Part shown: positions 1-64,000 of the stretch, in pieces
Layout: each line of letters starts with the position of its first letter
How positions within the stretch are numbered: position 1 is the first letter of the stretch
Assembly: GCA_017429165.1 (NCBI GenBank)
Contig: JAFRPL010000032.1
Span: 1-64,000 of the forward strand
DNA: 64,000 bases
DNA from: Clostridia bacterium
GTDB lineage: Bacteria; Bacillota; Clostridia; Oscillospirales; CAG-382
Direction of reading: 5' to 3'
Notes under the pieces: model-generated
What the model was told of the DNA's origin: nothing
Seen by the model: only the letters and a program-made list of their open reading frames with translations
The model's database searches: none
Program-made: the position numbers and the translations under genes

Positions 1-390
1 AACGGCGGAGATGATATTTTCCTCGCCGTACTCTTCGGCGGCGAAACGGTACGCCTCCTCATAGAAGCGGATAGCGTAATCGTACCCGCCGTGTTCCTCG
101 AAATACTGCGTGTTGATATCCACCACCATTTCGTCAAACACTTTTGCGTTTTCTTTCTGACCGCGCCGGGATACCATACCTTCTTCAAGCATCATTTTCA
201 GCGTTTCGTTGTAGGTCATACCGCCGGGATCTTTGAAGTGGACGTTCATCGGCGACCGCTCCGGGACGACGTTCAGATTCCCGTAGTTCTTGTTTTTGCG
301 TTCGTTATGGCGTTCGATTTTTCCTACGCCGTCCGTCGTGTACGCCTTTACGCGGGCGACGCTGTAGTTCTTCTTTGCGATAGTTTTCAC
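1..390 (-). CDS. MobV/Pre-type plasmid mobilization relaxase (5' part)
   Basis: This is the first 130 codons of a relaxase that continues beyond the left edge. MobV/Pre relaxases nick oriT and pilot single-stranded DNA during mobilization. The start of the protein reads SVARVKAYTTDGVGKIERHN, followed by the motif-I-like HNERKNKNYGN, and later AIRFYEEAYRFAAEEYGEEN, which resembles the Mob_Pre family N terminus. An upstream in-frame stop at 400-402 restricts the start to the GTG at 388-390, or less likely an ATC three codons in. The AAGGAAGG Shine-Dalgarno lies very close to the GTG, so the exact start is uncertain. An oriT-like site lies about 40 bp upstream, as expected for MobV. TnpZ of Tn4451-type elements is the nearest known relative by context. 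Seen: the motifs and layout; inferred: mobilizing function. Confidence 0.8.
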   Translation of the reverse strand, partial: MKTIAKKNYSVARVKAYTTDGVGKIERHNERKNKNYGNLNVVPERSPMNVHFKDPGGMTYNETLKMMLEEGMVSRRGQKENAKVFDEMVVDINTQYFEEHGGYDYAIRFYEEAYRFAAEEYGEENIISAV

Positions 391-428
391 CTTCCTTTTT
401 CATTTTTCTTACAATGGTTCGCTTTGCG

Positions 429-470
429 GTTACGCAGCTTTTTCAAAGCGCGTAACCCACTATGACACTT
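429..470 (-). other. Candidate oriT (MobV type)
   Basis: A perfect 7-bp inverted repeat (GTTACGC at 429-435, GCGTAAC at 450-456) lies directly upstream of the relaxase. Read on the minus strand, the right flank is CATAGTGGGTTACGCG. As I recall it, the MobV/pMV158 nick region contains TAGTGTG/TTA, so TAGTGGG/TTA would be the equivalent nick site. Position, orientation and core match a MobV oriT; nicking is inferred. Confidence 0.55.
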
Positions 471-848
471 TCAGCAGAGCTGCAAAGATGTCACTCCCAC
501 CCCGAAAAGTCTGGCGACTTTTCCGGGGACCCCGGGATCGTGGGCTCTGCGAGGCGGCTTACCGCTGCGGATATTCGCGCCCGGTGGGCGCAAATATCTC
601 TTGCGGTCAGGGCTCCGCCCTCGACGACTGCGGTCGTCTTCCCGGCAGTGCAGACTTTTGTAAAAGTCTCCCTGCACCCCGTTAAAACCTTGGCAGTATA
701 ATTGTGCCATTTTGGCTCAGCTTTTCTGCCGGTGAGCCAAATCCGCCGCTTTTGGCTCAGATTTGGCAGTAGAATTGCCGTGCGGTGACGGTCACGGTAT
801 ATCTCACAATTACCGTCACTCCCGTCACCACCGTCACCGTGGGGGTCG

Positions 849-908
849 AAAGTGGCAGTCAGTCCGATCATCCCTTCGTTGATCGGGGTCATATTTGACA
901 GTCACTTT
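849..908. repeat. Nested inverted repeat
   Basis: The outer arms AAAGTGGCAGTCA (849-861) and TGACAGTCACTTT (896-908) pair at 11 of 13 positions. The inner arms CCGATCA (864-870) and TGATCGG (880-886) pair perfectly. There is no T-tract, so this is not a simple terminator; a protein-binding or cruciform site of the mobile element is possible. Confidence 0.6.
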
Positions 909-913
909 CCGCA

Positions 914-989
914 AGGTGGGCGCAGTATTCATGAATGCTATTCTGTAGTGGGAGCAGTAATCGTAATTGTAAAAGTGGGGGCAGTTATC
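914..989. repeat. Three direct repeats of GTGGGVGCAGTWATC type
   Basis: Copies lie at 914-930, 946-962 and 973-989, spaced 32 and 27 bp, with the shared core GTGGG-N-GCAGT. A related AGTGGCAGT lies at 851-859. Multiple spaced short repeats of this kind occur at the ends of IS21-family elements and as iterons. No istA/istB or rep gene is next to them, so a solo or remnant element end is the best guess. Confidence 0.5.
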
Positions 990-1134
990 AAATAACGGGT
1001 TTTTTAGTTTTCCTCACTATGTAGGCGGCGAGAATGAATGATTTAAAAGAAATAACCATATTACTATTTTTGCTAAACGTCAATAGCACATTGGAACTCG
1101 AATGACAGTTGAATTATTCTCAAAAAACGCGTTA

Positions 1135-1162
1135 TTGTTTTTTCATATTCGTATGGTATAAT
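1135..1162 (+). promoter_or_regulatory. Sigma-A-like promoter for the XRE regulator
   Basis: TTGTTT (1135-1140), 16-bp spacer, perfect TATAAT (1157-1162), 45 bp upstream of the start codon at 1208. Confidence 0.7.
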
Positions 1163-1207
1163 GAGAACAGAATCCGGGTTTTAAAACAAATATTGGAGAA
1201 TGTGAAT

Positions 1208-2296
1208 ATGAGTATTGGTAAAAAAATCAAAGAATTACGTCGTAAAAATGATTTGACGCAAGAAAAACTTGCTGATTATTTAGGCGTTTCTTATCAAGCC
1301 GTTTCAAAGTGGGAAACAGATGTATCAAGTCCTGATCTCGCTCTGATTGTTCCGTTGGCAAGGCTATTCGATGTTACAACCGACGAACTATTCGGTATGG
1401 ATGGTGAAAATGCCCGTCGAATGGAATTTGATAAGGCTTATGAGAACTATTGGCAAAAAGACATAGAGCAAATGTATATCATTGCACAACAAGCGGTATC
1501 TGAATTTCCGGGGGATTATAAATACATTGATTGGCTCGCTTCGATGGAATTCTATAAAGCTTTTGATGATGATTATCGAAGCGGTGGCAGTAAAGACTAT
1601 TTTGATTCTATGCTTGCTAAAGCAAGAAAACACTATGACATTGTCATAGAAGGTTGCCGCGAAAGTGAGATTCGAGAGAAATCTTTGTTTGGAATAATCC
1701 TTACCTTGAAATATCTTGGAAATCTTGAAGAGGCAAAAAAGTACGCAGAACTGCTCCCCGAAAAACAGGGATATAGTAGAGATATGTTGCTTGAACTATG
1801 TACCGAGGGTGAAGAACAACTAAGCATAAGGCAAAGAATCGTTTATCAAAAAACCAGCGAATTGTTAACTGCTTTGAGGAATATATGGGAATACCCTGAG
1901 GAAGAAAGCAATTGTGTCAGAGCAGCGGTCGATTATTCAGAAAAACTGATAAAAATGATGGTGCCTGATGGCAATTACTATGGGTTCTATTGGAATCTAT
2001 ATCAACTGTATTTGAAGAGAGCAGCAATCAGCATGGTTGATAACGAGCTTGATAATGCGGTTAATAATCTTGCGATCGCAAAAGAATATGCTTCAAAACG
2101 CGATTCATACAGTACGAATGGCAAATGTCAATATACATGTACTATATTTGATCACGTTACAGATGATATTTCCTGTGAACAACTTCCTAACGATTCAATC
2201 GATTACTGGAAGAGTTGTGTAAACCAGAAGCTATTTGATCCGTTGCGCGATCGCGAGGACTTCAAACAACTTGTAGCGGATGCAGATAACGAATAA
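1208..2296 (+). CDS. XRE-family regulator with long C-terminal helical domain
   Basis: A 362-aa DNA-binding regulator. Residues 1-65 form a Cro/CI-type helix-turn-helix (KIKELRRKNDLTQEKLADYL, then SYQAVSKWE and FDVTTDELFG). The remaining roughly 290 residues are helical and TPR-like (for example LEEAKKYAELLPEKQGYSRD). The ATG at 1208 is chosen because the HTH begins there, GGAG lies 9 bp upstream, and a promoter lies within the longer upstream reading frame. The same architecture is encoded at 5341-6513. The gene is visibly more AT-rich than the core genes to the right, consistent with transfer. The target and any peptide or small-molecule signal are unknown. Confidence 0.85.
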   Translation: MSIGKKIKELRRKNDLTQEKLADYLGVSYQAVSKWETDVSSPDLALIVPLARLFDVTTDELFGMDGENARRMEFDKAYENYWQKDIEQMYIIAQQAVSEFPGDYKYIDWLASMEFYKAFDDDYRSGGSKDYFDSMLAKARKHYDIVIEGCRESEIREKSLFGIILTLKYLGNLEEAKKYAELLPEKQGYSRDMLLELCTEGEEQLSIRQRIVYQKTSELLTALRNIWEYPEEESNCVRAAVDYSEKLIKMMVPDGNYYGFYWNLYQLYLKRAAISMVDNELDNAVNNLAIAKEYASKRDSYSTNGKCQYTCTIFDHVTDDISCEQLPNDSIDYWKSCVNQKLFDPLRDREDFKQLVADADNE

Positions 2297-2980
2297 TGGA
2301 TTTTGCCGTTTTTCCCGGACGTCGTTCCTGCCCCGGAGTCTCACCGCAGCGTTGCCGCGCTCATGTCATCACGCAGTCATATCCCGTTCGGACGGTCATT
2401 CAGTTGTCAAGAATCAGCGGGTTTTCTTGTTCCTCACATATAGAACAAGGTCAAAAACGCAAATTGTTCCTGCTTTTTGAAAAAAAGTTTCAAAAAACAG
2501 AAAGAGCCGTTGCATAGAAACACCAAAAGGCGAGACAACTACCTCGCTTTAAAAAGTGTGTCTATGTAACGGCTCTTGTTAGGATACGGGATCACTTAAA
2601 TCTTGCATCCCTGCCCGTGATCCGCGGCGTCCGGGATGTGTGCGGCAATTTCATTAGCTTACCGCATGCGTTGTCGGGCGTTAAGCCCGCTAAATATGTT
2701 GACACCGATATTCAGTTTTCGTGCTCTTCCCGCATAAAGCGACAAAACCACAAATATCATTATACAGAACATTTGTTCGTTTGTCAAGAGCTTTTTGAAA
2801 AAATGTCGTCAACAAACGAAAAACCTTCGGCGTATTCCTCGAAGGCAGTAGATTTTTTAACACTTTTATGATATATTGATTCCAGCGGAACGACCTTCAT
2901 CTCTCCGCACAAATTGTCGGGACAGAACGCCCTCCCTGTGCTAAAATGAAGGCACAGACAAGGAGAAAGGAGAAAAGTAG
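2297..2980. other. Long intergenic stretch with hairpins
   Basis: About 680 bp without a supportable gene. It contains a palindrome TTTTTGAAA/TTTCAAAAA (2474-2482, 2488-2496), a 74-bp hairpin (2503-2576), an inverted repeat GGATCAC/GTGATCC near 2590-2625, and the small hairpin CGGGCGTTAAGCCCG near 2677-2691. Short open frames in either direction lack ribosome binding sites and recognisable motifs. The pattern suggests remnants of mobile DNA. Confidence 0.55.
2503..2576. repeat. 74-bp long-stem hairpin, MITE-like
   Basis: The arms at 2503-2523 and 2556-2576 match over 21 bp except for one wobble and one mismatch. The loop carries a second stem (GGCGAG against CTCGC). There is no T-tract after the stem, so it is not a typical terminator. 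Size and symmetry fit a miniature inverted-repeat element or a structured RNA. Confidence 0.55.
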
Positions 2981-3889
2981 ATGGATTGGGTAGCGGGAAT
3001 GCAGGCGGCGCTTGATTATATCGAGGCGCATCTTACCGACGAGATCGACTATGAAAAGGTCGCAGCGGTCGCATATTCGTCGTCCTACCATTTTCAGCGC
3101 GTGTTCGGGATTCTGTGCGGTTATACGCTCGGCGAGTATATCCGCAATCGCCGTCTTTCGCTTGCGGGCGCCGAACTGCAGGCGGCAGGCGCAAAGGTCA
3201 TCAACGTCGCGCTGAAATACGGCTATGATAGCCCCGACAGCTTCGCCCGCGCGTTCAAGACCTTTCACGGCGTTCTGCCGTCTCAGGCACGTGACAAATC
3301 CGTTAAGCTTCACTCCTTTTCACGCCTTGTACTGAAATTCAGTTTGGAGGGTGGAATAACCATGAACTACAGGATCGAAGAAAAGCCGGAAATGGTTTTG
3401 ACCGGTTTCAAAAAGCACTTAACCGGCACGCCGGAAAACAGGTACGAGCAAGAAAATGATTTCTACGTTCATTCGAGAGTCAACCAGTATTTGCTGAAAG
3501 GCGTCTGCGGCGACCGTGATAACGGGTACAATGTAATCACGAATATCGACGACGACGGATTTGATTTCTATATCGCAGAGCGACTTGATGAATGGTGGAC
3601 TGAAAATCTCGCAAAAGGTCTTGGATATGACGAGAAAGCCAAGGAATTTGAAAAGATCATTATTCCAAAACAGTTATACGTGATCTGCGAGACCGACAGG
3701 ATGCGGTATCCGGTCATCGCCATGCCGGAGCTTCGGAGGAAAATGGTAAGCGAGTGGCTGCCGTCGTCCGGGTATCAGCTTGCAGATGCACCGGAGATCG
3801 CCGTTACACATTGGTATTATAAAAACGGCGACGAATCCACAAATCAATCGAGATATATCGAACTGTGGCTGCCGATCGAGAAAGTGTAA
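2981..3889 (+). CDS. AraC-family regulator with GyrI-like effector domain
   Basis: 302 aa. Residues 5-105 form an AraC-type double helix-turn-helix (HLTDEIDYEKVAAVAYSSSY then RRLSLAGAELQAAGAKVINV and the family signature YGYDSPDSFARAFKTFHG). Residues 128-302 are a GyrI-like/Rob-type small-molecule binding domain starting MNYRIEEKPEMVLTG and ending RYIELWLPI. The start has a strong AGGAG upstream. Such regulators usually sense amphipathic or toxic ligands and control exporters; that is family knowledge and the ligand here is unknown. An in-frame ATG (3362) preceded by GGAGG sits exactly at the domain junction, so the effector domain might also be made alone. Confidence 0.9.
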   Translation: MDWVAGMQAALDYIEAHLTDEIDYEKVAAVAYSSSYHFQRVFGILCGYTLGEYIRNRRLSLAGAELQAAGAKVINVALKYGYDSPDSFARAFKTFHGVLPSQARDKSVKLHSFSRLVLKFSLEGGITMNYRIEEKPEMVLTGFKKHLTGTPENRYEQENDFYVHSRVNQYLLKGVCGDRDNGYNVITNIDDDGFDFYIAERLDEWWTENLAKGLGYDEKAKEFEKIIIPKQLYVICETDRMRYPVIAMPELRRKMVSEWLPSSGYQLADAPEIAVTHWYYKNGDESTNQSRYIELWLPIEKV

Positions 3890-4017
3890 TTCAAACGTTT
3901 TTGCCGCCGGAGAAATTCGGCGGCAAAAACTTTTCGGCATATTGAACCTTTTCGGTATTTTCTCCGACTATATAAGTGAAACCGGTTTCAAATTCAAAAG
4001 GAAGCGAGGTGATTGTG

Positions 4018-5301
4018 ATGAGTGATTTTGATAGGTTGCTTCAAAAAGAAATGACTGTGCTTGAGCGATTCGTGAAATTCCGGATCGGAAACACACACGA
4101 CGCCGACGACGTATTGCAGGAGACCTGCATGGCAGCGTTCAGAAGCTATGACGGACTGAAAGACGAAAGCCAGTTCAAGCCATGGCTACTTGGCATCGCG
4201 CGCCACAAGTGTAACGACTATTTCAGAGAAAAAGCGAGATCTTTGGAAATCCCAATCGACGAGTTGCGCGAATCCGTGCTTTCTTACGGCGTGCGGGGTG
4301 TAACAATCGTATCCACTGTGCGGGAAACGCTCGATATGCTCGGTGACAAAGATAAACAGATACTGTATCTGTATTACTTCAAAGAGCTACCGCAGGACGA
4401 GATTGCAAAGCGTCTTTCACTTCCGCTCGGAACGGTCAAAAGCCGCCTCTACAACGCCAAGCAAAGATTCAAGGAGAAATATCCTTACAAACCGAAAGGA
4501 GAGAAACTTATGATTACAAAAATGCCGAAAAACCTGCCGGAATATACGATCACGCCTTCTGATCAGCCGCCGTTCTCCGTGAAATGGGAGGAGATTATGG
4601 GCTGGTTTATCGTGCCAAAAATCGGTGAAAAACTCGAATGGGCAATGTATGATTTCCCGGAAAGAAAACGCACGGAATACATGATCGAGGAAGCCGTCGC
4701 TCGCGCCGAAGTACACGGGATCGAGGGCGTGGAGATCATTGCGAGGGAATACGAACCTATGGAGAACAACCGGATCGATGGTCGAAATTTCAACGAACGC
4801 CGTCTGGTGGCGCAGATTACGGATAGCCACTGTCGTATATTGGCTGAGAGCCACGAAAGCGGCGGAGTGAAACGGTACTATACGTTCCTCGACGGCGACG
4901 CCTTCCTTGATAATTGGGGATTCGGCGAAGATAACTGCGGCAATGAAACGAATATCTCGCCAAAGGGCGATATTACCCAAAACGGCAATACCGTAACAAC
5001 GAAGGACAAACCGTTTCTGTTGGATGTTGTGGGGCGGTATATCGTTACGATCAACGGAAAAACGTATGATACGATATGCGTGATGGACGTTGCGAACTAC
5101 TGCGGCGAAGGTGTCGTTACGGAGCAGTATTTGAACGCCGAAGGACGCACGATCCTCTGGCGGCGCTTCAATGTCAACGACTGGAGATTTACCCGTTACC
5201 AAAAACTTTGGACGGAAATGTTTCCCGATAACGAAACCCTGACCGTAAACGGCGAAACCTATGTGCATTGGTACGACTGTATCACCGACTATATTCTGTA
5301 A
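4018..5301 (+). CDS. ECF-type sigma factor with ~265-aa C-terminal extension
   Basis: 427 aa. The N-terminal part is an extracytoplasmic-function sigma factor: region 2 about residues 10-75 (NTHDADDVLQETCMAAFRSY), region 4 about residues 110-160 (LYYFKELPQDEIAKRLSLPL then GTVKSRLYNAK). The rest (from about residue 165, ITKMPKNLPEYTITPSDQPP) is an extension of unknown fold that might act as a built-in regulator. The ATG at 4018 has AGGAAGCGAGGTG upstream. A strong internal ribosome binding site (AAAGGAG, 4494-4500) precedes an in-frame ATG at 4510, at the start of the extension, so two products are possible. No separate anti-sigma gene is adjacent. Confidence 0.85.
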   Translation: MSDFDRLLQKEMTVLERFVKFRIGNTHDADDVLQETCMAAFRSYDGLKDESQFKPWLLGIARHKCNDYFREKARSLEIPIDELRESVLSYGVRGVTIVSTVRETLDMLGDKDKQILYLYYFKELPQDEIAKRLSLPLGTVKSRLYNAKQRFKEKYPYKPKGEKLMITKMPKNLPEYTITPSDQPPFSVKWEEIMGWFIVPKIGEKLEWAMYDFPERKRTEYMIEEAVARAEVHGIEGVEIIAREYEPMENNRIDGRNFNERRLVAQITDSHCRILAESHESGGVKRYYTFLDGDAFLDNWGFGEDNCGNETNISPKGDITQNGNTVTTKDKPFLLDVVGRYIVTINGKTYDTICVMDVANYCGEGVVTEQYLNAEGRTILWRRFNVNDWRFTRYQKLWTEMFPDNETLTVNGETYVHWYDCITDYIL

Positions 5302-5306
5302 TATAC

Positions 5307-5345
5307 GAGGCGGGGAGCGAATCCCCGCCTCATACGTTTATTATT
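5307..5345. terminator. Bidirectional intrinsic terminator
   Basis: GAGGCGGGG (5307-5315) and CCCCGCCTC (5323-5331) form a perfect 9-bp stem between the convergent sigma factor and XRE genes, with T/A-rich flanks. Confidence 0.75.
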
Positions 5346-6513
5346 CTTTTGTCTTTTTTGCCCATTCTTCCCAGCGTGGGTCGGCTTTGATCTCTTTTTC
5401 AACCTTTGAAAACTCGGGATTGCACCAGAATGGCCAATCACCAGGCAGTTCACGAGCAACACATGCATATCCATCCGGCGCCTGTGCTGGTATATCGATC
5501 ACAAAACTGACAAGCGGAGCTGTGTACTTGTGCTCGGGCGCTCCGATAAGACGCTCTAATTCCTTTGCGTGATAAAGAGCTTTATCAAGAGATTCAAATG
5601 CCTCGTCGTGATAACCGCGTTCCCACTGAAGTCTCGAGAGATACAGTCGCAGTTTTATCAGAATGTCGTTATATAACCCGTAATTTCCGTCGTCGCAAAT
5701 CAGATCGAACAACGCGATTGCACCCTCGACCTTCTTCATTGGCACGTCGCTTTCGAAGTTGTTACGGTTGGAAACAAGGTTGAAAATTAGTTGTTCCGAA
5801 AATTCCTGCGCGGCATGCAAAAGGAATTCGCCCGTATAACGCGCGTTCAGTTTTCCGTCGGTCGCTTCGGTCAACAGATAATCGCGGCATTTTTTAAGGT
5901 CCGGCATTCGTTTTGCGTATGAAATCGCCTTTTCATACTCGCCGTAATTGCGGTAAAGCGGCACGATAACAGCGACGGCCCGCATATAAACAGCGTTATC
6001 ACGGCCGTTTTCGATAAGCTGCTCACAGATTTTCGCACATTCCGACCAATACTCGTTTTCGCGTTTTTTGTCGTAGCAATACTGAATGAATCCGTCATCA
6101 TCGTATCCGATGTATTCGCGGTTTCTACGCCAACCGGTTTCCCAAAGGGTTTCCGCTAAGGTGATCATAATCCGTTCGTTAGCGGGGAATTCCGCGAGAC
6201 CTTCGCGCAGAATAGCGATACACTCATCAAACCAAGGTCCGTCGTTGCGCGTTCGGATACCGAACGAATCGACCTTTGCGATTACGGCGTCTATCTTCCG
6301 CTCTCGGTCGTTTTCATAACCGAACAGTTCGTCGATAGAAACGCCGAAATAGTTGGCTATCGCGGGTATCGTCTCCATATCGGGATAACCGCCGTTCGCC
6401 TCCCAACGTGAGATTGCCTGAGTAGTTACTCCCAATGCCTCTGCAAGCGTTTCTTGTGTGCGCCCGTCACGATGACGGAGCTCGCGTATTTTTTGTCCTA
6501 ATTCAAGCTGCAT
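5341..6513 (-). CDS. XRE-family regulator with TPR-like C-terminal domain
   Basis: 390 aa. Residues 1-65 are a Cro/CI helix-turn-helix (QKIRELRHRDGRTQETLAEA, TTQAISRWEANGGYPD, FGVSIDELFGYE). The remainder is helical with repeat-like character. Same architecture as the gene at 1208-2296, so the two are probably paralogues or two members of one accessory regulator family. It lies convergent to the sigma factor gene across a shared terminator. The start has GGAGGTGCTTAA upstream. The regulated target is unknown. Confidence 0.85.
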   Translation of the reverse strand: MQLELGQKIRELRHRDGRTQETLAEALGVTTQAISRWEANGGYPDMETIPAIANYFGVSIDELFGYENDRERKIDAVIAKVDSFGIRTRNDGPWFDECIAILREGLAEFPANERIMITLAETLWETGWRRNREYIGYDDDGFIQYCYDKKRENEYWSECAKICEQLIENGRDNAVYMRAVAVIVPLYRNYGEYEKAISYAKRMPDLKKCRDYLLTEATDGKLNARYTGEFLLHAAQEFSEQLIFNLVSNRNNFESDVPMKKVEGAIALFDLICDDGNYGLYNDILIKLRLYLSRLQWERGYHDEAFESLDKALYHAKELERLIGAPEHKYTAPLVSFVIDIPAQAPDGYACVARELPGDWPFWCNPEFSKVEKEIKADPRWEEWAKKTKE

Positions 6514-6676
6514 TTAAGCACCTCCATGTGTTTTTTAGTTTTTCACCGGTGTAACTTAATTATAGCGCGTTTTTTTGAAAAAACAATTATCAATTCATTG
6601 TTAATAAATCAAGTAATCATTGATATTTGTCAATAACTGAAACGAGGCGGAGAGTAATCCCCGCCTCGCACTGTTG

Positions 6677-7054
6677 TTATTGGTAAATAATTTCGTTTAA
6701 GACGATCTCTTCGGCACGGCCACGGATCGAATTCATCCTCTGTACCCAGCCAAGTTGATTACGCCTTTTAAGCGCCTCGTCAACACATTCGTCCTTTGCC
6801 ATTTGTTTTACCAGCTGAAAGAGCATTTCTTCCGCTTGCTCGTTGATGTCGGCAAGGTAATCCGGCAGTTTGCCCTCGATCAAAAGCGCCGTGTAGGTCG
6901 ATTTCTTATACTGTCTGAGGTAACGAAGATGCCGCTGACCCCATATTCCGATGGGACGGTGCTCCTCCGGCTCATCATCACCGGCGAGGAAATAGTAGTC
7001 GCCTGCCAATTCATACTTCAGCCCGGTTCTTTCGTCTGTAATGTACTTTTCCAT
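6677..7054 (-). CDS. TnpV-like transposon-encoded protein
   Basis: 125 aa. It resembles the TnpV family of Tn4451-type mobilizable transposons: N-terminal MEKYITDERTGLKYELAGDY, central PIGIWGQRHLRYLRQYKKST, and a C-terminal GWVQRMNSIRGRAEEIVLNE. The length is normal for the family. TnpV's biochemical role is not established; it is a marker of clostridial integrative or mobilizable elements. The start has TCGGAGG upstream. With the MobV relaxase at the left edge it supports a mobile-element origin for 1-7.4 kb, although no TnpX-type recombinase is seen here. Confidence 0.8.
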   Translation of the reverse strand: MEKYITDERTGLKYELAGDYYFLAGDDEPEEHRPIGIWGQRHLRYLRQYKKSTYTALLIEGKLPDYLADINEQAEEMLFQLVKQMAKDECVDEALKRRNQLGWVQRMNSIRGRAEEIVLNEIIYQ

Positions 7055-7124
7055 TTGAGTAATCCTCCGATATAAATTGAATTTGTCCTATGAATTCAAT
7101 CATCCCGGTTGATTACAAAAGCCG

Positions 7125-7160
7125 AAGGGAGAAGCTACTTCCTTACGTAGCCTCTCCCTT
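7125..7160. repeat. 14-bp stem hairpin upstream of tnpV
   Basis: AAGGGAGAAGCTAC (7125-7138) pairs with GTAGCCTCTCCCTT (7147-7160) with one mismatch and an 8-nt loop. It sits between tnpV and the tandem repeat block and is the first of a series of hairpins. Confidence 0.6.
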
Positions 7161-7180
7161 TGGCGTCTTTTTGCAATGAT

Positions 7181-7296
7181 ATCCGTTCCGCCCATTCCCC
7201 AAAACTTGCTTCGCTCGTTTCGGGGGCCCCTTGGGGCCCCATTCCCCAAAACTTGCTTCGCTCGTTTCGGGGGCCCCTTGGGGCGCCGGAACGGAT
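7181..7296. repeat. Two tandem 47-bp repeats bracketed by a 10-bp inverted repeat
   Basis: Two near-identical 47-bp units (7191-7237, 7238-7284) start CCCATTCCCCAAAACTTGC and end GGGGGCCCCTTGGGGC. They are enclosed by a perfect inverted repeat, ATCCGTTCCG (7181-7190) and CGGAACGGAT (7287-7296). Each unit has its own internal symmetry (CCCCAAAAC with GTTTCGGGG, and GGGGCCCC). No spacers separate the units, so this is not CRISPR. Confidence 0.85.
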
Positions 7297-7354
7297 GATA
7301 TACCCTTCGGGTATGATATACGCCTGCGGCGTATGATATATGCCTTCGGCATAT
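7297..7354. repeat. Three tandem mini-hairpins with compensating stems
   Basis: Three consecutive units each begin GATATA and fold into a short stem: GATATACCCTTCGGGTAT (7297-7314), GATATACGCCTGCGGCGTAT (7315-7334) and GATATATGCCTTCGGCATAT (7335-7354). The stems differ in sequence but both arms change together, so pairing is preserved. This points to selection on structure rather than on sequence. Confidence 0.85.
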
Positions 7355-7457
7355 TGACGGGGTCACCGAAGCGCTTTTTGCTTTATTCATTAAAAGAGCT
7401 ATGCGCAAAGACGCAAAAATAGTGATTTTATCTATTCACACGGCGGGATTAATGTGA

Positions 7458-7463
7458 TATAAT
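7458..7463 (+). promoter_or_regulatory. Extended -10 promoter for the MATE gene
   Basis: TGTGATATAAT includes an extended -10; TATAAT is at 7458-7463, 29 bp upstream of the start codon. No clear -35 was seen. Confidence 0.5.
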
Positions 7464-7492
7464 CGTTATATAATCAAGCGACAGAGGGTAAA

Positions 7493-8854
7493 ATGTCAAA
7501 GTTCGAAAAAGACCTTACGAGCGGGAGCGTTATAAAAAACCTCATTCTGTTTTCGCTGCCGTTCGTGCTTTCAAATTTCATACAGTCCCTTTACAGCGTC
7601 TGCGATATGATAATCATAGGCAACTACACCAGCGTAGAATGCCTTAACGGCGTTTCCAACGCCACGCAGCTGACCATGCTGTTCACCAATGCGGTGATAG
7701 GGCTTTCGGTAGGCGGAACGGTTCTCATCGGGCAGTATATCGGGTCCGGCAACAAGGGCGAGATCAAAAAATCCATCGCTACCCTGTTTACGCTGCTGCT
7801 CATAATAGGCGTATCGCTTTCGTTGATTTCGCCGCTTATCTGCAGTCCGGTGCTCAAGCTTATGCACGTCGACGCCGACTGTATGGGATATGCCACGAGT
7901 TATTTTATAACGGTAATGTCCGGCACCGTATTCGTGTTTGCTTACAACGCTCTTGCAGGCGTGATGCGAGGCATGGGCGACAGCAAGCATCCTATGATAT
8001 TTGTGGCGATCGCCGCCGCAGTCAACATAGGGCTGGACCTGATATTCGTAGGCGCGTGCGGAATGGAAGCGTTCGGCGCGGCGCTGGCGACCATTATATC
8101 GCAGGCGATTTCGGTGATCCTGTGCATAGTTTACCTGCGCAGGAACGGTTTCGTGTTCGATTTTCACCCCAAGTCGTTCAGGATCGACAAGAGCAAGCTC
8201 AAGACCATTACACGCATTGGGTTCCCCACCATGCTCAACAACATATGCACGTCGCTTTCGTTCGTTTTCTTGATGTCGATGGCTAACATAACCAGTTCTT
8301 CCGGCGGCGGCGCCGTGGGCGTGGTAGGCAAATACAACGGTTTCGCCATACTCCCCGCTATAGGCGTTTCTTCGGCGATATCGGCTATGGTGGCGCAGAA
8401 TTTCGGCGCCGGCGACATAAAGCGTGTCAAGCACACGCTGTTCGACGGCATGATCATAGCAGAAGGCATAACCGTTGCGATATTTATCCTTACGCGGCTG
8501 TTCCCCGAACAGATACTCGGGCTTTTCAACAGCGACGAGGTGTTCCTGGAGCTCGGCAAAGAATACATTTCTTCGTTTTCGTTCGATTATATCATAGTTC
8601 CGTTCCAATTCTGTTTCAGCGGATTATTCATAGGCAGTGGACACACCGCTTTCGCGCTGCTTTCGGGGATGTGCTCTTCCCTGCTGTTCCGCATACCGTT
8701 CTGCTGGCTGCTGGGCATACTGCTCGAAGGCGGGATGCGCGGCATAGGCGCGGGAGCGCCGATCGCTTCGCTCGCGGCGACGATGATATCGCTCGTGTTC
8801 TTCCTGACCGGAAAATGGAAAAAGCAAAAGCTGAAGCTCGGAGAGACGGGCTGA
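7493..8854 (+). CDS. MATE family efflux transporter
   Basis: 453 aa, about 12 transmembrane segments in two homologous halves. It begins LTSGSVIKNLILFSLPFVLS and carries the MATE hallmarks IIIGNYTSVECLNGVSNATQ and VGGTVLIGQYIGSGNKGEI in the first half and SAMVAQNFGAGDIKRVKHT in the second. MATE proteins export cationic drugs or metabolites using a Na+ or H+ gradient; the substrate cannot be read from sequence. AGAGGG lies upstream of the ATG. It is monocistronic, with its own promoter and terminator, and seems to mark the return to chromosomal backbone after the mobile region. Confidence 0.92.
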   Translation: MSKFEKDLTSGSVIKNLILFSLPFVLSNFIQSLYSVCDMIIIGNYTSVECLNGVSNATQLTMLFTNAVIGLSVGGTVLIGQYIGSGNKGEIKKSIATLFTLLLIIGVSLSLISPLICSPVLKLMHVDADCMGYATSYFITVMSGTVFVFAYNALAGVMRGMGDSKHPMIFVAIAAAVNIGLDLIFVGACGMEAFGAALATIISQAISVILCIVYLRRNGFVFDFHPKSFRIDKSKLKTITRIGFPTMLNNICTSLSFVFLMSMANITSSSGGGAVGVVGKYNGFAILPAIGVSSAISAMVAQNFGAGDIKRVKHTLFDGMIIAEGITVAIFILTRLFPEQILGLFNSDEVFLELGKEYISSFSFDYIIVPFQFCFSGLFIGSGHTAFALLSGMCSSLLFRIPFCWLLGILLEGGMRGIGAGAPIASLAATMISLVFFLTGKWKKQKLKLGETG

Positions 8855-8864
8855 CAAAAAATAA

Positions 8865-8893
8865 CGCAGAAGCTGCGACGCTTCTGCGCTTTT
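8865..8893 (+). terminator. Intrinsic terminator after the MATE gene
   Basis: CGCAGAAGC (8865-8873) and GCTTCTGCG (8880-8888) form a stem followed by CTTTTT. It also lies at the end of the convergent UPF0210 gene. Confidence 0.8.
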
Positions 8894-8904
8894 TATAATG
8901 TGTT

Positions 8905-10263
8905 TCAGTTTTTGAGCGACTGCAGCGGCGCCGGGATCCTGCCCCCGCGGGAGATGAATTTCGCCGAGCTGCGCGTATCGTTGAGCTTCATTATAGGTCC
9001 GCTGCCCAGAAGGCCTCCGAATTCGAGTTCCTCGCCCGCTTCGCGCCCTATCGCCGGGATGATGCGCACGGCGGTAGTCTTGGAATTGACCATACCGATA
9101 GCCGCCTCGTCGGCGATTATCGCCGAGATCGTTTCGGGTGAAGTGGAGCCGGGGACTATGACCATATCCAGCCCGACAGAGCAGACGGACGTCATCGCTT
9201 CTAATTTCTCTACAGAAAGCACGCCGGCGCGGGCGGCGTCGATCATGCCTGCGTCTTCCGAAACCGGAATGAATGCGCCTGAAAGGCCGCCTACGTGTGA
9301 AGACGCCATTACGCCGCCTTTTTTCACCGCGTCGTTGAGCAGCGCAAGCGCGGCGGTGGTCCCCGGAACGCCGCAGGTCTCGAGTCCCATTTCTTCCAGA
9401 ATGTGCGCCACGGAGTCGCCCACGGCAGGGGTAGGAGCGAGCGAAAGATCGACTATTCCGAACGGGACGCCCAGCCGCGAAGAAGCGACCGTGCCCACGA
9501 GCTGGCCCATACGCGTGATTTTGAACGCGGTCTTTTTTATTATGTCGGCGATCTGGGTCAGGTTACCATCGGGGCATTTTGCAAGCGCGGCGCGGACCAC
9601 GCCGGGGCCGGAAACGCCCACGTTGATAGCGAGATCGGGTTCGCCGGGACCGTGAAATGCGCCCGCCATAAACGGGTTGTCTTCCGGAGCGTTCATGAAC
9701 ACCACGAGCTTGGCGGCGCCAATACAGTTACGGTCGGCGGTGAGCAGCGCGCATTCGTGTACAACTCCGCCCATAAGCGCCACGGCATCCATATTGATGC
9801 CGGCTTTGGTGGAGCCGATATTCACGGAAGAACACACGAATTCGGTCTGCGAAAGCGCCTGAGGTATTGAAAGGATGAGTTCCCTGTCGCCCGCGGAAAA
9901 GCCTTTATGTACAAGCGCGGAATAGCCGCCTATGAAGTTGACGCCCAGTTCGCGCGCCGCCTTGTCCATAGCACGCGCGTAGACGAGCGGATCGCCGCCG
10001 GAAGCCGCGAGCAACATGGATACCGGGGTTACCGAAATGCGCTTGTTGATTATGGGTATGCCGTAGGTGCGTTCTATGAATTCGCCGGTCTCCACAAGTT
10101 TTTCGGCGCTCTTGGTGACTTTGTCGTAGACCTTCCGCGCAGAGCGCGAAATATCGCTGTCGGCGCAACTCATCAGCGATATCCCCATCGTTATGGTGCG
10201 GATATCGAGATTTTCGTTATCTATCATATCGATAGTTTCGAGAATATCCTTGGTGTTAATCAT
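8905..10263 (-). CDS. UPF0210 / DUF711 (PFL) family protein
   Basis: 452 aa, the usual length for this family, with conserved stretches [40 protein letters not shown] and the glycine-rich [20 protein letters not shown]. The biochemical function is not established. In many Firmicutes it is encoded next to a small ACT-domain protein of the UPF0237 family, exactly as here (22-bp gap). I infer that the ACT partner senses an amino acid or similar ligand and modulates this protein. Last gene of the mgtE operon. Confidence 0.9.
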
Positions 10264-10284
10264 ATAGATCCTACTCCGAAATAA

Positions 10285-10554
10285 TCAGATGCGGTGCATT
10301 GAATTGAAAATATCTTCGTGCATCACGTGGACTTTCATCCCGATCTGCTCGCCCAAAGCTTCGAGCGAATTCACAAGTTCGGAAAAATCGGAATTGAGCC
10401 CGCCGAGTTCGACGAGCATTATCATGGTGAACATCCCGCTCATTACCGACTGCGTGACGTCGATTATATTGGCGCCTTTGGCGGCGCATTCGGCGCTGAC
10501 TTTTGCGAGTATGCCTACCGCGTCGCGGCCGATGACGGTTATTACCGCTTTCAT
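10285..10554 (-). CDS. ACT domain protein, UPF0237 family
   Basis: 89 aa, a single ACT domain with the glycine pattern VIGRDAVGILAKVSAECAAK and DVTQSVMSGMFTMIMLVEL. ACT domains bind amino acids or related ligands. The ATG at 10554 is preferred to one 15 codons upstream because AAAGGAG sits directly before it and the family starts there. It lies 23 bp downstream of the alpha-galactosidase gene and 21 bp upstream of the UPF0210 gene, its usual partner. Confidence 0.88.
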   Translation of the reverse strand: MKAVITVIGRDAVGILAKVSAECAAKGANIIDVTQSVMSGMFTMIMLVELGGLNSDFSELVNSLEALGEQIGMKVHVMHEDIFNSMHRI

Positions 10555-10577
10555 GATATCGTTCTCCTTTGCGTTTG

Positions 10578-12755
10578 TCAGATCTTTTCGAATATCCACA
10601 TTTCGGAAGAATACTCGTGGTTTTTATCCACCGGAACGCCGTAGCCCGCAAGCTGGCTGCCGGAATATTCCGCGCCGGAACGGGTATCGCGGTACCGCGC
10701 GTTTTCGTCTAAGCCCCGTATCGCCAGATGCTCGTTACGCGGATAGACGCGCACGTGGGTGTTCACGTAAACGGCTATGCACACGCTTTTGTCGCGCGCG
10801 ACGACGCACCACGCGGCGCAGTCTTCGGTATAGCTGCTGCGCAGACGGTAATAGTCGCCGTTCACGAGCGTATCGCCGTATTTTTTATAAATAGCCGCGG
10901 TCTCGGTGACGAATCGCTTTTCTTCATCCGTAAGCTTGGTGGGGTCGAGTTCATAGCCGAACGAACCCGTGAGCGCTACGTTGAAACGGGTATCGAACGG
11001 AGTGACGTGCCCGGTCTGGTGGTTGGGCGACGCCGAAACGTGCCCCGTCATCGACGAAAGCGGATAGATGAGCGACGTGCCGTACTGGATCTTGAGCCGT
11101 TCTATGGCGTCGGAGTTATCGCTGGTCCAGGTCTGCGGCATATAGTAAAGTATGCCGCAATCGTATCTGCCGCCGCCGCCCGAGCACGATTCGAACAGCA
11201 CGTCCGGAAAATCGTTATGCAGCCTTTCGAGCACCGAATAGAGCCCCAGGTAATAGCGGTGGAGCACTTCGCCCTGTTTTTCGGGCGGAAGGAGAGCCGA
11301 GCCCACTTCCGCGACGTTGCGGTTGAAATCCCATTTGATATAATCAACATTTCCGGTGCGCAGCAGCGACGCCACGCTTTCGTATATATAATCGCAGACG
11401 TCGGGACGCGAAAGGTCGAGCATAAGCTGGTGTCTTCCCTCCGAGCGCGGTCTGCCGGCGACGTGCAGGCACCAGTCGGGATGCGCGCGGTAAAGGTCGG
11501 AATCGGGGGATATCATCTCCGGTTCGAACCAAATGCCGAGTCCGCAGCCTTTTTCGTGCAGCATTTTATGGATGTTATCGAATCCGTTGGGGAGTTTGCT
11601 GCGGTTGATGTACCAGTCACCGAGCGATGAATGATCGTCATCGCGCCTGCCGAACCATCCGTCGTCGATGACGAGCATTTCCATGCCCAGGTCGGCGGCG
11701 CAGGAACCGATATCCATAAGCTTTTCTTCGTCAAACCTGAAATACACGGCCTCCCAGCTATTGAGCAGCACAGGACGGCGGCTGTTGCGGTATTTTCCGC
11801 GGATGAGACGGTCGTTGATGGCGCGGTGGAAAATGTGCGACATCCCGCCGAGTCCGTCTTCGGTATGCACGAGCGCGGCTTCAGGGGTGACGAACGTCTC
11901 GCCCGGACCGAGGCGCCAGCGGAAACCGTCGGGATTTATTCCCGCAAGCACGCGGCAGGAATCGTACTGGCCGCCTTCGGCGGACATAGAATGGCAGCCC
12001 GAATACACGAGCGTGAGCGCGTACACTTCGCCTTTGAATTCGTCGGCGGAGCGTGACGCGAGTATAATGAACGGATTGTGCTCGTGACCGGACGAGCCGC
12101 GGCGGCTGGCGAATTCCATTTTGCCGTGGACGAGCGGAGTGCGTTCGATCATGCGCTCTTTTTCGTGAGTGCCGTAGTTCGAAACGATATCGAAATCGCA
12201 TCTGTCGATATCTACGCACGCCGACGCCGCGCCTTCGAGCGTGAGCGCGTTTTCGCCACGGTTGACGAGCTCGGCGTGGCGAGTAATAAGGTCGTAGTCG
12301 TAAAATACGCTGTAATACAGATCGCATTCCAGCATGCTGACCCTGTCGCGCAGTTTTATACAGAGCGTGCTGACGTTATCGCCTTTTTCGGCGTAGAAAG
12401 CGGGGAGCCCGGCGAGCGCCGGCTTGCCTTCGGAAACGGTATGCGAGACGTAACGCAGATCGGCGATATCCGATCCATCGGGATTTATGACCTCCAGCGC
12501 GGGGCTGCGCAGATCGCCCCTGCCGAAACAGGGGTATTCGAGCGGAATGTCGTCGAGTATCGGGCCGCGGCAGTTTTCCATACGCGGCGAAAACGACGCT
12601 CTGCCCAGCTCGCGGCGCATATAAGTATGGTCACCGGAAGCGAGCCTTCTGCCCCAATAGACGTGTTCCAGAAAACCTTCCTTAACGCGCATAACATAGG
12701 AAGTGTGCGCGGTGTCGAGCTGGAACTGCATAATGTTTTCGTTTACTGTTATCAT
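10578..12755 (-). CDS. Alpha-galactosidase, GH36
   Basis: 725 aa. A retaining glycoside hydrolase of family 36 that removes alpha-1,6-galactose from melibiose, raffinose-type sugars or galactomannan. It has an N-terminal beta-sandwich (about 1-320), a TIM barrel (about 330-640) and a C-terminal beta domain. The nucleophile Asp is in YIKWDFNRN (about residue 476), the acid/base Asp in WTSDNSDAIERL (about 546), and the substrate loop is SCSGGGGRYD. There is no signal peptide, so it acts in the cytoplasm on imported oligosaccharides. The ATG at 12755 has AGGGGTGGG upstream; a GTG three codons earlier is possible. It sits 17 bp after mgtE in the same operon, an unusual neighbour. Confidence 0.92.
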   Translation of the reverse strand: MITVNENIMQFQLDTAHTSYVMRVKEGFLEHVYWGRRLASGDHTYMRRELGRASFSPRMENCRGPILDDIPLEYPCFGRGDLRSPALEVINPDGSDIADLRYVSHTVSEGKPALAGLPAFYAEKGDNVSTLCIKLRDRVSMLECDLYYSVFYDYDLITRHAELVNRGENALTLEGAASACVDIDRCDFDIVSNYGTHEKERMIERTPLVHGKMEFASRRGSSGHEHNPFIILASRSADEFKGEVYALTLVYSGCHSMSAEGGQYDSCRVLAGINPDGFRWRLGPGETFVTPEAALVHTEDGLGGMSHIFHRAINDRLIRGKYRNSRRPVLLNSWEAVYFRFDEEKLMDIGSCAADLGMEMLVIDDGWFGRRDDDHSSLGDWYINRSKLPNGFDNIHKMLHEKGCGLGIWFEPEMISPDSDLYRAHPDWCLHVAGRPRSEGRHQLMLDLSRPDVCDYIYESVASLLRTGNVDYIKWDFNRNVAEVGSALLPPEKQGEVLHRYYLGLYSVLERLHNDFPDVLFESCSGGGGRYDCGILYYMPQTWTSDNSDAIERLKIQYGTSLIYPLSSMTGHVSASPNHQTGHVTPFDTRFNVALTGSFGYELDPTKLTDEEKRFVTETAAIYKKYGDTLVNGDYYRLRSSYTEDCAAWCVVARDKSVCIAVYVNTHVRVYPRNEHLAIRGLDENARYRDTRSGAEYSGSQLAGYGVPVDKNHEYSSEMWIFEKI

Positions 12756-12772
12756 ATATCCCACCCCTGCAA

Positions 12773-14134
12773 TTATAGATTTGTGATGACCACGGTAGCT
12801 ATTCCGAAATAAACAAGAAGCGAAAGCGCGTCGACGATCGTCGTGATGAACGGCGACGCCATGACCGCGGGGTCGAAGCCCAGCTTTTTGGCGATCATGG
12901 GAAGCGTGCTGCCCACGAGTTTGGAAAAGAATATCGTCACGATGATCGTCAGGCAGACGACGACCGCCACATTCACGGGGACGTCGTTGCCGAAAACGAG
13001 GTTATCGATAAGCATTATTTTGCCGAAGTTGCAGACAGAAAGCACGGCTCCGCACATAAGCGCCACGCGGAGTTCTTTCCATATTACGCGGAAAAGGTCT
13101 TTCATTTCGATCTCGCCCAACGCGAGACCGCGGATGATAGTGACCGACGCCTGACTGCCGGCGTTGCCGCCGGTATCCATAAGCATGGGGATGAACGCCG
13201 TCAGCGCGACGCTGCTCGCCAGCGCCGCCTCGAAGCCGGTGATGATCTGCCCGGTGAAGGTCGCCGAAACCATGAGCAAAAGCAGCCACGGTATGCGCTT
13301 GCGCCAGGTCTCGAAAACGCCGGTGCGCAAGTAAGGCTTGTCCGAAGGGACGATGGCCGCCATCTTTTCGATATCTTCGGTCGCTTCGTCGGTAAGGACG
13401 TCCACCGCGTCGTCGAGGGTGACGATACCGACGAGCCGTTTTTCCTTATCGACCACAGGCATGGCGAGGAAGTCGTATTTGGCCATCTCTTTCACCACGT
13501 CTTCTTTGTCTTCGTTGGTGTTGGCGTAAATGACGTGGGTGTCCATAATATCGCCGACGATCTGATCGTCGGCGGCGACGAGCAGGTCTTTTACCGAAAC
13601 GACGCCCAGAAGCACGCGCGCCGGCGAAGTGACGTAACAGGTATAGACCGTTTCTTTGTCTATGCCGGTGCGGCGGATGCGCAAAAGCGCATCCTCGACG
13701 GTCATATTCTCGCGCAATGTCACGTATTCCGTCGTCATTATGCTGCCGGCGGAATCTTCGGGATAATGCAGCAGTTCGTTTATCTGCTTGCGGGCCTCGG
13801 GGTCCGAAGAGCGCAGTATGCGCTTGACCACGTTGGCGGGCATTTCTTCGATGATATCGACGGTATCGTCCATATACATCTCGTCGAGCAGCAATTTCAG
13901 CTGTGCGTCCGAAAAGGTCTTTATGAGCATTTCCTGCTCTTCGGGCGGCATTTCGACGAATACCTCCGCCGCGGTCTCTTTGGGCAGGACGCGGTAGGCG
14001 ACGAGTATCTGTTCTTCGTCCAGATCCGAAAGCGCCTGCGCTATATCCTGCGGCGTTTCGGCGGAAAGATATTCTTTGAGCCCAGCGTAATTCTTCTGTT
14101 CAAGAAGCTCGGTTATTTTTTCTTTCATATCCAT
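12773..14134 (-). CDS. mgtE: Magnesium transporter MgtE
   Basis: 453 aa, normal MgtE length. The order is an N-terminal helical MgtE_N domain (about 15-130), two CBS domains (about 140-265, for example HYPEDSAGSIMTTEYVTLRE and DFLAMPVVDKEKRLVGIVTL), a connecting helix and five transmembrane helices (about 285-453) with the pore signature FIPMLMDTGGNAGSQA. It imports Mg2+, gated by Mg2+ binding to the cytosolic domains. First gene of the operon, behind a 5' leader of about 150 nt that can fold into a hairpin. I see no M-box. Confidence 0.95.
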   Translation of the reverse strand: MDMKEKITELLEQKNYAGLKEYLSAETPQDIAQALSDLDEEQILVAYRVLPKETAAEVFVEMPPEEQEMLIKTFSDAQLKLLLDEMYMDDTVDIIEEMPANVVKRILRSSDPEARKQINELLHYPEDSAGSIMTTEYVTLRENMTVEDALLRIRRTGIDKETVYTCYVTSPARVLLGVVSVKDLLVAADDQIVGDIMDTHVIYANTNEDKEDVVKEMAKYDFLAMPVVDKEKRLVGIVTLDDAVDVLTDEATEDIEKMAAIVPSDKPYLRTGVFETWRKRIPWLLLLMVSATFTGQIITGFEAALASSVALTAFIPMLMDTGGNAGSQASVTIIRGLALGEIEMKDLFRVIWKELRVALMCGAVLSVCNFGKIMLIDNLVFGNDVPVNVAVVVCLTIIVTIFFSKLVGSTLPMIAKKLGFDPAVMASPFITTIVDALSLLVYFGIATVVITNL

Positions 14135-14290
14135 AGCACCAGTACCTCCTTAAAAAGATTAAAACGGAAGCAATGGCAAAGGCAAAGTGCGCTATAACGC
14201 AAAAAGCGCGAAAAGCGTACTTCGCGGTTTGCCTTTACTACTGCCGGTTTCCATTCTTTTCGCCCCTTTCGTGATTTTATATTGTTCTTA
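14135..14290 (-). promoter_or_regulatory. Structured 5' leader of the mgtE operon
   Basis: Read on the minus strand, AAAGGCAAA and TTTGCCTTT form the outer arms of a stem (about 14172-14238) with an inner CGCGAA/TTTTCGCG stem. It lies between promoter and mgtE start. It does not match the M-box or Mn2+ riboswitch landmarks I know. It could be a regulatory leader or a simple stability element. Confidence 0.4.
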
Positions 14291-14293
14291 TAT

Positions 14294-14322
14294 ATATTAT
14301 AATTATTTATGCGATTTGTCAA
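14294..14322 (-). promoter_or_regulatory. Promoter of the mgtE operon
   Basis: Minus strand: TTGACA (14317-14322), then TAATAT (14294-14299) at 17-bp spacing, overlapping a TATAAT at 15-bp spacing. Confidence 0.7.
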
Positions 14323-14377
14323 GCGTTATGTTCACAAAAAAATTATTCGACGTATTTGCGGTTATTTGAAAAAAAGG

Positions 14378-14405
14378 TTGATTTTTGACAATTTGATGCT
14401 ATAAT
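14378..14405 (+). promoter_or_regulatory. Promoter of upp-ung
   Basis: TTGATT (14378-14383), 16-bp spacer, TATAAT (14400-14405). A perfect TTGACA at 14385-14390 is too close to the -10 to be the -35. Confidence 0.6.
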
Positions 14406-14450
14406 TATAGGAGGAAAACAGATGCCGTACCGGCGGAAAGGATTATCACT

Positions 14451-15080
14451 ATGGGAAAAGTAACCGTCTTCGACCATCCTCTTATCACACACAAGCTCAC
14501 GATCATGCGCCAGAAATCCACCGGGACCAAGGATTTCAGCGATCTTCTGACCGAGATCTCTATGCTTATGACTTATGAGATCACCCGCGATCTTCCGCTT
14601 AAGGAGATCGAGATCGAAACTCCTATCTGCAAAACGAGGCAAAAGATCGTCAGCGGCAAAAAGCTTGCCATAATCCCCATCCTGCGCGCCGGTCTGGGAA
14701 TGGTGAAAGGATTCCTCACAATCTGCCCCGTGGCAAAAGTCGGCCACATAGGACTTTACCGCGATCCCGACACCAAAGAACCGGTCAAATACTATTTCAA
14801 AGCGCCCGCCGATATCGCCAAAAGGCGCATCGTCGTGCTTGATCCCATGCTCGCCACCGGCGGATCGTGTATAGCCGCCATTACCGAGCTCAAAAAGCTC
14901 GGCTGCACCGAGATCTCCACTATGAACCTCGTCGCCGCGCCCGAAGGCATCAAAGCCCTTCAGGAAGCGCACCCCGACGTCAATATATACGTCGCCGCCG
15001 TAGACGAATGCCTCAACGAAAACGCCTATATCGTCCCCGGCCTGGGCGACGCGGGCGACAGGATATTCGGCACCAAGTAA
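14451..15080 (+). CDS. upp: Uracil phosphoribosyltransferase
   Basis: 209 aa, full length. It converts uracil and PRPP to UMP in pyrimidine salvage. The PRPP-binding signature [11 protein letters not shown] lies at about residues 129-139 and the C-terminal uracil-binding region is [22 protein letters not shown] precedes the ATG. The stop codon overlaps the ung start by one base (TAATG), so the two genes are translationally coupled. Confidence 0.96.
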
Positions 15081-15739
15081 TGGTAAACATAGGCAACAGC
15101 TGGGACGAGATACTCAAAGACAGGTTTGCTTCGCCGGAATATCTCGCTCTGCGCGAGTTTTTAAAGGACGAATACCGCCGCTACACGGTCTACCCCGGGA
15201 TGTACGACATTTTCAACGCTTTCAAGTACACGCCGTACGAACAGGTAAAAGCCGTTATACTGGGGCAGGATCCCTACCACGGAGAAGGTCAAGCGCATGG
15301 GCTCGCTTTTTCGGTGCGCGAGGGCGTGGAGATACCGCCTTCGCTGCGCAACATCTTTAAGGAGCTGCACGACGAGACCGGCGCGCCGATACCCGAAAGC
15401 GGCTGTCTTGACCGCTGGGCAAAGCAGGGCGTACTGCTTTTGAACAGCGTGCTGACGGTGCGCGCGGGCATGGCGGGCAGCCACCGCAACAAGGGCTGGG
15501 AGCAGATTACGGACGCCGCCATAGCGGCGCTCAACGCGCGCGAAAAGCCGGTGGTGTTCCTGCTTTGGGGCGCTTTTGCCAAAGAAAAGCTGCCGCTTAT
15601 AACCAACAGGCGGCATCTCGTGCTTCAGGCGCCGCACCCCTCGCCACTTTCGGCGTTTTACGGTTTTTTCGGCTGCGGTCATTTCGCAAAATGCAACGAA
15701 TTCCTCGTTTCTAACGGAGAAACGCCAATAGAATGGTAA
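15080..15739 (+). CDS. ung: Uracil-DNA glycosylase
   Basis: 219 aa, family 1 UDG. It excises uracil from DNA. The water-activating motif GQDPYHG is at about residues 62-68 and the minor-groove loop HPSPLSA at about 187-193. The reading frame opens upstream inside upp, but the family start and the TAATG overlap fix the ATG at 15080. Coupling to upp puts two uracil-handling enzymes in one transcript; the functional logic of that is inference. Confidence 0.96.
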   Translation: MVNIGNSWDEILKDRFASPEYLALREFLKDEYRRYTVYPGMYDIFNAFKYTPYEQVKAVILGQDPYHGEGQAHGLAFSVREGVEIPPSLRNIFKELHDETGAPIPESGCLDRWAKQGVLLLNSVLTVRAGMAGSHRNKGWEQITDAAIAALNAREKPVVFLLWGAFAKEKLPLITNRRHLVLQAPHPSPLSAFYGFFGCGHFAKCNEFLVSNGETPIEW

Positions 15740-15756
15740 ATGATGATAAAAAATGA

Positions 15757-15787
15757 GCCGCCGCGGGTTTTCCGCGGCGGCATTTTT
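15757..15787 (+). terminator. Intrinsic terminator after ung
   Basis: GCCGCCGCGG and CCGCGGCGGC form a strong 10-bp stem, followed by ATTTTT. Confidence 0.85.
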
Positions 15788-15801
15788 GGATAGGTACGGA
15801 A

Positions 15802-15830
15802 TTGTATAAGAGGGTAAAAAGTGGTATCAT
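15802..15830 (+). promoter_or_regulatory. Promoter of a short orphan transcription unit
   Basis: TTGTAT (15802-15807), 17-bp spacer, TATCAT (15825-15830). It would drive a transcript ending at the hairpin at 15983-16013. Confidence 0.45.
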
Positions 15831-15863
15831 ATGCATTAGGCAAGGATGAGGAGATACCACAAA

Positions 15864-15938
15864 ATGTGCAAAGTGAAGTACTGTCCTGAAATGAAGGAAG
15901 AGAAATATGCGCCTATTTTCTTTTATACCTATTTATAG
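15864..15938 (+). CDS. Possible 24-aa small protein
   Basis: The frame starts MCKVKYCPEMKEEKY and ends APIFFYTYL. GGAG lies 10 bp upstream of the ATG, with a promoter-like sequence before it and a terminator after it. There are two cysteines, a charged middle and a hydrophobic aromatic tail. The unit could instead be a non-coding RNA of about 170 nt. I do not recognise it and conservation is untested. Confidence 0.3.
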   Translation: MCKVKYCPEMKEEKYAPIFFYTYL

Positions 15939-15982
15939 CATGCAAAACAAGACATTGTATTAACAAATTGAAATAAAAATCG

Positions 15983-16013
15983 AAGCCCGCGCTTATTACG
16001 TCGCGGGCTTTTT
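15983..16013. terminator. Bidirectional intrinsic terminator
   Basis: AAGCCCGCG (15983-15991) and CGCGGGCTT (16002-16010) with a T-run after on both strands. It serves the short unit on the plus strand and the DUF1622 gene on the minus strand. Confidence 0.8.
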
Positions 16014-16032
16014 GGCTGCTTTTTTTATGTAG

Positions 16033-16434
16033 TCATTCCGCCTTTTCGGCCTTTTCCGCCTTTTCGGCAAGTTCAGCTTTTTTGGCGTCGGCTTCTTCTT
16101 TTTTGAAGATGGCGCCGCTTTTCTTTTCGTTGCGGATCTCCCAATGGATGAGGAACGTCAGCGCCGCGCGCAGCAGGATGATGCTGCCCAGGATGAGGAG
16201 CTCGTGCCATTCGCGCACTATGACGGTACGCAGAAGCTCGCCGCCCATTTTGAATTCCAGCGCGAGCGCAATGCCTTCCGCAAGCTGCAGACGGACGTAG
16301 TTGCGGTGACGGACCAGCATCACTATTGAACGCACGACCGTAAAAAGCAGCACGGCGACGCCGATAAATTCGATTATGAGAATGCAGTATTTTACCACAA
16401 GTTCAAAGACTTCGCTGATCTGATCGTAAAGCAT
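16033..16434 (-). CDS. DUF1622 family membrane protein
   Basis: 133 aa, two membrane segments (about residues 17-40 and 78-97), with the DUF1622 core VRLQLAEGIALALEFKMGGE followed by LRTVIVREWHELLILGSIIL. The C terminus is a low-complexity charged tail with AEK repeats, encoded by 9-bp tandem repeats at about 16036-16071. Function unknown; a small inner-membrane protein. GGAAGGAA precedes the ATG. Confidence 0.85.
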   Translation of the reverse strand: MLYDQISEVFELVVKYCILIIEFIGVAVLLFTVVRSIVMLVRHRNYVRLQLAEGIALALEFKMGGELLRTVIVREWHELLILGSIILLRAALTFLIHWEIRNEKKSGAIFKKEEADAKKAELAEKAEKAEKAE

Positions 16435-16496
16435 AAGCAGTTCCTTCCAAGCTGATTTTTAGTATTATACACCCGTTTCGCCGTTTTGTAAAGAGT

Positions 16497-17780
16497 TTAT
16501 TTCTTTTGGAAACGTTTGAAGCGGTTTTGGGTCTCGGTATCGGCAAAAGCGGTGACGTACGTGCCGGTATCGGCGTATTCGGTCGACTTTACCTCGGCGA
16601 AGCGATAGAGCATATTCAGCTCGGCGCCGTTCGAATGCGGGAAGAAGTATTCCACGATCCGCTTGCCGCCGTCGAGTTCGCTCTTTATCTTCATAAGCAA
16701 CCCGTCGACGCCTTCGCCGGTCGCCGCCGAAACGCATACTCCGTCAGGCGAAATGAATTCGGCTTCCGCGACCTTGTCGCACTTGTTGTAGCACCATATC
16801 ACACTGCGCTGTTCGCCGCAGAGTTCGTTTACGAGCTGTTCGGTCACGGCGCGTTTGCGCACGCGCTCGGTATCGGGCTCGGAGGCGTCTATAAGGCACA
16901 CGACCGCGTCGGCGTATTTGATCTCTTCCAGCGTGGAACGGAACGCCTTGACCAGATGAGTAGGCAGGCGGTCTATAAAGCCGACGGTATCGGTCAGCAG
17001 AACGTCGGCGCCGTCGGGGAGCGTAAGCCGGCGCGTGGTGGGATCGAGCGTTGCAAAAAGCTTATCTTCCGAAAGCACGCCCGCGCCGGTGAGGTAATTG
17101 AGCAGCGTGGATTTACCGGCGTTGGTATAACCGGCTATCGCCACAGTTTTAATGCCGCTTTTTTCGCGCCCTTTGCGCTTGACCGCGGAGGTGCGTTCGA
17201 GTTCTCTGAGCTTTTCGTTCAAGGACTCCAAACGGCGCTGCAGATGCCGGCGGTCGGTTTCGAGCTGCGATTCGCCCGGTCCGCGCGTGCCTATGCCGCC
17301 GCCCAGACGCGAAAGAGATTTGCCCTTACCCATGATGCGCGGAGCTGTGTATTTTAGACATGCGATCTCGACCTGAAGTTTCCCTTCCGCCGTGACTGCG
17401 TGGAGCGCGAAGATATCGAGGATGAGCATGGTTCGGTCTATAACGCGCACGCCCAAAGCGTCTTCGAGATTGTTGATCTGCGCCGGAGTAAGTTCGTTGT
17501 CGAACACGGCGAGCGTTATTTCGCCTTCGGAATCGATCGCCTGCTTTATCTCTTCGGCTTTGCCTTTACCTATAAAAGTCTTGTTATCGGGGGTCTGGCG
17601 CGACTGTACAACGCGCAGGACCGCCTCTCCGCCGGCGGTATCGAGCAGACGCTCGAGTTCGTCGAGCGACGTTTCTACTTCGTATTCCGTCATTTCGGGA
17701 AGCATCACCGAAACGAGCACCGCCTTCTGGCGTTCGCCGGAATCGGTATTCAATAATTTATTTGAGTTTTCCGTTATCAT
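16497..17780 (-). CDS. hflX: Ribosome-associated GTPase HflX
   Basis: 427 aa. The HflX N-terminal domain (about 20-200, with GKGKAEEIKQAI and GGGIGTRGPGESQLETDRR) is followed by a G domain with P-loop GYTNAGKST (about 217-225), DTVGF and NKCD. HflX binds the 50S/70S ribosome and splits stalled ribosomes under stress. A GAGGTG ribosome binding site precedes the ATG. It follows rpmE after a terminator. Confidence 0.95.
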   Translation of the reverse strand: MITENSNKLLNTDSGERQKAVLVSVMLPEMTEYEVETSLDELERLLDTAGGEAVLRVVQSRQTPDNKTFIGKGKAEEIKQAIDSEGEITLAVFDNELTPAQINNLEDALGVRVIDRTMLILDIFALHAVTAEGKLQVEIACLKYTAPRIMGKGKSLSRLGGGIGTRGPGESQLETDRRHLQRRLESLNEKLRELERTSAVKRKGREKSGIKTVAIAGYTNAGKSTLLNYLTGAGVLSEDKLFATLDPTTRRLTLPDGADVLLTDTVGFIDRLPTHLVKAFRSTLEEIKYADAVVCLIDASEPDTERVRKRAVTEQLVNELCGEQRSVIWCYNKCDKVAEAEFISPDGVCVSAATGEGVDGLLMKIKSELDGGKRIVEYFFPHSNGAELNMLYRFAEVKSTEYADTGTYVTAFADTETQNRFKRFQKK

Positions 17781-17823
17781 AACGTATCACCTCGATCGTT
17801 CGTTGTTCTGCGGCATAAAAACA

Positions 17824-17847
17824 GCACGGCTGAAAAAACAGCCGTGC
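17824..17847 (-). terminator. Intrinsic terminator after rpmE
   Basis: GCACGGCTG/CAGCCGTGC stem with a 6-nt loop and a following TGTTTTT on the minus strand. Confidence 0.8.
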
Positions 17848-17864
17848 AGATACGCGGAATATGA

Positions 17865-18065
17865 TCACTCGAGGTTGAATTTTTTCTTGAACTTGTCAAC
17901 GCGTCCGCCGGAATCGACAAATTTCTGTTTTCCGGTGAAAAACGGATGGCATTTAGCACAAATATCAACCTTTATTGAATCCTTGCAAGAATAAGTTTTA
18001 TATTCTTCGCCGCAAGCGCATCTGATAACTGTTTCTTTGAATTCGGGATGGATCCCAGATTTCAT
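17865..18065 (-). CDS. rpmE: 50S ribosomal protein L31, zinc-binding type
   Basis: 66 aa. Starts [20 protein letters not shown] and retains the zinc-binding cysteines (CAC near the N terminus and CAKC), so it is the Zn-containing C+ form rather than the zinc-independent paralogue. The start at 18065 is set by family alignment and a GCGAGGG ribosome binding site. It has its own promoter and terminator. Confidence 0.96.
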
Positions 18066-18109
18066 TGCTGTAGCCCTCGCTTTCGTAGTTTCATTTTCAC
18101 GCAACGTAT

Positions 18110-18138
18110 AGTATAGCACAAGTGTTTAGGAATTGCAA
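18110..18138 (-). promoter_or_regulatory. Promoter of rpmE
   Basis: Minus strand TTGCAA (18133-18138), 17-bp spacer, TATACT (18110-18115). Confidence 0.65.
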
Positions 18139-18192
18139 GTGTTTTTTTTATTTTTTTAAACTTTTTTTAAAACAGCCGAAACGCCTGTAAAA

Positions 18193-19269
18193 TCAATAGT
18201 TTTCGCCGCTCGACGCCAGTTTTGCGGCGCGGTCGGCGGTGATGAGCGCGTCTATCATATCGTCCAGTTTGCCGTTGACGAACGACTCTATGGAATAGAG
18301 CGTGAGCCCTATGCGGTGGTCGGTGACTCTTCCCTGCGGATAATTGTACGTGCGTATACGCTCGCTACGGTCGCCGGTCCCGACCTGACTGCGGCGTTCG
18401 CTGGCGATGGCGCTTTCGCGCTTTTCGCGTTCGAGCGCGGCGAGGCGGGATTTCATAACTTTTAGCGCCTTATCCTTGTTTTTTCCCTGACTGCGCTCGT
18501 CCTGGCAGTCGACCACCGTGCCGGTGGGTATATGCACTATGCGTATAGCCGATTCGGTCTTGTTTATATGCTGTCCGCCCGCGCCGGAAGAGCGGTGGGT
18601 GGTTATTTCGAGTTCGTCCATATTGAGCTGGAAATCGACGTCTTCGACTTCCGGCAGCACCGCCACGGTTGCGGTGGAGGTCTGTATGCGGCCTTGCGAT
18701 TCGGTCTCGGGCACGCGCTGGACGCGGTGCACTCCGGATTCGAATTTGAAGCGCGAATAGGCGCCTTCGCCGGAAACGGTGAACGAAATCTCTTTTATGC
18801 CGCCCAGTTCGGTCTCGTTGGCGTAAAGCAGTTCGCATTTGTATCCGCGCTGTTCGGCGTACATATTATACATACGGTAAAGCACTCCGGCGAACAGGCA
18901 CGCCTCGTCGCCGCCGGCGCCCGCGCGGATCTCGATGATGACGTCCTTATCGTCGTTGGGATCCTTGGGAAGCAGCATGATTTTAAGCTCCTCGCGGCAT
19001 TTTTCGCAGGTTTCTTCCGCCGCGGCGTATTCGGCGCGCGCCTCTTCTTTCATATCCGCGTCGTCGGCGGAATCCATAAGGAGCGCGTAATCTTCTTTAT
19101 CCGCAAGCGCCTTTTTGTATTCGCGGTATTTTTCCGCAACGGGAAGAAGCTGCTTGTATTCTTTCATAAGCGCGGTATACGCCTGCATATCCGAAGCTAT
19201 GTCGGGACTCGAAAGCTTTTCTTCGGTCTCGGCGAGCTTTTTTTCTATTCTTTCAAGCTTTTCAAACAT
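18193..19269 (-). CDS. prfA: Peptide chain release factor 1
   Basis: 358 aa, full length. It terminates translation at UAA and UAG. The catalytic GGQ is in HRSSGAGGQHINKTES (GGQ about residues 231-233), preceded by the conserved QGRIQTSTATVAVLPE and followed by DERSQGKNKDKALKV. RF2 normally differs in the codon-recognition loop and has a programmed frameshift; neither is seen. AAAGGAA precedes the ATG. An A/T-rich tract lies downstream. Confidence 0.95.
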   Translation of the reverse strand: MFEKLERIEKKLAETEEKLSSPDIASDMQAYTALMKEYKQLLPVAEKYREYKKALADKEDYALLMDSADDADMKEEARAEYAAAEETCEKCREELKIMLLPKDPNDDKDVIIEIRAGAGGDEACLFAGVLYRMYNMYAEQRGYKCELLYANETELGGIKEISFTVSGEGAYSRFKFESGVHRVQRVPETESQGRIQTSTATVAVLPEVEDVDFQLNMDELEITTHRSSGAGGQHINKTESAIRIVHIPTGTVVDCQDERSQGKNKDKALKVMKSRLAALEREKRESAIASERRSQVGTGDRSERIRTYNYPQGRVTDHRIGLTLYSIESFVNGKLDDMIDALITADRAAKLASSGENY

Positions 19270-19347
19270 ACGCGCGGGGTTCCTTTCGTATATTTTAGTG
19301 TTGAGACGTTCGGCTCAAACGCAAAAAACGACTATGGGGTGTTTAAA

Positions 19348-20268
19348 ATGAAAAACAATCTTTACAAGCCCGAAGGGTTCCTGACAAGACACGGATATAT
19401 GCGCGGATACGCCGCCTGCAAAGACCTTGAACGCGCTTACGAAAACGGCGCGATACTCGAGGGAAAGGCGTTCCGCTGCACCGAAGACCACGACCTGCTG
19501 GTCAAGCTCCCCGACGGGCGCACCGGTGTGATACCTTATTATGAATGCGCGAACGGTTCCGTACGCGAAAGCGCGCGTGAGATAGCCGTAATAAGCCGCG
19601 TGGGAAAATATGTATGCTTTAAAGTGAGCGATATTTCCGGCGAAACGCCGCTGCTTTCGCGCCGGGCGGCGCAGGACGAAGCGCAGGAAGAGTATATAGA
19701 GTCGCTCGGGCCGGGCGATATCATAGACGCGTCGGTGACGCATCTCGAGCCGTTCGGCGCGTTCTGCGATATCGGCTGCGGTATAATATCGCTGCTGCCG
19801 ATAGACGCGATGTCGGTTTCGCGCATCACTCACCCGCGCGACAGATTCTACACCGGTCAGCGCATAAAAGCGGTCGTGCGCACCGCGTGCGACGGCGACG
19901 GCCGGATATCGCTGACTCACAAGGAGCTGCTCGGCACCTGGGAAGAAAACGCTTCGGCGTTCGCTCCCGGGCAGGCGGTTACGGGAATAGTGAGATCGGT
20001 GGAAAAATACGGCGTTTTTGTAGAACTTACGCCCAATCTGGCGGGGCTCGCCGAATACACCGAAGGCATAGAAGCGGAAGACACGGTTTCGGTCTACATA
20101 AAGAGCGTGATCCCGCAGAAAATGAAGGTAAAGTTAGTCATACTCGACAAAGCCGAACGCGAGACGCCGGAACGCGAATACGATTACCGCTTTACCGAAG
20201 GCACGCTGCGCCGCTGGCAGTATTCGCCCGACGAATGTCCGCGTCTCATAGAGACGGTTTTTCAATAG
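19348..20268 (+). CDS. S1 RNA-binding domain protein
   Basis: 306 aa with at least two S1 OB-fold domains (about 125-200, with GDIIDASVTHLEPFGAFCDI, and 210-270, with GQAVTGIVRSVEKYGVFVEL). The first 100 residues look like a degenerate extra module. It resembles short S1-like proteins of Clostridia that bind mRNA and the ribosome; it is not full-length RpsA. The ATG at 19348 follows TGGGGTG. The frame stays open far upstream antisense to prfA, which is coincidence. The last 7 bp overlap the end of convergent obg. Confidence 0.85.
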   Translation: MKNNLYKPEGFLTRHGYMRGYAACKDLERAYENGAILEGKAFRCTEDHDLLVKLPDGRTGVIPYYECANGSVRESAREIAVISRVGKYVCFKVSDISGETPLLSRRAAQDEAQEEYIESLGPGDIIDASVTHLEPFGAFCDIGCGIISLLPIDAMSVSRITHPRDRFYTGQRIKAVVRTACDGDGRISLTHKELLGTWEENASAFAPGQAVTGIVRSVEKYGVFVELTPNLAGLAEYTEGIEAEDTVSVYIKSVIPQKMKVKLVILDKAERETPEREYDYRFTEGTLRRWQYSPDECPRLIETVFQ

Positions 20269-21521
20269 ACGAAATCGAACTGGATGCCGTAAATATCGAC
20301 GGTATCGCATTCCTGGATACCCTTGTTTTCGAGCATTTCTATAACGCCGTATTCGCGCAGCATGCGCTGAAAATACGCGAGCGATTCGCGGTCGTCGAAA
20401 TTGACGTTTTCGCACAGGCGGCGGAGTTTTTCGCCCGTGACGAAATAGACGCCGTTCACGTTCTTTACCGTTATCGCTTCGGATCTGGGATCCGGAACGA
20501 AGTATTCTCTCGCGCAGATCTCGGGCGCGGGGAGCAGCGCCACCTGGCGCGCTATCTCTTCCATGAGCGGAGAAAGCCCTTCGTCGAGGTCGGCGGCGAT
20601 GAGGAACAGCGGCTGTTTCTTGCGCGCGGCGTACGCCTTTATCTTTTTGAAAACTTCTTTGTCGTAGCCCTGATCGATCTTGTTGCCGACCAATATCTGA
20701 GGTCTGTCGGAAAGCTCTTTGGCGTAAGATTTGAGTTCTTTGTTTATGTTTTTAATATCTTCGAGCGGATCGGGACGCTCGGAAGCCGAAATATCGAAAA
20801 CGTGCACGAGAAGACGGCAGCGTTCGATATGGCGCAGGAATTCGTGGCCCAGACCTTTTCCTTCCGAAGCGCCGTCGACAAGACCGGGGATATCCGCCAT
20901 CACGAAAGTCATGCCGTAAGCGGAAATGACGCCCAGATTGGGTGAAAGCGTGGTGAACTGGTAGCTCGCTATGCGCGGATGCGCCGACGAGACCATGGAA
21001 AGCAGCGTGGATTTGCCTACGTTGGGACAACCGATTATACCCACGTCTGCAAGCATTTTGAGTTCGAGCGTGAGGAAAAGCTCTTCGCCCTGCATACCGG
21101 CGCGCGCAAAATGCGGCGCCTGGCGCGTGGACGTAGCGAAATGGACGTTGCCCCATCCGCCTCTGCCACCGTGTGCGATAACGAAGCGTTCGCCGTCGGA
21201 CATATCGTGTATGACCTTGCCGGTGTCGCGGTCGCGAACCACGGTGCCGAGCGGAACGCGTAGCAGTACGTCTTCGCCGTTGCGGCCGTGGAACTTTTTG
21301 TTGCTGCCGTTTTCGCCGTCTTCGGCTATGAATTTGCGATTATATTTATATGCGAGCAGAGTGCTTTCGCCCCGGTCGGGGACGAGTATGACGCTGCCGC
21401 CGTTGCCGCCGTCGCCGCCGTCCGGTCCGCCGTGCGATACGTATTTTTCGCGCCGGAACGAAACGGAGCCGTTGCCCCCTTTTCCGGCTTTGACGTGGAT
21501 ATCCACTTTATCTACTAACAT
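20262..21521 (-). CDS. obg: GTPase Obg/CgtA
   Basis: 419 aa. The glycine-rich Obg domain (1-158) is followed by a G domain with P-loop GCPNVGKST (about 164-172), DIPGLVDGASEGKGLG and NKID, and a C-terminal OCT domain (about 350-419, RSEAITVKNVNGVYFVTGEK). It takes part in 50S assembly and the stringent and sporulation stress response. AAGGAGG precedes the ATG. It is downstream of rpmA, separated by a terminator-like hairpin. Confidence 0.96.
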   Translation of the reverse strand: MLVDKVDIHVKAGKGGNGSVSFRREKYVSHGGPDGGDGGNGGSVILVPDRGESTLLAYKYNRKFIAEDGENGSNKKFHGRNGEDVLLRVPLGTVVRDRDTGKVIHDMSDGERFVIAHGGRGGWGNVHFATSTRQAPHFARAGMQGEELFLTLELKMLADVGIIGCPNVGKSTLLSMVSSAHPRIASYQFTTLSPNLGVISAYGMTFVMADIPGLVDGASEGKGLGHEFLRHIERCRLLVHVFDISASERPDPLEDIKNINKELKSYAKELSDRPQILVGNKIDQGYDKEVFKKIKAYAARKKQPLFLIAADLDEGLSPLMEEIARQVALLPAPEICAREYFVPDPRSEAITVKNVNGVYFVTGEKLRRLCENVNFDDRESLAYFQRMLREYGVIEMLENKGIQECDTVDIYGIQFDFVY

Positions 21522-21561
21522 TGCCGCGCCTCCTTTTTTATAAAAAGATCATAATAACACA

Positions 21562-21599
21562 AAAAAAGAGTATACTGCGCCCGCAGCACACTCTTTTTT
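21562..21599 (-). terminator. Terminator or attenuator between rpmA and obg
   Basis: AAAAAAGAGT (21562-21571) and ACTCTTTTTT (21590-21599) enclose CTGCG/CGCAG. On the minus strand the stem is followed by a T-run. It would separate ribosomal-protein expression from obg or allow partial read-through. Confidence 0.75.
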
Positions 21600-21607
21600 A
21601 AGAAAAA

Positions 21608-21886
21608 CTATTTTGCGTAAACGCTGATCTTTCTTCTGCCGTTAGCGATGGGTTCGTATTTGACGACGCCGTCGGTAAGAGCAAAAAGAGTATCATCGGA
21701 ACCGATGCCGACATTTTCGCCGGGATGGAAATGGGTCCCTCTCTGACGGTAGATGATGTTGCCAGCCTTAACTTCCTGACCGTCGCCTTTTTTGGCGCCG
21801 AGGCGCTGTGCGCGGGAATCTCTGCCGTTCTTGGTGGAACCGACGCCTTTTTTATGGGCGAAGAACTGTATGGATATTCTGAGCAT
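21608..21886 (-). CDS. rpmA: 50S ribosomal protein L27 with cleaved N-terminal leader
   Basis: 92 aa. The N terminus [14 protein letters not shown] carries the Firmicute leader that the protease Prp must remove, cutting after the QFF, so that mature L27 (AHKKG...) can reach the peptidyl-transferase centre. The body [20 protein letters not shown] is typical L27. The gene encoding Prp is immediately upstream. GGAG precedes the ATG. Confidence 0.96.
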
Positions 21887-21908
21887 TGTGGTTACTCCTT
21901 TACTGAAT

Positions 21909-22220
21909 TTACTGCTTTATTACTTTTACATACCCCTTGTATTCCGCCGCAAGCTCGCGCAGCTCGCAGTATAAGCCGTTGAGTATAAGATGAGCGGAAG
22001 GGGTGACGGTATTCAGATCGAGCACGGTCTGCGGCAGCGCGGGATCGGCGGAAAAGTCGTATGACTCGCTGCCGAGCTCGAGCAAACGGACCGTAAGGTT
22101 GACCATCGAAGACACGGCGGCGCAGACGATATCGTCGCCCTGCGTGCCGTAGCCGGAATGGCCTTTGACCGTAAAGCCGCAAAAAGAACCGTTTTCGGTC
22201 CTAAAAGACGCCGTGATCAT
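21909..22220 (-). CDS. prp: Ribosomal-processing cysteine protease Prp
   Basis: 103 aa. The catalytic dyad lies in [20 protein letters not shown], with the His near residue 20 and the Cys about 12 residues later. It cleaves the L27 leader. Encoded between rplU and rpmA, as in most Firmicutes. No clear Shine-Dalgarno is seen before the ATG; it starts 11 bp after the rplU stop, so coupling to rplU is likely. Confidence 0.95.
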
Positions 22221-22230
22221 AACGCTGTGA

Positions 22231-22536
22231 TCAGATAATGGAATTTATCTGAAGTTTGGTGTAGGGCTGTCTGTGACCGATCTTCTTCTTTTCGTTCTTT
22301 TTGGATTTGTAACGGATGATGTGAAGCTTTTTGCCCTTGCCGTTTTTGACGACTGTAGCTTCGCATTTGTGCGCGGTGTAAGGATCGCCGATCTCAAGTT
22401 CGCCGCCGTTGGAGTAAGCCACGACTTTTTCTATAACGACCTTGTCGCCTTCTTCGGCGTTCAGCTTTTCGGCAAAAATGATATCGCCTTCGCTGACTTT
22501 GTACTGTTTTCCGCCCGTTTCGATTATAGCGTACAC
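22231..22536 (-). CDS. rplU: 50S ribosomal protein L21
   Basis: 101 aa. Typical L21 N terminus YAIIETGGKQYKVSEGD and C terminus with the basic KKNEKKKIGHRQPYTKLQI. GTG start preceded by GAGAGG. First gene of rplU-prp-rpmA(-obg), behind a strong promoter and a leader of about 80 nt. Confidence 0.96.
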   Translation of the reverse strand: MYAIIETGGKQYKVSEGDIIFAEKLNAEEGDKVVIEKVVAYSNGGELEIGDPYTAHKCEATVVKNGKGKKLHIIRYKSKKNEKKKIGHRQPYTKLQINSII

Positions 22537-22614
22537 GAAATGGACCTCTCTTTCATTTAAGACTCGCTGTATGGGGTACGCATGGCGCGTTTAAAAAACC
22601 CCGAACACGCGGCA
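22537..22614 (-). ncRNA. Possible L21 leader RNA
   Basis: The untranslated leader between the rplU promoter and start is about 80 nt, GC-rich and able to form a local stem (GGGGT with ACCCC at about 22574-22606). Firmicutes often carry an autoregulatory L21 leader at this position. Position and size fit, but I cannot confirm the consensus by eye. Confidence 0.3.
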
Positions 22615-22620
22615 AATTGC

Positions 22621-22649
22621 ATTGTAACACAATAATTTGATTTTGTCAA
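22621..22649 (-). promoter_or_regulatory. Promoter of rplU-prp-rpmA
   Basis: Minus strand TTGACA (22644-22649), exactly 17 bp, TACAAT (22621-22626). Confidence 0.85.
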
Positions 22650-22679
22650 CACCAATTTTGCCGAATTTTTGCTGTTTTT

Positions 22680-23369
22680 TTATTTATTTTGCCTTTTTTC
22701 AAGTTGCCTTTTTTCAAGCGATTTCAAAAGAGCTGCCGCCGTGGGCGGTATGAGCACCACGGAAGTGGCGAGTTCGAATATGAAATTGAACCCGGCAAGC
22801 ATTATGAAAAGCAGATAGAACATCCCGGCGCCGGTCTCGTCCATAAGCGAATGCATATGCGCGTTGAAGAACACCGCGTAGCCGAGCAGGAAAAGCCCCG
22901 TATTGAGCACGGGCGCCGCGATAGACGGTACGAGCGCGCGCACGTAGTTGTTCCTGATCCCGGAGCACCATTTCCAGATATACGCGGGAACGAGACCGAT
23001 AAGCAGACCGCGTATGACGCAGAGCACGAAACAATAGAACCAGTTGATACCCAAAAGCAACGCTCCGAACGCCTGCGTACCGGTAAGGCACTGTATGAAC
23101 ACGGTGACGCCGAACGCCAGCCCTGCGACGGAACCGACGAACGGTCCGTAGATGATACCCGCGATCACTATGGGGATAAGTACGAAGTTGAGGTTTACGG
23201 TGGTCCCGGGTATTACTATGAGCCCCAGCGTGCATTGAAGCACGACGACGATCGCCGCGAATATGCCTGCGGCGGTCAGCCTGTATATTTTTTTATTGTT
23301 GAATAAACGCGATGCAGCCGAACGGTTGCCGTTATCGCTTATATTAGTTGATTCTTTTTGCGAAGACAT
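22680..23369 (-). CDS. ECF transporter S component
   Basis: 229 aa, about six membrane helices. It has a cytoplasmic N-terminal tail, then a typical S-component start (YRLTAAGIFAAIVVVLQCTL) and the family-like LIPIVIAGIIYGPFVGSVAG. S components bind one vitamin or cofactor precursor and dock on a shared energising module encoded elsewhere. The substrate is not evident, and no riboswitch is visible in the short leader. The C-terminal LEKRQ repeat comes from a 15-bp direct duplication (22689-22718). Confidence 0.8.
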   Translation of the reverse strand: MSSQKESTNISDNGNRSAASRLFNNKKIYRLTAAGIFAAIVVVLQCTLGLIVIPGTTVNLNFVLIPIVIAGIIYGPFVGSVAGLAFGVTVFIQCLTGTQAFGALLLGINWFYCFVLCVIRGLLIGLVPAYIWKWCSGIRNNYVRALVPSIAAPVLNTGLFLLGYAVFFNAHMHSLMDETGAGMFYLLFIMLAGFNFIFELATSVVLIPPTAAALLKSLEKRQLEKRQNK

Positions 23370-23440
23370 AATATCACTCCTCTATTCGAAATTATAACAA
23401 ATAAAAGGGCGATAATCAACAGTAAAAACGACAAATAATA

Positions 23441-23701
23441 TTATTTTGGCATTACGTTATTGTGATAAGTGACTATTTGTTTGTCAAATTTACGTCTGAA
23501 GTCCGAGTTGATGGGATGCACTATGTCGCGTTGGACCCCGTCCGGCGTTTTTCGGTTAGGCATTATAACGAGCAGATTCTCGCCTTTGCGCACGACTTTT
23601 ACGTCGTGCACGACGAGCTCGTTATCGAACGTGACCGAATAGATCGCCTCCAGCGGGATGCCGTAAAAAGCTTTTCTCAATTTGATTTCGGTGATTTCCA
23701 T
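23441..23701 (-). CDS. spoVG: SpoVG family RNA/DNA-binding protein
   Basis: 86 aa. Starts MEITEIKLRKAFYG and carries the SpoVG core SVTFDNELVVHDVKVV and IMPNRKTPDGVQRDIVHPIN. SpoVG proteins bind nucleic acids and modulate septation, sporulation and surface functions. The start at 23701 is set by the family and AGAGGAAT upstream; the longer upstream frame is not supported. Divergent from murC. Confidence 0.9.
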   Translation of the reverse strand: MEITEIKLRKAFYGIPLEAIYSVTFDNELVVHDVKVVRKGENLLVIMPNRKTPDGVQRDIVHPINSDFRRKFDKQIVTYHNNVMPK

Positions 23702-23776
23702 TGTGTTTATTCCTCTCATTAACGTCGAGCCGCTTTTTATTATTGAAAAACATAACGGTATATATGCAAATAGCCG

Positions 23777-23804
23777 TTGCATTTTTCGCAAAAAGTGGTA
23801 TAAT
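23777..23804 (+). promoter_or_regulatory. Promoter of murC
   Basis: TTGCAT (23777-23782), 16-bp spacer, TATAAT (23799-23804). Confidence 0.7.
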
Positions 23805-23843
23805 GGTTCAGTACGAGATGATCAAAATTCAAAGGAGCCGCTA

Positions 23844-25196
23844 ATGGAAGGATTCGTTTTGCAGGGACACAAAAAAGTTTATTTTGCCGGTATAGGCGGC
23901 GTAAGCATGTCCGCGTTGGCGCTTATTCTCCGTTCCAAGGGAATGGAGGTGCTGGGGTATGATAGGTCGCATTCGCACGAGACCGAGATACTCGAAAGTC
24001 ACGGAGTGGACGTGGATTATTCCGAAGACTCGCCCAAGCTCGAAGGAGTAGACCTGCTCGTATATACCGCCGCGCTGAATATGGCGCATCCCGTGGTGGC
24101 TAAAGCCGCGGAGCGCGGGATACCCTGCGTTACGCGAGCGGTGCTTTTGGGTGCTATAATTAAAGAATACGGCGTTTCGATAGGCGTGGCCGGCACGCAC
24201 GGTAAATCCACGACGAGCGGCATGATTTCACGCATATTCGACGTGACTCCGGGGCGCGACCCCTCGTTCGCCGTCGGGGCGCTGCTTCCTTTTGTAAACG
24301 CCTATTACAAAGTCGGGACGGACGGCACGTTCATATTCGAAGCCGACGAATACAAGGATTCGTTTTTGCATTTCATGCCGACGACCGCCGTCGTGCTGAA
24401 CGTATGCCACGACCATCCGGATTATTTCAAAGACCTGGATCAGGTAGTCGATTCGTTTTCCAAATATATTTCACATTCCGAATACGCCGTGCTCGACCTC
24501 GACAGCGAAGGCGCGGTGCGCTGCGCCGCAGACTACAAAGGCAAAGCGGTGTGGTATTCGACCGAAAAGAAGGCGGATTATTACGCTTCACGCGTGAGCG
24601 AAAAAAACGGCTACTGCTCGTACACGCTGCATTATCCGCAGGGCAGGATACGCATAAAACTTTCGGTACCGGGGATACACAACGTGTCCAATTCCCTTGC
24701 GGCGTTCGCCGCCTGCCACATCAACGGGCTCACTCCCGAAGAGATCGCCGCAGGCATAGCATCGTTCACCGGAGTTTCGAGACGGTTCGAGCACATAGGC
24801 GAACTCAACGGCGCAGAAGTCATAAGCGACTACGCGCACCATCCCGACGAGATAGCCGCATGCCTGCGCACCGCGCGCAAAATGGCAAAAGGCCGGGTGA
24901 TCACGGTATTCCAGCCGCACACGTATTCGCGGCTCAAAGAGCTGTTCGACAAGTTTGCAGGATCGCTCTCAATGTCCGATATCGTCGCCGTGACCGACGT
25001 GTTTTCCGCGCGCGAGGCGGATACCCTTGGGGTCAGCGGCGAGCTGCTCGCACGCGAATGCGGCGGATTTTACGCCGATTCGTTCGCCGCTGCGGCGCGT
25101 TTCCTGACCGAAACCGCGCGCAAAAAAGACCTGGTCATCATAATGGGCGCCGGCGACATTTATAAAGTTTGGGACGAATTGAAAAAAAGTTCTTGA
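23844..25196 (+). CDS. murC: UDP-N-acetylmuramate--L-alanine ligase
   Basis: 450 aa. It adds L-Ala to UDP-MurNAc, the first amino acid of the peptidoglycan stem. It has a Rossmann-like N-terminal domain (VYFAGIGGVSMSALALIL), ATP-binding GTHGKST at about residues 117-123, the EADEYKDSFLHF motif, and the C-terminal ligase domain (SDYAHHPDEI, FQPHTYSR). The ATG at 23844 follows AAAGGAG. The rpmB promoter overlaps the end of this gene. Confidence 0.96.
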   Translation: MEGFVLQGHKKVYFAGIGGVSMSALALILRSKGMEVLGYDRSHSHETEILESHGVDVDYSEDSPKLEGVDLLVYTAALNMAHPVVAKAAERGIPCVTRAVLLGAIIKEYGVSIGVAGTHGKSTTSGMISRIFDVTPGRDPSFAVGALLPFVNAYYKVGTDGTFIFEADEYKDSFLHFMPTTAVVLNVCHDHPDYFKDLDQVVDSFSKYISHSEYAVLDLDSEGAVRCAADYKGKAVWYSTEKKADYYASRVSEKNGYCSYTLHYPQGRIRIKLSVPGIHNVSNSLAAFAACHINGLTPEEIAAGIASFTGVSRRFEHIGELNGAEVISDYAHHPDEIAACLRTARKMAKGRVITVFQPHTYSRLKELFDKFAGSLSMSDIVAVTDVFSAREADTLGVSGELLARECGGFYADSFAAAARFLTETARKKDLVIIMGAGDIYKVWDELKKSS

Positions 25197-25221
25197 CAAA
25201 TCGCGATTTGTAGTATATACT
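25193..25221 (+). promoter_or_regulatory. Promoter of rpmB
   Basis: TTGACA (25193-25198) inside the last codons of murC, 17-bp spacer, TATACT (25216-25221). Confidence 0.85.
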
Positions 25222-25264
25222 TAAGTGCTTGAAAAATTGCTACAAAGAAATCGGAGGTGTAAAT

Positions 25265-25453
25265 ATGGCTAAATGTATGATCTGCGGCAAAGGCGTTACC
25301 TTCGGAAACAACGTTTCCCATTCCAAAAGAAGAACGTCCAGAACCTGGAAAGCCAACATAAGAAGGATCCACGCTAACGTTGACGGCACCAACAAGACAG
25401 TTTACGTTTGCTCCCGTTGTTTAAGAAGCGGCAAGGTTTCCAAAGCCGACTGA
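25265..25453 (+). CDS. rpmB: 50S ribosomal protein L28
   Basis: 62 aa. Starts MAKCMICGKGVTFGNNVSHS and retains a second Cys pair (CSRC), so it is a zinc-binding form. The ATG at 25265 follows GGAGGTG; the upstream extension of the frame overlaps the promoter region and is not used. Monocistronic. Confidence 0.96.
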   Translation: MAKCMICGKGVTFGNNVSHSKRRTSRTWKANIRRIHANVDGTNKTVYVCSRCLRSGKVSKAD

Positions 25454-25478
25454 TTATATTGGATTCTGCAACAAAAAA

Positions 25479-25506
25479 GCCGATTCGTGCGAATCGGCTT
25501 TTTTTG
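25479..25506 (+). terminator. Intrinsic terminator after rpmB
   Basis: AGCCGATTC (25479-25487) and GAATCGGCT (25491-25499) followed by seven or more T. Confidence 0.9.
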
Positions 25507-25555
25507 TCGTTCTTTCTGCTTTGCAGACTGATTTCGGTCGAGCGATTCGCGTTCT

Positions 25556-26140
25556 TTACCCGTGGGGTGCGGAAAAGTATTCTTCCGCAAGCATGGAATA
25601 CAAATGTACCCTGCGATAACTTCCCTTTGCGAGCACCGCATCGCGCACCAGGCCTTCGTAAACGAAGCCCATACGGCGCGCGAGCTTTTCGGAATCGGCG
25701 TTGCCTTCCATTATGCGAAGCTGCACGCGGTGCAGCGAAAGTTCGCGGAAGGCGAGTTCGAGCACGGCGCCGATCGCTTCGGTCATTATGCCCATCCCGT
25801 GGTAAACGGGATTGAGCACGTAGCCAAGTTCGCCCCAGTTGTTTGCAAGGTCGAGATTGGCAAAACCGATAGTGCCGACGAATTTTCCGCCCGACCGCAG
25901 CGTTATGCCCCAGTCGGCGTAGTTGCCCTTGCGGTATTCGCGCTGGAGATATTCGATATACCCCCTGGTCTCGCGCAGATTGACATGCGGCGACCAGAGC
26001 AGGAACCGCGTGACGTCCTGTCTCGACGCGTATTCGTACATATCTTCGGCGTTTTCGGGAAGTATACGTTTTAATATCAGACGTTCGGTAGTAATGGTGG
26101 GGAGCGAGGAGAATATCTTTCTGTATTTTGCGTTATCCAT
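25556..26140 (-). CDS. GNAT acetyltransferase, RimJ/RimL type
   Basis: 194 aa. N-terminal TERLILKRILPENAEDMYEY and the acetyl-CoA region (NPVYHGMGIMTEAIGAVLEL, then HRVQLRIMEGNADSEKLARR and MGFVYEGLVRDAV) match the ribosomal-protein-type N-acetyltransferases. The substrate is unknown. The start overlaps the hflC stop by 8 bp, so it is translationally coupled as the last gene of hflK-hflC. Confidence 0.9.
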   Translation of the reverse strand: MDNAKYRKIFSSLPTITTERLILKRILPENAEDMYEYASRQDVTRFLLWSPHVNLRETRGYIEYLQREYRKGNYADWGITLRSGGKFVGTIGFANLDLANNWGELGYVLNPVYHGMGIMTEAIGAVLELAFRELSLHRVQLRIMEGNADSEKLARRMGFVYEGLVRDAVLAKGSYRRVHLYSMLAEEYFSAPHG

Positions 26141-27026
26141 TTATGTCAGCGCCCGTGAGCATTTTTGCAATAATGCTGTCCTTACCGAGGATAACTGTCT
26201 TTTCACCGCTCGCGAGCGAAGCTTTGAGAGCGTTTATGGCGCGCAGGAACGAATAAAATTCGGTCTTTTCGGGGGTGGAGTACGCTTCGGAAAGTATGCG
26301 CATATATTCCGCCTCTGCCTCCGCCGCGAGTTGCTCGGCCTTGAGTCCGGCGTCGGATATCCCCGTGTTGTAACTGCGGTCCGCCGCGTTGATTATGAGC
26401 GCAGCCGCGGTCTCGCCCTGCGCGCGGTACTGTTCGGCGATCTGGTTGCGTTCGGAGATCATGCGGTTATAGACTTCGTTTTCGTTGGATTCGGGCAGAT
26501 CGAAACGCTTGATCTTGACGTCGAGCACTTCTATGCCGTACTGAGTCGCTTCCTGTTTGATGAAGGAGGCGATATTTTCGTATATGGCGTTGCGTTCGGC
26601 GGGATCGTCGGTGTTGACTATGTCGTCCTGGTTATAGTTGCCCAGTTTTGCGCGGGTGTTGTTGTATGCTATGGAATCGAGACGCACCTGCGCTTCGGAA
26701 ATGCTGCCCGAAAGCTTGGTGTGGAACAGCAGCGGATCGGTGATGCGCCAGGTGAGGAAGCTGTCGACTATCATCGCGGTCTTGTCTTTGAGGTAGACGG
26801 CAGAGGGGTTGATATCGTACAGCTGAGCGGCTTTTGAATAGTATACCACGTCGTCGACGAACGGGATCTTCATATGTACGCCCGCTTCGGATTCGGCGTG
26901 TACGACTTTGGAAAAGCGCGTGACGAGCGCGTGCTGATCCTCGCGCACGGTATAAAACATATCGGAAACTGCTATGACCGCCAGCAGTATGACCGCCGCG
27001 ATCACCCATTTTAACGCTTTTTTCAT
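26133..27026 (-). CDS. hflC: HflC-like SPFH/prohibitin protein
   Basis: 297 aa. One N-terminal membrane anchor (VIAAVILLAVIAVSDMFYTV) and an extracytoplasmic SPFH/band 7 domain (YTVREDQHALVTRFSKVV, then FLTWRITDPLLF) with a helical C terminus (QLAAEAEAEYMRILSEAY). HflK-HflC form a cage around the FtsH protease in bacteria. The ATG at 27026 follows GGAGG by 11 bp; a GTG at 27035 overlapping the hflK stop is an alternative. ftsH is not in this window. Confidence 0.9.
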   Translation of the reverse strand: MKKALKWVIAAVILLAVIAVSDMFYTVREDQHALVTRFSKVVHAESEAGVHMKIPFVDDVVYYSKAAQLYDINPSAVYLKDKTAMIVDSFLTWRITDPLLFHTKLSGSISEAQVRLDSIAYNNTRAKLGNYNQDDIVNTDDPAERNAIYENIASFIKQEATQYGIEVLDVKIKRFDLPESNENEVYNRMISERNQIAEQYRAQGETAAALIINAADRSYNTGISDAGLKAEQLAAEAEAEYMRILSEAYSTPEKTEFYSFLRAINALKASLASGEKTVILGKDSIIAKMLTGADING

Positions 27027-27027
27027 A

Positions 27028-27993
27028 TCAGTCACCGCCTCCTATCATTTCTTCGAGCGGCAGGAGCTTGACCGTGCCGCTTTCGGATGCGTCGATATAC
27101 ACCTTTACGCCCGGAAGCACCGATTCGATGAATTCGTAATACATACGGCTCCTTGTGATCTCGGGATATTTGGCGTATTCTTCGTACATTGCGTTGAACA
27201 TGGCGACTTCTTCTTTCGCCTCGTTGATACGCGCCTGTTTGAGATATTCGGCGTTTTCGAGTATCTGGTTGATCATCGCCTCGGCTTCGGCTGCCTTGGC
27301 GTTTTTATAGGCGTTGGCGTTGTTGACCGCCGTCTTTGCGCCGGAATCGGCGTTCTTGACCGCCGCGAACGCCTCGCTGACCGCCTTTGTGGGCGGTTCG
27401 CAATCCTGGATCTTTATATCCACCAGCGCGAGCCCTATATCGTAACTTTCGAGCTCGGTGAGCGTGAGGTCTTTGATCTTGGACTGTATCTCTTCCTTGC
27501 TGCCGGTGAGGATGGGATCGATCTCGTAAGAGCCGATCACGTTGCGGATCTGACTTTGAATGAGCATTTTGAGCATCGATTCGGGATCGTCGGCGGCAAA
27601 AAGATACTGTACCGGATCGGATATGCGGTATTCCACGAAGAAATCGATGTTGACGATATTGAAATCGCCGGTTATCATCATACTTTCTTCGAGAATGCTG
27701 GCGTTGGTATCGGAACGGTAGCCGATCTCGAGACTCTTGATCTCGTTGATCGCGACGTGATACGCTTTCTGCATACCGAAAGGCAGCTTGAAATGGATCC
27801 CCGCGCTCTTGATACCGCTCAGTTTGCCGAAAGTCGTCACCACGGCGACTTCTTTGTCGCTGACGGTGTAGAACGACGTGGAGACGAGCGCGATCAGTAT
27901 GACCGCCGCCGCCGCTATCAGCACCCAGCGTATGATCTTCTTTTTATCGACGTCCTTTATATTGAAACCGGACACGTTGTACGTCTTGTTCAT
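27028..27993 (-). CDS. hflK: HflK-like SPFH/prohibitin protein
   Basis: 321 aa. Short cytoplasmic N terminus, one membrane segment (IIRWVLIAAAAVILIALVST), SPFH domain (YTVSDKEVAVVTTFGKLSGI, then FFVEYRISDPVQYLF) and a long Ala/Glu-rich helical stretch (AAEAEAMINQILENAEYLKQ). Lacks the Gly-rich N terminus of proteobacterial HflK. First gene of hflK-hflC-GNAT with its own promoter; AAAGGAGG precedes the ATG. Confidence 0.9.
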   Translation of the reverse strand: MNKTYNVSGFNIKDVDKKKIIRWVLIAAAAVILIALVSTSFYTVSDKEVAVVTTFGKLSGIKSAGIHFKLPFGMQKAYHVAINEIKSLEIGYRSDTNASILEESMMITGDFNIVNIDFFVEYRISDPVQYLFAADDPESMLKMLIQSQIRNVIGSYEIDPILTGSKEEIQSKIKDLTLTELESYDIGLALVDIKIQDCEPPTKAVSEAFAAVKNADSGAKTAVNNANAYKNAKAAEAEAMINQILENAEYLKQARINEAKEEVAMFNAMYEEYAKYPEITRSRMYYEFIESVLPGVKVYIDASESGTVKLLPLEEMIGGGD

Positions 27994-28014
27994 ACAATAA
28001 CCTCCTTTGCTCTT

Positions 28015-28043
28015 ATTATACTATATGATATATTAAAAAGCAA
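28015..28043 (-). promoter_or_regulatory. Promoter of hflK-hflC-GNAT
   Basis: Minus strand TTGCTT (28038-28043), 17-bp spacer, TATAAT (28015-28020). Confidence 0.75.
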
Positions 28044-28160
28044 CAGCCTTTTTATGTATAAATTATTTCAAGATGCGGCGGCGCGGCGCTTTTCGTTATC
28101 TTACACAAAAACAAGCGTTAAGATATGTGCAAACGGCGAACTCTAAATCGGTTTTTGCTC

Positions 28161-28189
28161 TTGACAAAAATGCCGTTTTAGTGTATATT
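28161..28189 (+). promoter_or_regulatory. Promoter of the large lipoprotein gene
   Basis: TTGACA (28161-28166), 17-bp spacer, TATATT (28184-28189), followed by AAATAT. The same layout and the same TATATTAAATAT occur at 40959-40993 before the second solute-binding lipoprotein. Confidence 0.85.
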
Positions 28190-28228
28190 AAATATGTATA
28201 ATTCCGCATAGATATGGAGGTCCCCTAA

Positions 28229-31099
28229 ATGATCAAAAGAATTATTTCTTTAACGCTCGCGTTAGTCATGCTGGCGGCGTCGGTTTTGCTGACGTCCTGC
28301 AGCAACGAGACCGAGATCGAAGAAGAGCCCGCGAAGATATACTCTCTGTATACCATCTGCGAACCGGGCACTACCGAACTTGCGAAGAAACAAGTGGAGC
28401 TTGCGCTCAACCGTCTGCTTTTCAATGAAAAGAAGCTCTGCATCAAACTCATCATGGTGACCGAGGACGAATACGACGACCTCATCACCCAGAAGCTTGA
28501 CGAATGCAAGAAATACGACGAAGAAAGAAAAAACAAGAACAAGAATAAAAACAAAAACAATTCCGAGGCCGAATCGTCAGCCGAATCGTCGGTAGTTTCC
28601 GAAATTTCCGTCGACGAGCTCGGCGGCGAGGACGGAATTTTCACCGGCGACGAATATCTGGATTTCTTACAGGAAAACCTTGACAAAATGGAACGCGGCG
28701 AAGAATATATGGAAATAGAATTCGACGCCCCCCGTCTCGACATTTTCCTGGTGCTCGGTTACGAAAAATACATCGATCTTGTCGGCAAAGACCTCCTTGC
28801 CGCCATCGACGATAAACTCACCAGCGAAGCAAAGATCATAAGAGACTACGTTTACCCCACGTTCCTCGACGCCGCCAAGGTCACCAACTCCAAAAGCACC
28901 CGCAAGACCTACGGCGTTCCGATGAACAAAGGCATTGGCGAATACGAATACATAGTGTTCGACAAAGAATATCTCGATAAATACAGCATCGACGCCGGGA
29001 CTATGACCAATCTCGAAGACCTTGAGTATTATCTTGAGATACTCGCCGAAAACGAACCCGACATCGTTCCGCTGGCAAACGTCTTTGATTCGCCCGAATT
29101 CGCTTATCTGTTTGAGAAGGGCTTTACCGCTTATATCGGCGACAAACACGTCATCAACACTTACGACGACAGCAAAGCGCTGGCCTATTACACGATGATA
29201 GCGCGCTATCACACGATGGGTTACCTCAAGGACGATCCCGGCGACACCGGCTGGGCGGTCAAGTTCGTAAAAGGCACCAACGCCGACCTCGAAGCGCTCG
29301 CCGCCCGCACCGGCCGCGAATACGACTACACCATCCATTCCTACCCCGTTGCGTCCAACGAAGACCTGCTCAGCGCGCTCTTCTGCGTTTCGGCCTACAC
29401 CGTTTCGAACGAGCTGACCGACGTTATGAAGATACTCGCTTATCTGGAAAGCAACATTTCGATGGCGAACACTCTGGCGTACGGCGTTGAAGGCGAACAT
29501 TACACGCTCAACGAAGACACCATGCAGATCAAGCCGATCTCCCAGGATTACAAATACAACCGCGATTACGTCGGCAACACCTTCCTCACCTACACGCTGG
29601 AAGGCGAAAACCCCAACAAATGGGAACAGCTGAAGATGCAGAACCGCGATTCTTCCAAGACCGCGGAGCAGTCGGTATCGGTCGGCTTTGCGTATTACCC
29701 TGTTGCGGTAAAAGACCCCAACGACACTTCCATAACCTATTCTGAACCCAACTATATAGAGATCATTCAGGAATACGTAGACAGGTTCTATCCGCAGATC
29801 ATAAAGGGCGACCTCATAAACATAGATTTTGAAGATCTTAAAGTACTGGTCACTCCCACGATCACCGACGAACAGATACAGGCGGTCAAGGACCGTTACA
29901 CCAACGAGCTCAACAACGCGGTCAAGGAAGAACAGGCCGCGAGATACGCCGAAGGCACCAAGAACTACAATACGATAGCCACCACCGCTTACGAAAACGC
30001 TTTCAAATATTTCTATAAGAGCAAGCAGAAAGCCGAAGTCAAAAAGCGCGTTAAAGAAGAAGTCAAGCTCGACCCCGAATACAACAGCACGCCTGAGAGC
30101 ATCGACGCCCGCGTAAACGAGATCTGCACCGAAGAATATATGACGGAGCAGGTCAAGATAATCTACGCAGACGATATCGCAGCCAGGGCGCAGACGACCA
30201 TTGAAAACTCAGTGACCAAGGGCATCAACGAGGGCGTCAAGAAGTATATGGATACCGAAGAGTACGCGGCGCGTCTTGAAGCAGCGCTGAACTCTCCCGC
30301 CTGCGTCGCCGAGATCGACGAGATCAACTCTATAGACGTGTTCGTCGCATACCCCGAGATCGCACTCAACAACAGTAAAATCTACCTGCAGGAACAGCTC
30401 AAGGAAAAGATCAACGCCGAATTTGAAGAAATGAACAAGGCGCTGCGCAAAGCTTATAAAGAGTTTGCTGATTCTTATATGGCGCGTTACGATTTCGCGG
30501 ACGACGAAAAACGTTCCGAACCCGACTTCCGTAAAGCCATTATCGACACGGTGTCCACCAGACTGCGCAACCTGCTCAAAGCCGAACTGCGCAGGATGGT
30601 GACCGCCGAGCTCGGCGAAGGCGCGCTGCCCGAAGATATCAGCGACACCGTCGAAGAGCGTTTCACCGACACCTGGATACAGGACGTCATAATGGAAACG
30701 TTCGAACTCAATAAAGATCCTTCCAAGACCTTTGAAGAGCCTGCTTCCACCGAGGCGCTGCGCGAGATCGTCAACGCCAATATCAAAGAAAACGACGTTA
30801 AGGCCAACTACGAAAACTCGTTGCTCGCCACATTCGAAAAATCCGTTGGCCTTATCAAGACAGTCGACGCCGAAGCCGCCGTCATCGTCGACGATGACGA
30901 CGAAAGCGGCGAAACTTCCGCCGAAGAGACTTCCGCCGAAGAGACTTCCGCAGAAGAAGGCACGACTCCTTCCGAAACAGAGCCCGATCCCGATTCCGGC
31001 GAGATAGTCGATCTTGAAACCGTTGACCTTTACAACGTGATATTCAAGAAACGTATAGAAGCCCAGTATTACAAGTACGCTCCTCTTCCCACTGCCTGA
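28229..31099 (+). CDS. Very large (956 aa) solute-binding-like lipoprotein
   Basis: Begins with a lipoprotein signal (lipobox LLTSC, Cys about residue 24). Residues about 40-500 look like a family-1 solute-binding protein (GTTELAKKQVELALNRLL, APRLDIFLVLGYEKYIDLVG, TRKTYGVPMNKGIGEYEYIV), with an inserted low-complexity NKNKNKNKNN/Ser-Glu stretch near residues 105-130. Residues about 530-900 are long charged helices, and the tail has three TSAEE repeats encoded by 15-bp tandem copies (30911-30955). No permease or ATPase genes are adjacent. Expected at the outer face of the membrane; the ligand is unknown. Typical solute-binding proteins are about half this size. Confidence 0.75.
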   Translation: MIKRIISLTLALVMLAASVLLTSCSNETEIEEEPAKIYSLYTICEPGTTELAKKQVELALNRLLFNEKKLCIKLIMVTEDEYDDLITQKLDECKKYDEERKNKNKNKNKNNSEAESSAESSVVSEISVDELGGEDGIFTGDEYLDFLQENLDKMERGEEYMEIEFDAPRLDIFLVLGYEKYIDLVGKDLLAAIDDKLTSEAKIIRDYVYPTFLDAAKVTNSKSTRKTYGVPMNKGIGEYEYIVFDKEYLDKYSIDAGTMTNLEDLEYYLEILAENEPDIVPLANVFDSPEFAYLFEKGFTAYIGDKHVINTYDDSKALAYYTMIARYHTMGYLKDDPGDTGWAVKFVKGTNADLEALAARTGREYDYTIHSYPVASNEDLLSALFCVSAYTVSNELTDVMKILAYLESNISMANTLAYGVEGEHYTLNEDTMQIKPISQDYKYNRDYVGNTFLTYTLEGENPNKWEQLKMQNRDSSKTAEQSVSVGFAYYPVAVKDPNDTSITYSEPNYIEIIQEYVDRFYPQIIKGDLINIDFEDLKVLVTPTITDEQIQAVKDRYTNELNNAVKEEQAARYAEGTKNYNTIATTAYENAFKYFYKSKQKAEVKKRVKEEVKLDPEYNSTPESIDARVNEICTEEYMTEQVKIIYADDIAARAQTTIENSVTKGINEGVKKYMDTEEYAARLEAALNSPACVAEIDEINSIDVFVAYPEIALNNSKIYLQEQLKEKINAEFEEMNKALRKAYKEFADSYMARYDFADDEKRSEPDFRKAIIDTVSTRLRNLLKAELRRMVTAELGEGALPEDISDTVEERFTDTWIQDVIMETFELNKDPSKTFEEPASTEALREIVNANIKENDVKANYENSLLATFEKSVGLIKTVDAEAAVIVDDDDESGETSAEETSAEETSAEEGTTPSETEPDPDSGEIVDLETVDLYNVIFKKRIEAQYYKYAPLPTA

Positions 31100-31117
31100 T
31101 AATACCATAACGACCGA

Positions 31118-31151
31118 AATGGCTTTTGCGGCAAAAACCGCGAAAGCCATT
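31118..31151 (+). repeat. 14-bp stem hairpin between the lipoprotein and DUF4434 genes
   Basis: AATGGCTTTTGCGG (31118-31131) pairs with CCGCGAAAGCCATT (31138-31151), with one wobble and a 6-nt loop. There is no T-run, so it may be an RNA-processing or stability element rather than a terminator. It would set the relative expression of the two genes. Confidence 0.6.
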
Positions 31152-31186
31152 GGCGTATAAACGCATTTTAAGGAACGGAACAGAAT

Positions 31187-32773
31187 ATGAAAAACAGAAA
31201 AAACAAATATGTTGTGTTCGCGGCGCTTTTCGCCGCGGCAGCGATAATCATAACGGGAGGAGCGACTTTTATGGCAAACGCCGAAACCGCAGATAACGGC
31301 GGAAATATGGGTTCAAAAGGGATAAGCCCCGTGACCGGCACTTTTATCCAGCCGTGGCTTTACAACGCCTACACTGACGAACGCTGGGAACAGGAATTTT
31401 TACTGATGGAAGAGATGGGCATTGAATTCATCATAATGGGAGACACGCTTTCGTGTCAGACCGGCACCCCCATCACCGACACTTCCAAATGGGTGATCAC
31501 CGCAAATTACGCCACGCTGAACAATTCGTACAAAAAGGGACGCGATATGCTGACTCCCCTTTTCGAGCGCTGCAAAGCGCACGGGATAAAGCTTTACGTC
31601 GGAATGGGCAACACACCCGCCGGCTGGCCTTATCTCGATGAAAACGCAACGGGGTTTAAGGAGATATCGCAGATGTTCGCCGACGTGGCACAGGATCTGT
31701 ACGACGCCTATTACGACAAATACCCCGATACGTTCGCCGGATTCTATTTTGTGCCCGAGCTTTACAATTCCTCGGCTTTCGATTCAGAAACGCGCAGAAC
31801 TAATTATGTAAACAAGCTTTCGGCGGGATTCCACACGATATTCAGCAAAATCACGGAACTTAACAGCGAACTGCCGTTCATCTTTTCACCTTATGTAAAC
31901 ATGTTCGGCGGCAGCTGGGTCTCCAAGAGCACCGAAAATATAGGCCTGTTCTGGAAAGAACTGCTGGCAAATGCCGGATTCCGCGACGGCGATATACTCT
32001 GCCCGCAGGACAGCGTGGGCGCCGGCGGCGCCGACCTTGAGCTGCTGGAGCCGCTGACCAAAGCGTACAAATACGCGGTGGACAACTGCGGCAAGGAGAT
32101 ACACCTGTGGTCGAACTGCGAGATATTCGTACAGCCAAAGGACAAGTTCTTCGACAATTACGACGGCTACGGCTCGTACTGGACCTGCTGCACCGTTGAC
32201 CGTATGGTAAAACAGTTCGAGATAGTTTCCAAATACGTGGAGCGCATATTCTGCTTCGCCGTGCCGCATTACCTTTCGCCGTACAACACGGTGAGCGGTT
32301 ATTACGATTCGTATAAATACTACCTGAAAAACGGCGTGCTCGACAGAACGCCGCCCAAAGCGCCGAAAAGATTCCGCACCGTGTTTATGACGAACAACGG
32401 CGTCAAGTGCCTGACCGTGAGCTGGTCCGGTATGTACGACAACCTGGGCGTACATCGCGTGAACATCTATAAGAACGGCGAGTTTTACACGTTCCGCGCC
32501 TCCACACGCAACGAAGGCGGCGGGAGCCCCGCAATCTACCCCAATTCGTTTTACGATATCGAATACACGCCGGATACGGACGAGACCGTGGTATACGAAT
32601 TTGAAGTGATCGACTGCTCGGGCAACGTGAGCGAACGTTCGCGGCTGGTAGTCGAGCCGGGCTCGGTCCCCAACAAAGTCAGAATCAGCGCCGGTTACAG
32701 CGGACCGATAAAGCACGCCGAGGGCGCGGTAAAAGGCGCTGTAGAAGCCGTAAAAAAAGCGCTGGGCGAATAA
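31187..32773 (+). CDS. Secreted DUF4434-type glycosidase-like protein
   Basis: 528 aa. N-terminal signal peptide or anchor (about residues 7-32). Residues about 48-385 resemble DUF4434, a TIM-barrel domain related to glycoside hydrolases (start GISPVTGTFIQPWLYNAYTD, then EQEFLLMEEMGIEFIIMGDT, FAGFYFVPELYN). Residues about 390-490 form a fibronectin-III-like beta domain. Candidate carboxylates include the Glu in FYFVPELYN and the Glu in HLWSNCEIF. Activity has not been shown for the family to my knowledge. Probably co-transcribed with the large lipoprotein 88 bp upstream. Confidence 0.75.
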   Translation: MKNRKNKYVVFAALFAAAAIIITGGATFMANAETADNGGNMGSKGISPVTGTFIQPWLYNAYTDERWEQEFLLMEEMGIEFIIMGDTLSCQTGTPITDTSKWVITANYATLNNSYKKGRDMLTPLFERCKAHGIKLYVGMGNTPAGWPYLDENATGFKEISQMFADVAQDLYDAYYDKYPDTFAGFYFVPELYNSSAFDSETRRTNYVNKLSAGFHTIFSKITELNSELPFIFSPYVNMFGGSWVSKSTENIGLFWKELLANAGFRDGDILCPQDSVGAGGADLELLEPLTKAYKYAVDNCGKEIHLWSNCEIFVQPKDKFFDNYDGYGSYWTCCTVDRMVKQFEIVSKYVERIFCFAVPHYLSPYNTVSGYYDSYKYYLKNGVLDRTPPKAPKRFRTVFMTNNGVKCLTVSWSGMYDNLGVHRVNIYKNGEFYTFRASTRNEGGGSPAIYPNSFYDIEYTPDTDETVVYEFEVIDCSGNVSERSRLVVEPGSVPNKVRISAGYSGPIKHAEGAVKGAVEAVKKALGE

Positions 32774-32790
32774 AGGCGTAAAATATTAAA

Positions 32791-32818
32791 AGCGAGGTTC
32801 ATTCCTCGCTTTTTTCTT
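32791..32818. terminator. Intrinsic terminator
   Basis: AGCGAGG (32791-32797) and CCTCGCT (32804-32810) followed by TTTTTTCTTTT; shared with the convergent operon. Confidence 0.8.
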
Positions 32819-33350
32819 TTAGAAGCTCTTTGTATTTTTCGGCGTCGCGTAAGACGTATTCGACGTACAGGCGCGTTTCGTCGATAGGGATCGTTGTGAG
32901 CTCGCCGTCTTTGGAACAGGCGGGGTCGGAAAGCCATTTGTTCACCTTGCCGATACCGCAGTTATACGCCGCCACGGCGTTGCGCCAGTTCCTGCCGGTA
33001 TTGCGATAAAGGTACGCGAGGTAATAGCAGCCGAATCGGATATTAGTACCCGGGTCCGTCAGGTCGTATACCTCATACCCCAGTTTCTTCGAGATCTCTT
33101 CGGCGGTATCGGGCATAAGCTGCATCAGTCCCACCGCGCCCACACGGGAGCGCGCGTTGGGATCGAATCTGCTTTCGTTCCTGACCATTGCAAAGACGAG
33201 CTCCGGCGGCACGCCGTATTCGGCGGACATGAGCTCGATGCTTTCACGGTATTCGAGCGGCAGGCTTTCGGCGCGGAGCGCGAAAAACAGAGCCGCGGCG
33301 AACACGGCGAGCACGACGAGCGTGATAATGACCGGAAGGACTTTTTTCAT
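32799..33350 (-). CDS. Lytic transglycosylase, GH23/SLT type
   Basis: 183 aa. One N-terminal membrane segment (residues 5-25), then an SLT domain with catalytic Glu about residue 59 in VRNESRFDPNARS, GAVGLMQLMPDTAEEI and AVAAYNCGIGKVNKWL. It cleaves the MurNAc-GlcNAc bond of peptidoglycan. Its ATG overlaps the coaE stop (ATGA). Last gene of the phoH operon. Confidence 0.93.
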   Translation of the reverse strand: MKKVLPVIITLVVLAVFAAALFFALRAESLPLEYRESIELMSAEYGVPPELVFAMVRNESRFDPNARSRVGAVGLMQLMPDTAEEISKKLGYEVYDLTDPGTNIRFGCYYLAYLYRNTGRNWRNAVAAYNCGIGKVNKWLSDPACSKDGELTTIPIDETRLYVEYVLRDAEKYKELLKEKSEE

Positions 33351-33928
33351 ACGGTCTCACCCTTTATCTGTTCGAGCACATTGCGCGCTTTGTTCACGAG
33401 AGCGCGCAGATTCGATCTGTTTTCTATTATATGGTCGCAGTTTTCGTATAAGAACTCGTTGCTCTTCTGCCGGGCGAGCCGGGCGCGGGCGGCGGAAAGC
33501 GTGATATTGTCGCGCCTGCGCACGCGGCGGACGCAGGAAGCGTCCGAAGCGACGACGCCTATGATATGATCGCAATACTTATCGAGCCCCGATTCGAAGA
33601 GCAGCGGTGCATCTATGACCGTTATATCGCCTTTTACGAGCTCTTTTGTGCGGGCGACGATATATCGGTGAGTGATCTCGTTGAGCGCATTATAGCCGTT
33701 TTCGTCGTTCATCGCGAGCGACGCGAGATACGGTCTGTTCAGCGAGCCGTCGCTATTGAGGATACCTTCGCCGAAATAAGAGGCGAGCTCTTTGAGGCAG
33801 GGCGAGCCCGCCGCCGTGACTTCGCGGCTGACTTTATCGGTATCTATATAATTTATTCCGAGCGAAGCGTAATATTCGCCAACGGTCGATTTTCCGCTTC
33901 CGGTCCTGCCGCAAAGCCCGATGATCAT
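33347..33928 (-). CDS. coaE: Dephospho-CoA kinase
   Basis: 193 aa. The last step of CoA synthesis. P-loop GRTGSGKST at residues 7-15, DTDKVSREV and the DAPLLFESG motif of the family. Overlaps tsaC upstream and the transglycosylase downstream by 4 bp each (ATGA). Confidence 0.95.
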   Translation of the reverse strand: MIIGLCGRTGSGKSTVGEYYASLGINYIDTDKVSREVTAAGSPCLKELASYFGEGILNSDGSLNRPYLASLAMNDENGYNALNEITHRYIVARTKELVKGDITVIDAPLLFESGLDKYCDHIIGVVASDASCVRRVRRRDNITLSAARARLARQKSNEFLYENCDHIIENRSNLRALVNKARNVLEQIKGETV

Positions 33929-34554
33929 AACAGCACTTCCCTTATTTGCTTTTCGGTGATAACGCCTTCCCTGAGTATTTTAAGTCCGCCTTCGAGCGAC
34001 ACTATGGTGGAAGCCACGCCGCTCCCCGTGACGCCGCAATCGAGTATGGCGTCTATGCGACCGCGCAGATATTCTTTGACAAGTTCCGCGTTCGTCGGCG
34101 CCGGAAAAGACGAAATGTTGGCGGAAGTCGCCGCGACCGGCACTCCGCATTCGCGAAGCAGGTCCAGCGCTTCTTTGTTGGAAGGGAACCTGAGCCCCAC
34201 GGTGGCGCCTCCCGCGCAGACGGTATCGCCTATGACTTCCCTTTTGGGCGCTATGACGGTGAGCGGACCGGGCGTGAACGCCTTTATCAGCTTGCGCATA
34301 TCGTCGGTGAGATATGCTATCTCTTCCGCCTGTTCGATCGAACAGAGGTGGCAGAGCAGCGGCTTTTCCGCCGGGCGGTTTTTCGCCGCAAATATCTTTG
34401 CGCATGCCGCGTCGTCGAGCGCGTTGGCGCCCAGCCCGTAGACGGTCTCGGTCGGGAACGCGACCAACCCGCCGGAGCGGATTATGGCCGCGCACTTTTC
34501 GATCCTCGCCTTATCGGTCCTGTCGCCCCTGAGTTTATAAACAAGTGTACGCAA
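33925..34554 (-). CDS. tsaC: Threonylcarbamoyl-AMP synthase (Sua5/YrdC/YwlC)
   Basis: 209 aa. It makes threonylcarbamoyl-AMP for tRNA t6A37. YrdC signature: GGLVAFPTETVYGLGANALD, KNRPAEKPLLCH and VAATSANIS. It lacks the extra C-terminal Sua5 domain of longer homologues. TTG start with GGTGA upstream, 14 bp after mutS2. Confidence 0.93.
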   Translation of the reverse strand: MRTLVYKLRGDRTDKARIEKCAAIIRSGGLVAFPTETVYGLGANALDDAACAKIFAAKNRPAEKPLLCHLCSIEQAEEIAYLTDDMRKLIKAFTPGPLTVIAPKREVIGDTVCAGGATVGLRFPSNKEALDLLRECGVPVAATSANISSFPAPTNAELVKEYLRGRIDAILDCGVTGSGVASTIVSLEGGLKILREGVITEKQIREVLL

Positions 34555-34568
34555 AACAGTTCACCAAC

Positions 34569-36926
34569 TTATTTGAATTCTACTATGGTAACGCCGGTGT
34601 CGCCTTCGCCGTAGCGGCCGCTGCGGAACGAAAGCACGCGCTTGTCGTGGCGCAGGTGGTCCCAGACGGCGTTCCTGAGCGCGCCGGTGCCTTTGCCGTG
34701 GATGATGCTGACCGTGTGATAACCCGCCATGATAGCGGATTCGAAATAGCGGTCGATGACGAAGTAGGCGTCGTCGCCGGTGAGTCCGCGCACGTCGACT
34801 TCGTTTTTGACGGCTTCGGTCGGGTGCGTATACACGGTGGCGCTCTTTTGCTTTTGAACGGGCTTTTCTTCGCACAGGCGCAGTTCGCCCATCTTGACTT
34901 TGGTGGTGATTATCCCGGCGCGGACGGTCACGGTGTCGCCGTCGATGGCGGTCACGACCGCTTTTTTGTTTATGCCGCGTATAGTGACCTCGTCGCCGGT
35001 GACGAGCTTGCGCGGAAGGACGTAGTTATCTTCCTCCGGCTCCTCGTCCTTTACTCCGCTGTTTTTGACTTCGTCGCGTATGAGCTTGCGCGCCGATTCG
35101 ATGTTATCGAATTTCTTTTCTTTTTCGGCTTCGCGGCGGAGCTTGTTGAGTTCGTCGAATATATAATCGCTCGACGCCTTTGCCTGCGCCATAATGCGCG
35201 CCGCCTTGTCTTCGGCTTTGGCGATTCGTTCGGCGGCGGAGCGTTCGGCCTCTTCTTTTTCGGCACGCGCCTGTCTGAGCGTCTCTTCGGCTTCGCGCAA
35301 CAGCTTTTCCGCCTGCGCCTTTTCGCCCGAAAGACGGCTTTCGGTCTCTTCCAATCTGCCAATAACGTCTTCGAAATGCACGCTTTCGTCGCTGAGCGCG
35401 GCTTTGGCGCGCTCGATTATGCGGTCGGGTATGCCGAGCCGCGTGGAAATGGCGAACGCGTTGGATCTGCCGGGGAGTCCCGTGACGAGCCGATAGGTCG
35501 GGCGCAGAGTTTCGACGTCAAATTCGCACGACGCGTTCATAACGCCCTGAGTTTCGAGCGCATAGGTCTTGAGCTCGGCGTAATGCGTGGTGGCGGCGGT
35601 GACAGCGCCGATGCGGCGCATATCTTCGAGAATGGCTATGGCGAGCGCCGCGCCCTCGGTGGGATCGGTGCCCGCACCGAGCTCGTCGTAAAGCACGAGC
35701 GAGCGGTTGGAGGCGCTGTTGATTATGCCGACGATGTTCTTTATGTGAGCCGAAAAAGTGGAAAGCGACTGTTCTATGGATTGCTCGTCGCCGATATCCG
35801 GCAGTATCTCGTCGAACACGGGCATAACGGTGCCGTGGTCGCAGGGAATCTCGAACCCTGCCTGAGCCATCATGGCCAGCAGCCCTATGGTCTTGAGCGT
35901 GACGGTCTTGCCGCCGGTATTGGGTCCGGTTATGACGAGCGTTTCGCTGTCCCTGCCGCCCAGCGTCACCGAGATGGGGACGACCGTGTTTTTATCCAGC
36001 AGCGGGTGCCGCGCCCGGACGAGCTTGAATGTCATGTCGTTTTCGTTTATAAACGGCGAACACGCCTCTATGGCAAACGCGTAATCGGCTTTGCCGAAGA
36101 TGACCGAAAGGTCGGTTATGACGTTGAAATCGGCGATAATCAAATCCGCCGAAAGCGTGACCTGTTCCGAAAGCCGGGTGAGGATGCGTTCTATCTCGTG
36201 CGATTCGGCGGAGCGCAGTTCGCGCAGTTTGTTGTTTGCTTCGAGCACCGCCATGGGCTCGATGAACAACGTCTGCCCCGAAGCGGAAGTGTCGTGCACA
36301 AGGCCTTTTATTTCGTTTTTATATTCGGCGCGCACGGGGACGACGTACCTTCCGTTGCGGACGGTGACGATGTTTTCCTGGAGATATTTTGAATAGCTGC
36401 CGGCGGTATAGCGCGAAAGCACGTCGCGCACGTCGGATTCGCACTTGCGCATATTGCGCCTGATGCGGAACAGCTCGTCGGAAGCGGTGTCAGCGATGAG
36501 GTCTTCGGCTATTATGGCGTCGCCGATGGCGCGGTCGAGCGTGCGGTTTTCGCGCACGAGCTCAAAATACTGCGCCAGCGCGCCGAGATCCTCGTTGCGG
36601 TTGGGATACGCCCGTATCGCCGAGGCGCTGCGCAAAAGCGACTGGATATCCAGAAGCTCGCGCGGGGTGAGGGCGGCTCCCTTGGCGGCGCGTTCGACCG
36701 AGGGTATGACGTCTCTGCCGCTGCCGAACGAAGGCATCGCGCGCTTGGATATCATTTCCTTTGCCTTGGCGGTCTCTTCAAGGCGGCGCTTGACGCATAC
36801 CGGATCGTCGCTCGGCTCGAGCGCTTTTATGGCGGCCTTGCCGCTTTCAGTGCGGACATATGCCGCCGCGATCTCTATTATTTTGTCGTATTCAAGTATC
36901 GTTTTTGCTTTGAGGAAGGATTCCAT
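34569..36926 (-). CDS. mutS2: MutS2 endonuclease / ribosome-rescue ATPase
   Basis: 785 aa. Lacks the mismatch-recognition domain of MutS. Core and lever (about 1-300), ATPase with Walker A GPNTGGKT (about 334-341) and YDELGAGTDPTEGAALA, a long coiled coil (about 515-640), and a C-terminal Smr domain (VDVRGLTGDDAYFVIDRY, IHGKGTGALRNAV). MutS2 has been linked to recombination suppression and to splitting collided ribosomes. The ATG at 36926 has AAGGAA upstream and lies 35 bp inside the end of recO. Confidence 0.95.
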   Translation of the reverse strand: MESFLKAKTILEYDKIIEIAAAYVRTESGKAAIKALEPSDDPVCVKRRLEETAKAKEMISKRAMPSFGSGRDVIPSVERAAKGAALTPRELLDIQSLLRSASAIRAYPNRNEDLGALAQYFELVRENRTLDRAIGDAIIAEDLIADTASDELFRIRRNMRKCESDVRDVLSRYTAGSYSKYLQENIVTVRNGRYVVPVRAEYKNEIKGLVHDTSASGQTLFIEPMAVLEANNKLRELRSAESHEIERILTRLSEQVTLSADLIIADFNVITDLSVIFGKADYAFAIEACSPFINENDMTFKLVRARHPLLDKNTVVPISVTLGGRDSETLVITGPNTGGKTVTLKTIGLLAMMAQAGFEIPCDHGTVMPVFDEILPDIGDEQSIEQSLSTFSAHIKNIVGIINSASNRSLVLYDELGAGTDPTEGAALAIAILEDMRRIGAVTAATTHYAELKTYALETQGVMNASCEFDVETLRPTYRLVTGLPGRSNAFAISTRLGIPDRIIERAKAALSDESVHFEDVIGRLEETESRLSGEKAQAEKLLREAEETLRQARAEKEEAERSAAERIAKAEDKAARIMAQAKASSDYIFDELNKLRREAEKEKKFDNIESARKLIRDEVKNSGVKDEEPEEDNYVLPRKLVTGDEVTIRGINKKAVVTAIDGDTVTVRAGIITTKVKMGELRLCEEKPVQKQKSATVYTHPTEAVKNEVDVRGLTGDDAYFVIDRYFESAIMAGYHTVSIIHGKGTGALRNAVWDHLRHDKRVLSFRSGRYGEGDTGVTIVEFK

Positions 36927-37650
36927 TTTCAATTTCCTTATAAAAATCGAGAGTTTTGGGCGCGATATCCGCAGCGTAAAGCAGATACTTTTCGCAGAAG
37001 GCGCAAAACGTATCCTTGTCTTCGCCGGTCAGCGAAAACGAAAGTATCTTGTTTTTTGCGCAGCGGTTGAGGTAGTTGAGCGCACTCACGGCGGCGTCGC
37101 CGAGTTCGAACGTTTCTTCGCCCTGAGGCAGGCAATCGCGGCAGAAGAGCTCGCTTTCGGCAAACGAAAACACGTTGCCCTTTTCGCCGCAGGCGGCGCA
37201 CCCCGAAAAATCGGGCGCGAGCCCCAGTATGAAGCACAGGCAGTATTCGAACACCGCTTTTACGAGTTTGGTCTCGGCCAGCGAATTGGCGAGCGCGTAA
37301 AGCGCGTTCAGGAACAGCGACAGCACTCCGTCGTTTTCTGCGACCGAAACGAGAAAGCACAGTTCGGCCATATACGACGCCGCCGCGAACGCCGAAAGGT
37401 CGCTGCGGATGCCGTAAAAGCTTTCGATAAGCGAAGCTTCGGTGAGCGTCATGCGGCCGTTTTTTTCATAGACCGAAAGTTCGGAATACGCAAACAGCTG
37501 CACCGATTTCAGATACGACGCCGAAATGCTGCGCGCGCCGGTGGCGGTGACCTGCACCACTCCCTGGGATTCCGTGAGCACGTAGAGCAATTTGCCCTTT
37601 TCGCCGGTGGGCTTTTCTTTTATGACAATACCTTTGAATTGACGGTTCAC
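36892..37650 (-). CDS. recO: DNA repair protein RecO
   Basis: 252 aa. N-terminal OB fold (GIVIKEKPTGEKGKLLYVLT) and a helical domain with a Cys4 zinc site (CAACG and CRDC). It loads RecA with RecF and RecR. GTG start directly after the era stop, AAGGACGAG upstream. The 3' end overlaps mutS2 by 35 bp. Confidence 0.92.
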   Translation of the reverse strand: MNRQFKGIVIKEKPTGEKGKLLYVLTESQGVVQVTATGARSISASYLKSVQLFAYSELSVYEKNGRMTLTEASLIESFYGIRSDLSAFAAASYMAELCFLVSVAENDGVLSLFLNALYALANSLAETKLVKAVFEYCLCFILGLAPDFSGCAACGEKGNVFSFAESELFCRDCLPQGEETFELGDAAVSALNYLNRCAKNKILSFSLTGEDKDTFCAFCEKYLLYAADIAPKTLDFYKEIENGILPQSKNDT

Positions 37651-38562
37651 TTACTCGTCCTTGCCTCCGTAGCCGAATGTGTTGAGCAGCGACTGGCGGT
37701 CGCGCCAGTTTTCCTTGACCTTTACCCAGATATCCAGAAATACGCGCGAACCGAGTATTTTTTCAAGGTCTTCCCTGGCGTAAGTGCCGATCTTTTTGAG
37801 CATTTCGCCGTTTTTGCCTATGACTATCTTCTTGTGTGCCTGTTTTTCGACGAACAGTTCGGCGCGAATAGATATCAAGTCTTTCTTTTCTTTGAATTCC
37901 TCTATGACCACGGCTATTCCGTGGGGGATCTCGTCGTCGGTGAGGCGCAGCGCTTTTTCGCGGATGACTTCGGACGCGATCTGTTTTTCGGGCTGATCGG
38001 TGTAAAGATCGTCCGGGAAGAAGTGGGGCGACGGAGCGAGGAACTTTTTGAGTTCTTCGAGTATTATACCGACGCCGTCTCCGTTGAGTGCGGAGACCGG
38101 TATGACGGAATCGAATTCGTATTCCGCCGAGACCTTTGAAATGTATTCGAGTATTGCGGTCTTGTCGGTGATATCGACCTTATTGATCACAAGCAGTTTT
38201 TTCATCTTCGCGGCGGAATAGCTTTCGAGCGCTTTGCGCTCGTTCGCCGTGAGCGGCACCGAGGCGTCCACCACAAACATAACGGCGTCGGCGTCGTCGG
38301 AAGCGTTGCCGACCGCGTTCATCATATACTTGCCAAGCAGGTTTTTGGGCGTATGTATGCCCGGCGTATCGATGAAGACGTACTGGTCTGCGCCGTCGGT
38401 GAGCACGCCGGTTATGCGGTTGCGGGTGGTCTGCGGCTTTTTGGAAACTATCGCCACTTTTTCGCCTACCAGCGCGTTAAGCAGCGTGGATTTCCCTACG
38501 TTGGGGCGGCCGGTTATCATAACGAATACGCTTCTGGTTTGTGTTTCTTTGTTCGTATCCAT
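37651..38562 (-). CDS. era: GTPase Era
   Basis: 303 aa. G domain with P-loop GRPNVGKST (18-26), DTPGIHTPKNLLGKYM and NKVD, then a KH RNA-binding domain (about 210-290, KKIVIGKNGEMLKKIGTYAR). It matures the 30S subunit by binding 16S rRNA. 9 bp after ybeY; the dgkA and cdd genes often found in between are absent. Confidence 0.96.
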   Translation of the reverse strand: MDTNKETQTRSVFVMITGRPNVGKSTLLNALVGEKVAIVSKKPQTTRNRITGVLTDGADQYVFIDTPGIHTPKNLLGKYMMNAVGNASDDADAVMFVVDASVPLTANERKALESYSAAKMKKLLVINKVDITDKTAILEYISKVSAEYEFDSVIPVSALNGDGVGIILEELKKFLAPSPHFFPDDLYTDQPEKQIASEVIREKALRLTDDEIPHGIAVVIEEFKEKKDLISIRAELFVEKQAHKKIVIGKNGEMLKKIGTYAREDLEKILGSRVFLDIWVKVKENWRDRQSLLNTFGYGGKDE

Positions 38563-38571
38563 ATTTCCCTC

Positions 38572-39036
38572 TTATTTATCGCGGGACACGCCCTGCGACT
38601 GTAATATCTCTTCTTGTATCTTTTCCATTTGCAGCCGTTCTGCTTCGGTCTCGTGATCGTAGCCGAGCAGGTGCAGCGCGGAATGCACGCACAAAAAACA
38701 AAGCTCGCGCCGCAGCGAATGGCCGTATTCTTTCGCCTGCTCAACGGCTTTTTCAAGGCAGACGACTATGTCGCCCAGCGAGCGCGGTCCGCAGTCGATA
38801 TCAAAATCGTCCATGGGGAACGAAAGCACGTCGGTGACTTTGTCGATTCCGCGGTATTCGGCGTTGAGCGAACGCACGGTGTCGGCGGTACTGACGGTGA
38901 TATACACCTCAAAGCCGGAAGCGTCTTTTTTCTCGCGCTCGACGGCGGCGCGCACGCAGCGCTTGATATCGGCTATGATACCGCGCGCGACGGGAACGCC
39001 CGATTCGTTGCGGTAAAACACTTTGAGCTCAGCCAT
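38572..39036 (-). CDS. ybeY: Endoribonuclease YbeY
   Basis: 154 aa. Metal site HSALHLLGYDH at about residues 118-128, preceded by VTDVLSFPMDD. It acts in 16S rRNA 3'-end maturation and ribosome quality control. GGAGG precedes the ATG, which overlaps the end of phoH by 8 bp. Confidence 0.95.
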   Translation of the reverse strand: MAELKVFYRNESGVPVARGIIADIKRCVRAAVEREKKDASGFEVYITVSTADTVRSLNAEYRGIDKVTDVLSFPMDDFDIDCGPRSLGDIVVCLEKAVEQAKEYGHSLRRELCFLCVHSALHLLGYDHETEAERLQMEKIQEEILQSQGVSRDK

Positions 39037-40042
39037 TGTTCTGTTTCCTCCTGAAGACCTGAACGCCCGATTTGCGTTCGCGTTCGGAAGCCGTTTTCTT
39101 TTCGTATGCGAGTATTATCTTCTGCACCAGCGGATGGCGCACCACGTCTTTGTGCGAAAAACGGAAGATAGCTATGCCTTCAATGCCCTGAAGGATATCG
39201 ACGGCTTCGATAAGTCCGCTCTTTTTGATGTACGGCAGGTCGATCTGCGTCACGTCGCCGGTGACGATCGCCTTAGAGTTGTTGCCGAGACGCGTTAAAA
39301 ACATCTTCATCTGTTCGGGAGTGGTGTTCTGCGCCTCGTCGAGTATTATAAACGAATCGTCGAGCGTTCTGCCGCGCATATATGCAAGCGGAGCGATCTC
39401 GATAGTATTCTTTTCCATGTGCCGCGCGAACGATTCGGCGCCGAGCATTTCGCCCAAAGCGTCGTAGAGCGGGCGGAGGTACGGATCTATCTTCTGCTGA
39501 AGGTCGCCGGGCAGGAAACCGAGCTTTTCGCCGGCTTCGACCGCGGGGCGGGTGAGGATGATGCGCGAAATCTGTTTTTGCTTGAGCGCGGTGACCGCCA
39601 TCGCCACTGCGAGAAAAGTCTTGCCCGTGCCGGCGGGACCTACGCCGAAGGTGATGGTGTTCTTTTTGATCGCGTCAACGTATTTCTGCTGGCCGACCGT
39701 TTTGGCTTTGATGGGCTTGCCCTTGTTGGTGAGGCACACGCAATCGTCGAGCATGCCTTCGAGCTCGCCGGCGCGGTCGTCTTTGACCATAGAGACGACA
39801 TACCCCACGGTGTTAGCGTCGAGCGTTTCTTCGAGCGGAGCGATCCTGCCAAGCTGCATTATGGCGTCGTACGCCATTTCCACGTCTTCCGCCGTGTCGC
39901 CCTTTACTGTGACGTCGCCGTCGCGGCTGGAAATACTGACGCCGAATTCCTGCTCGAGTATTGCGGCGTTGCCGTCCAGCGTTCCGAACAGTTTCAGTAC
40001 GAATTCAAGATCGAGCCCTTCTATCTTTTTTTCAAAAGCCAA
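39029..40042 (-). CDS. phoH: PhoH family ATPase
   Basis: 337 aa. N-terminal KH-like extension (about 1-105), then the PhoH ATPase with Walker A GPAGTGKT (135-142), RPAVEAGEKLGFLPGDLQQK and Walker B IILDEAQN. Presumed RNA helicase or nuclease partner; adjacent to ybeY in most Firmicutes. TTG start with CGGAGTG upstream. First gene of the eight-gene operon running to the lytic transglycosylase. Confidence 0.93.
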   Translation of the reverse strand: MAFEKKIEGLDLEFVLKLFGTLDGNAAILEQEFGVSISSRDGDVTVKGDTAEDVEMAYDAIMQLGRIAPLEETLDANTVGYVVSMVKDDRAGELEGMLDDCVCLTNKGKPIKAKTVGQQKYVDAIKKNTITFGVGPAGTGKTFLAVAMAVTALKQKQISRIILTRPAVEAGEKLGFLPGDLQQKIDPYLRPLYDALGEMLGAESFARHMEKNTIEIAPLAYMRGRTLDDSFIILDEAQNTTPEQMKMFLTRLGNNSKAIVTGDVTQIDLPYIKKSGLIEAVDILQGIEGIAIFRFSHKDVVRHPLVQKIILAYEKKTASERERKSGVQVFRRKQNNG

Positions 40043-40086
40043 TGATATTCACTCCGTTCTTTGCGAATATATATTCTCAATTTGTT

Positions 40087-40092
40087 ATTATA
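40087..40092 (-). promoter_or_regulatory. Extended -10 promoter of the phoH operon
   Basis: Minus strand TGTGATATAAT, with TATAAT at 40087-40092 and no clear -35; the same element precedes the MATE gene. Confidence 0.5.
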
Positions 40093-40187
40093 TCACATCA
40101 TTTTGCAAATGTATATATTTTTTTGCATATTTCTCGCGTCCGGAGGAATTTCTTTTATAAAACGCGTTTATGAACATAAAAAACGGG

Positions 40188-40216
40188 TTGAAAAAACGCA
40201 AAACAAGGTGTATAAT
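40188..40216 (+). promoter_or_regulatory. Promoter of the PHP-domain gene
   Basis: TTGAAA (40188-40193), 17-bp spacer, TATAAT (40211-40216). Confidence 0.75.
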
Positions 40217-40248
40217 CTGTAACAGATAAAAAAAGGAGCGGACCGACA

Positions 40249-40905
40249 ATGAAAATAGATCTCCACGTTCACACGAGCGAGCTTTCGATGTGCGGACAAC
40301 TGAAAGCCGAGGAAATAGCGAGGATATACAAAGACGCGGGCTATGACGCCATAGCGATAACCAACCACTTCAATCTCGACACCGCGCAGCACTTTGAACG
40401 CCACGGCATAAGCGATTACATAGGCCATTACCGCCGCGGTTTCGATCTTGCGCGCGAAGAGGGCGAAAAGGTCGGGCTCAGAGTGTTTTTCGGGTACGAG
40501 ATACGCTTTACCGAAAACATAAACGATTATCTCGTATTCGGCATGCCGGACGAGCTGGCGGACGATTACAAGGCGCTGTTTTCGATGCGAGCCAAGGATT
40601 TTTCGGCACTGGCGAACGAGCGCGGTTTTCTGTTTTATCAGGCGCATCCGTTCAGGAACGGGATGACGGTATGCAACCCGACGATACTCTTCGGCATAGA
40701 AGTCCACAACGGACATCCCGGTCACGACAGCCGGAACGACATAGCTAATTCCTGGGCAGAAAAATACGGTCTGCACAAAATAAGCGGTTCGGATTGTCAC
40801 TTTGAAAGCGGCGCCGCCAAAGCGGGCATTATCACACGCCAAGATGTGCGCAGCACCGAAGAACTGACGGAGATACTGCGTACTGACGACTACGATATAA
40901 TTTGA
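40249..40905 (+). CDS. PHP domain metal-dependent phosphoesterase
   Basis: 218 aa. Starts MKIDLHVHTSELSMCG with the metal-binding HxH motif, then AITNHFN, GYEIRFTE, QAHPFRN and a terminal SGSDCHFE, all typical PHP metal ligands. Related proteins hydrolyse histidinol phosphate or 5'-phosphorylated nucleotides; the substrate here is unknown and no histidine genes are adjacent. Own promoter and terminator. Confidence 0.9.
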   Translation: MKIDLHVHTSELSMCGQLKAEEIARIYKDAGYDAIAITNHFNLDTAQHFERHGISDYIGHYRRGFDLAREEGEKVGLRVFFGYEIRFTENINDYLVFGMPDELADDYKALFSMRAKDFSALANERGFLFYQAHPFRNGMTVCNPTILFGIEVHNGHPGHDSRNDIANSWAEKYGLHKISGSDCHFESGAAKAGIITRQDVRSTEELTEILRTDDYDII

Positions 40906-40918
40906 TCTTTTTAATAAG

Positions 40919-40949
40919 TTGCCGCTTTTGAAAAGGCGGCAATTTTTGT
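40919..40949 (+). terminator. Intrinsic terminator after the PHP gene
   Basis: TTGCCGC (40919-40925) and GCGGCAA (40936-40942) followed by TTTTTG. Confidence 0.8.
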
Positions 40950-40958
40950 TTGCGCAAC

Positions 40959-40987
40959 TTGACAAACCGTAAAGAGTATGCTATATT
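40959..40987 (+). promoter_or_regulatory. Promoter of the 504-aa lipoprotein gene
   Basis: TTGACA (40959-40964), 17-bp spacer, TATATT (40982-40987) followed by AAATAT; near-twin of the promoter at 28161-28189. Confidence 0.85.
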
Positions 40988-41026
40988 AAATATAGGTATC
41001 CCTTAAAATACAACAGGAGGAAGAAT

Positions 41027-42541
41027 ATGAAAAGAATACTCGCGATACTTATTGCACTTGTGATGCTTTGCTCGGTATTCGTCGCCTGCGGCGGCAATGA
41101 AGCCGACCAGAGTCAGGCCGAAAGCAAACCCGCTGAAAGCGCCGAACCCGGTACCGAGAGCACCGATCCCGCTTCGCAGGAAGAAAGTTCCGAAGCGGAT
41201 CCTTACGCTCACCTCAGAGGGTTCGATTTTGAAGAAGAGGAATGTATCTTTCTTGTCAACAACGACAACGGCGGGAGATACAAATCGATCGAAATACTTC
41301 CCTTTGAAGGCGGTTCGGACGTTCTGAACAGCGCCATTGAAGAACGCAACAATTTGGTCGAAGACCTGCTTCACGTCGTGATCACGGAAGTCCGCAGCAA
41401 CAACGTACTCAACGACGCCCGCAACGATATCCAGGGCGAAGGTCAGTACGATATCCTTATGCCGTGGATGGATTATGCCACCACGCTCGCTTCCGACGGC
41501 AGTCTCTTTGACCTTTACAGCTTTTCCGACATAATCCATCTCGACGAGCCGTACTGGGATCAGAGAGCCAACTCAGACCTTTCGTTCGCAAACAAGCTGT
41601 TCTTCACGACCGGCGACTTTTCACTGCTGACCTACGACTGCACTCATGCCATAGTGTTCAACAAAAAACTCGCCCGCGATTCCGGCTGCGACGATATGTA
41701 CCAGCTACTCAAGGACGACAACTGGACGTTCGATACCCTTTGGAGCAACGCCAAACTCGTCACCGCCGACACCAACGGCGTGGACGGCATGACCTATGAA
41801 GATACCTGGGGCTTCTATCTCAACCAGAACTTCACCACTTCGATGTTCATCGGTTCCGGCGAACGCCTCACCAACAAAGACAACGACGATATCCCTCAGC
41901 TTGCTCCTCTCAACGACAGGTATTCCGCCGTCGTCGACAAGATCCGTCAGATCTACAACGACAAGACCTCTACCATCATAATAGAAGATTATCAGAGCCA
42001 GATCTCGGGCAAAGACAGCGACGTTTATTCCGCCGCTTCGCGCGCGACCGGCGAAGGAAGAGCGCTCTTCCGTTCGCTCGCGATGGTCGACCTGAGCGAA
42101 CTCGACGCCTATGACGTAGAATACGGTCTGCTTCCCGTTCCCAAATACAACTCCGACCAGGAAGAGTATTACAACATAGTTTCCGCCTTCCTCGCTTCGT
42201 GCATCTGCATACACAATCAGGTGGAAAACCCCGAAATGTCCGCGGCTGTTGCCGAGGCGATCGCCATCTCTTCCACCTCTACCGTCAGAAGAGCTTACTA
42301 CGACACCATCCTCAAGGGACGCCGCATACCCGATGAAGACGGCGAATTCGCGCTCGACACCATATTCAACAACCGCGTGTACGAGATCGCCACCATCTAC
42401 AAGTTCGGCAACCTTCGCGAACTCATTCAGAACTGCGCACGTTCCAGCACCGATATCCTCGTTTCCACCTACACTTCCATGGAAGGCAGCGTGAACGCGG
42501 CGATCGAAGAACTGAGAGATACTTTCGAGTCTCTCGACTGA
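41027..42541 (+). CDS. Solute-binding lipoprotein (family 1-like)
   Basis: 504 aa. Lipobox VFVAC with the Cys at about residue 21, a Ser/Glu/Pro-rich linker to about residue 60, then a solute-binding fold (VLNSAIEERNNLVEDLLHVV, QYDILMPWMDYATTLASDGS, DCTHAIVFNKKLARDSGCDD). The C-terminal half contains IVSAFLASCICIHNQVENPE. No ABC permease genes are next to it, so its transporter partner would be encoded elsewhere. Monocistronic with promoter and terminator; the ligand is unknown. Confidence 0.85.
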   Translation: MKRILAILIALVMLCSVFVACGGNEADQSQAESKPAESAEPGTESTDPASQEESSEADPYAHLRGFDFEEEECIFLVNNDNGGRYKSIEILPFEGGSDVLNSAIEERNNLVEDLLHVVITEVRSNNVLNDARNDIQGEGQYDILMPWMDYATTLASDGSLFDLYSFSDIIHLDEPYWDQRANSDLSFANKLFFTTGDFSLLTYDCTHAIVFNKKLARDSGCDDMYQLLKDDNWTFDTLWSNAKLVTADTNGVDGMTYEDTWGFYLNQNFTTSMFIGSGERLTNKDNDDIPQLAPLNDRYSAVVDKIRQIYNDKTSTIIIEDYQSQISGKDSDVYSAASRATGEGRALFRSLAMVDLSELDAYDVEYGLLPVPKYNSDQEEYYNIVSAFLASCICIHNQVENPEMSAAVAEAIAISSTSTVRRAYYDTILKGRRIPDEDGEFALDTIFNNRVYEIATIYKFGNLRELIQNCARSSTDILVSTYTSMEGSVNAAIEELRDTFESLD

Positions 42542-42561
42542 CCATCACCGAATAAATAAAC

Positions 42562-42596
42562 GCTCCGCAAGGCCAACGCCTTGCGGAGCTTTTTTG
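42562..42596 (+). terminator. Intrinsic terminator
   Basis: GCTCCGCAAGGC (42562-42573) and GCCTTGCGGAGC (42578-42589) form a perfect 12-bp stem followed by six T. Confidence 0.9.
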
Positions 42597-42602
42597 TTTA
42601 TA

Positions 42603-43904
42603 TCAGATCGTGGCGGTGAGCGTCAGCAGGGCCGCGGAAAGCACCGGAACGGAGGTCGCGGCGCCGTATTCCACGAACCGCGCGAACGTGAATCTTACGT
42701 TATACTGTTTGAGCAGCGACATCCACATTATCCCTGCCAGAGCGCCCACGGGCGTGAGGAACGCTCCGATATTGGAACCGATGACCGTTCCGTACGCGGC
42801 GCCGAGCCGCACGGCGGGCTGAGCGGAATTGACTATGGGCGCGAAAAGCACGCTCATGGGTATGTTGTTGGTGATATCCGAAATGAAAAACGAGGCGACG
42901 CCGTATTTGAGCACCGTATGATCTGAGCCGAATGCGTCGGCGGCGAGCGAGATGACGCCGTTTTCCTTTAGCGCGAGCACGATTATGAACATAGAAAGCA
43001 CAAAAGGCACGAGCACGAACGGCGCGCGCCTGGTGCAGCCGATCAGTTCGGCCGGGCGGCGGTGCCTGACGAGCGCGTAAACGAGCGACACGGCGTAGAG
43101 TAAAGCGGCGGATACCAACGCGACCAGCCACATTTCCAGTCCGAAATACGAGCCCACAGCCATCACGAGCGTGCATGACGCGAGTATTATGCCGCCGGTC
43201 ACCACAGAAAACTTATCGTTGATGGTCGCCTTGACCTCGCGCGGTTCAATGGGAGCCGCGAGACGCTTGCGGAATATCAGCCGCAGCACCGCGTAAGCGG
43301 TGATCCCTGCCGCGGCGGCAGGGAGCGCCATCACTTTGAAATAGCCGAGAAAATCCATTCCGACGGAAGAAGCGACGTAGATGTTTGTGGGGTTTCCGAT
43401 TATCAGCGCCATGCTCCAGGTATTGGCCGCGACGAATTCGCTGACCAGGTACGGTATGGGATCGACGCCGGCATGAGCGGCAAAGCGGCAGATGAACGGC
43501 GTGAAAGTAAGGATGACGATATCGTTGGAAGTAAATACCGTGAGTACCGATACGGTCACGAACAGCAGCGTAAACAGCTTTTTTTGGCTATGCCCGGCGT
43601 GCGAAAGCGTCACCGACGCGAGCCATTCGAAAAAGCCAGCTTCGTCCAGAAAGACCGAAAGCAAAGTCATACATATGAACAGCACGAGTATTTTTATGGG
43701 ATTGATTTCGCTTTGTGACGAAAGACTTTGCAGCACTCCGTAAGGCGAAACGCAGCCGAAAAGGATCATGCACGCCGCGCCGGCAAGAGCGCACAGGCAG
43801 TATGTGCTCAACGTATACCGTTTTATTTTAATTTGAGGCATAAACAGCACCGAAAGGATTATACCGACGCAGGTCAATCCGCCGATAATGAGTGAAAGCG
43901 CCAT
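42603..43904 (-). CDS. ArsB/SLC13-like ion transporter
   Basis: 433 aa, about 11-12 membrane helices with an inverted-repeat layout typical of the ion transporter superfamily. Re-entrant loop signatures FTSNDIVILTFTPFICRF and ALIIGNPTNIYVASSV in the first half, DITNNIPMSVLFAPIV and GTVIGSNIGAFLTPVG in the second. It could move arsenite, dicarboxylate or Na+/H+; no arsR or arsenate reductase is adjacent, so arsenic export is not supported. Monocistronic. Confidence 0.85.
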   Translation of the reverse strand: MALSLIIGGLTCVGIILSVLFMPQIKIKRYTLSTYCLCALAGAACMILFGCVSPYGVLQSLSSQSEINPIKILVLFICMTLLSVFLDEAGFFEWLASVTLSHAGHSQKKLFTLLFVTVSVLTVFTSNDIVILTFTPFICRFAAHAGVDPIPYLVSEFVAANTWSMALIIGNPTNIYVASSVGMDFLGYFKVMALPAAAAGITAYAVLRLIFRKRLAAPIEPREVKATINDKFSVVTGGIILASCTLVMAVGSYFGLEMWLVALVSAALLYAVSLVYALVRHRRPAELIGCTRRAPFVLVPFVLSMFIIVLALKENGVISLAADAFGSDHTVLKYGVASFFISDITNNIPMSVLFAPIVNSAQPAVRLGAAYGTVIGSNIGAFLTPVGALAGIMWMSLLKQYNVRFTFARFVEYGAATSVPVLSAALLTLTATI

Positions 43905-43933
43905 TTGGATCCCCTTTTCAAAGCATAAAAAAT

Positions 43934-43953
43934 CGGTGTGTTTTCACACACCG
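43934..43953 (-). terminator. Intrinsic terminator after the 223-aa membrane protein gene
   Basis: Minus strand CGGTGTG and CACACCG stem followed by ATTTTTT. Confidence 0.8.
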
Positions 43954-44001
43954 AAGACGTATTTTAGCACCGCAGAATGCGGCTGTCAATAGTCAAATTG
44001 A

Positions 44002-44673
44002 CTATTTTTTACCGTGGACTTCATCCAAGTATTGTTCACGCGCACGCAAGCCGCGTTCCATTCCCTTTTTTCTGCCGAAATATGCCAAAAAGCCGAAAGC
44101 GACGCATTCGATAACGGCGATCGCCAGCGTTTGCGGAAGGAATTTGAAAGCCAGCGTTTGATAAATAAAGCTGTTGTTCATAAGGTCGCGCGTACTGACT
44201 TCCGCCAGCACGTTGGCGTCCTTTATTCCGCCGAATAGGCGGGTGAGCGCAGCAGCAGGATACCAGAACTGCATTCCGAACACGCCGTTGAATTCCCGCA
44301 TTACGCCATTGCCTATGTTGACGAGCGATGCGAGGACCGCCGGAAGCGCGATCTGCAGTTTCATTTTGAAAGGATCTGTTTTTTTGCCGTTCTTACGCGC
44401 AATGCGGTAAGCGATAAAGTAACAGGACAAAAAGCCCATTCCCAAAAAACCCGCGGTGGTGAGGATCGCCTGCAGCGGATATACGGAATCGAAAAGATAA
44501 GACGCGTCTGCTCTTAGGTCGACGAGCGACGGAGTGTGGATGAACACGGAACCCACTGTGCGCATAACGATGGCGCCGAAAGAAGCCACTATAAGAGCGG
44601 CGAAATATATGACAACGTTTATAAGGAAACCTTCATAAGGGTCGCGTTCCTCATTGAATCTATCGAACTTCAA
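44002..44673 (-). CDS. Unknown multi-pass membrane protein
   Basis: 223 aa, four to five membrane helices (for example INVVIYFAALIVASFGAIVM and AILTTAGFLGMGFLSCYFIA) with a basic, charged C terminus (GRKKGMERGLRAREQYLDEV). I do not recognise the family. The frame opens further upstream, but a strong promoter (44699-44727) lies inside that extension. The start is therefore taken as the TTG at 44673, preceded by AAAGGCGG. Monocistronic. Confidence 0.65.
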   Translation of the reverse strand: MKFDRFNEERDPYEGFLINVVIYFAALIVASFGAIVMRTVGSVFIHTPSLVDLRADASYLFDSVYPLQAILTTAGFLGMGFLSCYFIAYRIARKNGKKTDPFKMKLQIALPAVLASLVNIGNGVMREFNGVFGMQFWYPAAALTRLFGGIKDANVLAEVSTRDLMNNSFIYQTLAFKFLPQTLAIAVIECVAFGFLAYFGRKKGMERGLRAREQYLDEVHGKK

Positions 44674-44698
44674 AATGCGCCACCGCCTTTCAATGATC

Positions 44699-44727
44699 AT
44701 TATAGCAGAGCGCCGCGCCGTTGTCAA
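44699..44727 (-). promoter_or_regulatory. Promoter of the 223-aa membrane protein gene
   Basis: Minus strand TTGACA (44722-44727), 17-bp spacer, TATAAT (44699-44704), a consensus promoter. It shows that the upstream part of the open frame is not translated. Confidence 0.85.
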
Positions 44728-44789
44728 TAACCGCATTTAAAAAGAATGCGCCGGAGCAAAACGCTCCGGCGCATAAAACCGTTATGATA

Positions 44790-47700
44790 TCACAGAGGAT
44801 ATTCGTCGCCGAAAAGGACGTGGCGAAGGAGATAGATGGCGTCGTTGCTGTCGAGCGAACCATCGCCGTTGAAATCGAGATCGAGAGATTCGTCAAGAGG
44901 ATAATCTTCTTCAAACAGTATATGTCTGAGCAGCAGGATGGCGTCGTTGGAAGAGACCTTGCCGTCTTCGTTGAGGTCGCCTCTGATACCGGGATCTTCG
45001 GGAGGGACATCATCGGGGACTATGATCTTTATGGATCTTATTGTCACCGTAGTGTTGTTGGTGGCGTAGATGGTGATTCCGGTGAAGGTGATGTTGCCGT
45101 CTTCGTCCGGAAGCAGTTCGACCTGACCCTGATAATGGTTAGCCGCTTCGTTTTCCTGATCGTATGCTTTGATCTCGGAAAGCTTGCAGCGCACGGTATA
45201 AGTGCCGGAATAGAGGTCGCCGTTGCCCGCGCCGAGCTGTCCGCCAACGTTCTGCGAAAGTTTGATATACTGGCCGTCGTTGACATACAGGAGTATGGAG
45301 GTCTCGCCGCCGCTGCCGACGGTGAAGTCCATATCGATCTCGGCTTTGTCGAATTCGAACATAAGCGGTTTTTCGTAGTCGGTATGCACGCAGGGCCAGC
45401 CGCCGCCGGATTCGGTGGCGACGGTCATAACGCCGTTTTCATCGAACGAGTATACGGGGTTCACGCCGTTGCCCGCGATCTTTTCATATACCTGATCGGG
45501 AACGAGGTTCACGGTCCCTTTGAGCGGCTTGATGGTGGAAGTGGGGATATCGTATTCGCCGGGAGTGTGGATACCGTTGTAGTCCTTGTTGAAATCGCTT
45601 GCGCTGACGATCTTGAAGTGTCCGCCGGGATATACATCCTTGATATCCACGTATATGTTGTGGAATTCGATGAAATCGCCGACTTTTGCGCCCGCGGCGT
45701 ATGCTCTGTTGGCGACCGAGGGATCGCCGGCGGCTTCGTTGCTGTGAACGCCTATGGCTAACATGCCTTCGGCGAGTTTGCCGCCGTCAGCGCCGTCGGG
45801 AGATTTTTTCTTTGTGACTTTGAAGCCTTCTTTATCAGCGTCCCAAGTGAGATATAAGGTCTGCGACCATCTCACGTTTGCAGCGTCGTAAGTCAGATCG
45901 GGAGTGGTTTCGGAATCGAAGATATACGCGGTGCCTGCGCTGATCTTCTGGTTGAATCCGTTCACCCAACCGACGTTGGAGACTTTGTCGAACGCTTCGT
46001 ATATTTCGATCTCGTTTACGAACGTGAATACGCCGGTCCCGGGTTTCCAGCAGGTCTGAAGACGGACGTAACGCGAAGTCACTTTAGAGAAATCGTTTTC
46101 TGCCCAATATATCGAGCCGGGGGTGCCGAGCGTAAGATCGCCGACAGTGGTCCATTCCGCGCCGTCATCGGAAGACGATATGATCATGCGGGAGGGAGCG
46201 GCAATGCCGGAAACGTTTGCAGCCCAGGTATAGACGCGTACCTTGCCCCACGTCTTGGCTTCTTTGAGATCTATGACCGCAGTGCCGACGTTATACGTAA
46301 CACCGTCGATCGTGACGCCCGGGACAGAGTTGTCATTGGCGCTGCTGTTTGTATAGAAAGCGAACCAGTCGCCGTCTTTATACGAAGCGTTTTCAAAGAC
46401 CACGCCGTCGTTGAGCTTGGCGTTATACGTTATGCCGGTGCCGGAAGGTTTATATGCGTCTTCGGGAGGTCCTTCGAGCTTGCCGCCCACTATGCGGACT
46501 TCGCCGTCGAGCGCAAGATTGACATTATTGCACTTGAGCGCATCGAGCAGTCTTTCGGCAGCTTCTTTGATGGCTGAGGGAGTTGCGTCAGGCGTGTCCA
46601 TGACCGCGAGCGCGTAATCGTATGCCTCGCTGATAATATCGAGCTGTTCTTCGGAATAGTCTTCGTAGTTGATACCCTTAGCCTGAGTGATCGCATCGGC
46701 GAGAACCGCGCCGCCCGAGAAGAACGCGGTGATGTTCATTATTTCGCGGATATAATCGCCGCTGGTGGATGTGGTCGCGTTCCTTACCGCGAGCGCTTTG
46801 TCGTAAACTTCCTGGAGTTCGGGATCTTCGCCGCCGCCGAGCGCGGCTTCGGCCTGACCGATCAATTCATCCAGCGCCGCAACGATATCGTCGCTTGGCT
46901 GAGGACGTTTTACTATAAGTATACAGTCGGAAATACCGCGGCTGGAGCTGGTCTTGTAGCCCGGTGCTCCCGTGCCGTCATCCTTGACATAAAGGCCGAC
47001 CGACCCGCCGCCGTCCATACGGATGACGTTGACGCAGCCGGCGTCCATCATCGTCTTGGCGACGTCTTTGAGCGTGACGCTTCTGTTGCTCACGCCCGAG
47101 CCGCCGCCTTCTACCGTGAAGAAGACGTAAGTGCCGTCCGCTTTTACGCCGAAAGCGTTCCAGCGCGCCTTGTACGTTACCGAATGAGTACCGATCGTGC
47201 TGTAGAGCGCGGTCTGGTCAACGCCGTCCTTTACCAGCCAACCGACGTTGGTGATGACGGAAGAAGCGTTTTCCATGATCTCCCTGGAAGCGGCGACCGT
47301 CTCGGCAGCATTGATCTCTACCTTGGCGCCCGCTTCGAGATCCTTGACGTAATCGGCGTAACTGGAGCCGTTCTTTACGAAAAGGACGAATTTATCGGAA
47401 ACGGTGTTGTAATCGTCGGCAAGCTGATAGCCGTACGAATCCGTTCTTACCTCGAGCACTTCGCCGACGAGCGTACCGCCCACGACGAGTTCGGTGTTGT
47501 TTACTTTTTTGCAGACGACTTCGTAGCCGGGAGTGGTTTCGTAAGTGTCGCACTTGCTTCCGCAGGAAGCGTCAAAGTAATAGAATCTATCGCCGAAGGT
47601 CCCGTTCTTGCCCGGGGTTTTGTTGATATAGTAAATGCCGTTGGGAACGACTTTACCGTTGATAGAGAGAGTGTATGAGATAGTGGACTTGACGATGTTC

Positions 47701-48152
47701 ATACTGCCGTCGGAAGAAAACGCCACGACTTCGTCGGAATAACCGGCGTGCGCGCATGTGATCTTGCCGTTGGAAATGTTAATGCCGATCAGCATGCCGT
47801 TGGACATATCGAAGAACGAGCCGTTCATCGCGCCTATGACGTCGTACTGATACTTGTTTACAGCGCAGTTATACTGGTTCATAAGGTTGGTCGCGCTGCC
47901 TGCGTAGCAGGTGAACACCATAGGGATATAATCCGCCGACGAAAATGTGATCATATTGGCAACTTCGGTATTGCCGTTCACATAGCTGGTGAGATCGTAT
48001 TCGGTGTACCTGGCGCCGTCGTCGATATCATAGGCGGCGTCCTTATGTTCGACGAGCGCGTAATCCGCAGAAACGGCGAACAGAGACACCGCGCATGAAA
48101 GCACCATCGCCAGCGCGAGCGCAACGGAAATAATGGAGCGTTTGGTTCTCAT
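44790..48152 (-). CDS. Secreted phosphodiester-glycosidase-like protein with dockerin-like C terminus
   Basis: 1120 aa. Signal peptide (1-29, ending VSA). Residues about 60-395 match the NAGPA phosphodiester glycosidase domain (GAMNGSFFDMSNGMLIGINI and the hallmark VIRMDGGGSVGLYV). A helical linker follows (about 420-545, FIVAR-like). Next is a discoidin/F5-8C-like carbohydrate-binding domain (about 545-745), further beta domains, and two EF-hand repeats at 1055-1120 (DLNEDGKVSSNDAILLLRHI and DFNGDGSLDSNDAIYLLRHV), as in type I dockerins. NAGPA enzymes cleave sugar-phosphate diesters in glycans or wall polymers. Its own promoter lies just downstream of the ABC operon. Confidence 0.85.
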   Translation of the reverse strand: MRTKRSIISVALALAMVLSCAVSLFAVSADYALVEHKDAAYDIDDGARYTEYDLTSYVNGNTEVANMITFSSADYIPMVFTCYAGSATNLMNQYNCAVNKYQYDVIGAMNGSFFDMSNGMLIGINISNGKITCAHAGYSDEVVAFSSDGSMNIVKSTISYTLSINGKVVPNGIYYINKTPGKNGTFGDRFYYFDASCGSKCDTYETTPGYEVVCKKVNNTELVVGGTLVGEVLEVRTDSYGYQLADDYNTVSDKFVLFVKNGSSYADYVKDLEAGAKVEINAAETVAASREIMENASSVITNVGWLVKDGVDQTALYSTIGTHSVTYKARWNAFGVKADGTYVFFTVEGGGSGVSNRSVTLKDVAKTMMDAGCVNVIRMDGGGSVGLYVKDDGTGAPGYKTSSSRGISDCILIVKRPQPSDDIVAALDELIGQAEAALGGGEDPELQEVYDKALAVRNATTSTSGDYIREIMNITAFFSGGAVLADAITQAKGINYEDYSEEQLDIISEAYDYALAVMDTPDATPSAIKEAAERLLDALKCNNVNLALDGEVRIVGGKLEGPPEDAYKPSGTGITYNAKLNDGVVFENASYKDGDWFAFYTNSSANDNSVPGVTIDGVTYNVGTAVIDLKEAKTWGKVRVYTWAANVSGIAAPSRMIISSSDDGAEWTTVGDLTLGTPGSIYWAENDFSKVTSRYVRLQTCWKPGTGVFTFVNEIEIYEAFDKVSNVGWVNGFNQKISAGTAYIFDSETTPDLTYDAANVRWSQTLYLTWDADKEGFKVTKKKSPDGADGGKLAEGMLAIGVHSNEAAGDPSVANRAYAAGAKVGDFIEFHNIYVDIKDVYPGGHFKIVSASDFNKDYNGIHTPGEYDIPTSTIKPLKGTVNLVPDQVYEKIAGNGVNPVYSFDENGVMTVATESGGGWPCVHTDYEKPLMFEFDKAEIDMDFTVGSGGETSILLYVNDGQYIKLSQNVGGQLGAGNGDLYSGTYTVRCKLSEIKAYDQENEAANHYQGQVELLPDEDGNITFTGITIYATNNTTVTIRSIKIIVPDDVPPEDPGIRGDLNEDGKVSSNDAILLLRHILFEEDYPLDESLDLDFNGDGSLDSNDAIYLLRHVLFGDEYPL

Positions 48153-48210
48153 AATACTTCCCTTTCTTTGTTTGGACTATTGAGATATTATATTATATCT
48201 TTATGATTTG

Positions 48211-48239
48211 ATTATATCATTATGCCGTATAAATGTCAA
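48211..48239 (-). promoter_or_regulatory. Promoter of the NAGPA/dockerin gene
   Basis: Minus strand TTGACA (48234-48239), 17-bp spacer, TATAAT (48211-48216), with a leader of about 50 nt. Confidence 0.85.
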
Positions 48240-48327
48240 GTATTTTGCGCGTTTGCGAACACAAAAAGCTTTAATGCCGCACCGTTTTTCGGCAAAATGC
48301 ACAAAAAGCCAAACAGGGATAAAGCAA

Positions 48328-48356
48328 AACGCCCCGCGCAGGCGGAGCGTTTTTTG
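48328..48356. terminator. Terminator at the end of the ABC transporter operon
   Basis: AACGC-C-CCGC (48328-48337) pairs with GCGG-A-GCGTT (48342-48351), one mismatch, with a T-run on the plus strand and TTTTGCTTT on the minus strand. Confidence 0.6.
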
Positions 48357-48371
48357 TGTGATTCTTGAGCG

Positions 48372-49409
48372 TCAACCGGTGATACCGGAACGTTCCACGC
48401 CTTCGATAAGCGTTCTCTGAGCGAACAGATAAACGATAATGAGCGGGAACAGGATCATAAGACCGCAGGTGTTGCGTATTGCCGTTTCGTACAGCGTCTT
48501 GGATGCGTATTCGGTATCCAGCGATTTAGGGATGGAGACGATATTCGTAAGCAGGCGGATCTTGGTGACATCCTTGAAGAACAGGCTGCTGTAGAACTGG
48601 TCGGTCCATTGCCATGAGAACGCAAACATAAACACCGTTACCATCATAGGGATGGACATGGGGAGTATGATGCGCAGGAACGTTTTGAAAACGCCGGCGC
48701 CGTCAACGTAAGCGGCTTCTTCGAGCTCGTCTGGCACTCCTTTATAATACTGACGCATCATAAAGATGAACAGACCGTTCTTGAACGCCAGGCCGCAGAA
48801 CGAAAGTATTGCCAAAGGCCAATACGTGTTTAGCAGGCTGGCGATGGCGGGCGTGCCCGCCGTTGAGCCGAAGAGCTTGGCTATTGCTCCGTATATGCCC
48901 CAGATATCGAAATATCTGAATTTCATAAACATTGCCATCTGAATGGACTGGTGCGGGATGACCATGGTAAAGATAACGCACAGGAACAGGATCTTTTTGA
49001 ACTTGAAGTTGAACTTTGCAAAACCGTAACCGACTATGGAGCAGATGAACATCTGCACCACGCCGCACAGCACCGAAAGCGTGGCGGTGTTGAACAGCGA
49101 TTCCCAGTAATGGTTGTCGTTGATTATGGCTTTGTAGGTGTCGAGCGTGGGATGTCTGGCGATAAGTCTGACGTGCACGTCGACGAAATCTTCGCGGCTC
49201 ATAAACGAACCGGAGATCTTGGAAATGTACGGGAAGAGTATAACGAACGAGATGCCTACCAGCAGCACGAAACGGAATACCTTCCATGCGACTTTACCGA
49301 GGAAGTACGTTGTGAGGTATTTTGAACGCAGTTTTACCCAAAACGGGGTCTTTTCGTCAAATACGAGTAACGAGGGATCTCTTTTGACTGTATCTTTTGT
49401 CTTATCCAT
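48372..49409 (-). CDS. Carbohydrate ABC permease, MalG-like (second pair)
   Basis: 345 aa. About six membrane helices after a 45-residue cytoplasmic N terminus. The EAA loop that contacts the ATPase is intact: EAAYVDGAGVFKTFLRIILP. TAAGGAGG precedes the ATG. Pairs with the MalF-like protein encoded 12 bp upstream. It contains an extra loop (AKLFGSTAGTPAIASLLNTY) relative to MalG. Last gene of the seven-gene operon. Confidence 0.92.
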   Translation of the reverse strand: MDKTKDTVKRDPSLLVFDEKTPFWVKLRSKYLTTYFLGKVAWKVFRFVLLVGISFVILFPYISKISGSFMSREDFVDVHVRLIARHPTLDTYKAIINDNHYWESLFNTATLSVLCGVVQMFICSIVGYGFAKFNFKFKKILFLCVIFTMVIPHQSIQMAMFMKFRYFDIWGIYGAIAKLFGSTAGTPAIASLLNTYWPLAILSFCGLAFKNGLFIFMMRQYYKGVPDELEEAAYVDGAGVFKTFLRIILPMSIPMMVTVFMFAFSWQWTDQFYSSLFFKDVTKIRLLTNIVSIPKSLDTEYASKTLYETAIRNTCGLMILFPLIIVYLFAQRTLIEGVERSGITG

Positions 49410-49421
49410 TGTGACCCCTCC

Positions 49422-50411
49422 TTAATCTCTTCTCTGGTAAAAGACGTAAGCCGAAAGCAGGCCTGCGACTATTGCCAGGATAACGATTACCACCAGGAAG
49501 TAGACCCAGCTCATCGCCGTGGCGCGGACCATGCCTTTTGACTGCGAATAAATGTCGTTGATGAAGGTCATAACTCCGTTGGACTGCGCGGTGAACGAGT
49601 CGATGACCGTGTATATGGTGTTGACCAGGATCATGGGGGAGATCATCGGGAAGGTTATCTTCCAGAAAGTTTCCCAGGCGCTGGCGCCTTCCATTTTACA
49701 CGATTCGTAAATGGCGGGTGAGATGGACTGCAGACCGGCGAGGAATATGAGCATCTGAACGCCGGATTTTTCGACTATGCTGTAGACCTCGTTGACTACC
49801 CAGAGGACGTAGCCGACGAGATCCTGCCCGATTTTCATACTCGAGAAGAACTCCTGAACGTCGAGCAGCGAGATTATCTGAGTGCCGACGTTTGTCGTGG
49901 TCTGCATGCTGCCGCCTTCGGAAAAGCTTGCCATTGACGACTGCGTAGAGGCGAGGATGTTCTGCAGGTCGATGCTTTCGATGATACCGGTGGAAACGAT
50001 GACCGGTATGAAGAAGATCGCACGGAACAGCGCTCTGCCTTTCATCTTCTGGTTGAGCAGAACTGCCATAAACAGCGAGAAGATGACTATTGCCGGGACT
50101 TTGAAGAGGAGGTCCTTGACGCTCCCAATGAGTTTGCCGGTAAAATCGGCGTTTTCAAGGAACGCGTAGCGGTAGTTGTCGAGCCCTACCCAGGTCTTTG
50201 CAAGACCGCCGCCGGGGATTGTGCTCGTGTCCATGAAACTGAATTGTATGGATTCGAATATCATGGGCAGGTAGATCAGGAAAAAGCCGATCAAGAAGGG
50301 GGCTACGAAGAACCAGCCGTAACGGGCTTTTTTCTTATCGAGAGAAACGTTCTTCTTTTTCTTCTTGGGGACTGCCTGAGGTTCGGTTTCGAACTGTTTA
50401 ACGTTATCCAT
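49422..50411 (-). CDS. Carbohydrate ABC permease, MalF-like (second pair)
   Basis: 329 aa. Lys-rich cytoplasmic N terminus (PKKKKKNVSLDKKKA), six membrane helices, and an EAA loop (ESCKMEGASAWETFWKITFP) that departs from the consensus Glu-Ala-Ala. An extra segment of about 60 residues (IDLQNILASTQSSMASFSEG to SMKIGQDLVGYV) between membrane helices is probably extracytoplasmic. The ATG at 50411 has AAAGGAGA upstream; an ATG at 50435 overlapping the DUF5696 stop is an alternative. Confidence 0.9.
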   Translation of the reverse strand: MDNVKQFETEPQAVPKKKKKNVSLDKKKARYGWFFVAPFLIGFFLIYLPMIFESIQFSFMDTSTIPGGGLAKTWVGLDNYRYAFLENADFTGKLIGSVKDLLFKVPAIVIFSLFMAVLLNQKMKGRALFRAIFFIPVIVSTGIIESIDLQNILASTQSSMASFSEGGSMQTTTNVGTQIISLLDVQEFFSSMKIGQDLVGYVLWVVNEVYSIVEKSGVQMLIFLAGLQSISPAIYESCKMEGASAWETFWKITFPMISPMILVNTIYTVIDSFTAQSNGVMTFINDIYSQSKGMVRATAMSWVYFLVVIVILAIVAGLLSAYVFYQRRD

Positions 50412-50431
50412 CAACTGCTCTCTCCTTTCTT

Positions 50432-53400
50432 TCATTCGACTGCGGTCTTGATATAGCCGGTCGCGGGAATCGTTATCTTCTCGCCGCCGTATTCGACCGT
50501 GTAATCTTTAGTAAGGTAGTTGATGAAGAACACCGTGCCGTTTTCGTACGTGACTTTGACCACTCTGTATTCATCATCTACGAATTCATGTTCAATGATG
50601 CGGCTGTACTTGACGCTCTTGAGCACCTCGTTCAATTCGTTATACGTGTTGCACATATCCTGCAGCCATATAGCGTATTTGACCGAATAGAATTTGGAAA
50701 GTTTCCAGTTGTCGATATAGTTCTTGAGAACTGAAGTGTTCTCGGCAGCTATAACGAACATGGGGGAAGCGCCGCTTTCGATGGTCCTGAGGAACTGATA
50801 CCTGTAGTCGCCCGCCAGGTTGATGGCGGTGCCGGAGAATTCGATATAACCGTGGATGATCATTCCGTAGAACGGGACCGAAGCCACCGTGTAGTTATAA
50901 TGCGAATCGTCGAGTGGGACGTTTACGATATCCGTAACGTACGGCCACGAATAGTAGTTGCCACCGGCGGTGAGCACCTTGCCGTTGTCTTCTTTGATCT
51001 TTGCAAGCAGACGGCTCACGATCTTCTTGGAGTCTTCTCTGTTGAGAGGTGCGTCCTCATCGAAGTCGGAAGAAAGGTACTGACCCATAGTCGTGACGGC
51101 TATGCCGCCCACGTTATACTTGGAATAGTCGGCGTAAGTGCTGTTGTAGAACCTTTCTATGGAGTTGGGCGATATGATACCCATCCTGGAATAAGTATAG
51201 CCCTGATACAGCGGGTTGTAATACTGCAGACCGCAGCCTTCGTCGTTTATGGTTCTCGAAAGATCGTCTTTTGAAGTGAAGCCGTCGAACATTTCGTCTT
51301 TGGCTGCAAGCATAAAGTCGAGATCCGGGAACAGGGTGATATTGCCGTTTGCGGGGTCTTTTGCGTATTCGATGAGCCGGTTGAATTCTTCCTCGCCGCC
51401 GAGCGCGTCGCAGATTTCGATACCGGTGGGAACGAGCGGGATCATACCGTCGTTGCACCAGCCGTCGTAAATGAGTTTGACGTTCTTGATACCTGCCTTA
51501 TCTTTGAGGGTCTGCAGGATCTCGATCGCTTTGGTGAAGCTGGTGAGCGGAACGCTCTTCTGGTACGGGATGCCAAGGAACGTCTTGGTGGTATCGATGG
51601 CGCCAAGCGCTTCGATATAAAGCGGGATATCTTCGGACTCTTCTTCAAGGCGGGTGATGACGTTCAGATTCTCGAGATATTCGCGATAGACCGACGCCAT
51701 GCCGCTGTATGAAGAATGCTCGCTGTCGAGTATGAACACGCGGATACCGTAATCGCCGGTGTATCTTCTCTTGGATTCGACGGTCCACATCGCGTCCGTG
51801 CCGGCCGAAAGACCGCCGGTAAGGGGATAAGTGTCGCTGGGACGCGGGTTGAAGGTGGTGTACGCCGAAGCGAACATATGCAGCGAACCGCCGTTGGTGA
51901 CGGTGAGCTTGGCAAGCGAGTCGCCCGCCGTAACGACTGCGAGATAACCGTAATTGGTATAAGTATCTCTGGATTTTTCGACTTCCTGTTCGACTTCTTC
52001 GCCGTTTTCATCGATGATGACTTCGATCTCGGTGTATTTTTCGGAGGTCGTAAGCGTTTCGACCGCGCCGAACGCGGGATACCTGACCACTTCTCTGCTG
52101 CCGCCGGTCACGGAATGGTATGCGTAGTCCTGACCGTAGATGGAGCTGGTGGTGGTGAACTGCGAACCCGAGATCGCCTTGAGGTCGAACAGAGTACCTG
52201 AACCGTCGGGTGAGAAGATGTAACCTCCGTTATGAACGTCGCAGGCGCCTGCGTAAGGAAGGATCGCTATGGATTTGAGCGTGTAGTTGGAAGAGTCGAA
52301 ACGGATCTTGCCCGCGTTGAGGCGGATATAAAGACCGTCTTTGTCGATGGTGTATTCCAGCGCCATCTTGAACAGAGCGGGGATCTTGTCGTTGGAGCTG
52401 TACTCTGTTTCGGCGTGGTCTTCTTCCATACGCTCTTTGGTGTAATCGGTATACAGTTTGACGAACTGCTCAACTCTGCGGATCTCCGCGGCTTTGGCGC
52501 TGCCTTCGAATACCTGGATAGCGAAATTCTTGGTGCACGGATAATCCTTGAGGTCCTGTTCACGGGTCCTCTTGGAGGTGTTCTGCGCACGGTCGACGAG
52601 CCAGTCGTAATAACCGGCTTTGATGCCCCAGGCGTTGTCGTCGTATTTCTTACGATATTCATCGCGCGTCATGAACAGGTATTCTTTGGTGACTTCGCTC
52701 AATCCGGAAGGATCGAAGGTCTCGCCCCAGGTTATCACCTGCTCGGGCTCGGTGAAGTGGGTGGTGTAATACGCCATAAAGGTCTTGGTCGTCTTACTGC
52801 TGTTTGCGTTTTCGGAAATCTGGATGAGAAGGTTCATCCATTTGTCGAGCTTGATCTGGCGCGGGACGAGGTAAGTCGTCTCTTCGCGGCCTATGGTATA
52901 TTCCAAACGGAGGCCGCCGCGTATGATCTTGGATTTGATCTGATTGAACATCGCCGAACTTGCGTAAGATTCGAGCGTTGTTTCGTTGGTATTTTCCTGA
53001 TATTTGATAATGATTTGCGAAAGAAGCGTTTTCTTCACCGCGTCGGAAGAAGGTTTCTGCGTGGTGATAGAGGTACTGCTGCCCAGCTTATAAGGGTTGG
53101 TGCAATAGTAACCCACGTATTTGTAAACGCCGCTTGAATACTTGGGATAATCTCCGTTTTCGTCGGGTTCCGGGAGCTTTAAGCAAATGACTTCGCCGTT
53201 GAACTTATCGCTGTAAAGGGCGTAGCCGTTGCTGACGATGATGAGGTCCATCGGCGGGATGTCTTCGCCGTCGCCCGCTATTCTGTTCTGCACGGAAGTG
53301 AACTCCGCGGCGCGGTAAGCGGGGTCAAGTTTTTCCCAGATGTCTACCTCGGAAGCGTTCGATTCATCTGCCGCGTACGCCGCCAACGAAAGGACCGACG

Positions 53401-53458
53401 GGGCAACGAACACTATCGCAAGTAACAACGCCAGGGCTGTGAAAATGTGTTTTTTCAT
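50432..53458 (-). CDS. Secreted DUF5696 protein
   Basis: 1008 aa. Signal peptide (1-29). The N-terminal half is beta-rich (VPRQIKLDKWMNLLIQI; YIFSPDGSGTLFDLKAISGS; YGQDYAYHSVTGGSREVVRY). The C-terminal half resembles a TIM-barrel glycosidase (KAGIKNVKLIYDGWCNDGMI, NGNITLFPDLDFMLAAKDEM, GGIAVTTMGQYLSSDF). DUF5696 proteins are found with sugar ABC transporters in Firmicutes; the activity is unknown to me. There is no lipobox or sorting signal, so it is secreted or held by partners. Encoded between the YIP1 gene and the second permease pair. Confidence 0.85.
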   Translation of the reverse strand: MKKHIFTALALLLAIVFVAPSVLSLAAYAADESNASEVDIWEKLDPAYRAAEFTSVQNRIAGDGEDIPPMDLIIVSNGYALYSDKFNGEVICLKLPEPDENGDYPKYSSGVYKYVGYYCTNPYKLGSSTSITTQKPSSDAVKKTLLSQIIIKYQENTNETTLESYASSAMFNQIKSKIIRGGLRLEYTIGREETTYLVPRQIKLDKWMNLLIQISENANSSKTTKTFMAYYTTHFTEPEQVITWGETFDPSGLSEVTKEYLFMTRDEYRKKYDDNAWGIKAGYYDWLVDRAQNTSKRTREQDLKDYPCTKNFAIQVFEGSAKAAEIRRVEQFVKLYTDYTKERMEEDHAETEYSSNDKIPALFKMALEYTIDKDGLYIRLNAGKIRFDSSNYTLKSIAILPYAGACDVHNGGYIFSPDGSGTLFDLKAISGSQFTTTSSIYGQDYAYHSVTGGSREVVRYPAFGAVETLTTSEKYTEIEVIIDENGEEVEQEVEKSRDTYTNYGYLAVVTAGDSLAKLTVTNGGSLHMFASAYTTFNPRPSDTYPLTGGLSAGTDAMWTVESKRRYTGDYGIRVFILDSEHSSYSGMASVYREYLENLNVITRLEEESEDIPLYIEALGAIDTTKTFLGIPYQKSVPLTSFTKAIEILQTLKDKAGIKNVKLIYDGWCNDGMIPLVPTGIEICDALGGEEEFNRLIEYAKDPANGNITLFPDLDFMLAAKDEMFDGFTSKDDLSRTINDEGCGLQYYNPLYQGYTYSRMGIISPNSIERFYNSTYADYSKYNVGGIAVTTMGQYLSSDFDEDAPLNREDSKKIVSRLLAKIKEDNGKVLTAGGNYYSWPYVTDIVNVPLDDSHYNYTVASVPFYGMIIHGYIEFSGTAINLAGDYRYQFLRTIESGASPMFVIAAENTSVLKNYIDNWKLSKFYSVKYAIWLQDMCNTYNELNEVLKSVKYSRIIEHEFVDDEYRVVKVTYENGTVFFINYLTKDYTVEYGGEKITIPATGYIKTAVE

Positions 53459-53481
53459 ATCACTCGTCTTCCTTTCTATAA

Positions 53482-55692
53482 TTATGACGCTCTGTACGCC
53501 AGCTCTGCGTAAACGCTGTAGAAGAACGTGAACATTCTTGCAATAAGGCTGCCGAACAGAAGAATTACGAACATGATGAACGCTGCGCCGACTATCGTTC
53601 CTATGGTTGTGAGTATGTTCTTAGGCAGCGAGTAGTCGTGGATGACCATCATACCGAAGAAGATCAGCATTCCCATCCAGACGACGGCGATCGAGATCAC
53701 CAGTGAGAGGATGCCCATCTCCTCGGCCGTGACTATGTTGGAAAGCCAGATGGTGGGGAGTATGACGATGGGCAGCGGGGTAAGCGCGTAGCAGGATGCG
53801 ACGTAGATATCTTTAAAAGTACCTTCGCCGTCGAACAGTGTGGTAAGGCACCAGTTGGCGGTGACCCACAGCATGAGCGGCAGGACCACGGAAGATATCT
53901 GAATCAAGTAATCGACTCTGCCGCCGCCGGAATTGTACAGATATCCGCGGCCGATCGCCTGATAGACGAACACGAGCACCGTGACCGCCAGGATCACCGT
54001 AGCGCCTCTTACGCCGCCGCGGTTTTCGTGTTTAAGATCCCAGTAGCCGTCGAACGGGTGGAAGATAAGGTGGAAAGCGTACAGCAGCTCTTCCTTGAGC
54101 GTGCGTTTTTCTTTATACACCTTGCCCTGCTCGTTTACTTTGTTTGCGTATTTCAGGAACAGCGCCCAGAACACGCAGAACGCGATTATGACGAGCGGGA
54201 TGATGAGTATGTACTTTTCGACCCACTGCTTTCTGTATTCGCTGTACGCCTTTGAATAGTTGACCACGTCTGTCGCCTGCTTGTAATAGAGCATGGCGTC
54301 TTCGAAGTTGCCTTCGCGGTAAAGCGAATCGGCTATTCCGACGTATGCGGAGTCGAAGTTGTTGTTGAACTGGAGTATGGAACGGTAGTAGTTGACCGCT
54401 TCCTCGTAGTTCTGATCTTCGGTGTTCTGCAGCGCGGCGGCGAGCAGGTCGCCGTATGAAGTGCGCTTGAATACCGAAACGGTGTTCTTGGTACCGTCGA
54501 CCAGGAGCATATTGGTGCCCTGATAGGAAATAGCTATGAGGCTTTGGATAAGACCGTTCTGGTCGCCCTTGTCGCCGAACGCGAACAGGAGCTTGCCGTC
54601 GTTATCGTAAGTGAACACGCGGCTGCGCTTTTTGTCGATTATCGACCACATCCCGTTGGGACCGAGCGCGACGTCGACTATCGTGGAAGCGCCGAATGTT
54701 GAATAAGTGGAGTTGGCGTAGCCACGCACGCTGACCTCGCCGGAAGGCGGGTAGAAACCGTTGCGCTGCATAACGTCGCTGCCCTTGGGGTTGAGCTTTT
54801 TGACGGGAGCATAGTTGGAAGTCTTATCTTTGCTATCAATAGCTGACTGCTGTTTGCTGGCATCGATGGAAGAAAGCGTGACGTAAAGGAAACCGTCGTC
54901 ATCTATGGTTATATTATTATATTCGGTAGGAACATAGGTGATGGTCGCCTTTAACTGTTTCTTCGTCATAAAGCGGCGCAGGAACAGCTGGAACAGGCTG
55001 TAGGTAACTTTCTGCGGCCCGATGAACGCGTTGAACGAGCCGTCGCGGTTGAGCGAGATGACGCCGTAGTTCGTCGTTTGCGAAACGACGTAGATGGTGC
55101 CGGCGGTATCGGTAACGACCCCGATGGGTTTGTAGACCGAGGCTTCCGGGAAAATGTCGCTGGAAGGTTCGGGGACGATGGTCTTGAAGTTGCCGTTCTT
55201 ATCGAAGATGACTATGCGCGATTTGTCGGTATCGGCGACGAGGATCTCGGTATCCGAAACATAGACTCCTTTGGGTCCGGAAAGCGAATCCGGAACGCCC
55301 ATCTGGTTGACGAAGGAGTTGATGACCAGATACAGGTTGTAATCGGCGTCGAGACCGATGACGCGCGAAGTGCCCTCGGTGGAGGAGCCGCTGTCGAGCA
55401 GGTAAACGTAGCCGCGTTTGTCGACGCAGATATCGGCGAGCGCCTGGATGTCTACCCACGAATCGCCGTAGAGCTGAGCCGCCATTTCGTTGACTTTGTT
55501 ATCGAGCCCTGCTTTGATGGTGGCGGAGGAAATGAATTTTTCAAACGTATAAGCGTCGGGGCTGGGCTGCTTGTTGCCGCCGGGGCTGTACGTATAAGTA
55601 TCGTACGGCGAAAGGGCACCGGCGGCGATAGTGCCGAACACGATCACGCAGCAAACCGCAAGAAGTAATACCCGTATAAGCTTGGATCTCAT
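53482..55692 (-). CDS. NHL-propeller / TPR / YIP1 membrane protein
   Basis: 736 aa. Signal or anchor (5-27). An extracytoplasmic NHL-type beta-propeller (about 85-430, for example GPKGVYVSDTEILVADTDKS, KPIGVVTDTAGTIYVVSQTT, NITIDDDGFLYVTLSS). A TPR pair follows (about 440-490, NYEEAVNYYRSILQFNNNFD and NFEDAMLYYKQATDVVNYSK), then one membrane helix, a cytoplasmic linker and a YIP1-like domain of about five membrane helices (565-736, beginning FHPFDGYWDLKHENRGGVRG). It could be a scaffold or gate for the transporter pairs around it. Position 4 of the operon. Confidence 0.82.
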   Translation of the reverse strand: MRSKLIRVLLLAVCCVIVFGTIAAGALSPYDTYTYSPGGNKQPSPDAYTFEKFISSATIKAGLDNKVNEMAAQLYGDSWVDIQALADICVDKRGYVYLLDSGSSTEGTSRVIGLDADYNLYLVINSFVNQMGVPDSLSGPKGVYVSDTEILVADTDKSRIVIFDKNGNFKTIVPEPSSDIFPEASVYKPIGVVTDTAGTIYVVSQTTNYGVISLNRDGSFNAFIGPQKVTYSLFQLFLRRFMTKKQLKATITYVPTEYNNITIDDDGFLYVTLSSIDASKQQSAIDSKDKTSNYAPVKKLNPKGSDVMQRNGFYPPSGEVSVRGYANSTYSTFGASTIVDVALGPNGMWSIIDKKRSRVFTYDNDGKLLFAFGDKGDQNGLIQSLIAISYQGTNMLLVDGTKNTVSVFKRTSYGDLLAAALQNTEDQNYEEAVNYYRSILQFNNNFDSAYVGIADSLYREGNFEDAMLYYKQATDVVNYSKAYSEYRKQWVEKYILIIPLVIIAFCVFWALFLKYANKVNEQGKVYKEKRTLKEELLYAFHLIFHPFDGYWDLKHENRGGVRGATVILAVTVLVFVYQAIGRGYLYNSGGGRVDYLIQISSVVLPLMLWVTANWCLTTLFDGEGTFKDIYVASCYALTPLPIVILPTIWLSNIVTAEEMGILSLVISIAVVWMGMLIFFGMMVIHDYSLPKNILTTIGTIVGAAFIMFVILLFGSLIARMFTFFYSVYAELAYRAS

Positions 55693-55705
55693 CGTATTCC
55701 TCCTT

Positions 55706-56593
55706 TCAGTCTTTCATGCCCGAGCTGGACATCGTTTCGATTATATTGGACTGAGCGATGATGAACACCGTGATAGGAACGATCATCATAACGACCGTGG
55801 AAGCGGCGCTCACGCCCGTCCTGGATATACCGGCGTTGACCAGCTGGCTGATTGCGTAGTTGAATGTTTTGAGCTGTTCGCTGTAGATGTAAGTGCTGGA
55901 ACCGGTGTTCCACAGATCCTTGAACGCGAATATGATAAGCGTGATCCATGCCGGTTTGACCATGGGCATCGCTATGCGCCAGAAGATCTTGGTTTCGGAA
56001 GCGCCGTCGATACGCGCCGATTCAAGCACTTCGTTGGGAACTGAGGTGTCCATGAACTGTTTCATCAGGAACAGGCCGTACGTCGTGCAGCAGGCGGGAA
56101 CGATTATCGCGAGATAAGTATCGATCCAGCCGAGCTTGGACATAAGGATGAAGTTCGTAAGGCCTGCGACCGTTGCGCTGAACATCAGGGAGTAGGTTAT
56201 GATCTTGAACAGGAATTTTCTGCCCGGGAACGGTATCTTGGCGAGAGCGTACGCCGAATACGAGGAAAGGAGCACGTTGCCGGCGGTACCTACTACCGAA
56301 ATGAAAATGGTGTTGAAGATGTACCTGGAGAACGGGACCCAGCTGTCGCCCATCAGGCGGAACAGGTCTTTGAAGTTTTTGAACGTGGGGTTGACCGGGA
56401 AGAGACGGGGCGGGAACACCCAGAACTCTTCGAGCGGTTTGAACGACTGCCCTATTGCGTATATGAGAGGCAGTACCATGAGAGCGCCGAAAATTGCGAG
56501 TATGATATAAATGCCGATATCGCCTTTTGTGGAACGGTTGACCGAACGCTTGAACCGTTCTTTGGGCTGTTTGTTTTTCTTGAACAAAGCCAT
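55706..56593 (-). CDS. Carbohydrate ABC permease, MalG-like (first pair)
   Basis: 295 aa, six membrane helices, EAA loop ESARIDGASETKIFWRIAMP. Basic N terminus (KKNKQPKERFKRSVNRSTKG). AAAGGTGGG precedes the ATG, one base after the stop of its MalF-like partner. Confidence 0.93.
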   Translation of the reverse strand: MALFKKNKQPKERFKRSVNRSTKGDIGIYIILAIFGALMVLPLIYAIGQSFKPLEEFWVFPPRLFPVNPTFKNFKDLFRLMGDSWVPFSRYIFNTIFISVVGTAGNVLLSSYSAYALAKIPFPGRKFLFKIITYSLMFSATVAGLTNFILMSKLGWIDTYLAIIVPACCTTYGLFLMKQFMDTSVPNEVLESARIDGASETKIFWRIAMPMVKPAWITLIIFAFKDLWNTGSSTYIYSEQLKTFNYAISQLVNAGISRTGVSAASTVVMMIVPITVFIIAQSNIIETMSSSGMKD

Positions 56594-56594
56594 A

Positions 56595-57539
56595 TCACGT
56601 ACCCACCTTTCTCAGCAGCTTATTGACAAGGAGGTTGGCGCCGATCATCATAAGGAACAGCAGCGTGGCGATAGCCGACGCGTAGCCCATTTCGAAACGG
56701 GACCAGCCGTAGTCTTCGAGGTGGTGCATTATCGTCCACGCGCAGTAGTTTGGCGACGGGAACCCGACCAGCGCCGTGATGACGCCGCCGAATCCGAAAG
56801 CGCCGGTGATGGCGAGTATTGCGGAAAGGAGCAGCTGCGGACGCATATACGGGAGCGTTATGAACCAGAGCTCCTGCCAGCGGTTTTTTACGCCGTCGAC
56901 CGCGCCCGCTTCGTAAAGCGAACGGTCAACGACCTGGAAGCCGGCGATAAGGGTGAGGAACGAGGTACCCAAGCTGGTCCACAGAGCGACCGCTATGATA
57001 AGCGGGACGATGTATTTTTCGTTCTGGAACCACAGAATAGGTTTGTTGATAAGTCCCAGTTTGGTGAGCCACGCGTTTGCGAACCCGTACTGGTCGCCGG
57101 AGAACACGACTGTCCAAATAAGGTACACGCTGCCGGAAATGGACGGCGCGTAGAACAGCAGCGTTACGAACGCTCTGATCTTAGGTCTGAGTTCGTTGAT
57201 GAACCAGGCGAAGAACAGCGAAAGCAGATACGAACCGGGCCCCGTGACCGCCGCGAACACCAGAGTGTTTTTGATCGCGAGCAGGAATATCTCGTCGTCG
57301 AGGAAGAGCCTTATGTAGTTATCCATGAATACCCATTTGGGCCATTCAAGCATATTGAATGTCGTAAAGCCGAGCAGGAACGAAAGCACGACGGGAACTA
57401 CCGTGAACATAAAGAACAGGATGAAGAACGGGGCGACCATAAGGTACGCGACTTTGTATTTCTTCATTTCGCGAATAGTCCACTGAGTTTTTGTCATGTC
57501 TGCGCGGATAACGACTGTTTCGTTGTTTTTCTTTGACAT
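56595..57539 (-). CDS. Carbohydrate ABC permease, MalF-like (first pair)
   Basis: 314 aa, six membrane helices, EAA loop EAGAVDGVKNRWQELWFITL. GGGAGGAG precedes the ATG. Directly downstream of the solute-binding protein gene, as usual for binding protein-MalF-MalG order. No ATP-binding subunit follows, so a shared ATPase such as MsmK would have to be supplied from elsewhere. Confidence 0.93.
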   Translation of the reverse strand: MSKKNNETVVIRADMTKTQWTIREMKKYKVAYLMVAPFFILFFMFTVVPVVLSFLLGFTTFNMLEWPKWVFMDNYIRLFLDDEIFLLAIKNTLVFAAVTGPGSYLLSLFFAWFINELRPKIRAFVTLLFYAPSISGSVYLIWTVVFSGDQYGFANAWLTKLGLINKPILWFQNEKYIVPLIIAVALWTSLGTSFLTLIAGFQVVDRSLYEAGAVDGVKNRWQELWFITLPYMRPQLLLSAILAITGAFGFGGVITALVGFPSPNYCAWTIMHHLEDYGWSRFEMGYASAIATLLFLMMIGANLLVNKLLRKVGT

Positions 57540-57560
57540 TTCATTAACTCCTCCCTTCGC

Positions 57561-60500
57561 TTAATCGTTTTCCTGAGCTTCGGCTTCGAGCGCTGCGAAA
57601 TCCTCTGCCACGAGCAGGCCGAATTCCTTGCGCTTTCTCGAAAGCTCGCTGTTGATGTTGACTATGTAAGACTGCATTTCGGTTACAGGGTTTGCGTGAT
57701 CGTTGTAAACGTCCAGGAACGCGAACGAAGTGTAACGTCCTATGATGTAGCTGCCCGGGAATTCGGGAGTGCATTCGACGGCGTTGAACTGTGCCGCAAG
57801 GTTATCCATTTCGTCCTTGGACCAGGACATGGTGGCGAGAGCTTCGAGGTTGGCGGTCGCCTGTTTTGCGGAAGGCCCGAGGAGCGCTTCCATCTCGTTT
57901 GCAAAGGTGGCCTGGATGTTGGCGCTGGTCCACCACTGCATGAAGATCCATGCGGAAAACGCGTTGTCGTCGGAAACGCTGCGCATCATCATCATAGTGG
58001 AAATTGTCGCGACCGTGGTGTTGTCGATGGTCTTGCCGTCTTCGAGCACCGTACCGGGCAGCGGGGTGAATTCCCAGAGGCCCGCGATCTCGGGCGCGAA
58101 GACTATGAGCGTGTTATAGGTGCTTGCGTAGTCGGCGACCGCAAGCGGCATCGTGCCGTCTCTGAAACGGTCTGCAAGCGCGTAAGACACGGGGAAATCG
58201 TAAGAAGTGAAATACTGGCAGACCTGTTTGAACGCCGCGAGCGAAGCGTTGGAGTCGAGGTTGATCGTCATACCGTCGGTCTTGGGAAGGACGTTGCCTT
58301 CGTCGTCGTAATACACGTTCTCGGTGTATTTGCCGGTGGCTTCGTCGTAACCGAACAGGTCGGGATACCGGGTAAGATAATCATCGTAATTACCCATATC
58401 GTAAAGCGGTTCGCCGACCTGATACATAAGTATCATCGATCCGCCCGTACCGGTCGGGAAACCGACGTTGAGGTTCCTCGCCTGAAGCGCGGAGCTGACG
58501 TCGCGGAATTCGTCCCAGTTATTGGGGACTTCAAGCCCCATTTCGACGAATATGTCTTTGCGGTAGAACATCATCGGGAACGACATCGTCACCGGGAGGG
58601 CGTACGTTTCGCCGTACAGAGTGACCGGCGTCTTTGCCGAAGGAGCGAAGCGCGCGAAGACTTCGTCGAACGTGGAGACCTTGTCGAGGATGCCGCTGTA
58701 GGCGGGATTGTCCTTGAAACGGCTGAAATCGTTGAAATTGTAACCGTGTTCTTCGGAGTTCAGCGAAAGGACCGCCGAGCGGATGGCATAGTTGACAGGA
58801 GTGGTCTGATCTATGTTCATTGCCACGTCGGGACCGGTGCCGGCAAGCGTTGCGGGAAGCAGCGTGCCGCCTATGACCAGTTTGACCGTGACGGGTATGT
58901 TGTATTTTTCCATAAAGTCGTCGTCGACAAGGCGTTTGATGATCTGCGCCTGGTCACGGCTGGAAGCGGTCCACACTTCGATGGCGGCGTTCTCTGTGGC
59001 TTTGAGCGTCTCTTCATCGATTTCGGTGGTGGAGCTTATGGAGTTGTAATCCGAAAAGAAGGAGGCGATGAATTTGCTGAATTCGCTGCCGAGGTTCTTG
59101 AAGAACCCCGCTTCAGCGTCCGGGAGCTCAGCGTCGACCGGCTGTATGACTATATAGTCGAGCGTGAGCGGCTGGCTCTGGTTGGAGGTCAGCCATGAAC
59201 CCAGCGCCGCGAGGTAGTCTTTCATAGTGTCGAGCGTGGCGGCGATCTTGTCGGGCTGCTTGCCCATACGCTCGAATACGAGCGCGACGCGCTCGAGCGT
59301 ACCGTTATTGCTGCCGGTGACGCCGGTGATGGCGGTGAGGTCGGCGGAGATCTGATACAGATCGGCGGCGGCCTTCTTGAGCCCCTTGAGCACGTCCGGC
59401 ATTATCTTTTCGAAACCGTAATCGCGGTATTCGTCGGGATCCGGGCCGGTGAGCATGAGGATCTTTCTGTAATAGGCGTTGCTGGAGGTGAGGATAGTTT
59501 CGACACGGCTGAGTATGGAAGACATATCGCCGAGCACGACTTCGAACTTGATGTTGTTGACGCCTTTTTTGAGGTAGAACTTGAAACTGTCGCCTTCTTT
59601 GACGGCGAGCCCGTCGTACAGGCCGCCGACCTGCCAGGAATCTTTATAGTTGAAACGGCAGTTGAGCGCCTCGGCGAAAGGCACTTCCCCGTTGATGTAG
59701 ATCTTGCGGGAAACGTACATACCTTCCATCATGCTCTGCTTGTACCTGAGCACTATGTTGTAGAAACCGTCCTCGGGGACGACGACGTCATATTCGACCC
59801 ACTGGCCGACGTAAGTCCATTTGTCGCCGCCGATGGAGTTGAGGCGCTGGAGCGCCGCGTCCTGCGGTTCGGTGATGGCGGAAGTTCTGTCGTTGAGCTG
59901 ATATATGGTCTTATCCGAAGTGTTGGTGGGATATTCGGCCTGGATCTTGAAGGTCTCGCTGCCGGAATAATCCTTTGCGCCCTGCGCCGTGTAAGCGGCG
60001 ATGTAATCGGAATAAGCGGGGATATCGTCGTTGGGAACGAGGCGGATGCTCTTAATGGCAACAGGCTCGCGGATGGTGGAAAGCGTGAGCACGTGGCTGC
60101 CTTTGGTGAAAGCGAAACGGAGCGCGCCGTTGTTATATCCGGATGAATCCTGCACTTTTACGGTCACCCATTCGGGCGAGAGCGTTTTTGCGGGTTTCAT
60201 TTCGTTGCCGTTGTTATCACGCTGGAAGATACGGTTGACCTGCGTCTGATCGCGTACGGATTCGACGAACAGAGGATCGTCGGTTCCGTAGCTGATCTTT
60301 TTGCCGGTTTCGTCGTAAACGCATTTGTAATCGTCGTTGACGACGTAGTAAGAATCGTACCAGCTTCTGGAAAGCTTGATGGAACGCGCCTCTTTGAAAG
60401 GTACGGCGCCATCAATGAGGATGATCCTTTCGATATTGGTCGATTTGCCCTCGGCGATCACGTTGCCGGAACTGTCAGATACCACTGCGTTGCCGGTCCA

Positions 60501-60914
60501 GTATTCGATCTCGATGCAGTAAAACGCATCGTCGGGTATGTCGACATCAAAAGATATTTTGCCGTCGTCAGCGGCCAAAAGGATCTTTCCGTCAGTGCCG
60601 TATTCGCCGCCCTCGGCGTATAGATACGTGGCGGTGGTGTTTTCGGCATTGCACTTGGTAATGTCGATCTCTACGGTTTTCTGCGCGTTCGAAAGGTCGG
60701 CGTGTTCGGCGAGATACGCCGAATACGACATAGACGTGAGAACGCTGCGGATCTCCGAAAGAGAGGTTCTTACAAGCGAATCGGACCCGTTTACGCTTTC
60801 GACGAGAGCGCTTGCGGTGATCCCGGCATCGAACAAGCCACAGCCCGTTACCAGGATGAGCAGCGCAAGTAAAACGGAAGCGATCCGCTTGAGCGGTTTC
60901 TTGATTTTGCTCAT
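57561..60914 (-). CDS. Giant solute-binding lipoprotein with two carbohydrate-binding-like modules
   Basis: 1117 aa. Lipobox LVTGC (Cys about residue 25). Two beta-sandwich, CBM6/35-like modules follow (about 70-290, with ISFDVDIPDDAFYCIEIEYW, and about 310-470, with TYVGQWVEYDVVVPEDGFYN and KKGVNNIKFEVVLGDM). A helical spacer (about 470-670) leads to a family-1 solute-binding domain (about 670-1100, AAIEVWTASSRDQAQIIKRL, GTGPDVAMNIDQTTPVNYAI, ETYALPVTMSFPMMFYRKDI). The ATG at 60914 follows AGGAGGA. Ordinary sugar-binding proteins are about 430 aa. First gene of the operon; expected on the outer face of the membrane. Confidence 0.88.
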   Translation of the reverse strand: MSKIKKPLKRIASVLLALLILVTGCGLFDAGITASALVESVNGSDSLVRTSLSEIRSVLTSMSYSAYLAEHADLSNAQKTVEIDITKCNAENTTATYLYAEGGEYGTDGKILLAADDGKISFDVDIPDDAFYCIEIEYWTGNAVVSDSSGNVIAEGKSTNIERIILIDGAVPFKEARSIKLSRSWYDSYYVVNDDYKCVYDETGKKISYGTDDPLFVESVRDQTQVNRIFQRDNNGNEMKPAKTLSPEWVTVKVQDSSGYNNGALRFAFTKGSHVLTLSTIREPVAIKSIRLVPNDDIPAYSDYIAAYTAQGAKDYSGSETFKIQAEYPTNTSDKTIYQLNDRTSAITEPQDAALQRLNSIGGDKWTYVGQWVEYDVVVPEDGFYNIVLRYKQSMMEGMYVSRKIYINGEVPFAEALNCRFNYKDSWQVGGLYDGLAVKEGDSFKFYLKKGVNNIKFEVVLGDMSSILSRVETILTSSNAYYRKILMLTGPDPDEYRDYGFEKIMPDVLKGLKKAAADLYQISADLTAITGVTGSNNGTLERVALVFERMGKQPDKIAATLDTMKDYLAALGSWLTSNQSQPLTLDYIVIQPVDAELPDAEAGFFKNLGSEFSKFIASFFSDYNSISSTTEIDEETLKATENAAIEVWTASSRDQAQIIKRLVDDDFMEKYNIPVTVKLVIGGTLLPATLAGTGPDVAMNIDQTTPVNYAIRSAVLSLNSEEHGYNFNDFSRFKDNPAYSGILDKVSTFDEVFARFAPSAKTPVTLYGETYALPVTMSFPMMFYRKDIFVEMGLEVPNNWDEFRDVSSALQARNLNVGFPTGTGGSMILMYQVGEPLYDMGNYDDYLTRYPDLFGYDEATGKYTENVYYDDEGNVLPKTDGMTINLDSNASLAAFKQVCQYFTSYDFPVSYALADRFRDGTMPLAVADYASTYNTLIVFAPEIAGLWEFTPLPGTVLEDGKTIDNTTVATISTMMMMRSVSDDNAFSAWIFMQWWTSANIQATFANEMEALLGPSAKQATANLEALATMSWSKDEMDNLAAQFNAVECTPEFPGSYIIGRYTSFAFLDVYNDHANPVTEMQSYIVNINSELSRKRKEFGLLVAEDFAALEAEAQEND

Positions 60915-60988
60915 AGAATGTCCTCCTGCGTGAGAATTTGCAAAGCTACACCCGGTCATGGTACGACCAAGTATAATTAGATATGATG

Positions 60989-61017
60989 ATTATAACGTTT
61001 TTTTGTCAATTTGTCAA
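60989..61017 (-). promoter_or_regulatory. Promoter of the ABC/YIP1/DUF5696 operon
   Basis: Minus strand TTGACA (61012-61017), 17-bp spacer, TATAAT (60989-60994), about 75 bp before the first start codon. Confidence 0.88.
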
Positions 61018-61455
61018 GAGTGCATATATAATAAGAAGGTTTTTTGGTGATTATTTACCTATTCGGCGCCGGTTCACACTTTATTAATATTTTTCGACCG
61101 TCAACGTTATGTGCAATTTGCAAAAAAACGTTTTTGGGCAAAACCGTTATTTGTCGATTACTTGTACCGCAGGCAAAAGGAACGACCGCACGAAAAACCG
61201 CCAATATCACAAGAAATGCGGGCATTTTGCGCTTGAACGCCGTTTTGATGCGGCGCTCTTTCAAGCGCAATTGCAAAGTTTGTTAACAAAAGAATATAAA
61301 CAAAAAATTACAGTTCCGCCAACGCGAAACTGTAAATTTGTGCTATGAAGATTTTTGCGGGCTCGATCGCCCCGGAATTTATGGTGTTTTTGCACAAAAA
61401 CGCAGGCGATTTTTTTTACATCGTAGCGCTATGCACAAAACATTTGTTTGCGACG
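61018..61455. other. Intergenic stretch
   Basis: About 440 bp, AT-rich, without a supportable gene. It contains the terminator at 61308-61335. Short frames on both strands lack ribosome binding sites and recognisable motifs. No known regulator-binding site could be assigned. Confidence 0.5.
61308..61335 (-). terminator. Intrinsic terminator after the VanY-like gene
   Basis: TTACAGTT (61308-61315) and AACTGTAA (61328-61335) with an inner CG pair; on the minus strand the stem is followed by TTTTTTG. Confidence 0.65.
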
Positions 61456-62511
61456 TTATTCCCCTGACAGATCGCCTGCGCCGAGCGTGAGAGTCACGAT
61501 GAAGCCGGCGACGTTATCGCCGGAGATCTCGTAATCGGCGCCTTCGGGGATCTTGATCTGGGTTTCGCCTTCGGGGTTCGCCGGGACGTAATAGATGGCG
61601 TAATCGATGCCGTCGCAGGTGGTCTCGTACTTGCTTTCGTATGAAAATCTGCGGCAAAAATCTATGTATTCTTCGAGGCAGTAATTGTTGACATAGATAA
61701 GATACGCGTGCGGGACGCCCACATAGCGGTAAAGCGAATTGTTGGCGTCATGTCCGGTGAGACCTTTTTTACCTTCGGGATAGCGCTTGACGAAGCCGTA
61801 GAACATGCAGTTTTCGTCGAGCCACTGGAACTTGCCTTCGCCGAGTTTGCCCGCGGAAGAAGGATAAACGGTGCATTTGAACGAGTAACCGGTGTTGAGA
61901 TCGCTTTCGCCCGGGCCGTCGACGTCTTTGCCTTCGTCATACAGTTTTTTCTGCGCGTCGTACGAACGGAAACCCGTGGTGACGGTCAGCGCGGTGCTGC
62001 CCGTATATGCGGAAAGCGCGTTCAGAAGTTCCTGCATATGCGTCATGGTATCTCTGCCGATGGTGATGTCGGAATCGCGCACGCCGAAAGTTTTGGATGT
62101 ACGCGATTTATACACGTTGACCACGGAAGCGGCGGTGGGATTGACGTCGAAATCGTAACGGTATGCCGGATTCACTATAATCAGCGGACCCTTGTGCATA
62201 TCCTCGGCTTCGAGCAGTATGATGCGGTACGGATCCTCGGCGCCCTGCGAATAGTCGCCCGAAATCTCGGTATAGCCGGAATTCTCGGAAACGTCGGATT
62301 CGACGCCGCTTTCTTCCGTTCCCGATTCATCCGAAACCACAGACACGTCTGACGGCTCTTCGGAAGAAAGCTCGGACGATTTGTCGATGACGAATTTGGC
62401 CAGGAGCACCGAAAGAATCACCACGATGACGGCAAAACTCGCCACTATCGCGATAAGGTTGATAAAGCCGTAGCTTTCTTTTCTGTTGGGTTTACCGCTC
62501 ATCTGTACCAT
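61456..62511 (-). CDS. Membrane-anchored VanY/DD-carboxypeptidase-like protein lacking the active site
   Basis: 351 aa. N-terminal membrane helix (about 17-40), Ser/Glu-rich spacer, then a LAS/VanY-type domain (about 95-310: VTTGFRSYDAQKKLYDEG, NCMFYGFVKRYPEGKKGLTG, LYRYVGVPHAYLIYVNNYCL). In active members the motifs are SxHxxGxAxD and EPWHxRYVG. Here they read SDLNTGYSFK and NNSLYRYVG, so both zinc His, the zinc Asp and the catalytic Glu appear replaced. It is probably a non-catalytic wall-peptide binding or regulatory protein. It follows nifJ after a GC-rich hairpin. Confidence 0.82.
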   Translation of the reverse strand: MVQMSGKPNRKESYGFINLIAIVASFAVIVVILSVLLAKFVIDKSSELSSEEPSDVSVVSDESGTEESGVESDVSENSGYTEISGDYSQGAEDPYRIILLEAEDMHKGPLIIVNPAYRYDFDVNPTAASVVNVYKSRTSKTFGVRDSDITIGRDTMTHMQELLNALSAYTGSTALTVTTGFRSYDAQKKLYDEGKDVDGPGESDLNTGYSFKCTVYPSSAGKLGEGKFQWLDENCMFYGFVKRYPEGKKGLTGHDANNSLYRYVGVPHAYLIYVNNYCLEEYIDFCRRFSYESKYETTCDGIDYAIYYVPANPEGETQIKIPEGADYEISGDNVAGFIVTLTLGAGDLSGE

Positions 62512-62536
62512 CCTTTCGTTGCGGCGATTGGGATTT

Positions 62537-62568
62537 GCACAGGCGCGGGCGCAGCGCCCGCGCCTGTG
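62537..62568. repeat. Very GC-rich perfect hairpin downstream of nifJ
   Basis: GCACAGGCGCGGGC and GCCCGCGCCTGTGC are complementary over 14 bp with a minimal loop, between nifJ and the VanY-like gene. There is no T-run on either side, so Rho-independent termination would be inefficient; an RNA-stability or processing role is possible. Confidence 0.6.
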
Positions 62569-62598
62569 CGTGTCTTCAGGGGGACTTTAACGCGGGAC

Positions 62599-64000
62599 TT
62601 ACTGATCTGCGAGCTTTTTGAGCTTGAGATACTTCTCTTTCGCTTCCTGCTCGGCTCTGTCGAACAGCACCTTGGCTCTTTCCGGGAAGAACAGGTTGAG
62701 CGAGGAATAACGGGATTCGGTGTTGATGAATTCCTTATAATCGTTCGTGGGCTCCTTGGAATCGAGCGTGAAGGGGTTCTTGCCCTCTGCGGCGAGCAGC
62801 GGGTTGAAGCGGAAGGTATGCCAGTAGCCCGCGGCTACCGCGGCTTTGGTTTCGAGCATCGAGGTGCCCAGACCTTTCTTTATGCCGTGGTTGATGCACG
62901 GCGCGTAGCCGATGACGAGCGAAGGTCCGTGATAATTTTCGGCTTCGCTTATGGCTTTGACGCACTGGTTATAATCGGCGCCCATGGCTACCTGCGCAAC
63001 GTAAACGTAGCCGTAGCTCATGGCGATACCGGCGAGATCTTTCTTCTTGGTGGCTTTGCCCGCGGCAGCGAACTGCGCCACGGAGCCGGTCGGAGTGGAC
63101 TTGGAGGCCTGTCCGCCGGTGTTGGAGTAAACTTCGGTATCGAACACGAAGATGTTCACGTCTTCGCCGGAAGCGAGCACATGGTCGAGTCCGCCGAAGC
63201 CGATATCGTATGCCCAGCCGTCGCCGCCGAAGATCCACATCGATTTCTTGATGAAGAGGTCTTCCATGGCGAGCGCCTGCTTGCAGAGCGAGGCGAATTC
63301 GCGGTCCTTGTTCCCTTTTACAGCGGCTTTGATCGCAGCGATGAGTTTTTCGCTGGCGGGAACGGACGCCTTGCCGTCGTCTTTCGCGTCGAGCCATTCC
63401 TTGGCGGGAGCGGCGAGCGATTCGTTTTCGGCAAGTTTGCCGACGATATCGACGAGTTTGGCGCGGCGCTGATTGACCGCAGTCGCCATGCCGAGACCGT
63501 ATTCGGCGTTATCTTCGAACAGGGAGTTCGCCCAGGCGGGGCCTTTTCCTTCTTTGTTCACGGTATACGGAGTGGAAGGCGCGGAGCCGCCCCAGATGGA
63601 CGAGCAGCCGGTGGCGTTGGCAATGAACATTCTGTCGCCGAACAACTGGGTTATGAGTTTTGCGTAAGGAGTTTCGCCGCAGCCGGCGCAGGCGCCCGAG
63701 AACTCGAGCAGCGGCTGTTTGAACTGCGAGCCCTTGACGGTTTCGGGTTTGAACTTGGCGAGCACTTCGGGATTGTCGGCGTATTTATAGCTGATATCAA
63801 AGTATTTCTGTTCGTTCTGCTGGGTGGCGGCGGGCACCATGGAGAGCGCCTTTTCGCCTTTTTTGCCCGGGCAGACCTGAACGCAGCTGCCGCAGCCGAG
63901 GCAGTCGAGCACCGAAACGGTGACGCCGAACTTATAGCCGGCAAGGCCGGTCATGGGCAGGAGTTTCATGCCCTTGACTTTTTCTTCGTCGGATTCGGGC
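62599..64000 (-). CDS. nifJ: Pyruvate:ferredoxin (flavodoxin) oxidoreductase, C-terminal part
   Basis: About 467 C-terminal codons; the 5' two-thirds lie beyond the right edge. The visible part ends a ferredoxin domain (LDCLGCGSCVQVCPGKKG) and contains the thiamine-diphosphate domain: EFSGACAGCGETPYAKLITQ, NATGCSSIWGG, GDGWAYDIGFGGLDHVLASG and FVFDTEVYSNTGGQASKST. It oxidises pyruvate to acetyl-CoA with reduction of ferredoxin, central to anaerobic fermentation. The frame remains open through the window end. Confidence 0.96.
   Translation of the reverse strand, partial: PESDEEKVKGMKLLPMTGLAGYKFGVTVSVLDCLGCGSCVQVCPGKKGEKALSMVPAATQQNEQKYFDISYKYADNPEVLAKFKPETVKGSQFKQPLLEFSGACAGCGETPYAKLITQLFGDRMFIANATGCSSIWGGSAPSTPYTVNKEGKGPAWANSLFEDNAEYGLGMATAVNQRRAKLVDIVGKLAENESLAAPAKEWLDAKDDGKASVPASEKLIAAIKAAVKGNKDREFASLCKQALAMEDLFIKKSMWIFGGDGWAYDIGFGGLDHVLASGEDVNIFVFDTEVYSNTGGQASKSTPTGSVAQFAAAGKATKKKDLAGIAMSYGYVYVAQVAMGADYNQCVKAISEAENYHGPSLVIGYAPCINHGIKKGLGTSMLETKAAVAAGYWHTFRFNPLLAAEGKNPFTLDSKEPTNDYKEFINTESRYSSLNLFFPERAKVLFDRAEQEAKEKYLKLKKLADQ

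Follow-up and report, generated by a model that had tools for sequence, protein, structure and literature searches.

CUT1 sugar importers that use a shared ATPase of the MsmK/MsmX type, as represented by Athe_0595-0598 of Anaerocellum bescii, combine MalF/MalG-type permeases and lipoprotein receptors with a distant, promiscuous ATPase. One such ATPase is reported to be common to all CUT1 importers of A. bescii (PMC12838199, PMC11212667), and two solute-binding proteins (SBPs) serve one permease in this organism (PMC12838199). Expansions of orphan SBPs are described for the tripartite tricarboxylate transporters (TTT), e.g., the Bug proteins of Bordetella or the 434 SBPs of Rhodoplanes (PMC5994714).

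The locus presented here lies in a window of 64,000 nucleotides, the whole stretch of clostridial DNA that was analysed, which comes from a gut bacterium, and likewise features MalF/MalG-type permeases, a lipoprotein receptor and a distant ATPase. It differs from the A. bescii system by two permease pairs in one operon, by a YIP1/NHL protein (Y) and a DUF5696 protein (D), by a receptor of ~1,117 residues (S) and by ~20 unlinked receptors. With the TTT it has in common many unlinked receptors of one family next to few membrane components; TTT, however, belong to a different, ATP-independent superfamily, whereas CUT1 ABC permeases and lipoprotein receptors are encoded here, for which sharing is our interpretation. 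Receptor sharing of this kind would have precedents, with many receptors in TTT (PMC5994714) and with two in A. bescii (PMC12838199).

Our preferred reading, to which we assign a probability of roughly 0.55, is that the operon encodes two CUT1 importers (A and B) in one transcription unit, with importer B being shared by dispersed receptors and both relying on a common unlinked ATPase. The module is real, conserved and apparently undescribed in the open literature searched, where we found no mention of DUF5696 and no relevant paper on the combination of Yip1, NHL and ABC components. We also considered whether the module is related to the beta-1,2-mannoside cluster of Thermoanaerobacter, but rejected this because that cluster comes with ATPases of its own and its description includes neither Y nor D.

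A seven-gene operon with two permease pairs

Seven ORFs on the minus strand follow each other in the order S-A1-A2-Y-D-B1-B2 (Table 1). This agrees with the first-pass annotation, which had described a seven-gene glycan uptake operon with one consensus promoter and a distal terminator, two MalF/MalG pairs with the YIP1/NHL and DUF5696 genes between them, and no ATPase. In Pfam searches of the window, both permease pairs passed the cut-off for BPD_transp_1 (four domains, with UgpA, UgpE and MalG as relatives), Yip1, NHL and DUF5696 were recovered, and no ATPase gene was found within the seven-gene operon.

Table 1. Features of the operon and of an unlinked receptor gene in the window.
Feature	Position	Strand	Evidence
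S: giant solute-binding lipoprotein, proposed receptor of importer A	57561..60914	-	SBP_bac_8 4.4e-13; AF2 pLDDT 85.7; MBP-like fold
A1: UgpA/MalF-type permease	56595..57539	-	BPD_transp_1
A2: UgpE/MalG-type permease	55706..56593	-	BPD_transp_1; UgpE 86.6 bits
Y: NHL/TPR/YIP1 protein, importer B block	53482..55692	-	Yip1 9.7e-12; NHL 2.2e-7; hydropathy; split ORFs in relatives
D: secreted DUF5696 protein, GH129-like fold, importer B block	50432..53458	-	DUF5696 2.6e-147
B1: UgpA/MalF-type permease, importer B	49422..50435	-	BPD_transp_1 2.4e-7
B2: MalG-type permease, importer B	48372..49409	-	BPD_transp_1 7.1e-14
Sigma-70-like promoter, TTGACA-17-TATAAT, 12/12 consensus positions	61017..60989	-	
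Terminator-like hairpin after B2	48344..48330	-	Hairpin counts in scan not above shuffled sequence
SBP lipoprotein with no permease of its own, from a set of 21 paralogues; proposed to act as a client of importer B	41027..42541	+	

The ORF of S spans 57561-60959, and the ATG at 60914, which is preceded by an AGGAGG site, is most likely the true start, giving a clean lipoprotein signal (lipobox LILVTGC). In the AlphaFold model (all structures predicted here are single chains), two beta-rich modules and a helical bundle precede the C-terminal SBP domain (residues ~655-1110, ORF numbering), for which a structure search with the model returned an MBP-like fold; the matches listed were to this domain, so that a CBM identity of the modules is not read from them. 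Of the two CBM-like modules annotated at first pass, the modules themselves appear in the model and CBM_35 matched 16 of 43 S relatives (Pfam, best E 3e-5), whereas Pfam gave no match to a CBM domain in the S of the window.

According to hydropathy and Pfam matches, Y consists of an N-terminal signal or TM segment, the NHL propeller, a TPR region (sub-threshold match in Pfam), a TM segment at ~489 and the YIP1 membrane domain with several TMs. Because of this succession, the propeller and the TPR most likely face the outside, with the YIP1 domain in the membrane. In Paenibacillus and other Bacilli, Y corresponds to two genes, one for NHL/TPR and one for YIP1.

B2 is most likely the last gene of the operon, since the gene downstream (44790-48152, minus strand) carries its own promoter with 12/12 consensus positions. 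This gene encodes a phosphodiester glycosidase (NAGPA) with FIVAR, F5/8C-like and C-terminal dockerin type I domains, which may point to a cellulosome-like system. Among the loci read, only L032, from the same genus, likewise has this gene next to the operon. Immediately upstream of the operon lies a gene for a VanY-like D-Ala-D-Ala carboxypeptidase (61456-62511, minus strand). A promoter-like site on the plus strand (61003-61032, 11/12 positions) overlaps the operon's promoter and may reflect the same AT-rich sequence read in the opposite orientation.

Conservation of the gene order across Bacillota

The window's genome has a single copy of DUF5696. Matches above the cut-off were found in 45 of the 50 genomes in its family; the order-wide figure is 149 of 297, and that for the phylum sample 43 of 398. 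The exact order S-A1-A2-Y-D-B1-B2 occurred in 90 of 121 loci (20 from the family, 20 phylum-wide, 80 found through A1 in genome contigs, and the window), a count that describes linkage given one member rather than frequency, as loci were picked through D or A1; most of the remaining loci are truncated at contig ends or disrupted by ORF calling. Full-order loci include those of Paenibacillus, Thermobacillus, Halalkalibacter and Gracilibacillus, and A1 is conserved across Bacillota with a mean column identity of 67%. Being conserved across the phylum, the arrangement is far beyond chance, and the operon is an ancient module of Bacillota. The synteny of YIP1-NHL, DUF5696 and two permease pairs, which the first-pass annotation had named as a point to check, is thereby borne out.

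All 10 named Paenibacillaceae/Bacillaceae loci, like most of the distant ones, have an ordinary SBP of ~400-600 residues next to the module (Pfam check), whereas this SBP is usually absent from the locus in the window's family, where pair B is found without an adjacent receptor in nearly all loci. Reading the substrate from neighbour genes was tried and set aside: GH26, GH43, GH3, GH10 and pectic lyase genes near distant copies are too mixed for one substrate.

Many receptors, few permeases and an unlinked ATPase

The 2.16-Mb genome of the window encodes 13 BPD_transp_1 permeases at a threshold of E 0.001, which would miss weaker ones: pairs A and B, the pairs on contigs C7, C10 and C33, two adjacent genes on C29 and one single gene. 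The C29 genes are taken as an Opp-type peptide system on the basis of domain scores and sizes. Because ATPase genes adjoin the C7, C10 and C33 pairs, A and B are the sole ATPase-less CUT1-like permease pairs in the genome. A UgpC/MsmX-type ATPase gene is located, unlinked, on C11 (UgpC 481 bits, cut-off 432), and the stretch read around it showed no adjacent permease gene. By analogy with A. bescii, this ATPase would drive both pairs; of the shared MsmK-like ATPase suggested at first pass, the gene is thus at hand in the same genome, while its action on A and B is deduced. A MalF/MalG-type pair, a lipoprotein receptor of the SBP_bac_1/8 type (S) and a MalK/UgpC/MsmX-type ATPase, the latter unlinked, together make up the parts of a CUT1 importer.

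The same genome encodes 21 full-length SBP paralogues of one family, 20 of them with a strict lipobox match. None of the 21 genes has its own permease pair in its neighbourhood; one of them (C10:79716) does have an importer nearby, which is complete and comes with an ATPase and an SBP of its own. With 21 SBPs and 13 permeases, the genome displays the orphan-SBP pattern of many one-family receptors without own permeases. As almost none of these SBPs lies near permeases, and as no sugar permease pair other than A and B lacks an ATPase, we infer that block B, and perhaps also block A, represents a shared port for unlinked receptors, i.e., a CUT1 counterpart of orphan-receptor systems. In profile-to-profile comparisons the unlinked SBPs matched the module's ordinary SBP with E 4e-36 and S with E 3e-6, which suggests that they group with the former and not with S. 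In two loci (L112 and L150), one such SBP follows B2 on the same strand after 190 and 284 bp; an additional search gave no further loci with an SBP directly after B2. Between two unlinked SBP genes on C34 of the window's own genome, a gene encodes a DUF4855 protein with bacterial Ig/cadherin-like domains (L253:10390-12729).

Receptors of this kind were detected in 50 of 50 family genomes (median ~10, single-sequence query), their number ranging from 1 to ~20 with only 1-3 in some members; permeases of all kinds number 4-18 in the 32 most complete family genomes. Across the order, 79 genomes have these SBPs and 76 of them also have DUF5696, compared with 73 of the 218 genomes that lack the SBPs (Fisher p 1e-24). 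The test ignores relatedness, the co-occurrence is confounded by phylogeny, and SBP detection becomes weaker at larger distances. In six genomes these SBPs were detected and the operon was not, and five of these genomes belong to the window's family; there, absence in 5 of 50 genomes, compared with 4.4 expected from the completeness figures, fits MAG incompleteness.

In the mechanism that we favour, S and A1/A2, paired on the basis of gene order, would form importer A and take up an oligosaccharide derived from a polymer. Importer B would consist of B1/B2, joined on the outside by Y and D, and the ~20 dispersed lipoproteins would bring different oligosaccharides to it, with Y (and D) providing the docking platform. 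Both importers would be powered by the one unlinked UgpC/MsmX-type ATPase. Most other Bacillota keep an ordinary receptor at the module; in the window's family, its place is usually taken by the dispersed set, which belongs to the same broad SBP family. The more far-reaching version, in which Y-D-B1-B2 represents a new docking importer with a YIP1-anchored propeller/TPR and a pseudo-glycosidase as platform on one permease pair serving ~20 receptors, is a tentative one, with the odds rather against it. The unlinked receptors could also bind or signal without import, or work with pair A.

Another explanation would be that two ordinary, co-regulated importers take up two products of one polysaccharide and that the unlinked SBPs are unrelated to them, acting e.g., as sensors or adhesins. 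It is plausible that importers for a single polysaccharide share an operon, a GH26 gene adjoins the module in Paenibacillus, and some of the unlinked SBP genes have pectate-lyase-like or GH31 neighbours of their own, as expected for sugar receptors. We nevertheless regard this explanation as unlikely, since pair B lacks an adjacent receptor in nearly all family loci although receptors with a matching profile abound.

Separation of the two blocks in relatives

Per-component profiles identified nine loci (L266-L270, L272 and L274-L276; four genomes, two families) that have Y-D-B1-B2 but no S-A1-A2, with an ordinary SBP near most of them. In six further loci (L091, L094, L100, L278, L279 and L281) S-A1-A2 is placed after Y-D-B1-B2. 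Wherever the blocks are apart, the YIP1 and DUF5696 genes stay with pair B. As block B occurs without A and the orders swap, Y and D appear to belong to the second channel instead of coupling both, and the operon reads as two separable importers, A comprising S, A1 and A2, and B comprising Y, D, B1 and B2.

The first-pass annotation had instead envisaged one large complex at the cell surface, with S capturing a polymer, D trimming or binding it and Y either coupling the two channels or selecting between them, and had held that permease pairs found separately in relatives would speak against it. Such separation is what the nine loci display, which speaks against a single obligatory complex. Seven genes kept together across Bacillota, usually in one order, as well as one promoter-like site and tight spacing would be in line with a single complex, yet the independent occurrence of block B, the variable block order and the second SBP for the second pair in most relatives outside the window's family render it quite improbable. 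That the unlinked SBPs use pair A, or A and B interchangeably, is very improbable: both pairs are CUT1-like and lack an ATPase, and S is related to ordinary SBPs (hhalign E 2e-21), yet A1/A2 nearly always adjoin S, and an ordinary SBP accompanies block B where the blocks separate.

Three DUF5696 copies per genome, mostly as Y-D-B1-B2 with an ordinary SBP nearby, were observed in G107, G199, G086 and G173 (L086, L266-L276). Judging from gene content, these genomes would follow the reverse of the strategy in the window's family, with many channels and one receptor each.

The link to the expanded receptor set is the most interesting part of the finding. It bears on how glycan feeders with small genomes exploit many polysaccharides. 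To our knowledge, Gram-positive-type gut bacteria do not possess a SusCD system. If importer B is indeed shared, the diet range would evolve by the addition of receptors rather than of whole importers, PUL-like annotation in Clostridia would change, with lone receptor genes counting as loci, and the YIP1 and DUF5696 proteins would gain a testable role in sugar uptake.

Protein D and the GH129 glycosidases

The predicted model of D (pLDDT 87) matched DagB/ZgGH129 (5opq) with Z 32.2 and rmsd 4.0 over 588 residues and NagBb (5wzn) with Z 29-31, the matches to GH129 structures spanning ~560-590 residues; the next structural groups, GH101 and GH36, followed with Z 17-19. The N-terminal beta-sandwich, the barrel and the C-terminal beta domain of the GH129 fold are all present in the model, in support of the glycosidase-like character noted at first pass, and sequence similarity to GH129 proteins is weak. 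Unlike these glycosidases, with which it shares the fold, D has extra N-terminal and inserted segments, and its gene sits in a transporter module.

Asp435/Asp486 is a catalytic residue in GH129 (PMC5698469). In a distant alignment bridged by one homologue, the divergent DUF5696 relative of L106, which aligns to NagBb across Asp435 and Glu478 and keeps both, the position of Asp435 (= Asp486) corresponds to Thr790 in the window's D and that of Glu478 to Ala831. Glu478 is presumably the acid/base of NagBb. D is GH129-like in fold and, lacking the defining catalytic pair, is not filed as GH129; it is probably a glycan-binding pseudo-enzyme in the window's lineage, and with both positions substituted the glycan trimming considered at first pass is doubtful here. 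As Asp and Glu are both kept in several distant copies (L083, L084, L085 and L094), the ancestral protein may have been active, with the activity lost in the gut clade. Asp798, Arg807, Asn834, Pro862, Asn880 and Glu894 are nearly invariant, so that D may have a different active site or a site for binding.

Stand-alone DUF5696 relatives of 565 aa, located at L106:5761-7458 and L107:8238-9935 in the window's family, keep both GH129 catalytic residues, have no transporter genes beside them and likely represent an enzyme branch of the DUF5696 family. Three other stand-alone relatives (G026:C81:36430-37716, G025:C54:14304-15605 and G042:C62:10040-11020) each contain one in-frame TAA and could be pseudogenes, assembly errors or cases of recoding.
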